A stretch of DNA of 20,500 bases from a virus. Of the stretch, positions 1 to 20,500 are shown in pieces. The translations under genes and the position numbers were made by a program. The notes under the pieces were generated by a model that worked only from the letters and a program-made list of their open reading frames with translations, was not told the DNA's origin and made no database searches. Within the stretch, counting starts at the first letter, position 1, and each line of letters begins with the position of its first letter. The stretch is from IMG/VR virus record IMGVR_UViG_3300023174_000753, positions 1 to 20,500 of that record, one strand, 5' to 3'.

Positions 1-110
1 TCCAGGAGATGCTCATGTATTTTTAGCCCGGACCAAAATTCAGAAATACCATTCTAATAGAAAAGCGTGTCCAGGAACATGATGGGCCCCATTGCATCAT
101 TATTTTATTA
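1..110 (+). promoter_or_regulatory. Leader-like element with micro-ORF and TCTAATAGAAAAG box
   Basis: There is no gene of normal size before 216. An AGGAG at 4-8 lies six bases before an ATG at 15 that opens a three-codon frame ending in TAG. About 50 bases further on is the box TCTAATAGAAAAG (53-65), followed by a second AGGAA and ATGATG. The same order (CAGGAGATG-N2-CATG micro-ORF, then TCTATTAGAAA) recurs at 754-808, and the box with the preceding GACCAAAA-TTCA recurs at 9346-9375. ATGGG-C-CCCAT at 80-90 is a short hairpin followed by an AT-rich tract and could be a weak terminator. The function is inferred only from the repetition. Confidence 0.35.
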
Positions 111-181
111 AAATATATATATTTTTTTAAAATTAATATCATTAATTATCAACAATTTATAGATTTTTGAAAAAATAAATG

Positions 182-211
182 TTGCTAAAGAACATAATTC
201 ATTTATATAAG
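182..211 (+). promoter_or_regulatory. Putative sigma70-like promoter for the gene at 216
   Basis: TTGCTA (182-187) is followed 18 bases later by TATAAG (206-211). The ATG at 216 lies 34 bases after the first base of the -35. This matches the spacing seen at many other genes here and would give an almost leaderless transcript. No Shine-Dalgarno sequence precedes this ATG. Confidence 0.4.
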
Positions 212-215
212 AAAT

Positions 216-611
216 ATGACTATCACATATCTGGATGAAGTTCCTGGGATGAAAGCGGCAGATGCTGCTGTCCTGGAAATTTCTGAAAAGAATAATAATA
301 TTGGAGAAGAAAAAGATAATATGAATGCAACAAATACTGAAACACGTCGGGGCCGCAAGAGCGAAGGTAAAACATGCAAGTTGGTATGCCTGATCACAGG
401 CACCACGCGTACCGCCGGTAGCGGTTACCTGGGAACCAAACCTGCAGAGTTCAAGAGCCAGTACATTAGCCGTCCTGCGCTCAAGCTGCTGCGCCAGGGA
501 CTGAATGTGCAGCAGGTACGGGAACAACTGAGTGCCGGGGCTGGTCTGCCTGACATCAGCAATGAAGTGCTGCAGAGCGCCATCAACCTGAACGGCAAGC
601 ACAAGAAATAA
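216..611 (+). CDS. Small hypothetical protein, 131 aa
   Basis: I do not recognise this protein. The first 45 residues are acidic and polar and look disordered. The remainder (TRRGRKSEGKTCKLVCLITG onward) is basic and compact, with two cysteines at about residues 53-57 and a C-terminal helical part rich in Leu and Gln. An internal ATG at 321, preceded by GGAGAAG, would give a 96-residue protein containing only this basic domain, and the base composition becomes more GC-rich from there. The basic RRGRK segment could contact nucleic acid, but that is a guess. The longer start is kept because a promoter-like pair sits directly upstream of 216. Confidence 0.7.
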   Translation: MTITYLDEVPGMKAADAAVLEISEKNNNIGEEKDNMNATNTETRRGRKSEGKTCKLVCLITGTTRTAGSGYLGTKPAEFKSQYISRPALKLLRQGLNVQQVREQLSAGAGLPDISNEVLQSAINLNGKHKK

Positions 612-618
612 TTAAATT

Positions 619-709
619 ATATTATCTTCCGTGAACCATGTTGTATGATTTAAGCAGCATGTTCCGACCGATAGGACAGTGGCCGTTTTCATCCAGCGGA
701 AGATAGTAT
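619..709 (+). other. Long inverted repeat, candidate structured RNA
   Basis: TATCTTCCG (623-631) is exactly complementary to CGGAAGATA (697-705), and flanking bases extend the stem. Inside, GAAC-C-ATG (634-641) can pair with CATGTTC (659-665). The enclosed 65 bases also contain a 22-codon frame (638-706) whose stop lies in the closing stem. This is either a structured untranslated RNA or a leader peptide with a regulatory fold. No matching known RNA family is recognised. Confidence 0.35.
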
Positions 710-715
710 ATTTTA

Positions 716-821
716 CTAAAACATATCCCAAAAGGGACATGCCAAAAAAATCAACAGGAGATGACCATGGGCAAACCTGTCTAAAGGGCAAGCTGCTCTA
801 TTAGAAAGATTGCACCATAAT
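716..821 (+). promoter_or_regulatory. Leader region of the lipoprotein gene: hairpin, micro-ORF, TCTATTAGAAA box, -10
   Basis: TCCC-AAAA-GGGA (726-737) forms a hairpin; a more perfect version occurs in the terminator at 17185-17207. CAGGAG then precedes two in-frame ATGs (761, 767) of a five- to seven-codon frame ending in TAA. The box TCTATTAGAAA (797-807) follows, and CATAAT at 816-821 sits at exactly -12 to -7 relative to the ATG at 828. No TTGACA is present, so the box may replace the -35 as an activator site. The lipoprotein mRNA may thus start at its ATG. Confidence 0.35.
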
Positions 822-827
822 ACACAT

Positions 828-1235
828 ATGAACATTTTGAAAAGATTATATATTTTATTTCCCATAGCTTTCTGCAGTTGCACTGGCATGCGCAGCGGCG
901 GAGACAGTGACACCGGATTGTATCCAGGAGCTGCGACCGTGGCGGGCAGCACGGTCGTGGGAGCAGGAACAGGCGCAGCCATTGGTGCATTGGCCGGTCC
1001 TCCAGGAGCTGCCATCGGAGCAGTGGCTGGAGCGGCTGCAGGTGCAGGCGTTGGACTGGGTGTGAACGCAGCAAACAAACAAAACCAAAGTTACCTGGTG
1101 GCACCGCGTGATCCTGTCAACAGGAACTATGTGATCAACCCGTATAATAAAAATGAAAAATTATATGTGAAAGATGCATCAGAAGGAAAAGTCATGCGCG
1201 ATCCAGTGGGTCGAACATATGTGGTAGGGCCCTAA
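828..1235 (+). CDS. Glycine-zipper lipoprotein with duplicated C-terminal domain, 135 aa
   Basis: The protein starts with a short basic, hydrophobic signal sequence (MNILKRLYILFPIAFCSC). A lipobox-like cysteine at residue 16 or 18 predicts an outer- or inner-membrane lipoprotein. Residues of about 36-85 are a long glycine/alanine zipper (repeated GAAIGA, GAVAGA) of the type found in membrane-associated proteins such as SlyB or OsmB. The last 44 residues (APRD..NR.YVINPYN.NE.LYV ... DP.GRTYVVGP) recur in the next gene. An upstream in-frame ATG at 810 is less likely because it would bury the signal sequence. The stop is followed after one base by the next start. A role in envelope association, superinfection exclusion or lysis is possible but not shown. 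Confidence 0.75.
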   Translation: MNILKRLYILFPIAFCSCTGMRSGGDSDTGLYPGAATVAGSTVVGAGTGAAIGALAGPPGAAIGAVAGAAAGAGVGLGVNAANKQNQSYLVAPRDPVNRNYVINPYNKNEKLYVKDASEGKVMRDPVGRTYVVGP

Positions 1236-1236
1236 C

Positions 1237-1494
1237 ATGAGCGAGATCCTGGTATTTGTTTTAACTGTCATCCTTTGCGGCGCTGGTCTGAACACTTGCC
1301 GGGGACTGTGGCCATCCAACATCAGCCCGGTGGTGCCCCACAACATCACATATGTCATGGCACCACGAGACACATTCAACCGTCATTACGTGATCAACCC
1401 ATACAATCCCAATGAAAGACTGTATGTGGGCGATTCTCCGGAAGGAACACTGAAAACAGATCCCATGGGCCGAACATATGTGGTAGGACCCTAA
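1237..1494 (+). CDS. Membrane-anchored paralogue sharing the YVINPYN domain, 85 aa
   Basis: An N-terminal hydrophobic segment (MSEILVFVLTVILCGAGL) should span or anchor in the membrane. It lacks a good lipobox because the residue before the cysteine is Leu. Residues of about 40-85 repeat the C-terminal domain of the upstream lipoprotein: APRDTFNRHYVINPYN, then LYV, and the ending DPMGRTYVVGP. Even the junction is duplicated: both genes end in GTGGTAGG-N-CCC-TAA, one base, ATG. This points to a tandem duplication of the domain with different N-terminal anchors. The domain is not one I can name. The gene has no own ribosome-binding site and is presumably translated by coupling. Confidence 0.75.
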   Translation: MSEILVFVLTVILCGAGLNTCRGLWPSNISPVVPHNITYVMAPRDTFNRHYVINPYNPNERLYVGDSPEGTLKTDPMGRTYVVGP

Positions 1495-1495
1495 A

Positions 1496-1708
1496 ATGAA
1501 TTGCGAAATGCACAATCAAGGATATATGCAAACAGGAAACAATATGGAAAACAATGTTGGAAGACAGGTACAATTCAAAGATCACAACGGTGACAGTTGG
1601 ACTGGCAGCATAACAAGTGTCAGCAATGAAGAGCATTATTGTGTCAGGGTAAATCATCCCAGCATCTGGGAATGGTATGTTCGATCAGAAGCCATAAATT
1701 TTATATAA
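1496..1708 (+). CDS. Small hypothetical protein, possible SH3-like fold, 70 aa
   Basis: It begins one base after the stop of the upstream gene, repeating the junction used there. The first 16 residues are polar. From the second methionine cluster (ATG at 1544) the sequence VGRQVQFKDHNGDSWTGSI ... YCVRV reads as a series of short beta strands with a DxxGDxWTG turn, reminiscent of small SH3-like barrels, but I cannot name a family. Start choice between 1496 and 1544 is open; 1496 fits the coupling pattern. Confidence 0.6.
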   Translation: MNCEMHNQGYMQTGNNMENNVGRQVQFKDHNGDSWTGSITSVSNEEHYCVRVNHPSIWEWYVRSEAINFI

Positions 1709-1712
1709 TATT

Positions 1713-1883
1713 ATGCATAATCATTTCGACGAAAGTGAAACATTGGTGCTGGCCCATGCAGCATTGGTTGCAATGCAGTCCCAGGATCTGCTGGAGGAGC
1801 TCCATCTGGAATATGACCTGGGTGATGATTTCATCGCGGCCCTGAAGACTAAATGCCGCCGCCTGGTTGATCGTCACGCGTGA
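1713..1883 (+). CDS. Small acidic helical protein, 56 aa
   Basis: A 57-codon frame starts four bases after the preceding stop and ends in TGA at 1881-1883. The protein (MHNHFDESETLVLAHAALVA ...) is predicted to be almost entirely helical, acidic in the middle (LLEELHLEYDLGDDF) and ending in a basic patch (KTKCRRLVDRHA). Its codon use resembles the upstream genes. It appears to be the last gene of this cassette because a hairpin terminator follows 75 bases later. The function is unknown. Confidence 0.6.
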   Translation: MHNHFDESETLVLAHAALVAMQSQDLLEELHLEYDLGDDFIAALKTKCRRLVDRHA

Positions 1884-1957
1884 TGCAGGCATCTTAAATT
1901 CCGCCCTGACCATAACATATGTGGAGCCGCTCCACGGGCATCGCGTTAGTGCAGCCA

Positions 1958-1988
1958 ACTGTAAGACTCTTACAGTCCCGTTTTTTTT
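1958..1988 (+). terminator. Rho-independent terminator
   Basis: ACTGTAAG-ACT-CTTACAGT is a perfect 8-bp hairpin with a three-base loop, followed by CCCG and eight T residues. It closes the cassette at 828-1883. A second perfect hairpin, GTGGAG-CCG-CTCCAC, lies just before it at 1921-1935. Confidence 0.85.
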
Positions 1989-2243
1989 CAACCAACTGCA
2001 GCGTTGTTGTTCCCTCGAAATTTTTCTGAAGAGCTGGAGCTGATCTCGATTATATTCGGGGGTTTTGTTGCACATGCATCCAATATTGCATATGACCTGT
2101 TGGCTTAGGGCAGTCGACTGCACAAGCATCTCCGGAGTTCTTTCCAAGGAGACTATAGTCTCATCATGATCTCCGGGGCCCAGATTTATCCCTTTCAGGA
2201 CATGTTTTGGCAAAAAATATAAAATATATAAAGTTTTTCTTTC
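1989..2243. other. Non-coding gap with a cluster of perfect palindromes
   Basis: No convincing gene on either strand. Within 52 bases are three perfect palindromes: CAGTCGACTG (2111-2120), CTCCGGAG (2130-2137) and GAGACTATAGTCTC (2149-2162). GGAG (2148-2151) and CTCC (2171-2174) could form a larger fold around the last one. This could be an operator region or an untranslated RNA. Confidence 0.4.
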
Positions 2244-2255
2244 TAAATAAAACAA
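2244..2255 (+). promoter_or_regulatory. T4-late-like promoter TAAATA
   Basis: CTAAATA ends six bases before the ATG at 2256, so TAAATA occupies positions -12 to -7 if transcription starts at the A of the ATG. No -35 hexamer and no Shine-Dalgarno sequence are seen. Similar TAAATA boxes stand before the genes at 6686, 19061 and 19938. Confidence 0.4.
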
Positions 2256-2591
2256 ATGGCACGAAAGAAGATTTTGCAAAAAAAGACTTGCAAGAAAGAA
2301 AAGAATATGGTTATGTCTGATGAAGCAGAACCAAAGGAGAGTAACCAAGTGAGAATGACAAGCAAGCTCAGAAGCAAGCTGAAGAATCTGGTCAATATTG
2401 GCCAAGGTCTTTGGCGAGTATTCAACAGAAATGGAGATGCTTATTATTGTAAAGATCCTATTCTTCTTGCAGATACTGTTTATCGCAGGAAGTATAGTGA
2501 AGTAAACATACAAAACCTCAATGGCCAATACATCAAACAATATTTGATAACTGGCAAAAAAGACAAAACAAAAAAGAAAGCAAAGGAGTAA
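2256..2591 (+). CDS. Small basic hypothetical protein, 111 aa
   Basis: The protein is strongly lysine-rich at both ends (MARKKILQKKTCKKEKN and KKDKTKKKAKE). A central folded part from about residue 40 to 95 contains NLVNIGQGLWRVFNRNGDAYYCKDPILLADTVY. The basic ends suggest nucleic-acid or ribosome contact, but no family is recognised. An internal ATG at 2313 would remove the first basic tail. The next gene begins one base after its stop, so the two are probably one transcript. Confidence 0.65.
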   Translation: MARKKILQKKTCKKEKNMVMSDEAEPKESNQVRMTSKLRSKLKNLVNIGQGLWRVFNRNGDAYYCKDPILLADTVYRRKYSEVNIQNLNGQYIKQYLITGKKDKTKKKAKE

Positions 2592-2592
2592 T

Positions 2593-2886
2593 ATGAAAAG
2601 AATAAAGAAGAATAACCCCAATCGTAAAATGATCAGCGAATTTATCGAGGAGTATTATCCTGATGAAGCAAACAAGATACTATTGGCAGATAATTTTGAT
2701 GGTGCATTCATTGGAATTGGAAGTGCATTCGGTGGAAAGAATGTGGCCATCTATGACCGAGCCAAATGCATAAGGATTTTGGAGAAGGATATGAGTCCTG
2801 ATGAAGCTGAAGAGTTTTTCAGCTACAACACCGAAGGTGCATATGTGGGAGATTATACCCCAATCTTCATGCATAAGGTGAGCTGA
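2593..2886 (+). CDS. Conserved phage protein of unknown function, 97 aa
   Basis: The segment ILLADNFDGAFIGIG, followed by YDRAKCIRIL, DMSPDEAEEFFSYNTEGAYVG and TPIF, matches a pattern I recall from many small uncharacterised phage proteins (ADGFDDAFIG.G ... YD..KCI..L ... A.EFF.FNV.GAYVG). No catalytic residues stand out. The start at 2593 follows the previous stop after one base. The first ten residues are basic (MKRIKKNNPNRK). The family assignment is from memory of the motif pattern; its function is not known. Confidence 0.75.
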   Translation: MKRIKKNNPNRKMISEFIEEYYPDEANKILLADNFDGAFIGIGSAFGGKNVAIYDRAKCIRILEKDMSPDEAEEFFSYNTEGAYVGDYTPIFMHKVS

Positions 2887-2971
2887 TAATGGTTATTAGA
2901 GGTTTTAATAACTCACCCACCCCCATAATATATAAGATTATTTTCTTGTATTATTTTCAAAATCTGTCACT

Positions 2972-4045
2972 ATGCAACCTATGAGCAACACAACTACAAC
3001 AACGACACCTAACAGCGGGGCGGTGATGAACCTCTCGCACGACGAAACCAATCTTACCAAGGTTAGCGAGATTGCTATTCCCGATCTCTTTAACCGAAGA
3101 TTAAAAACTGGAAACGAGATGTTGGACAAAGTATTTGGTGGCGAAGGTTTGCTACCATCTACAGTTTTTACACTCGCGGCTGGTGCTGGTCTTGGCAAGA
3201 CAACCTTCCTGCTTCAAATGCTTAATTGTATGACGAAGGTAGGAATCAAAACTGCTTATATCAGCGGTGAAGAAAGCCGTGAGATGTTGGCATATACTTG
3301 TCGTCGTCTTGGTTTGAAAGATGTGAACATCGCTATTCAAACTGATGTAGACAAGGTTTGCGAACTGATGAGCCAAGTGGATGTATTGGTAGTGGATAGC
3401 TTTCAATGTCTCTCAACTGCTCGCAAGATGAATGCGAGGGAGAAAGAAAGCTATTGTCTCCACGAACTAATCAAAACCAGCAAGAAAACCGAGTGTGTTC
3501 TTGGTATCGTGCTTCACGTCACAAAGAGCAACAACTATCGGGGTTCGACTCTGATTCCTCACGCTGTGGATGCAAACTTTATGATGCGTTCGGGCGTGAC
3601 TGATGAGGATGTTCGGGTAATCTACAGCACCAAGAATCGTTATGGCAAACTCTACAATGTGGAATTGCGTCTTGGACACAACGGATTCGATTTGGATAAT
3701 GCAGTCCGTATCAATGATGGAACTGCACCTAATCCGATTGACCCTCGCAAAGTGCGTTGGCAAGAAGATTTGAAAAAGGTTCTATCGCTTGCCGAGCCAA
3801 TGACTCAAACCGATGTAACCAATGCTGTAGATGGAAATGTTCAGCGGGGTTATCTCATCATTCGCCAACTCATCCGAGAGGGCAAGGTGATGAAGGAAGG
3901 TCGGGGAGAAGAAGCAGTCTACAAACTTACCGATGCTGGCAAAGCCAGTCTTGCCCAAGCCAATGAGGAAGGTGCAGGTGAGGGTGAAGAAGGTGGAGAT
4001 GATGTTGGTGAAGCAGGTGGTGCTCAAATGGAGGGTGGGGTTTAA
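2972..4045 (+). CDS. RadA-like RecA-superfamily ATPase with C-terminal winged helix, 357 aa
   Basis: This is probably a phage recombination or branch-migration ATPase. Visible motifs in order are a Walker A (AAGAGLGKTT, residues 69-78), the RadA-type segment YISGEES (96-102), a Walker B (VDVLVVDS, 136-143), HVTK (182-185) followed by LIPHAVD, and KNRYG (221-225), a variant of the RadA-defining KNRFG. It lacks the N-terminal C4 zinc finger and the C-terminal Lon-like domain of bacterial RadA. Instead residues of about 262-325 look like a winged helix (TQTDVTNAVDG ... LIREGKVMKEGRG.EAVYKLTDAG), followed by an acidic glycine-rich tail. Known RadA drives heteroduplex extension; a DNA helicase loader or KaiC-like ATPase is the alternative. 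A second ATG lies at 2981. No Shine-Dalgarno sequence is present. Confidence 0.85.
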   Translation: MQPMSNTTTTTTPNSGAVMNLSHDETNLTKVSEIAIPDLFNRRLKTGNEMLDKVFGGEGLLPSTVFTLAAGAGLGKTTFLLQMLNCMTKVGIKTAYISGEESREMLAYTCRRLGLKDVNIAIQTDVDKVCELMSQVDVLVVDSFQCLSTARKMNAREKESYCLHELIKTSKKTECVLGIVLHVTKSNNYRGSTLIPHAVDANFMMRSGVTDEDVRVIYSTKNRYGKLYNVELRLGHNGFDLDNAVRINDGTAPNPIDPRKVRWQEDLKKVLSLAEPMTQTDVTNAVDGNVQRGYLIIRQLIREGKVMKEGRGEEAVYKLTDAGKASLAQANEEGAGEGEEGGDDVGEAGGAQMEGGV

Positions 4046-4058
4046 TCCCCCACCTTCC
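4031..4058 (+). terminator. Hairpin over the stop codon of the RadA-like gene
   Basis: GGGTGGGG (4033-4040) can pair with CCCCACCT (4048-4055), with one G-T pair, around the TAA stop. There is no T tract behind it, and the next gene with AGGAGG follows immediately. It is therefore more likely a partial terminator or an mRNA-stabilising or translation-modulating hairpin than a full terminator. Confidence 0.4.
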
Positions 4059-4072
4059 ATATAGGAGGACAA

Positions 4073-4246
4073 ATGAAAGAAGATATAAAATATAAAAAGT
4101 TATTAAACGAAGGTGTGGGCATACTTGCAGAACTGATGAGCCAAGCTGACGAGGATACTCCTCACGAATATCGCACCCGACACTTTGATGAAAGCTTGAT
4201 GGCTGCTCACGACTTCATAACAAAATATAAGAGGGAAACCAAATGA
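4073..4246 (+). CDS. Small hypothetical protein, 57 aa
   Basis: The ATG is preceded by a strong TAGGAGG five bases upstream, one of the few clear Shine-Dalgarno sites here. The protein (MKEDIKYKKLLNEGVGILAE ...) is helical and charged, with ADEDTPHEYRTRHFDE in the middle. It ends in AAATGA, so its TGA overlaps the next ATG by four bases. No family is recognised. It begins a coupled run of three small genes. Confidence 0.7.
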   Translation: MKEDIKYKKLLNEGVGILAELMSQADEDTPHEYRTRHFDESLMAAHDFITKYKRETK

Positions 4247-4437
4247 TGGTGGTTAATTATGTTGCAAGAATGTGGTTTGAAATGGAAACACCTATCGGAA
4301 CTTTTGATAATATACCGGTAGATGAACTGCTAAACATGGCACAGAAAAGGATTGACTATTTGCGAAATCATCCTCAAGATGCAAATGAAGCGTTTGATTA
4401 TGAGGACAGTTATACAACAGAAAAGGAGACTGCATGA
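4243..4437 (+). CDS. Small hypothetical protein, 64 aa
   Basis: The gene is coupled at both ends by ATGA overlaps. The protein contains two hydrophobic stretches at the N terminus (VVNYVARMWFEMETPIG) and a helical, acidic C-terminal half ending in YTTEKETA. A second ATG follows immediately after the first. The function is unknown. Confidence 0.65.
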   Translation: MMVVNYVARMWFEMETPIGTFDNIPVDELLNMAQKRIDYLRNHPQDANEAFDYEDSYTTEKETA

Positions 4438-4622
4438 AAAGAGCAACTGAAGTATTGGAACAATTACTAAAAGACTATAGGGAACTGATCATGCATGGTA
4501 ACGATGATTTGTGGCAAGAAAAACTGACAGTAAATATGTTGGAAGCTGAACAAGCATTGTTGAATGAAAAGATGCGGGGCAGATACATGGCTGAACAATA
4601 TGAGTTTGATTTTAGAAATTAA
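4434..4622 (+). CDS. Small helical hypothetical protein, 62 aa
   Basis: The gene starts within the previous stop (ATGA). The protein is highly helical, with heptad-like Leu spacing in ATEVLEQLLKDYRELI and VNMLEAEQALLNEKM, so a small coiled-coil or dimer is likely. Its own stop is followed directly by a promoter-like TTGACA, so it is the last gene of this unit. The function is unknown. Confidence 0.65.
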   Translation: MKRATEVLEQLLKDYRELIMHGNDDLWQEKLTVNMLEAEQALLNEKMRGRYMAEQYEFDFRN

Positions 4623-4651
4623 TTGACAATCATCTTAGAAAGGTATATAAG
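4623..4651 (+). promoter_or_regulatory. Sigma70-like promoter TTGACA-N17-TATAAG
   Basis: This is a near-consensus pair: TTGACA at 4623-4628, a 17-base spacer, and TATAAG at 4646-4651. The ATG at 4661 is 38 bases after the first base. It probably drives the gene at 4661 and the tRNA genes behind it. Its spacer lacks the AAATAATT block seen in the other promoters. Confidence 0.7.
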
Positions 4652-4660
4652 GTTAAGAAT

Positions 4661-4909
4661 ATGGTAGACCGAGTAAACATGAAAGTGACTGAACGGGAAA
4701 GACAAAGTGGTGAATCATTTGCCCGTTGTCTTAAAAAGTTTGGTGGAAAAGTGCAGGAAGAATGTGTGATCGAAGAAGCCCGAATGCGATCAAAGAAGAT
4801 GAAGCCCAAAGCATTCAAGCAAGCCAAACAACAATTAAAGATGAAGATGTGGGGTGATTACAAGTGGAATCCGTTTGCTAAGATTAAGCGAATAGGCGAG
4901 ACGACATAG
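4661..4909 (+). CDS. Small basic hypothetical protein, 82 aa
   Basis: The protein is basic and helical with a lysine/methionine-rich centre (RSKKMKPKAFKQAKQQLKMK) and two cysteines at about residues 23 and 35. It ends six bases before the first tRNA gene and is probably cotranscribed with the tRNA cluster. No family is recognised. Confidence 0.65.
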   Translation: MVDRVNMKVTERERQSGESFARCLKKFGGKVQEECVIEEARMRSKKMKPKAFKQAKQQLKMKMWGDYKWNPFAKIKRIGETT

Positions 4910-4915
4910 AGCTTT

Positions 4916-5006
4916 GCCTCTGTCGTCTAACTGGTTAAGACCCACGATTTATATTCGTGAAGCTCTAGATTAGGGCGCAATATTGGTTCGAATCCAATCG
5001 GAGGTA
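4916..5006 (+). tRNA. tRNA with UAU anticodon and long variable arm (Ile-type codon AUA)
   Basis: The 91-base cloverleaf has acceptor GCCTCTG/CGGAGGT, D stem GTCT/AGAC around AACTGGTTA, anticodon stem CACGA/TCGTG with loop TTTATAT (anticodon TAT), and T arm ATTGG-TTCGAAT-CCAAT. The discriminator is A and no CCA is encoded. The variable region is 22 bases and folds as GCTCTA-GAT-TAGGGC. A long variable arm is normal for Leu, Ser and Tyr tRNAs, not for an AUA-reading Ile tRNA. The D arm resembles class I tRNAs. The charged amino acid is therefore uncertain. Confidence 0.75.
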
Positions 5007-5032
5007 AAAAAAGATTTTATAAAAAATGATTT

Positions 5033-5105
5033 GGGCAGGTAGCTTAAATAGTGAAGCAAGCGACTCATAATCGCTAGAGTACTGGTGCAAGTCCAGTCCT
5101 GCCCA
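5033..5105 (+). tRNA. tRNA with CAU anticodon, likely tRNA-Ile2 type
   Basis: Acceptor GGGCAGG/CCTGCCC, D stem GCTT/AAGC, anticodon stem AGCGA/TCGCT with loop CTCATAA, T stem ACTGG/CCAGT, discriminator A, no CCA. The anticodon arm GCGA-CTCATAA-TCGC matches what I recall of the E. coli tRNA-Ile2 arm rather than elongator tRNA-Met, so C34 may be converted to lysidine to read AUA. The T loop is TGCAAGT, lacking the usual T55, and the D loop has no GG pair. Confidence 0.8.
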
Positions 5106-5606
5106 TTACTTTTTCAATTCTTGATCATATTCCCAATGACAATTAGGACATAAAAAAATTATATTCTCTCGGCTGTTTACAACACCCACTTTGGTATCCT
5201 TGGGAAACGATGCTATTGGTTTGACATGGCATATTTCGGTGTGTTTATTGTAAGAACATTTTTCACATTGATGTGTTCTGTCTTTATAAATTCTATTTGC
5301 ATGTTGGCGTATATTATCATATCGATTACTGCCAATTCTTTTACAAATTTCTGAAATGGTATATGCGTTTATATGTTTACCGTACTTACAATGTTTCCCT
5401 TGTTGCTTACAATTATTACAATATTTTGTCCGTCTAGGATATGTTTGTGTTCCGCAACCAACACATGTTCCATAAGTCTTTTTTCTTTTTACAAAATGTT
5501 TATTGTTATATTTGGCTGCACAACTTGTGGAACAATATTTTTTTTGATTATGACCCTTGAGAGTATTACCACATTCTTTACAAATTATTATTCGAACATC
5601 ATTCAT
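5106..5606 (-). CDS. HNH endonuclease with N-terminal zinc-binding clusters, 166 aa
   Basis: The C-terminal 55 residues form an HNH nuclease module: CEKC (114-117), EICHVKPI with H127, an Asn in VVNSREN, and LCPNCHWEYD (151-161). Upstream are CKEC (9-12), YCSTSC (25-30), CVGC (48-51) and CNNC (63-66), giving two zinc-ribbon-like units. A helical segment, YTISEICKRIGSN, may be a DNA-binding helix-turn-helix. Its stop codon directly abuts the 3' end of the CAU tRNA, and it points against the tRNA genes. This suggests a free-standing homing endonuclease inserted into the tRNA cluster. ATAAATA precedes the start by about seven bases, similar to a T4 late promoter. Confidence 0.88.
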   Translation of the reverse strand: MNDVRIIICKECGNTLKGHNQKKYCSTSCAAKYNNKHFVKRKKTYGTCVGCGTQTYPRRTKYCNNCKQQGKHCKYGKHINAYTISEICKRIGSNRYDNIRQHANRIYKDRTHQCEKCSYNKHTEICHVKPIASFPKDTKVGVVNSRENIIFLCPNCHWEYDQELKK

Positions 5607-5650
5607 TTATTGATATTTATCTTTTGTAGTTTCGAATAAATAATAATCTT

Positions 5651-5733
5651 GGGCAGATACCGAAGTGGCCAAACGGGGCAGACTGTAAATCTGCTGGCAT
5701 TCGCCTTCAGTGGTTCGAATCCACTTCTGCCCA
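5651..5733 (+). tRNA. tRNA-Tyr (GUA)
   Basis: Acceptor GGGCAGA/TCTGCCC, D arm CCG-AAGTGGCCAAA-CGG, anticodon stem GCAGA/TCTGC with loop CTGTAAA (anticodon GTA), a class II variable arm, T arm AGTGG-TTCGAAT-CCACT, and discriminator A. No CCA is encoded. Confidence 0.93.
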
Positions 5734-5740
5734 ATCTTAT

Positions 5741-5812
5741 GGCGAGTTCGTCTAGGGGTTAGGACACAGGACTTTCATTCCTGTTACATGGGTTCGATTC
5801 CCATACTCGCTA
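5741..5812 (+). tRNA. tRNA-Glu (UUC)
   Basis: Acceptor GGCGAGT/ACTCGCT, D stem GTCT/GGAC, anticodon stem CAGGA/TCCTG with loop CTTTCAT (anticodon TTC), T arm ATGGG-TTCGATT-CCCAT, discriminator A. No CCA is encoded. It lies seven bases after tRNA-Tyr. Confidence 0.92.
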
Positions 5813-5820
5813 TTTTAATA

Positions 5821-5850
5821 TTGACATTTGTGAAATAATTGAGCAAGCTA
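5821..5850 (+). promoter_or_regulatory. Leaderless-type promoter with ATTT-GTG-AAATAATT spacer
   Basis: TTGACA (5821-5826) is followed by a spacer containing ATTT-GTG-AAAT and AAATAATT. The expected -10 position (CAAGCT) is poor. The ATG at 5856 is 35 bases after the first base of the -35, with no Shine-Dalgarno sequence between. Confidence 0.6.
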
Positions 5851-5855
5851 GCAAC

Positions 5856-6053
5856 ATGAAAAATAGATTAAGCAAAACATTCGAAAAGCAACTGCTATCA
5901 GAGTTTGACAAAGAAACCATTGACAGCATCAATCATTTTCTTAATGATATGGAAAAGATGTACAACACCATTAAATTGATGAAATATATTGAAGATCCCA
6001 AGAAGCTGGATGGTGATTGGAATCCAGAGTGGGGAACCAAACCAGATGCTTGA
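5856..6053 (+). CDS. Small helical hypothetical protein, 65 aa
   Basis: The protein is charged and helical (KTFEKQLLSEFDKETIDSIN), with a C-terminal segment DPKKLDGDWNPEWGTKPDA rich in Trp and Asp. It overlaps the SprT-like gene by eight bases, which suggests coupled translation and perhaps a joint function. No family is recognised. Confidence 0.65.
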   Translation: MKNRLSKTFEKQLLSEFDKETIDSINHFLNDMEKMYNTIKLMKYIEDPKKLDGDWNPEWGTKPDA

Positions 6054-6432
6054 TGTTACAGAGATGAAAGAGCGAGCCACCCGAAAGGTGTGGATGGTGC
6101 TGGAAGAGCTGAACGAGGAGTATGGTGCTGAGTTCGATTTTCCACGAATTGAATGGGTGGTGTGTGGTACCACCGCAGGAAAAGCATGGTTGGGACAATG
6201 GCGTATTCAGCTGAATGAACAGCTTTGCAAAGAGAATATTGAGGACTTTATAAATGATACCATTCCTCATGAAGTGGCTCATTTGATTGCTTACAAAGTA
6301 TTCGGAGACGATGGTCATGGAGATGGTTGGAAAAGCGTAATGCGGGCACTGGGATTGAATCCTAGCAGGTGCCACAACTATGATACCAGACGTGTAGAGG
6401 GCAAACGAAGCCGAAACAGCATGTTTCGATAA
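6046..6432 (+). CDS. SprT-like zinc metalloprotease, 128 aa
   Basis: The HExxH zinc site is HEVAH at residues 75-79, followed by the third ligand region GHGDGW (H91) and MRALGLNPSRCHNYD, as in SprT/SPRTN proteases, which cut proteins cross-linked to DNA. The usual C-terminal zinc ribbon of bacterial SprT is absent, so this is a minimal catalytic core. An earlier in-frame ATG at 5989 would overlap the upstream gene by 65 bases and is unlikely. The start at 6046 overlaps the upstream stop by eight bases, and 6064 is also possible. In a phage it might process virion or DNA-bound proteins; this is inference. Confidence 0.88.
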   Translation: MLDVTEMKERATRKVWMVLEELNEEYGAEFDFPRIEWVVCGTTAGKAWLGQWRIQLNEQLCKENIEDFINDTIPHEVAHLIAYKVFGDDGHGDGWKSVMRALGLNPSRCHNYDTRRVEGKRSRNSMFR

Positions 6433-6502
6433 AAAAATATAAAAAAATTCATTTTTTATTGATTTTTAACATCGTTGTGAGATACATAATGATGTGAAAC
6501 AA
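6433..6502 (+). promoter_or_regulatory. AT-rich intergenic region with possible promoter
   Basis: Runs of A and T follow the SprT-like gene. TTGATT (6459-6464) with TACATAAT about 17 bases later could be a weak promoter for the 41-residue frame at 6503. No clear hairpin terminator is seen. Confidence 0.3.
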
Positions 6503-6628
6503 ATGGGCAAACACAAGACTGAGTGTAGCAAGCCCATTAAACAGACCGAAGAAGACCGCTTGATTGAAAGCAGCGGAGACACAGGGATTGACTTTTTAAG
6601 CGTTTTAAAGGATATATTTACAAAATAA
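6503..6628 (+). CDS. Small hypothetical protein, 41 aa
   Basis: A 42-codon frame starts at an ATG with only a weak upstream GTGAAAC and ends in TAA. The protein begins MGKHKTECSKPIKQTEEDRL, is polar for 28 residues, and ends in an amphipathic helix (DFLSVLKDIFTK). No family is recognised. The gene is supported mainly by position between two real genes and protein-like composition. Confidence 0.45.
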   Translation: MGKHKTECSKPIKQTEEDRLIESSGDTGIDFLSVLKDIFTK

Positions 6629-6674
6629 AAACTTTATATATTTTATAATATATTGGTTTTTTCTTTACATTCGC

Positions 6675-6680
6675 TAAATA
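6675..6680 (+). promoter_or_regulatory. T4-late-like TAAATA before the lipoprotein gene
   Basis: CTAAATA lies with TAAATA ending five bases before the ATG at 6686, followed by GTTTT. The same TAAATA-N5-ATG spacing occurs at 19061 and, on the other strand, at 19938. TTTACATT (6664-6671) upstream resembles the other promoter class but sits only 22 bases before the ATG. Confidence 0.4.
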
Positions 6681-6685
6681 GTTTT

Positions 6686-7171
6686 ATGAATACAAAACTA
6701 TTAAGATGGTTAGCTCCAGTACCTTTTGCTTTGTTGTTATCCAGCTGCGCAAGCAACAATAGCGGACCCAACTCCAACTCCAGTTCCAGTTCCAGTACTA
6801 CAACCAATGTTCGAAATGCTGTTGAACAGGCACTGCCATATATCAAGCCTGCTGTAAACATTGCCTGCACTGCAGTGTTGGAAGGTGCCGTGAGCCCAGA
6901 AGACCGGGCGACCAAAGCCAAGATGATTCATGACGTGGCCAATGTGGTGCGCAGTTTGAGCAATGGTGATGTGCCCAGTGTTGAAGATCTGGATGATGCT
7001 GTGCAGAACTTCCTGCCGGAGAAAACACATTGGACAAACTTTGCAAACAGCTTGAGCGACATCTACAAGGATCTTTACAGCAAGATCGGAGACGATCCCA
7101 CCCTGGCCCTGAAAGTGTTGAATGCAATCGCAGATGGCTGCGTTAGCGCGACAGCTGGTTACGTGAAATAA
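6686..7171 (+). CDS. Lipoprotein, 161 aa
   Basis: The signal peptide MNTKLLRWLAPVPFALLLSSC has a good lipobox (LLSSC, cysteine 21). After it comes a low-complexity Ser/Asn/Thr linker of about 20 residues, then a helical domain with conserved-looking segments YIKPAVNIACTAVLEGAV and VVRSLSNGDVPSVEDLDDAV. A lipid-anchored periplasmic domain is expected. It could be a lysis or exclusion lipoprotein, but it lacks the Pro-rich form typical of Rz1 spanins. I do not recognise the family. Its stop overlaps the next ATG by one base (TAATG). Confidence 0.75.
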   Translation: MNTKLLRWLAPVPFALLLSSCASNNSGPNSNSSSSSSTTTNVRNAVEQALPYIKPAVNIACTAVLEGAVSPEDRATKAKMIHDVANVVRSLSNGDVPSVEDLDDAVQNFLPEKTHWTNFANSLSDIYKDLYSKIGDDPTLALKVLNAIADGCVSATAGYVK

Positions 7172-7443
7172 TGTCCGACGAATTTGGTGATATTGTAGAA
7201 AGCATCTACAAAACATATTTCACAAAATTCTGGGGCCAGGATGATTTCAAAGAGCTGAAACAAAAACGTTTAACGTTTCAACAAAATCAGAAGATCTATG
7301 ACATGCTCACTGACCATGGATACAAATACGATTTGCTGCATCGCACATATACCTGTCCGCACGGTCACCCGGTGTTGAACGCAGAATACATTTACGAAAA
7401 TCTGAAGAGCAAGGAAAATATTGAAAAACTTGAAAAAGAATAA
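7171..7443 (+). CDS. Small hypothetical protein with CxHxH cluster, 90 aa
   Basis: The gene begins in the stop codon of the lipoprotein gene. The protein contains aromatic-rich SIYKTYFTKFWGQDDF and a C-terminal TYTCPHGHPVLNAEYIYENL. CPHGH could be part of a metal site but there is no second pair. The ending is lysine/glutamate-rich. No family is recognised. Confidence 0.7.
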   Translation: MSDEFGDIVESIYKTYFTKFWGQDDFKELKQKRLTFQQNQKIYDMLTDHGYKYDLLHRTYTCPHGHPVLNAEYIYENLKSKENIEKLEKE

Positions 7444-7460
7444 TCATCATTACAGATCCA

Positions 7461-7652
7461 TTGACTGGTACCATCCTTTCAATTTCATTGGCCGCCGGAG
7501 CGACGGGGATGGCGGAGCTGATTACGGGTTTGATTTGGATCTGCAAACAGCGATTAGCTTTAGCCATTATGAGTATGGTTATGTTTTGCTCGTGCGCATT
7601 TTTGGATTTGGATTTCAAATTCATTGGTTGGAATTTTAAACAAAAGTGTTGA
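7461..7652 (+). CDS. Small membrane protein with non-ATG start, up to 63 aa
   Basis: The frame is open from directly after the previous stop but contains no ATG until 7509. A TTG at 7461, or ATC/ATT codons a few positions upstream, would be needed to include the conserved-looking start PLTGTILSISLAAGATGMAE. From 7509 (preceded by GGAG nine bases upstream) a 47-residue protein results. The sequence has two hydrophobic stretches (ILSISLAAGATG and LALAIMSMVMFCSCAFL) and should be membrane-inserted. The function is unknown; a small holin-like or membrane-accessory protein is one possibility. Confidence 0.5.
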   Translation: MTGTILSISLAAGATGMAELITGLIWICKQRLALAIMSMVMFCSCAFLDLDFKFIGWNFKQKC

Positions 7653-7676
7653 CGCTTGATCTCTAAGTAGTACAAA
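7649..7676 (+). promoter_or_regulatory. Leaderless-type promoter TTGACG-N16-TACAAA
   Basis: TTGACG at 7649-7654 and TACAAA at 7671-7676 are 16 bases apart. The ATG at 7683 lies 34 bases after the first base. The upstream gene ends (TGA) inside the -35. Confidence 0.5.
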
Positions 7677-7682
7677 TGCATC

Positions 7683-7769
7683 ATGCCAAGACCATGCATG
7701 CGCTGCAAATATCGTCCGAAACCCAAAGCAACATTTAAACTTAAACTTCCTAAAAAGTTGAAAAAATGA
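7683..7769 (+). CDS. Basic CxxC micro-protein, 28 aa
   Basis: The frame encodes MPRPCMRCKYRPKPKATFKL and a few more lysine-rich residues. It has a CMRC pair and ten lysines, suggesting a metal- or nucleic-acid-binding peptide. It has its own promoter-like sequence with leaderless spacing. An alternative frame starting at the ATG at 7677 is less basic and less likely. Confidence 0.45.
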   Translation: MPRPCMRCKYRPKPKATFKLKLPKKLKK

Positions 7770-7793
7770 TTTGAAAAAAGATAACTATTATTT

Positions 7794-7964
7794 GTGGAGA
7801 ATTTCACAGATAAAGAAAAGAATTTGTTGATTCATATTGGGTTTCTTGTTTTGGATGATGAACGTTTAAGTTCCTGTGTGTTTCGGGAATTGCTTGATAT
7901 ATTTGACATTGAAGCAGATAGCACATCCGATACTTTATTGGAAAAACTGACAGATCTGGTTTGA
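7794..7964 (+). CDS. Small acidic protein with GTG start, 56 aa
   Basis: A GTG is the only plausible start between the in-frame stop at 7782 and the body of the frame. The protein (VENFTDKEKNLLIHIGFLVL ...) is helical and acidic, ending TSDTLLEKLTDLV, and is typical of small phage proteins. No Shine-Dalgarno sequence is evident. No family is recognised. Confidence 0.5.
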   Translation: MENFTDKEKNLLIHIGFLVLDDERLSSCVFRELLDIFDIEADSTSDTLLEKLTDLV

Positions 7965-8139
7965 GCCGCTTGATTTCTTTTACCCTTACCTTAACATGCT
8001 TTTAGTTCTTTCTCCTGTTCAATCACCTGTGGTGGTTGGCTCAGAGCGTTGTTGTTCATTGTTAAGGGTCGTGTTTGTTCCCGTAACAGAGTCAGATAAT
8101 GTCTGGCAGGAGAAGGAACTATTTTATTATAAAATAGTC
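7965..8139 (+). other. Gap with hairpins and a doubtful 53-codon frame
   Basis: A frame from ATG 7996 to TAA 8157 is open but runs through the promoter of the next gene and has unusual composition, so I do not call it a gene. GTTCC (8072-8076) can pair with GGAAC (8115-8119) around an inner AGA/TCT. ACTATTTTAT/ATAAAATAGT (8118-8138) is a perfect AT-rich hairpin just before the promoter at 8140. AAGGGTCGTGTTT (8083-8095) is repeated in the non-coding region at 18551-18563. Confidence 0.35.
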
Positions 8140-8170
8140 TTGACATTTTGCAAATAATTTGGCAACCTGC
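8140..8170 (+). promoter_or_regulatory. Leaderless-type promoter TTGACATTTTGCAAATAATT
   Basis: TTGACA (8140-8145) is followed by ATTT-TGC-AAAT and the AAATAATT block. The ATG at 8177 is 37 bases after the first base and there is no Shine-Dalgarno sequence. The -10 position is poor. The same 15 bases from the -35 onward occur at 10749. Confidence 0.6.
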
Positions 8171-8176
8171 TCGCAT

Positions 8177-8452
8177 ATGAAAATGATGCATGCAAATCAA
8201 GTAAGAGTAGTCGATGATCCAGCAGAGCTGTTGCTTAAAGCAATCCTTGAGCAAGCTGTGATGGATATAGTGCAACCCAATCAATCTGTGGATAAAGAAG
8301 CTCATCTTACTGCTATAAAACTTATCAGCAGTTGCGTGTTGGATGAAATCATTGAAAGCAGTGATCTGAATCTGTGTCCAAGCGTTGTTCGGCAACGACT
8401 TAAAATCCCCCGCAACGAACTGGCAGATTATGATTATGGAGTGCGGGTATGA
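8177..8452 (+). CDS. Small hypothetical protein, 91 aa
   Basis: The ATG at 8177 is chosen because it fits the promoter spacing; ATGs at 8183 and 8186 follow at once. The protein is helical: VDDPAELLLKAILEQAVMDI, then HLTAIKLISSCVLDEIIESS, ending PRNELADYDYGVRV. It looks like a small all-alpha domain without recognisable active residues. It begins a coupled run of five genes to 9311, with ATGAG overlap to the next. Confidence 0.7.
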   Translation: MKMMHANQVRVVDDPAELLLKAILEQAVMDIVQPNQSVDKEAHLTAIKLISSCVLDEIIESSDLNLCPSVVRQRLKIPRNELADYDYGVRV

Positions 8453-8631
8453 GCCAATATACTAATGAAGATTTTATTAGAGATGATTGGGGATTAATTC
8501 AAGATGCTATCATTGATCATATCTCATATCTTAAGCATAGAAAGTCTTATGGATACGAGGAAGAGCTTGAGCGTCTAGAAGCTATTCTCAAAAAAATAAG
8601 CTTCAAGTATGCAATCGCACCCAAGGAGTAA
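8449..8631 (+). CDS. Small hypothetical protein, 60 aa
   Basis: The gene starts four bases before the end of the upstream gene. The protein is helical with an acidic N terminus (YTNEDFIRDDWGLIQDAI) and a coiled-coil-like EEELERLEAILKKI. The function is unknown. Confidence 0.7.
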   Translation: MSQYTNEDFIRDDWGLIQDAIIDHISYLKHRKSYGYEEELERLEAILKKISFKYAIAPKE

Positions 8632-8635
8632 TTTC

Positions 8636-8797
8636 ATGAACTTAACTGAATATGACCAAACCATTATATTTGAAGCAGCTAGAATTGCATTAAGTGATGC
8701 AAATATTTTCGATATGCTGTGTGATGAAATGGACATTGATGATGATCATTTACAGGAAATTCGCTCTCGTTTAGAAAAACATATGGAGACTGCATGA
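8636..8797 (+). CDS. Conserved small phage protein, 53 aa
   Basis: AAGGAG eight bases upstream selects the ATG at 8636 over one at 8609 that would overlap the upstream gene. The sequence MNLTEYDQTIIFEAARIALS, then FDMLCDEMDIDDDHLQEI, matches a short phage protein pattern I have seen elsewhere (DADIFDMLCDEMDISD). Its function is not known. TGA overlaps the next ATG by four bases. Confidence 0.7.
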   Translation: MNLTEYDQTIIFEAARIALSDANIFDMLCDEMDIDDDHLQEIRSRLEKHMETA

Positions 8798-9060
8798 ACT
8801 TTATTGTTAGCAAAAAAGAGATGCTGGATACTGTTGGCTTTATCAGTGGCCAACGCATACACTTCAAGATGCCCGTGGAGTTTGATCAGTTGATCAACAA
8901 CACAGAAGGAATAACATATATAAATTCTCTTGTGGACGATTTTGTTGAGGATGGTTATCTGCTTCAAGATTTGAATTACTTTCCTGAAAAGCTGGAAGGT
9001 GAAACCATTATCGTCAGCGTGGATGCGCTTACTGATGAATGGTTGAAAGGAGATTCATAA
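8794..9060 (+). CDS. Small acidic hypothetical protein, 88 aa
   Basis: Coupled by ATGA to the upstream gene and by TAATG to the downstream one. The protein mixes predicted strands and helices (MNFIVSKKEMLDTVGFISGQ; INSLVDDFVEDGYLLQDLNY; ETIIVSVDALTDEWL). No family is recognised. Confidence 0.7.
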   Translation: MNFIVSKKEMLDTVGFISGQRIHFKMPVEFDQLINNTEGITYINSLVDDFVEDGYLLQDLNYFPEKLEGETIIVSVDALTDEWLKGDS

Positions 9061-9311
9061 TGAGAGCAGGAAGATACAGCACATTTGAAAAGAGTTATCA
9101 ACCCTTAACAAAGCAGGATGGCAGTATTCTTTTTGAAACATATGGATATGATCTGGAGGAGGTGATTAATACAAACTATAACCACATATGGACACTACTG
9201 GATTGTGATGGCAAGTTGAGGATAGGTGCAGGTTATCATATTGTTAACCGAATGAACTACATCATCACAAAGTATCCTTGGATCAGCAACGAGTTGTGCT
9301 TTAGTTATTAA
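9060..9311 (+). CDS. Small hypothetical protein, 83 aa
   Basis: The start overlaps the previous stop by one base; a longer in-frame start at 9039 is rejected for the overlap. The protein is rich in Tyr and Asn (LFETYGYDLEEVINTNYNHI; LRIGAGYHIVNRMNYIITKY), with WTLLDCDG in the middle, suggesting a small alpha/beta fold. It is the last gene of the run. No family is recognised. Confidence 0.7.
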   Translation: MRAGRYSTFEKSYQPLTKQDGSILFETYGYDLEEVINTNYNHIWTLLDCDGKLRIGAGYHIVNRMNYIITKYPWISNELCFSY

Positions 9312-9405
9312 CTTCTTACCAAGGATAGTATCGAAATAATTTGCGGTCTGACCAAAAATTCATCTATCCTGTCTATTAGAAAAGTTTGCCCAGCAAACAC
9401 ATGTT
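9312..9405 (+). promoter_or_regulatory. Inverted repeat and TCTATTAGAAAAG box before tRNA-Thr
   Basis: AGGATAG (9322-9328) pairs exactly with CTATCCT (9364-9370). The loop holds GAAATAATTTGCGG and GACCAAAAATTCA. TCTATTAGAAAAG follows (9372-9384). The GACCAAAA-TTCA plus TCTA-TAGAAAAG order repeats the element at 30-65. It probably helps control the tRNA-Thr gene or marks the end of the unit before it. Confidence 0.35.
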
Positions 9406-9478
9406 GCCGGATTAGCACAGTGGTAGTTGCAGCGGTTTTGTAAACCGCAGGTCGTCGGTTCAAATCCGACATCCGGCT
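9406..9478 (+). tRNA. tRNA-Thr (UGU)
   Basis: Acceptor GCCGGAT/ATCCGGC, anticodon stem GCGGT/ACCGC with loop TTTGTAA (anticodon TGT), variable AGGTC, T arm GTCGG-TTCAAAT-CCGAC, discriminator T. The D stem GCA/TGC is only three pairs. No CCA is encoded. Confidence 0.93.
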
Positions 9479-9485
9479 CATTATA

Positions 9486-9605
9486 TTATTTTCTAAAACG
9501 CAGAAACACTTCGTAAACGAATATTATTCCACACAATACTATTGATACTGGAATTACAAAAGTCAGCATTGTTCCTAGCATAAATTTTAAAACATCTTCA
9601 ATCAT
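9486..9605 (-). CDS. Membrane micro-protein, 39 aa
   Basis: The frame starts eight bases inside the upstream gene's end and encodes a protein with a central hydrophobic segment (MLGTMLTFVIPVSIVLCGII) followed by FVYEVFLRFRK. The charge pattern (acidic N-terminal MIEDVL, basic end) predicts one membrane helix. It is the last of seven overlapping micro-genes. The function is unknown. Confidence 0.55.
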   Translation of the reverse strand: MIEDVLKFMLGTMLTFVIPVSIVLCGIIFVYEVFLRFRK

Positions 9606-9795
9606 TGGGAGGATTTATTAAAGGATTTATGCTTTCCAGAAACTTTTCAATCTTTTCCATTTCTTCCGGGGAAACATTATTGTTATTGTCATTTTTTTCA
9701 GTATCCATGCTGTATCCTTGATCACTTTTGCTTTTTATATAATAATTATTGTCAGGCAGATCTTCAGGATCAGGCAAAAGCCAAGGATCAATCAT
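9598..9795 (-). CDS. Small acidic, Asn/Pro-rich protein, 65 aa
   Basis: Begins MIDPWLLPDPEDLPDNNYYI, continues with an Asp/Asn-rich linker (NDNNNN) and ends in a short helix EEMEKIEKFLESINPLINPP. It is mostly disordered in appearance and acidic. It is the longest gene of the 9486-10255 micro-gene run. The function is unknown. Confidence 0.55.
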   Translation of the reverse strand: MIDPWLLPDPEDLPDNNYYIKSKSDQGYSMDTEKNDNNNNVSPEEMEKIEKFLESINPLINPPND

Positions 9796-9829
9796 GAATC
9801 CAGATTAACATAACATGCTGGCAAATCAA

Positions 9830-9913
9830 TTAAGTTTCGTATAAATAAAAGTAAACAACTGCCAATAAAGCAGTTACACCAATTATACCAAATATTAAAA
9901 ATATCTGATTCAC
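9830..9913 (-). CDS. Membrane micro-protein with GTG start, 27 aa
   Basis: GTG overlaps the upstream TGA as GTGA. The peptide is nearly all one hydrophobic helix (IFLIFGIIGVTALLAVVYFY) with a short polar end, LYET. No Shine-Dalgarno sequence is seen, so coupling to the upstream gene is required. Confidence 0.45.
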   Translation of the reverse strand: MNQIFLIFGIIGVTALLAVVYFYLYET

Positions 9914-10008
9914 TTCTCGTGTTCGCTACGATTCAGTATCAAAGCGTAGCTGACACTAACAAATGTGCTGACCAGATAACCAACCAACGCGTATCCAACA
10001 ATGGACAT
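9910..10008 (-). CDS. Membrane micro-protein, 32 aa
   Basis: Encodes one predicted membrane helix (IVGYALVGYLVSTFVSVSYA) followed by LILNRSEHEK. An in-frame ATG two codons earlier (10014) is an alternative start. It lies 10 bases after the CxxC micro-protein and overlaps the next gene by GTGA. Confidence 0.5.
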   Translation of the reverse strand: MSIVGYALVGYLVSTFVSVSYALILNRSEHEK

Positions 10009-10018
10009 TAACATAGAA

Positions 10019-10138
10019 TTATTTATCATCTTTCTTTTTCTTTTTTCTGCATTTTTCACATTCGCATTCGTCCCAGAGAAATGGTTTTTGCCATTCTTCT
10101 TTCTCTTTCACTTTTCTTTTGCAAATGAAACAAGTCAT
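10019..10138 (-). CDS. Cys-cluster micro-protein, 39 aa
   Basis: MTCFICKRKVKEKEEWQKPF is followed by a CECEKC cluster and a lysine-rich end (KKKKKDDK). Two CxxC motifs about 20 residues apart (C3/C6 and C27/C30, with an extra Cys between) suggest a small zinc finger. The start overlaps the upstream stop by ATGA. The longer frame on the opposite strand here has low-complexity Phe-rich composition and is its shadow. Confidence 0.55.
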   Translation of the reverse strand: MTCFICKRKVKEKEEWQKPFLWDECECEKCRKKKKKDDK

Positions 10139-10176
10139 AAAAAAATTCTGCAAGGAACGATAGGAAACTTAGTCAT
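10135..10176 (-). CDS. Possible 13-residue peptide linking two micro-genes
   Basis: A 14-codon frame (MTKFPIVPCRIFL) overlaps its upstream neighbour by eight bases (ATGACTAA) and its downstream neighbour by ATGA. Such linked overlaps on both sides suggest that it is translated, perhaps only to carry ribosomes onward. It is too short for compositional support. Confidence 0.3.
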   Translation of the reverse strand: MTKFPIVPCRIFL

Positions 10177-10255
10177 GTGCACATGAGGTCCTACCTATAC
10201 AGCCACCGCAAATGGTATCCGCCTTGCAAATAGAATTACAGCAAAAACGCACCAT
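10169..10255 (-). CDS. Cysteine-rich micro-protein, 28 aa
   Basis: The 28-residue peptide has six cysteines (CC, C, CGGC, C in order), a compact metal- or disulfide-bonded pattern. It is the first of the overlapping leftward run. TATAAT at 10286-10291 (complement strand) lies about 30 bases upstream and may be its -10, in a region divergent from the rightward promoter at 10297. Confidence 0.45.
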   Translation of the reverse strand: MVRFCCNSICKADTICGGCIGRTSCAHD

Positions 10256-10296
10256 ATTGTCAATAAAAAATTTGAAAAAAAGTTTTTATTATATGC

Positions 10297-10330
10297 TTGA
10301 CATTTGTGAAATAATTGATCCAGGAATAAA
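10297..10330 (+). promoter_or_regulatory. Promoter-like TTGACATTTGTGAAATAATT
   Basis: The 21 bases from TTGACA to the G after AAATAATT are the same as those at 5821. No ATG lies at the usual distance, so this copy would make a transcript with a leader of about 50 bases or more, or be a regulatory copy. It faces a TATAAT on the opposite strand. Confidence 0.5.
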
Positions 10331-10349
10331 AAGATTTTGAAAAATATTC

Positions 10350-10378
10350 TTGCTATTTTTATCAAAATAATTTAGAAC
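10350..10378 (+). promoter_or_regulatory. Promoter TTGCTA-N17-TAGAAC
   Basis: TTGCTA (10350-10355), a 17-base spacer containing CAAAATAATT, and TAGAAC (10373-10378). The ATG of a nine-residue frame at 10386 is exactly 36 bases after the first base. Confidence 0.5.
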
Positions 10379-10385
10379 AAAAAGA

Positions 10386-10415
10386 ATGAAGCAAGCAACT
10401 CGTGAGATCGTGTGA
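10386..10415 (+). CDS. Possible nine-residue leader peptide
   Basis: ATG at the leaderless position opens the short frame MKQATREIV ending in TGA, 40 bases before the next gene. It may be a leader peptide controlling the downstream gene. Support comes only from spacing. Confidence 0.3.
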   Translation: MKQATREIV

Positions 10416-10455
10416 TCAAAGAGAAGATTGTTTCAACCCTAATGGAGAATCTATA

Positions 10456-10704
10456 ATGAACAAAATCAAATTGAGCATTGATCGAGGAGGCATTCGCATG
10501 CCCAGCAAAAAGAAACTGAACCCCATCAAACGGGCATTGAGTCGCATGGGAATTGGTGATCGGGTAATGTTCCCATCCAAATACTATGCCAGAATCGTGC
10601 CATTGGTATATCACTATGGCCGTGTGTTGGGCGTGAAAGTAACCATTCGCCGTCTTAACGATGAGACTTATGCGTTTTGGCGGGTGATCGGGGAATTGAT
10701 CTAG
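10456..10704 (+). CDS. Small basic hypothetical protein, 82 aa
   Basis: The protein is strongly basic: PSKKKLNPIKRALSRMGIGD, then RVMFPSKYYARIVPLVYHYG and KVTIRRLNDETYAFWRVI. The second half, from the ATG at 10498, reads like a small nucleic-acid-binding alpha/beta domain. Both starts are plausible: 10456 has GGAG eight bases upstream, and 10498 has a very strong GAGGAGG seven bases upstream, giving a 68-residue form. Both forms may be made. Longer frames begin at non-ATG codons and are rejected. A terminator follows the stop. Confidence 0.65.
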   Translation: MNKIKLSIDRGGIRMPSKKKLNPIKRALSRMGIGDRVMFPSKYYARIVPLVYHYGRVLGVKVTIRRLNDETYAFWRVIGELI

Positions 10705-10720
10705 TTTGGTTAGGGAAGGA

Positions 10721-10747
10721 AAGTGGGGAGGATACTAACCCATTTTT
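10721..10747 (+). terminator. Terminator with conserved GAGGATACTAA loop
   Basis: AAGTGGG pairs with CCCATTT (one G-T pair) around the loop GAGGATACTAA, followed by T5. The same 11-base loop occurs in the terminator at 17704-17737 and, with one change, at 17213-17237. It separates the gene ending at 10704 from the promoter at 10749. Confidence 0.7.
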
Positions 10748-10748
10748 C

Positions 10749-10778
10749 TTGACATTTTGCAAATTATTCGGCATAAAA
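10749..10778 (+). promoter_or_regulatory. Leaderless-type promoter TTGACA-N17-CATAAA
   Basis: TTGACA (10749-10754), spacer TTTTGCAAATTATTCGG, then CATAAA. The ATG at 10785 is 36 bases after the first base, without a Shine-Dalgarno sequence. Confidence 0.65.
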
Positions 10779-10784
10779 ACACAC

Positions 10785-11159
10785 ATGAAAATTGTTCTGT
10801 TCTTGAAAGATGATAAACAAGAATGTGTATACATATCTGAAGAAGGTGGAGTGGCTTGTGCTCATTTTAATGGGGATATGATCATTTCAGAATATTACCA
10901 AGACAGATTGTCAAAAAAAGATTTGCAGAATAATGATCTTACCATATGGGAAATATTGGGTGAAGGTAAAATGTATGGCACTGAGTGGCCAGATAAAACC
11001 AGGATTGATCAGGAAGTATTGGAAGATTTAAGAGAATCATTGGTTAGTGAAGAAGAAACTGAAATTAAAGAATATCATTTGAATTGGCAAGATATGGAAA
11101 AGGATGAAGGAGATTATCCATTCCTGCAAACATTCCTGCAAACATTTTTAACATCTTGA
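10785..11159 (+). CDS. Acidic hypothetical protein, 124 aa
   Basis: The start at 10785 matches the promoter; an in-frame extension to 10677 has no ATG and crosses the terminator. The protein begins with strand-like MKIVLFLKDDKQECVYI, has a central DLTIWEILGEGKMYGTEWPD and an acidic second half (EVLEDLRESLVSEEETEIKE). The end repeats FLQTFLQTFL. The stop TGA is embedded in the next TTGACA. No family is recognised. Confidence 0.7.
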   Translation: MKIVLFLKDDKQECVYISEEGGVACAHFNGDMIISEYYQDRLSKKDLQNNDLTIWEILGEGKMYGTEWPDKTRIDQEVLEDLRESLVSEEETEIKEYHLNWQDMEKDEGDYPFLQTFLQTFLTS

Positions 11160-11184
11160 CATTCTTTCAAAAATAATCTATAAA
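11156..11184 (+). promoter_or_regulatory. Leaderless-type promoter TTGACA-N17-TATAAA
   Basis: The clearest member of this class: TTGACA (11156-11161), a 17-base spacer with CAAAAATAATC, TATAAA (11179-11184), and ATG at 11192, 36 bases after the first base. The upstream gene's TGA lies within the -35. Confidence 0.8.
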
Positions 11185-11191
11185 AAACAAT

Positions 11192-11599
11192 ATGACAAAC
11201 AAAGAACTGCTACAACTATTATCAGGTTTGAAAATCAAAAGAATCACTGTGCAATATAGCGGAAGCGGTGATAGTGGTCAGACTGATGATATTGATGTTG
11301 AACCCAGTGGTAGAGCAAATCTTTTGGATGAAAACTTTGATGATAAAGAGACTATTCGTGAAGCATTGGATAGGATTTGTTGGAGTGCTATTGAAGATGA
11401 ACAAAGTGGCTTTTACAACAATGAAGGTGGGTTTGGTGAATTGGTAATTGATGTAGATGAAAAAACCATTCAACTGAATCATACCAATTATATTCAAGAA
11501 ACTGATTATAGTGAACATACCATATATGATGCGAAAGATGATGAATCACCTGCACCTGAACCTGATAAGAAAAAGAAAGTTAAAAGGAATCCTGTTTAA
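11192..11599 (+). CDS. DUF6878-like protein, 135 aa
   Basis: The pattern ITVQYSGSGDSGQTDDIDV, a later AIEDEQSGFYNNEGGFGELV and DVDEKTIQLNHTNYI matches what I recall of DUF6878 proteins (ITVEYSGSGDSGQ ... GGWENNDGGFG ... H). Residues after 115 are an acidic then lysine-rich tail (PAPEPDKKKKVKRNPV). The biochemical role of the family is unknown. It is in one unit with the next gene, whose ATG shares the A of its stop codon. Confidence 0.8.
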   Translation: MTNKELLQLLSGLKIKRITVQYSGSGDSGQTDDIDVEPSGRANLLDENFDDKETIREALDRICWSAIEDEQSGFYNNEGGFGELVIDVDEKTIQLNHTNYIQETDYSEHTIYDAKDDESPAPEPDKKKKVKRNPV

Positions 11600-11970
11600 T
11601 GGCTAATCCTTACCATCACTCTGTCAGCTCATCCCGCAAATACGGAGGCAAGCCAGAGGACTATCAACATATCCATGACTGGTTTGATGAAAGCAAAATG
11701 ATGATGGCAGACTTTCGCCATCGTGCTTTGCGTCATCATGCCGAGGGCATCTTTATGTGTGAAAGAATCTTTGGTCATACCATCAAGAATAGCGATGGTC
11801 GGGTGATTCCTGTTCGTTGGATTGGCGAACAACATGTGAAGGAGGACTTGGGTCGTATTCCCAGCATACAAGACTGGTATAGCCAGATTCGTCCCCTACG
11901 CTGGATGGGTGAACCTCCTGTGAAGCTGGAGAAGGAACTGGAGAAGCAACAAGAAGCAACAACAGGATAA
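11599..11970 (+). CDS. DUF6915-like protein, 123 aa
   Basis: NPYHHSVSSSRKYGGKPEDY, IHDWFDESK, DFRHRALRHHAEGIF and IGEQHVKEDLGRIPSIQDW match the strongly conserved core of a phage and bacterial family I know as DUF6915. Many histidines and acids are conserved, so a metal-dependent activity is conceivable but not established. The C-terminal part (KLEKELEKQQEATTG) is a polar tail. Translation is coupled through TAATG. Confidence 0.85.
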   Translation: MANPYHHSVSSSRKYGGKPEDYQHIHDWFDESKMMMADFRHRALRHHAEGIFMCERIFGHTIKNSDGRVIPVRWIGEQHVKEDLGRIPSIQDWYSQIRPLRWMGEPPVKLEKELEKQQEATTG

Positions 11971-11984
11971 GTAACAGGATAAGA

Positions 11985-12086
11985 ATGAATCGTGAATTGA
12001 TTAAATTAAAATATAAAATCTTTTTGACACGATTGGAAATTGAGTTTGTTACCATTAAATTATTCCTAGCCAGCATGTTCTGCTGA
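11985..12086 (+). CDS. Small hydrophobic-basic peptide, 33 aa
   Basis: ATG is preceded by AGGA at a good distance. The frame encodes MNRELIKLKYKIFLTRLEIE and a hydrophobic end (FVTIKLFLASMFC), an amphipathic or membrane-seeking peptide. It ends three bases before tRNA-Gln and contains that tRNA's likely promoter. The function is unknown. Confidence 0.45.
   Translation: MNRELIKLKYKIFLTRLEIEFVTIKLFLASMFC
12024..12052 (+). promoter_or_regulatory. Likely promoter of tRNA-Gln
   Basis: TTGACA (12024-12029) and TGTTAC (12047-12052) are 17 bases apart and lie inside the 33-residue frame. Start of transcription would fall about 30 bases before the tRNA. Confidence 0.45.
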
Positions 12087-12089
12087 TAT

Positions 12090-12160
12090 TGCCGGATGGT
12101 GTAACGGTAGCACCGCAGATTTTGGCTCTGCGTGTCTAGGTTCGAATCCTAGTCCGGCAG
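12090..12160 (+). tRNA. tRNA-Gln (UUG)
   Basis: Acceptor TGCCGGA/TCCGGCA, D stem GTGT/GCAC, anticodon stem GCAGA/TCTGC with loop TTTTGGC (anticodon TTG), T arm CTAGG-TTCGAAT-CCTAG, and discriminator G as expected for Gln. No CCA is encoded. Confidence 0.93.
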
Positions 12161-12175
12161 TTGAAGATCAACTAT

Positions 12176-12265
12176 TTGCAGAAACTTAAAGTTGCATTTC
12201 TGCAACTCATTCATTCCAAAAGACTTGCAAAAACGACATTACTGAAAAATAAGTCTTTAAGTTTC
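12176..12265. repeat. Nested, mutually exclusive inverted repeats
   Basis: TTGCAGAAA (12176-12184) pairs with TTTCTGCAA (12197-12205). GAAACTTAAAG (12181-12191) pairs with CTTTAAGTTTC (12255-12265), competing for the same bases. AAAGACTT pairs with AAGTCTTT (12251-12258). The region lies between convergent transcription from tRNA-Gln and the leftward micro-gene, so it may be a bidirectional terminator or a switching RNA. Confidence 0.4.
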
Positions 12266-12368
12266 AATGACTTATATAATCTATCCAATATATTAAACTC
12301 ATGCCCATTAGCATTCCCAAGCATAATACACACCACCACTTCATGCATATTGATAGTTTGTTTTTCAT
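12264..12368 (-). CDS. Membrane micro-protein, 34 aa
   Basis: Encodes MKNKLSICMKWWCVLCLGML, continuing MGMSLIYWIDYISH. It has a short basic N terminus and one hydrophobic helix with three cysteines, so a single-pass inner-membrane peptide is expected. It has its own promoter with exact 36-base leaderless spacing, which makes a real gene more likely. The function is unknown; exclusion, lysis timing or signalling are possible. Confidence 0.55.
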   Translation of the reverse strand: MKNKLSICMKWWCVLCLGMLMGMSLIYWIDYISH

Positions 12369-12375
12369 GGTGTTA

Positions 12376-12404
12376 TTAATAAAGAATTTTTTAATAAATG
12401 TCAA
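12376..12404 (-). promoter_or_regulatory. Leaderless-type promoter TTGACA-N17-TATTAA
   Basis: On the complement, TTGACA begins at 12404 and TATTAA ends at 12376, with ATTTATTAAAAAATT in the spacer. The ATG at 12368 is 36 bases after the first base. No Shine-Dalgarno sequence is present. Confidence 0.7.
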
Positions 12405-12413
12405 CTCTATTTT

Positions 12414-12623
12414 TCAACCCCTACGATATTCAGGCAAAGTTCCCTCGTTTGCTCTCTTTAAGCATCGTGGACAAGTTATCTTTTCGTCATCATTCTTTGA
12501 CCATCCTACGGAAAGTGCTGGCCGCCTTCCGCATAATGCCATCCCTCCCCTAGTCGGGATCACGTGGGCAACAACGCCTCTGCCTAGGTGAGTTACTCTG
12601 TATAGTCTTTTGATCTTTTTCAT
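12414..12623 (-). CDS. Small zinc-ribbon-like phage protein, 69 aa
   Basis: Contains ALCGRRPALSVGWSK followed by ITCPRCLKR. This C-G-R ... W ... (I/V)TC-x-x-C arrangement with an upstream H (RVTHLGRGVVAHVI) is common in small phage proteins of unknown function and probably binds zinc. The start at 12623 lies one base after the upstream stop; a longer in-frame start overlaps the upstream gene and is rejected. It is the last gene of the 13665-12414 unit. Confidence 0.7.
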   Translation of the reverse strand: MKKIKRLYRVTHLGRGVVAHVIPTRGGMALCGRRPALSVGWSKNDDEKITCPRCLKRANEGTLPEYRRG

Positions 12624-12624
12624 T

Positions 12625-12852
12625 TTAACAACCTTGGCATCCAACAAAATCACAATCACACTTTCTCTTGGCTTCTTGTGTATCATTTATAATTGCTTCC
12701 ACTCTGTCCAATTTAAAACCGCATCCCAAAAGAAACTCTGCGAATCTTTCACAAATATCATCAAGCGTGATATGATTGGTTTCAAGAGTATTGGTTACCT
12801 CTTTTCCATTTTGATCTGTGAATTTGTATGTAAATGTAAATTTTGTATTCAT
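12625..12852 (-). CDS. Small protein with C-terminal Cys cluster, 75 aa
   Basis: The first 65 residues alternate strand and helix (MNTKFTFTYKFTDQNGKEVT; DDICERFAEFLLGCGFKLDR). The end is CDCDFVGCQGC, four closely spaced cysteines that could hold a metal. ATG follows the upstream TAG by five bases. No family is recognised. Confidence 0.65.
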   Translation of the reverse strand: MNTKFTFTYKFTDQNGKEVTNTLETNHITLDDICERFAEFLLGCGFKLDRVEAIINDTQEAKRKCDCDFVGCQGC

Positions 12853-12857
12853 GTAAA

Positions 12858-12998
12858 CTATTTAAGCTGTATTTTTGAATTGTCCATTTCACTGGTTTCA
12901 TATCTTTTCTCCAGTTTTTCTATTTTACCTAATAGTTCCATCAGATTCTCATTTGCAATCTGTTCCATCATAATCTTATGCCACTCGCCGTATGTCAT
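12858..12998 (-). CDS. Small coiled-coil protein, 46 aa
   Basis: Encodes MTYGEWHKIMMEQIANENLM followed by ELLGKIEKLEKRYE, a likely short coiled coil. ATGA overlap couples it to the upstream 186-residue gene. The function is unknown. Confidence 0.6.
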   Translation of the reverse strand: MTYGEWHKIMMEQIANENLMELLGKIEKLEKRYETSEMDNSKIQLK

Positions 12999-13555
12999 GC
13001 TGTTACCATCTTTTTATGGCTATGCATGTTGTCCACGATTGCTTTTGCTTCAAGCAATGCATTCTCATAGCTGTATCCCCTACCATAGCTGTATCCCCAG
13101 CTTCTATCCATATCCTCGTCATCTTTTTTTATAACATATCCATAAACATTTCCGCTAATATAATCGTCATACGCTTTCACTTCATTGCGAAACGTATCCT
13201 TTACCTTTTCAATCAAATTTTTAGTTACCTTTTTCACACCATACCAACTGCGGATTTTATTATAATCAGCATATATGCATCCCACCATGCCACTATCCCA
13301 ACGACAACTAAAGCCAGTGGTATTCATGGTGATACCGCTATGATCGTAAAGGTAAAGAGGAAGAACAACAACATCTTTAATCTTTCCTGCCAACATGTTT
13401 AACACTTCATCTTTGTTTGCATTAACATCATCTCCTAAATTGTACCTGCGGTGCTTGCAAAGCATTCGACCAAGATTGGCATTTTCCATTCTTGGATTGA
13501 TGGGGTTATCGTCTTGCTCAATCAGTATTTCGTAACCTTTATAATCAGTTTTCAT
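12995..13555 (-). CDS. Hypothetical protein, 186 aa
   Basis: GGGGAGG eight bases before the ATG is a strong ribosome site and lies in the upstream coding sequence. The protein begins MKTDYKGYEILIEQDDNPIN, has MLCKHRRYNLGDDVN, and a central LYLYDHSGITMNTTGFSCRWDSGMVGCIY resembling a beta-rich core. A helical part follows (VKKVTKNLIEKVKDTFRNEV), then DDYISGNVYGYVI. The DHSGITMNT...WDSG...GCIYADY pattern recalls conserved uncharacterised phage proteins. The last 30 residues contain YSYGRGYSYENALLEAKAIV. No function is assigned. Confidence 0.75.
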   Translation of the reverse strand: MKTDYKGYEILIEQDDNPINPRMENANLGRMLCKHRRYNLGDDVNANKDEVLNMLAGKIKDVVVLPLYLYDHSGITMNTTGFSCRWDSGMVGCIYADYNKIRSWYGVKKVTKNLIEKVKDTFRNEVKAYDDYISGNVYGYVIKKDDEDMDRSWGYSYGRGYSYENALLEAKAIVDNMHSHKKMVTA

Positions 13556-13665
13556 TTTTCATCCTCCCCATATTCTTTTGCCATAAGTTCCAAATCTTCA
13601 CCATGAATAGTGGTGAAAAGCGGGTTATCCAACTTGTCCATGAGCAGATCCAATTTATTTTTCAT
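13552..13665 (-). CDS. Small acidic micro-protein, 37 aa
   Basis: Encodes MKNKLDLLMDKLDNPLFTTI and a second acidic helix (EDLELMAKEYGEDEK). Its TGA overlaps the ATG of the 186-residue gene, and its own last codons supply that gene's Shine-Dalgarno site. It has a promoter with leaderless spacing, so it may act as the translated leader of the unit. Confidence 0.55.
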   Translation of the reverse strand: MKNKLDLLMDKLDNPLFTTIHGEDLELMAKEYGEDEK

Positions 13666-13672
13666 AAAATAG

Positions 13673-13701
13673 GTATTACCCAATTATTTGTTAAATGTAA
13701 A
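13673..13701 (-). promoter_or_regulatory. Leaderless-type promoter TTTACA-N17-TAATAC
   Basis: On the complement, TTTACA starts at 13701, the spacer holds ATTT-AAC-AAATAATT, and TAATAC occupies 13678-13673. The ATG at 13665 is 36 bases after the first base. It is closely similar to the promoter at 15365-15393. Confidence 0.75.
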
Positions 13702-13709
13702 GCTTTATT

Positions 13710-14243
13710 TTAGCAACGACTGATAACGCCCTTCTCACTCTTTTTCTCATTGAGGGCCACACATTCTTGTAAATTTTGGGCAAGCGTGGCTGGACAACAA
13801 TCTTTAAACAACTCAAAGTCAAAATCAGCCACCATATTCACATAGAATTTTCTGCCATCCATGTCACTTTTGTAACACCAATCTTTTTTGCCAGAATCGG
13901 GGTATTCTCCAAATCCACGATAAACCTTCAGACTGCGATGATCAAAGTCAAAGATATAGCTCCATTCACAAAACAAGCCATCTTTATAGAATTTTTCACC
14001 ATCCTGCAATACTGGTCGATCAAATGCCCAATCCATGTCAAACACGCTTTTGTGACCTTCATATGCACTTTCATCCTGCACAAATTCTATTCTGCTAAAG
14101 AAACTCTTTAAAGTTTCCACATCATGAAGCAAACACTTTTCAAACACTTCCACGCCCAGACATGTAGGATAGCTGTCATGATGGTTATACCATCCCATTA
14201 TGTTTTTGTTCTTTTTGTATCCAACAAATCCACGTGTGCTCAT
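13710..14243 (-). CDS. Conserved hypothetical protein (STRGFVGYKKN family), 177 aa
   Basis: The N-terminal pattern MSTRGFVGYKKNKNIMGWYN, followed by HHDSYPTCLG, matches a conserved family of phage and bacterial proteins of unknown function (M.TRG.YGF.K.G..K..YNHFDSYP.GLG). The middle is rich in aromatic and acidic residues (FCEWSYIFDFDHRSLKVYRG), and the end has FELFKDCCPATLAQNLQECV. Unlike most genes here it has a strong AGGAG seven bases before the ATG, within a run of AT-rich sequence, and it starts 35 bases after the upstream gene. Confidence 0.8.
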   Translation of the reverse strand: MSTRGFVGYKKNKNIMGWYNHHDSYPTCLGVEVFEKCLLHDVETLKSFFSRIEFVQDESAYEGHKSVFDMDWAFDRPVLQDGEKFYKDGLFCEWSYIFDFDHRSLKVYRGFGEYPDSGKKDWCYKSDMDGRKFYVNMVADFDFELFKDCCPATLAQNLQECVALNEKKSEKGVISRC

Positions 14244-14277
14244 ATTTTATCTCCTTTATATATTATATTATGTTATG

Positions 14278-14766
14278 TTATGGTATTCTGAAACTTTGAC
14301 CAGTAAAAGGATCGAAAATAACTTGTCCACTCACCAGCCGATTGCTTCCCCGATCAAAATTAAAATTGCTGTATGGACTTTTCACAAATCCGTTACCTTG
14401 CACAATGCCAGAAGGAACGCTGTTGGGATCATAGTTGGAATATACCTGCCCTCCGCTAGATGTAGGATAGTTGGCATATTGTTGAACAGGTTGTTGAACA
14501 TATCTTGGTTGATATGCCATTTGTTGCTGTTGCTGTTGCTGATTAACCCTCATTGTTCCTGCCGCATTCATTGCACAAGCACCCAACAAACTTCCTACCA
14601 TTTTAGCGTCGCTTCCTTTGCTGATCATAGGAGCAATCAAAGCTCCCAGCAAACCGCCAATAGCAGTTTCGGTCGGCACTCCTGTTCCGCTACCAAAGCT
14701 GAATAGTTGAGCATTACAATTTTCAATATATCCTGCTAATAGCAATGTTAAGATTAATTTTTTCAT
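14278..14766 (-). CDS. Secreted or membrane protein with glycine-zipper segment and poly-Gln, 162 aa
   Basis: MKKLILTLLLAGYIENCNA is a signal peptide with cleavage expected after the final Ala. Residues of about 35-72 are a glycine/alanine-rich hydrophobic segment (GGLLGALIAPMISKG; MVGSLLGACAMNAAG) similar to glycine-zipper membrane regions. A run of seven glutamines and a Tyr/Pro/Gln-rich stretch follow. The C-terminal part ends FDPFTGQSFRIP. The envelope location resembles that of the lipoprotein at 828, but the sequences are not related beyond the zipper. The promoter and ATG have leaderless spacing. Confidence 0.75.
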   Translation of the reverse strand: MKKLILTLLLAGYIENCNAQLFSFGSGTGVPTETAIGGLLGALIAPMISKGSDAKMVGSLLGACAMNAAGTMRVNQQQQQQQMAYQPRYVQQPVQQYANYPTSSGGQVYSNYDPNSVPSGIVQGNGFVKSPYSNFNFDRGSNRLVSGQVIFDPFTGQSFRIP

Positions 14767-14773
14767 GATTTAT

Positions 14774-14802
14774 TTAATAAACAATTATTTGTTAAATGTC
14801 AA
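14774..14802 (-). promoter_or_regulatory. Leaderless-type promoter TTGACA-N17-TATTAA
   Basis: On the complement, TTGACA starts at 14802 and overlaps the TGA stop of the upstream gene. The spacer holds ATTT-AAC-AAATAATT, and TATTAA follows at the right distance. The ATG at 14766 is 36 bases after the first base. Confidence 0.75.
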
Positions 14803-14957
14803 ACCTTAATATCGCATCTTTCCAGGGTATTCATTTTGCCATCCAATCGTATAACGATTTTGGCAACTGCAAATCGGTGATTGTCGGTCAGATAAACTGC
14901 TCCGCCATTTGTTTCGTGACGATACAATATTATGTTTTTCTTTTTTTGTTTTTTCAT
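14799..14957 (-). CDS. Small basic hypothetical protein, 52 aa
   Basis: The gene starts five bases after the upstream stop. The protein has a lysine-rich start (MKKQKKKN) and a strand-rich body (IILYRHETNGGAVYLTDNHR; AVAKIVIRLDGK). Its stop lies in the -35 of the next promoter. No family is recognised. Confidence 0.6.
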   Translation of the reverse strand: MKKQKKKNIILYRHETNGGAVYLTDNHRFAVAKIVIRLDGKMNTLERCDIKV

Positions 14958-14962
14958 AAAAT

Positions 14963-15358
14963 TTAAAAAGTTGTTACCTTAAACTCCAAAGTGTTTTCCA
15001 ATTCATTTTCACTTGGTTTATACCAAATGATATCTTTTTCAATATGGTGTGGAAAAAGGGTGTCAGGAACGCTGGTTGTGTTGCCCATCTTGTCGCTACA
15101 CACCAGCAACGCTTTTCCTGCAAATGGTTGGCTGAAAAGTTTATATTTAAAATATCTTTGTTCTTCGCTATTCTTCAACAAACCTTCATCATCCAATATC
15201 ATGTCTAATGCATTCATGCCCACACCCAGTCGTGTAATGGTGATAAGATCACAACCCAGTGTGCTGTATAATTGTTCCAGATCAGTTCCAATTTTCACTT
15301 CACTCACTTTTTCAAGGAATGGATCAATCAATATGGCCCGCACGTTTTTATTTTTCAT
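14963..15358 (-). CDS. DUF3846-like protein, 131 aa
   Basis: VRAILIDPFLEKVSEVKIG, then LEQLYSTLGCDLITITRLG, LDMILDDEGLLKN and QPFAGKALLVCSD follow the order of the DUF3846 domain that I recall from phages and conjugative elements (IDP....V.E......L..IY..L.C..I......D..DDEGL ... G.AL.....). The last 40 residues (LFPHHIEKDIIWYKPSENEL) are less typical. The family's role is not known. Promoter spacing is leaderless. Confidence 0.78.
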   Translation of the reverse strand: MKNKNVRAILIDPFLEKVSEVKIGTDLEQLYSTLGCDLITITRLGVGMNALDMILDDEGLLKNSEEQRYFKYKLFSQPFAGKALLVCSDKMGNTTSVPDTLFPHHIEKDIIWYKPSENELENTLEFKVTTF

Positions 15359-15364
15359 AAAATA

Positions 15365-15393
15365 GGATTACCCAATTATTTCTTAAATGTAAA
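15365..15393 (-). promoter_or_regulatory. Leaderless-type promoter TTTACA-N17-TAATCC
   Basis: On the complement, TTTACA starts at 15393 and TAATCC occupies 15370-15365, with ATTT-AAG-AAATAATT in the spacer. The ATG at 15358 is 35 bases after the first base. It closely resembles the copy at 13673-13701, through the shared TATTTTATGAAAAATAAA downstream. Confidence 0.75.
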
Positions 15394-15403
15394 GCTAAAT
15401 GTT

Positions 15404-15553
15404 TTATTTGTTTACCACAAAGCTTGTGTGTTCTTTTCCATCTTTAATGAAAGTTACCAAATCCCGTCCACTAAAGTCTTCTTCAATATTCACAAATTCC
15501 ACCTGACTTAAAGGAATCCATTCCTTATTATAACAAATATAGCTTTGTTTCAT
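15404..15553 (-). CDS. Small hypothetical protein, 49 aa
   Basis: ATGA overlap joins it to the upstream 210-residue gene. The sequence MKQSYICYNKEWIPLSQVEF, then DFSGRDLVTFIKDGKEHTSF, suggests a small beta-rich fold. No family is recognised. Confidence 0.6.
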   Translation of the reverse strand: MKQSYICYNKEWIPLSQVEFVNIEEDFSGRDLVTFIKDGKEHTSFVVNK

Positions 15554-16182
15554 TTGTTTTGACCTGCTTTAACCTGCATCATTTGTTCCTCCATCTCCTC
15601 TTGTTCCTCTTCATCATCAGTTATGCCCAGTTCAATTTTAAGATCACTTGGCAACATTTTAACATCATCATAATATTCATCGTCAACTCTGCCATCATTA
15701 AAGAAGTGTTGCACTCCCATAAAAGCATATCCTTCATCCAGATAAGCTAGTCGAATGGTTTCGCCTGACTTCATTGCTAGCGTTCGTAACGCATTTTCAG
15801 GAACGCTCCAAGCAGTTTGAAAGAATAAACATTCACAATCATCTTTTTTATAAAATCGGTTGTTGTAGCTGTTCCACTTGGTTCCCCAGTTTTGTATGCT
15901 CCAGTCATACCATCCGTCCACACCTGTTTCATTCAAACATTTTATTTTGTTTTCTTTTTGCAACAATTGCCAAGCATCATCTTGTTTGGGTGTTCTTTTT
16001 TTCATTATCTGCTTGCAATCGCCAAACTTTAAACCTTCCAGAATGCAATCAGGCATTGGCACAATCTTGTTAAAATCCAAAAAAGATCCTTCAGCTTTGT
16101 TTTTGGAAAGATAGGGCTTCAGAATGCTTTTGATTTTGTTTCTGCCCACGATGCTTAACAAGTTGTCGGTATGATTAGGCAT
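15550..16182 (-). CDS. YubB/DUF1281-like ferredoxin-fold protein, 210 aa
   Basis: The start MPNHTDNLLSIVG, FNKIVPMPDCI, GVDGWYDWSIQNWGTKWNSY, LFFQTAWSVPENALRTLA and LAYLDEGYAFMG follow the signature order of the DUF1281/YubB ferredoxin-like family found on plasmids and phages (MPN......I.G ... F..I.P.P ... W...NWGTKW ... F.TAW..P). The last 25 residues are very acidic (DDEEEQEEMEEQM). The family's function is not established. GGAGG in the upstream gene's end precedes the ATG, which overlaps that gene's stop (TAATG). Confidence 0.85.
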   Translation of the reverse strand: MPNHTDNLLSIVGRNKIKSILKPYLSKNKAEGSFLDFNKIVPMPDCILEGLKFGDCKQIMKKRTPKQDDAWQLLQKENKIKCLNETGVDGWYDWSIQNWGTKWNSYNNRFYKKDDCECLFFQTAWSVPENALRTLAMKSGETIRLAYLDEGYAFMGVQHFFNDGRVDDEYYDDVKMLPSDLKIELGITDDEEEQEEMEEQMMQVKAGQNK

Positions 16183-16445
16183 TATAGTCCTCCTTGTTCA
16201 TATCCAGCATTCTTTGATAGTTCTTTGCAAAGAATTAGATATTTTGTAAAATTCTTTTCACACTCACCTTTCCATAGATTAAACATCATATGATTAGCGT
16301 CACTACTGCTGATGCCACAACCTTCGCTCCAATTTTCAAGAAGACGATTGACTGCTCCCCGCCTGCAAATTTGTTGCACAGCAAGGTCTTGATTGTTCAT
16401 CCAATCCATCCACCTTTTCCATTCAGTGTTAAAGCTGTATTTCAT
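16182..16445 (-). CDS. Small hypothetical protein, 87 aa
   Basis: The protein is helical and Trp/Met-rich (FNTEWKRWMDWMNNQDLAV; NHMMFNLWKGECEKNFTKYL) with four cysteines. Its last codons supply the GGAGG site of the next gene, and its stop overlaps the next ATG. It opens a three-gene unit with the YubB-like and 49-residue genes. No family is recognised. Confidence 0.7.
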   Translation of the reverse strand: MKYSFNTEWKRWMDWMNNQDLAVQQICRRGAVNRLLENWSEGCGISSSDANHMMFNLWKGECEKNFTKYLILCKELSKNAGYEQGGL

Positions 16446-16452
16446 AAAAGAA

Positions 16453-16481
16453 TGTTTAACTTATTTTTAATAAAATGTAAA
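16453..16481 (-). promoter_or_regulatory. Leaderless-type promoter TTTACA-N17-TAAACA
   Basis: On the complement, TTTACA starts at 16481 and is followed by TTTTATTAAAAATAAG and TAAACA. The ATG at 16445 is 36 bases after the first base. Its spacer is nearly identical to that of the promoter at 17047-17075. Confidence 0.65.
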
Positions 16482-16493
16482 GACTTTTTTATA

Positions 16494-16958
16494 TTATAGT
16501 TCACCTGCCATCATCTTATATTCCTGCTCCTGCACCCAAAGATCATGGCAAAGCAGTTTCAACGCTTCGGGATTGGGATTCAAAAGATCCAGATTGTAAT
16601 TGGCAAAAGCTGGCTTGGAAGATACCTTGACCGCTTCGGGCGAAATTGCCTCCAATTTCTTTTGGATGGCGGGCCCGTAAAACCGCATCAGCTGGCGGGC
16701 ATACTTGGGCATCAGTCGAAAGACCACCGTCATTTGTTTGGCTGAAAGAGTTCCTCTCTGAGCAAGCTGGTTGGCAAAGCTGGTGAGAATGATCGAATCG
16801 GTGGCACAAAATCCCATCGCATTGTCGTGCGTAACATTGGCACTGACCTGTTCATCAGCGGTTTGGTTTTTGAAGATGGCAAGCAACGCCCTTTGTGCCC
16901 AGCGAATGTCATTGGAAAGTTTCAGTTTCAACGCTTCGAGAGTTTCCGCTTTGGTCAT
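16494..16958 (-). CDS. Phage protein with LTSFANQLAQRG-LS-KQ module, 154 aa
   Basis: Residues of about 42-95 (NAMGFCATDSIILTSFANQL, then GTLSAKQMTVVFRLMPKYARQLMRF) match a short helical module I recall in several phage proteins (GF...D...LTS...Q....G.LS.KQ......L.KY..QL). Its exact role is unknown, although it occurs near DNA-recombination and helicase genes. The N-terminal 40 residues are helical and carry ALLAIFKNQTADEQ. The gene follows, after one base, an 18-codon leader peptide that is duplicated at 18227. AAAGGA five bases upstream is the likely ribosome site. Confidence 0.7.
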   Translation of the reverse strand: MTKAETLEALKLKLSNDIRWAQRALLAIFKNQTADEQVSANVTHDNAMGFCATDSIILTSFANQLAQRGTLSAKQMTVVFRLMPKYARQLMRFYGPAIQKKLEAISPEAVKVSSKPAFANYNLDLLNPNPEALKLLCHDLWVQEQEYKMMAGEL

Positions 16959-16959
16959 G

Positions 16960-17016
16960 TTATCCTTTCGATCTCCCTTTCACATTCACCTTTGGTTCAG
17001 CTATCGCCTCTGCCAT
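16960..17016 (-). CDS. Leader peptide, copy 1, 18 aa
   Basis: The peptide MAEAIAEPKVNVKGRSKG stops one base before the ATG of the 154-residue gene. The copy at 18227 differs by one residue (Glu to Lys) and one silent change. Conservation of frame and stop position argues for real translation, with termination-reinitiation at the main gene. Confidence 0.5.
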   Translation of the reverse strand: MAEAIAEPKVNVKGRSKG

Positions 17017-17042
17017 TCGGTTCTTGTTCTTGTTTGATCTTT
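16960..17042 (-). repeat. Duplicated 5' leader module, copy 1 (83 bp)
   Basis: Identical to 18227-18309 at 81 of 83 positions. Its upstream edge coincides with the expected transcription start of the promoter at 17047-17075, and its downstream edge with the start codon of the gene. Confidence 0.9.
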
Positions 17043-17046
17043 CACG

Positions 17047-17075
17047 AGACTATCTTATTTTTAATAAAATGTCGA
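17047..17075 (-). promoter_or_regulatory. Promoter TCGACA-N17-TAGTCT
   Basis: On the complement, TCGACA starts at 17075 and TAGTCT ends at 17047. The start of transcription would be near 17040, giving an mRNA that carries the leader module. The upstream sequence AAAAA-AATAATC-TCGACA is repeated at 17159-17180. Confidence 0.5.
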
Positions 17076-17127
17076 GATTATTTTTTAAAAACTTTTTATA
17101 TAAAATAAAAAAAAGTCCCTTCCTCAT
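17050..17127 (-). CDS. Possible basic peptide, 25 aa
   Basis: A 26-codon frame beginning MRKGLFFILYKKFLKNN lies 37 bases after a second TCGACA (first base 17164), which matches the leaderless spacing. It is basic and amphipathic but runs through the promoter of the next unit, so support is weak. Confidence 0.25.
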   Translation of the reverse strand: MRKGLFFILYKKFLKNNLDILLKIR

Positions 17128-17175
17128 CGTCCGTCATTCTTTCATAAATTCAATAGTTTGTCGAGATTATTTTTC

Positions 17176-17207
17176 AAAAAAAAACATATCCCAAAAGGGA
17201 TATGTTT
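17176..17207 (-). terminator. Strong leftward terminator
   Basis: On the complement, ACATATCCC-TTTT-GGGATATGT is a perfect 9-bp hairpin followed by a run of nine T residues. It ends the leftward unit of the coiled-coil gene at 17247. A less perfect version of the same hairpin is at 723-740. Confidence 0.85.
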
Positions 17208-17212
17208 GGTTG

Positions 17213-17237
17213 AAGTGGGTTAGTAACCTCCCCAGTT
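17213..17237 (-). terminator. Degenerate terminator with GAGGTTACTAA loop
   Basis: On the complement, TGGG-GAGGTTACTAA-CCCA forms a four-pair stem with the loop conserved at 10728-10738 and 17719-17729 apart from one base. It has no T tract. The strong hairpin at 17185-17207 seems to have replaced its function. Confidence 0.5.
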
Positions 17238-17246
17238 CAGTTAAAG

Positions 17247-17453
17247 TTAGTATCGGATTTCGTTCTGCACCGATTGTGATAGCGTCAACCGATTGTAATC
17301 GTTCTGCAAACGATCCACCTTGTTTTCCAAGTTGGTGATCATGTTCAGCATTCCCTGCATGATATCGTTATGCTGACCGATCAGTGACTGAATGTTAATG
17401 ATCTCTTGGGCAAGTGCTTTAATATCTTGTTTCATATTTTTACCTCCTTTCAT
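17247..17453 (-). CDS. Small coiled-coil protein, 62 or 68 aa
   Basis: Heptad-like spacing in IKALAQEIINIQSLIGQHND and MLNMITNLENKVDRLQNDYNRL indicates a coiled-coil dimer or trimer. Two starts are plausible. ATG 17453 lies exactly 35 bases after the -35 of the promoter below, the leaderless position. ATG 17435 has a strong AGGAGGT eight bases upstream, contained in the first codons of the longer form. Both may be used. The function is unknown; short coiled coils often serve as assembly or adaptor proteins. Confidence 0.7.
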   Translation of the reverse strand: MKGGKNMKQDIKALAQEIINIQSLIGQHNDIMQGMLNMITNLENKVDRLQNDYNRLTLSQSVQNEIRY

Positions 17454-17459
17454 TTATTG

Positions 17460-17488
17460 GTTCTAGATTATTTTCGAAATAATTGCAA
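17460..17488 (-). promoter_or_regulatory. Promoter TTGCAA-N17-TAGAAC with full dyad
   Basis: On the complement, TTGCAA starts at 17488 and TAGAAC occupies 17465-17460. The spacer contains the perfect dyad ATTATTT-N3-AAATAAT (17467-17483), a complete form of the half-conserved dyad in other promoters. This could be an operator. Confidence 0.6.
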
Positions 17489-17490
17489 GC

Positions 17491-17688
17491 TCAAACCGCC
17501 TCCTTAATCTCTTCGAATCTCTTCCGATAAAGTCTTGTTGCACAATCCAGATAACTAAGCGCATCGGCTGGATCGCAGTGTTCAAGTTTTCTGATAATGT
17601 CTGCCAAGACATAGGGAGGGTAAGATTCTAGGATTTCGAAGCGTTGTTGCTCATAGGATTTGTTTAAGGTTTTCATATCTTTGTTCAT
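17491..17688 (-). CDS. Small helical hypothetical protein, 65 aa
   Basis: The sequence is helical: MKTLNKSYEQQRFEILESYP, PYVLADIIRKLEHCDPADAL and YLDCATRLYRKRFEEI. PPYVLADIIRKLEHCDP resembles a small helical bundle. An ATG five codons later is also possible. No ribosome site is seen, only an AT-rich leader behind the terminator at 17704, so read-through or a weak promoter must supply transcription. Confidence 0.65.
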   Translation of the reverse strand: MNKDMKTLNKSYEQQRFEILESYPPYVLADIIRKLEHCDPADALSYLDCATRLYRKRFEEIKEAV

Positions 17689-17703
17689 AAAAATTTATAT
17701 TTT

Positions 17704-17737
17704 AAAAAAAGAATGGGGTTAGTATCCTCCCCCATTC
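17704..17737 (-). terminator. Strong leftward terminator with GAGGATACTAA loop
   Basis: On the complement, GAATGGGG-GAGGATACTAA-CCCCATTC forms an 8-bp stem followed by seven T residues. It lies eight bases behind the gene ending at 17746. The loop is identical to that at 10728-10738. Confidence 0.88.
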
Positions 17738-17745
17738 AATATAAG

Positions 17746-18225
17746 TTATCCCAGCACCTCCTCGATGGTTACTCCTGCCACTCGAACACTACCTTTGATA
17801 ACCTTGCTGGTCTTGCTTTTGATTTTGGCAAGAGCCAGTTCAGCATCCTTCTTCGCCAGCTTCTCGGCTTCATCATCCAGATTCTCGGCTTCATTCACGA
17901 TGCTGTCGATGGTCACGCCATTCAGCTTGTTGAGTGCCACCGCCAGCAACCGCCACGGCTTCGCTTGTTGCACACTCAATGTCTCGTGGTCTTCACCTTT
18001 AGTGAACCCGAACCGAACCCGAATCGTCTTGTCGATGTTTCCTTGCATTTCCATTTCAGGAATCATCGCCTTGATCGCATCCTTGTCGGCAACTGCCGAG
18101 AACGCTTTCCAAATCATATAGGTCTCGATCTCGCCTACAATTCGAGTGTTGTTGATTTCCCCGATGCCTTGGGGAATCTGAGGGAGGGGATTGATTTCAC
18201 CCTCGGTCTTGATTCTTTTAGCCAT
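17746..18225 (-). CDS. Hypothetical phage protein, 159 aa
   Basis: MAKRIKTEGEINPLPQIPQG is followed by IGEINNTRIVGEIETYMIWK and KDAIKAMIPEMEMQGNIDKT, then RFGFTKGEDHETLSVQQAKPWRL with LNKLNGVTID, and a long charged helix (EAENLDDEAEKLAKKDAELALAKIK). The GC content and codon use are higher than in most neighbours and resemble the RadA-like gene and the gene at 16494, hinting at a set of shared origin. I cannot name the family. Its 5' leader is the second copy of the duplicated module. Confidence 0.72.
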   Translation of the reverse strand: MAKRIKTEGEINPLPQIPQGIGEINNTRIVGEIETYMIWKAFSAVADKDAIKAMIPEMEMQGNIDKTIRVRFGFTKGEDHETLSVQQAKPWRLLAVALNKLNGVTIDSIVNEAENLDDEAEKLAKKDAELALAKIKSKTSKVIKGSVRVAGVTIEEVLG

Positions 18226-18226
18226 T

Positions 18227-18283
18227 TTATCCTTTCGATCTCCCTTTCACATTCACCTTTGGTTTGGCTATCGCCTCTGCCAT
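18227..18283 (-). CDS. Leader peptide, copy 2, 18 aa
   Basis: The peptide MAEAIAKPKVNVKGRSKG ends one base before the ATG of the 159-residue gene. See copy 1 at 16960. Confidence 0.5.
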   Translation of the reverse strand: MAEAIAKPKVNVKGRSKG

Positions 18284-18309
18284 TCGGTTCTTGTTCTTGT
18301 TTGATCTTT
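18227..18309 (-). repeat. Duplicated 5' leader module, copy 2 (83 bp)
   Basis: Matches 16960-17042 with two substitutions. The expected start of transcription (about 18307) is two bases inside its edge, exactly as in copy 1. Confidence 0.9.
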
Positions 18310-18313
18310 TTCC

Positions 18314-18342
18314 TTTCTAGCAAAAACTTTTATTCTTTGCAA
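18314..18342 (-). promoter_or_regulatory. Promoter TTGCAA-N17-TAGAAA
   Basis: On the complement, TTGCAA starts at 18342, with a 17-base spacer and TAGAAA at 18319-18314. It drives the second leader module. Confidence 0.5.
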
Positions 18343-18345
18343 TAA

Positions 18346-18732
18346 CAAAATGATTTATTTTGAAAATATTTTTCAACCATTGTTCATCAGCTTATCATGA
18401 TATGTTGATGCGTTGTTTGAATATGCATTCAGATATGATTGAAAAAATAATTTTGTTTTTCTATTAGACAAATTTTTTTACAAATCATTTAGTATGCTGA
18501 ATGATTCTGAAAAGAAATCGTTTATGCTGTAATAGTCTTACACTTTCAAAAAGGGTCGTGTTTTATAAATGATGGTCGTTTTTCAGAGATCATGCGTTTC
18601 ACAAACGTCAAGCGATTTCTAGAGGGGTGGCATTAGAATCGCTAATACAAAAAACGGATAAAGCTTTCCGACCGGGCCGCATGCCAACAATTTTTTAAAA
18701 ATTTTTTTATATTTTTTTATATATTTTTTATA
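18346..18732. other. Non-coding region with dyads and AT-rich tract
   Basis: No convincing gene on either strand for almost 390 bases. It contains the palindrome TATCATGATA (18393-18402) flanked by CATCA/TGATG, a 10-pair hairpin AATCATTTAG-TATG-CTGAATGATT (18483-18506), and AGCGATT/AATCGCT with CTA/TAG inside (18605-18636). It ends in a 45-base tract of A and T (18688-18734). TTTCTATTAGACAAA at 18457 resembles the box at 797. A replication origin or an untranslated RNA are candidate roles. Confidence 0.4.
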
Positions 18733-18858
18733 TTATTCGCCACCCCCACCATCTCCACCTCCATCCCCTCCTCCTGCTCCATCTGACATGTCTGCATCCT
18801 TTTGTGCAAACAACTTGGGAAAGTCGCTATACAGTTTTTGCTCTAGTTCTTGTTTCAT
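18733..18858 (-). CDS. Truncated phage protein with Gly/Asp-rich tail, 41 aa
   Basis: The N terminus MKQELEQKLYSDFPKLFAQK resembles the first part of a small phage protein in which (Y/F)P.LF is followed by a CWGFEVGDGW-type motif. Here that motif is missing, and the protein ends DADMSDGAGGGDGGGDGGGGE. It may be a truncated or remodelled derivative. It overlaps the upstream gene by 32 bases. The family comparison is from memory. Confidence 0.5.
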   Translation of the reverse strand: MKQELEQKLYSDFPKLFAQKDADMSDGAGGGDGGGDGGGGE

Positions 18859-19024
18859 CAATAACATCTCTCATATATCTCTCAGCAGCCTCTTGGGTAT
18901 AAAATGTATCCATGACCTGAAGATTGTTCTTTAAATCAATAACATTAAAACTAGGTACTTTGTTTATGTATGGGTTATCTATATCTATATCTGCATCATA
19001 AGTTTTAGTTATTGCATATCTCAT
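18827..19024 (-). CDS. Small hypothetical protein, 65 aa
   Basis: MRYAITKTYDADIDIDNPYI, then VPSFNVIDLKNNLQVMDTFY and TQEAAERYMRDVID show a small alpha/beta fold with a C-terminal helix. TTGATT-N16-TATAAT on the complement lies so that the ATG is 36 bases after the first base, the leaderless spacing. The family is unknown. Confidence 0.65.
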   Translation of the reverse strand: MRYAITKTYDADIDIDNPYINKVPSFNVIDLKNNLQVMDTFYTQEAAERYMRDVIDETRTRAKTV

Positions 19025-19032
19025 ATTAAATT

Positions 19033-19060
19033 ATTATACCTTATTTAGATAAATAATCAA
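19033..19060. promoter_or_regulatory. Overlapping divergent promoters
   Basis: Leftward: TTGATT (first base 19060) and TATAAT (19038-19033) serve the gene ending at 18827. Rightward: GATAAATA (19048-19055) ends five bases before the ATG at 19061, a T4-late-like box. The two cannot be occupied at the same time, so expression of the two genes may be exclusive. Confidence 0.5.
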
Positions 19061-19405
19061 ATGAATAAATTTGATAGATATGTTAATAGTATATTAGAGC
19101 AAGCTCCTACAAAGCAACAGATTGCAACTTCTCTTCAAGGTGCAATTGCATCTATTGGAACTGGAGCCCAAGATGCTGCTATCAAAAGAGCAGCCATGCT
19201 ATCTTCTCAAGGAAGACAAGAAGAAGCAAGAGGAATGATACAACAATATGTTAAAGATCCAGAAAAATTAAAAATTGTAATTAAGGCTATGGATGAGAGA
19301 CTAAAACCAATTCCAGGTGCAACAAGCAGTAAGTTGGATCAAAACAAGGAGTATACTAATTGGCTTGATAATACTTGGTTACCTTGGGTTAAAAAATATA
19401 TTTAA
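19061..19405 (+). CDS. Hypothetical protein, 114 aa, possible virion-associated
   Basis: MNKFDRYVNSILEQ is an N-terminal form (basic-aromatic helix ending in ILEQ/ILNE) common to many phage proteins made late in infection. After it come an Ala/Gln-rich helical domain (QQIATSLQGAIASIG; AIKRAAMLSSQGRQEEARGM) and the ending NWLDNTWLPWVKKYI. The only rightward gene in this part, it has a T4-late-like box, so a structural or internal virion protein is possible but unproven. Confidence 0.7.
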   Translation: MNKFDRYVNSILEQAPTKQQIATSLQGAIASIGTGAQDAAIKRAAMLSSQGRQEEARGMIQQYVKDPEKLKIVIKAMDERLKPIPGATSSKLDQNKEYTNWLDNTWLPWVKKYI

Positions 19406-19517
19406 AAAGTTTGTCTTGCAGGTCACTTTCATGTCTGCATCTGTTGTTGCGTAATAACCGGGACCGTACCCGTAACCATATCCACCCCCTTGCCCACAAT
19501 TTTTTTAAAATTTTTTA
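19406..19517 (-). other. Gly/Tyr-rich open fragment and AT tract
   Basis: On the complement, one frame reads GGGYGYGYGPGYYATTDADM before ending within the 19061 gene's end, but it has no start codon, only an in-frame TAA just upstream. CATGTCTGCATC (19430-19441) is shared with 18787-18798, and ACAATTTTTT-AAAA-TTTTTT (19497-19517) with 18690 onward. It may be a decayed relative of the gene at 18733. Confidence 0.35.
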
Positions 19518-19607
19518 TTATTTTTTTATTATATTTTTCCAATCAGGAAATGATTTGGATATTTCGTTAAAATCATTATAAGGATCGCCTCCCATATTGT
19601 TGGCCAT
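19518..19607 (-). CDS. Possible micro-protein, 29 aa
   Basis: Encodes MANNMGGDPYNDFNEISKSF followed by PDWKNIIKK. It is short and partly similar in flavour to the SDFPKLF segment at 18733. There is no ribosome site, but it lies in the right orientation between leftward genes. Confidence 0.35.
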   Translation of the reverse strand: MANNMGGDPYNDFNEISKSFPDWKNIIKK

Positions 19608-19647
19608 AAGTGATCTGGAAAAAATCAAAGACCGGGACTAAAATCTA

Positions 19648-19938
19648 TTAAAAGAACATATCTTCAATTTTATTATATAAAAGATCTCCTTGTTCGCTAC
19701 CTAAAATATCCAATTCGTCATCGGTCAAGTCCCGACCATCTTTCCATTTTCCTGCACTAAAATAACCATCAAAATCCGGATAATCCCGTGTATTCACATC
19801 GCCCACTTCCAAAGAACCAATATCAATTTGATCAATGTCAATTGTATTTTGAGGATTGCGGTTTATATACCAATCCTTTCCTTCTTTCAAAAGCTTTAAA
19901 TTACGATAATAAAGATGATTAATTTTATCAATATCCAT
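19648..19938 (-). CDS. Conserved phage protein with DYPDF...LTDDELD module, 96 aa
   Basis: Residues of about 44-90 (VGDVNTRDYPDFDGYF, GKWKDGRDLTDDELDIL, DLLYNKIEDMF) match a pattern I recall in small phage proteins (DYPDFCDAYI..A...DG..LTDEELD.L...FVY....) of unknown function. The first 20 residues (MDIDKINHLYYRNLKLLKEG) closely match those of the next gene upstream. TAAATA ends five bases before the ATG, a T4-late-like box. Confidence 0.78.
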   Translation of the reverse strand: MDIDKINHLYYRNLKLLKEGKDWYINRNPQNTIDIDQIDIGSLEVGDVNTRDYPDFDGYFSAGKWKDGRDLTDDELDILGSEQGDLLYNKIEDMFF

Positions 19939-19946
19939 AAAATTAT

Positions 19947-20357
19947 TTAATCAAATATAAGTGCGGATTCTTCTGCAATTGGGGTTGTTCCGTCCACCAC
20001 CAATTTGAAAACAGAAGGTACTAATGGCAAAGTTATTTTAATTGGAACTTCTGCCTCTATTTCTTTTCCTTGGAAATCCACATTTATTGGATTCATATCA
20101 TCGACATCATCATATATGTCAAAAGACGACACTTTCACATCATACACACTGATGCTGCGAATACCGCTTTTTACAAAATCAAAATATATTTTATATGAAA
20201 CATCCACTTCTTGAAACGTTGGATAATCATATTCTTCCGGTTTGTTGTGATGTTCAACTTCCAAATCTACACGGGCAAAAAATGTGGGCGAATCGTTTTG
20301 TTCATTCAACATTTTGCGATTTTGATAATAAAGCTGGTTGATTTTGTCAATGTCCAT
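19947..20357 (-). CDS. Hypothetical protein, 136 aa
   Basis: The N terminus MDIDKINQLYYQNRKMLNEQ is shared with the adjacent gene. The rest is beta-rich and acidic (EVDVSYKIYFDFVKSGIRSI; YDVKVSSFDIYDDVDDMNPI; EIEAEVPIKITLPLVPSVFKLV). No family is recognised. The shared N terminus may be a localisation or packaging signal. It starts 17 bases after the stop of the partial gene upstream, with TAAATAAATATA in between. Confidence 0.7.
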   Translation of the reverse strand: MDIDKINQLYYQNRKMLNEQNDSPTFFARVDLEVEHHNKPEEYDYPTFQEVDVSYKIYFDFVKSGIRSISVYDVKVSSFDIYDDVDDMNPINVDFQGKEIEAEVPIKITLPLVPSVFKLVVDGTTPIAEESALIFD

Positions 20358-20373
20358 ATTGTTGTCTATATAT

Positions 20374-20500
20374 TTATTTACCCAAATACATCAAATTGTA
20401 CAAATCACTGGCATCAGAGCTTCCCCGCTTGTTCATGATGCTTTCAATCACATTTTCTGGTATTTCCTGCCCGGTTTGCACAAAGAAACTTGCATAAATG
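20374..20500 (-). CDS. C-terminal end of a gene cut by the window edge
   Basis: The last 41 codons of a leftward gene, whose start lies beyond the window: IYASFFVQTGQEIPENVIES, then MNKRGSSDASDLYNLMYLGK and TAA. No family can be assigned from this fragment. Confidence 0.6.
   Translation of the reverse strand, partial: IYASFFVQTGQEIPENVIESIMNKRGSSDASDLYNLMYLGK

Follow-up and report, generated by a model that had tools for sequence, protein, structure and literature searches.

The leader that precedes two unrelated genes in this stretch of phage DNA is a conserved structured RNA, a conclusion that we hold with high confidence. The window, that is, the whole 20,500-nucleotide stretch that was analysed, is a 20.5-kb virus record representing a fragment of an uncultured phage. 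Both copies of the leader, as well as its diverged homologues in related contigs, fold into the same 65–70 nt hairpin at the 5′ end of the predicted transcript, and the fold is kept by compensatory changes in these homologues, at a constant 5′ UTR position before homologous genes, as in structured cis-regulatory RNAs.

Duplicated leader and associated genes

The two copies of the leader, copy A (16960–17042) and copy B (18227–18309), are both located on the minus strand and are identical at 81 of 83 bases. A self-BLAST search recovered the repeat as a 93 bp match with 94.6% identity (E 6e-36), and the sole mismatches within the 83 bp are two neighbouring bases (TG versus CA). The predicted transcription start bounds the repeat at one end, and at the other end the similarity reaches barely into the region of the start codon. 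Copy A precedes an ORF of 154 aa and copy B an ORF of 159 aa, which are non-homologous. The elements of this region are as follows:

16494..16958, minus strand: accessory gene encoding a protein of 154 aa, whose N-terminal part matches phrog_21015, a family of unknown function
16959..16969, minus strand: Shine-Dalgarno segment GAAAGGATAAC between hairpin A and the ATG, unpaired (sequence and fold)
16970..17039, minus strand: ladder hairpin of copy A, leader of the 154-aa gene (fold z -2.4; recovered in the strict ladder scan and by the covariance model of relatives, E 4e-8)
17746..18225, minus strand: gene encoding a protein of 159 aa, which bears the leader in every relative holding the gene
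18226..18236, minus strand: Shine-Dalgarno segment GAAAGGATAAA between hairpin B and the ATG, unpaired (sequence and fold)
18237..18306, minus strand: ladder hairpin of copy B, leader of the 159-aa gene (fold z -2.9; recovered in the strict ladder scan and by the covariance model of relatives, E 9e-10)

A preliminary description of this DNA had reported an 83-bp duplication before two unrelated genes, each copy starting at the predicted transcription start. The coordinates, the identity and the sizes of the two proteins were confirmed, as was the position of the start, and the -10 element stands equally far from the leader in both copies. The same duplication was sought in isolate phages with no match. 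Weak BLAST matches to isolate phages were judged to be chance, as were wider matches of the leader core in viral and bacterial contigs, of which the viral ones look protein-coding and lack the ladder fold.

The N-terminal family of the 154-aa protein occurs in unrelated phages, while the 159-aa family matched no known family and no solved structure significantly. An AlphaFold model of the 159-aa protein (pLDDT 37) was discarded, and a match of two members of its family to single-strand-binding protein (E 0.09 over 24 residues) was too weak to be used.

RNA fold of the leader

The leader folds into a rod composed of six helices of 2–4 bp, separated by internal loops that are free of U, mostly 3x3 and mostly purine. 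The base of the rod is a 4 bp GAUC/GAUC helix (with a GUUC/GAAC variant), above which stand five further short helices, and the tip is near-invariant (GGC-GAUA-GCY; with its flanks, CAGA-GGC-GAUA-GCY-RAA). Each of the seven distinct leaders, when folded singly, gave this rod in complete or almost complete form; in both copies of the window, no more than half of helix 2 is formed. The Shine-Dalgarno sequence is located directly 3′ of the rod and is largely unpaired, least clearly in contigs G010 and G015.

A scan of 636 kb for strict ladders of at least five helices found them only at these leaders, and in the window the two copies are the only strict ladders with at least four helices. In 2 Mb of random sequence there were two strict ladders of at least five helices and none with six. 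No Rfam covariance model matched the leader at its gathering score.

Conservation of the fold by compensatory change

Helices 2–5 differ between groups of leaders yet stay paired. The matched variants are CA/UG, GC/GC and CC/GG in one helix; ACA/UGU, GG/CC and CC/GG in another; and ACC/GGU, GC/GC and GGG/CUC, and UGG/CCA, GGG/CCC and GG/CC, in two further ones. When the alignment was anchored on the helices, 114 of 117 cells were paired and both sides had changed in 9 of 18 pairs. For the stalk, 97% of cells were paired, with changes on both sides in 8 of 16 pairs. These counts come from seven distinct hairpins, several of them closely related, so that the independent events are few. RNAalifold gave -17.5 for the helix-anchored alignment versus -0.5 ± 0.9 in 500 column shuffles. 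In the alignment made with a covariance model, 97.3% of cells were paired, and the covariation score was 0.458 versus 0.142 ± 0.036 after shuffling and at most 0.065 with slid partners.

The full covariation rests on the helix-anchored or covariance-model alignments, which favour structure, and a plain MAFFT alignment recovered the two top helices and no more; the single-sequence folds described above are independent of these alignments. In addition, a covariance model trained on three relatives and no window copy, and run on 495 kb, found copy B (9e-10), the leader of G001 (1.6e-9), copy A (4e-8) and the leader of G023 (9e-6). Weak matches of the covariance model at L064:7261, L070:4161 and L078:1943 were set aside as CAA-repeat coding sequence with unconvincing folds.

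Comparison with related contigs

In total, 34 related contigs were gathered through a phage ATPase gene. A homologue of the 159-aa protein is present in 8 of them, with identities of about 28–94%; a ninth match, of 43 residues, was set aside from this count. In the same eight contigs (8/8) a diverged leader is located directly upstream of the homologue, with its core 52–55 nt before the start codon where this was measured. The nearest relative, G001 (IMGVR_UViG_3300032243_001447), the one close relative recovered with the leader and the 159-aa protein as queries, is about 94% identical to the window and largely collinear with it. It carries the 159-aa gene with a single leader and has neither the 154-aa gene nor the second leader, and the 154-aa gene is also absent from the other 33 relatives. 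According to the preliminary description, the two proteins may be needed in fixed proportion; none of the relatives has the pair of genes. Since the leader precedes the 159-aa homologue in all eight relatives and the 154-aa gene occurs in none, the leader is ancestrally tied to the 159-aa gene.

The site of copy A is otherwise collinear in G001, where it consists of a single promoter with ACATTTTATTAAAAATAAG. In the window, two promoter copies flank a unit formed by the leader and the 154-aa gene. The second copy is thus either specific to the window or lost in G001, and recombination between promoter repeats could give either result. The best reading is that the element was copied or transferred onto the accessory 154-aa gene. 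Gene conversion, which had been suggested to account for the identity of the copies, is not needed, because their divergence (2/83) is similar to that between the flanking regions of the window and G001 (3.5%).

A mobile regulatory cassette had also been suggested, to be checked by looking for the leader on other genes in related genomes; in all eight leader-bearing relatives it was found only before the 159-aa homologue. What stands of the regulatory cassette is that a complete 5′ UTR precedes a second, unrelated gene, of which the window is a clear case; peptide-dependent control or reinitiation does not, since the ATG is not conserved and the fold is. The mobile regulatory cassettes of T4-type phages are duplicated regulatory segments beside accessory genes that are gained and lost, and they carry a promoter. 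In the window a promoter repeat flanks the extra gene, yet the copied leader unit extends only from the predicted transcription start, without the promoter.

Elsewhere in the window, blocks with genes of 177 and 162 aa (repeats at 13654–13711, 14755–14812 and 15346–15403) are missing from the stretch of G001 that is collinear between promoter repeats. This suggests that these promoters serve as recombination points.

Promoters and the 5′ end of the transcript

The phage promoter motif is TTGACATTT...AAATAATT..., also present as T(T/C)(G/T)ACATTT-N3-AAATAATT. In the window it occurs at 5821, 8140 and 10749 on the plus strand and at 16481, 15393, 14802, 13701 and 12404 on the minus strand. The promoters and the terminator around the leaders are:

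16453..16481, minus strand: TTTACA-17-TAAACA, the second promoter copy, which lies behind the 154-aa gene and drives an 87-aa gene; single in G001 (L006:1991)
17047..17075, minus strand: promoter of copy A, TCGACA-17-TAGTCT; of the pair that flanks the extra gene, this is the upstream copy (motif scan)
17182..17207, minus strand: intrinsic terminator, located between the operon of the 159-aa gene and copy A (terminator scan)
18314..18342, minus strand: promoter-like TTGCAA-17-TAGAAA of copy B, with TG before the -10 element (recognised by eye, absent from the motif scan)

In most occurrences of the motif, in five records, an ORF initiated by ATG begins 35–37 nt downstream, while 0.25 per window would be expected by chance. 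With the ATG at this distance, the mRNAs would be leaderless or nearly so, and the phage appears, as judged from sequence, to make mostly leaderless mRNAs. The base of the hairpin lies at the same 35–37 nt from the promoter in copy A and in G008–G010 and G015–G017, so that, if the predicted starts are right, the rod would be the extreme 5′ end of the message. The promoters before the leader differ among copy A, copy B together with G001, G023, and the G015 group.

G001 encodes a sigma-70-type factor (L006:16704–17519), which might read the phage promoter motif. Upstream of copy B, a region of about 400 bp (18310–18718) has no convincing ORF, is about 96% conserved in G001 and holds a TTGACG-type promoter-like site at 18611.

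Possible function of the leader

We tentatively propose that the leader is a cis-acting 5′ RNA operator of the 159-aa gene, read by a protein; the proposal is plausible, close to but short of probable. The structured leader would form the first ~73 nt of the mRNA, in which the GAUC base and then short helices with small U-free loops would make a rod capped by the near-invariant tip, with the Shine-Dalgarno sequence free on its 3′ side. A phage or host protein, perhaps the 159-aa product itself, would read the tip and so set the translation or the decay of the 159-aa mRNA, like autogenous phage operators. In the lineage of the window, the element also stands before the accessory 154-aa gene, which would put that gene under shared control.

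The tip remains near-invariant while the downstream proteins fall to about 28% identity, which argues for sequence-specific recognition. The contrast of this near-invariant tip with a stalk that covaries freely suggests that the rod is a structural support and that the tip is what is recognised. With autogenous operators the leader shares a hairpin that lies close to the ribosome-binding site and has a conserved part for recognition, and its binding by the downstream product is putative. In the gene 43 operators of T4 and RB69, the top bases are identical between the phages, whose operators differ in length (PMC3014915). Like the leader, the autogenous operators of genes 43 and 32 in these phages are mRNA hairpins adjoining the ribosome-binding site. 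On the other hand, the leader has 65–70 nt and a ladder of small internal loops, is placed before the Shine-Dalgarno sequence and is also found before a second, unrelated gene, and any repressor that reads it is putative.

If this is true, the leader is an undescribed structured RNA element of unusually regular architecture, from an uncultured phage group. A broader proposal, which is doubtful, is that it represents a phage RNA of a new class, namely a rigid 5′-terminal ladder rod with a protein-read tip. Such a rod would spread by copying between genes, supplying each with a ready transcript start, and would form a small regulon amid mostly leaderless genes.

The main rival explanation, rather unlikely in our judgement and still to be taken seriously, is that the leader is a 5′-terminal mRNA stabiliser or translation booster needing no dedicated protein. 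The rod would block 5′-dependent decay, its short, loop-broken helices would escape the cleavage of long duplexes, and the free Shine-Dalgarno sequence would provide strong initiation. This explanation agrees with a hairpin that starts at the predicted +1, with the mostly unpaired Shine-Dalgarno segment (again least clearly in G010 and G015) and with the ATG standing at the predicted start in most other genes behind the phage promoter. It leaves unexplained the strict ladder geometry, as well as the near-invariance of the tip above a stalk that is free to change. In stabilising stem-loops of the ompA type, the hairpin precedes the ribosome-binding site and lies at the 5′ end of the mRNA or close to it. 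The leader shares this position and differs from them in its ladder of 2–4 bp helices, its small internal loops and its near-invariant tip.

It is improbable that the leader modifies the polymerase during elongation, as a processive antitermination RNA. The putL and putR elements of phage HK022, of about 70 nt, are located near the transcription start as two similar copies before two transcription units (PMC9378689), and the leader resembles them in size, in position and in being present as two similar copies in one phage genome. In the window, the copy-B operon is also followed by a terminator. However, put forms two stem-loops, while each of the seven leaders is a single rod located directly before a start codon, and a consensus scan found no same-strand terminator in the 4–5 kb that follow the leader in G008 and G016.

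That the repeat works as DNA (an operator, an origin hairpin or a recombination site) and that its RNA fold is incidental is very improbable: GGCGATAGCC and GATC...GATC are near-palindromic and copy A lies in a rearranged site between promoter repeats, but the G-U pairs present on the sense strand of the leader would be A-C mismatches on the other strand, and the repeat starts exactly at the predicted +1 behind different promoters and keeps a constant place before the start codon.

The 18-codon ORF

Both copies in the window contain an 18-codon ORF encoding the peptide MAEAIA(E/K)PKVNVKGRSKG, in which the two mismatched bases of the repeat form the E/K site:

16960..17016, minus strand: 18-codon ORF of copy A (MAEAIAEPKVNVKGRSKG), judged incidental (ATG unconserved in relatives and paired in the hairpin)
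18227..18283, minus strand: 18-codon ORF of copy B (MAEAIAKPKVNVKGRSKG), judged incidental (ATG unconserved in relatives and paired in the hairpin)

The preliminary description read it as a leader peptide whose stop lies one base before the main ATG, and the sequence is indeed TAA-C-ATG or TAA-A-ATG. The peptide-dependent control or reinitiation proposed with it is not supported by the relatives. Among the eight relatives with a leader, the start ATG is present only in the nearest one, G001, besides the window, and it is absent from the seven other contigs (G023, G008–G010 and G015–G017). No Shine-Dalgarno sequence precedes this ATG in the window or in G001, and its U and G form pairs of the hairpin with a probability of 0.93–1.0 in the folds of both. 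Most relatives have a G-C pair at the position where the window and G001 have U-A, and it is the fold that is kept by compensatory changes. In G001 the stop codon of the ORF was lost, and a K to N change adds a base pair to the hairpin.

A natural two-cistron design, with an 18-residue leader peptide and reinitiation or peptide-dependent control, would account for a frame that is open in both copies of the window and in G001, for a stop that adjoins or overlaps the main start, including G001, where the stop has shifted, and for core-to-start distances of 52 or 55, which are the same modulo 3. It is nonetheless very improbable. The open frame mostly follows from the near absence of T in the leader, and a second reading frame is also open in several copies; the tail of the peptide is not conserved in G023. 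The conserved start codon and peptide that characterise a leader-peptide attenuator or upstream ORF are not shared across the relatives, and the peptide cassette was rejected on this ground. The 18-aa ORF is a by-product of the leader: an open, duplicated mini-ORF resembling a leader peptide proved to be the shadow of a conserved RNA fold.

Other features of the window

A direct repeat of 142 bp, with 73% identity (1099–1240 and 1358–1499), corresponds to the ends of two adjacent ORFs and is also present in G001; this ORF pair has the common motif NPYN.NE.LYV...GRTYVVGP and represents a tandem paralogue. Another repeat, of 68 bp and 75% identity (19872–19939 and 20291–20358), belongs to two neighbouring ORFs with the common N-terminus MDIDKINxLYYxN. 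Inside an ORF of 186 aa, a segment of 97 bp (13269–13365) is 78% identical to Bacillus phage vB_BcoS-136 and, over 71 bp, 83% identical to a fragment of a faecal phage; the stretch searched showed no further similarity to either of them. The region 4915–12161 on the plus strand includes six tRNA genes, one of which encodes a tRNA-Ile (anticodon TAT) that would serve the rare codon AUA.
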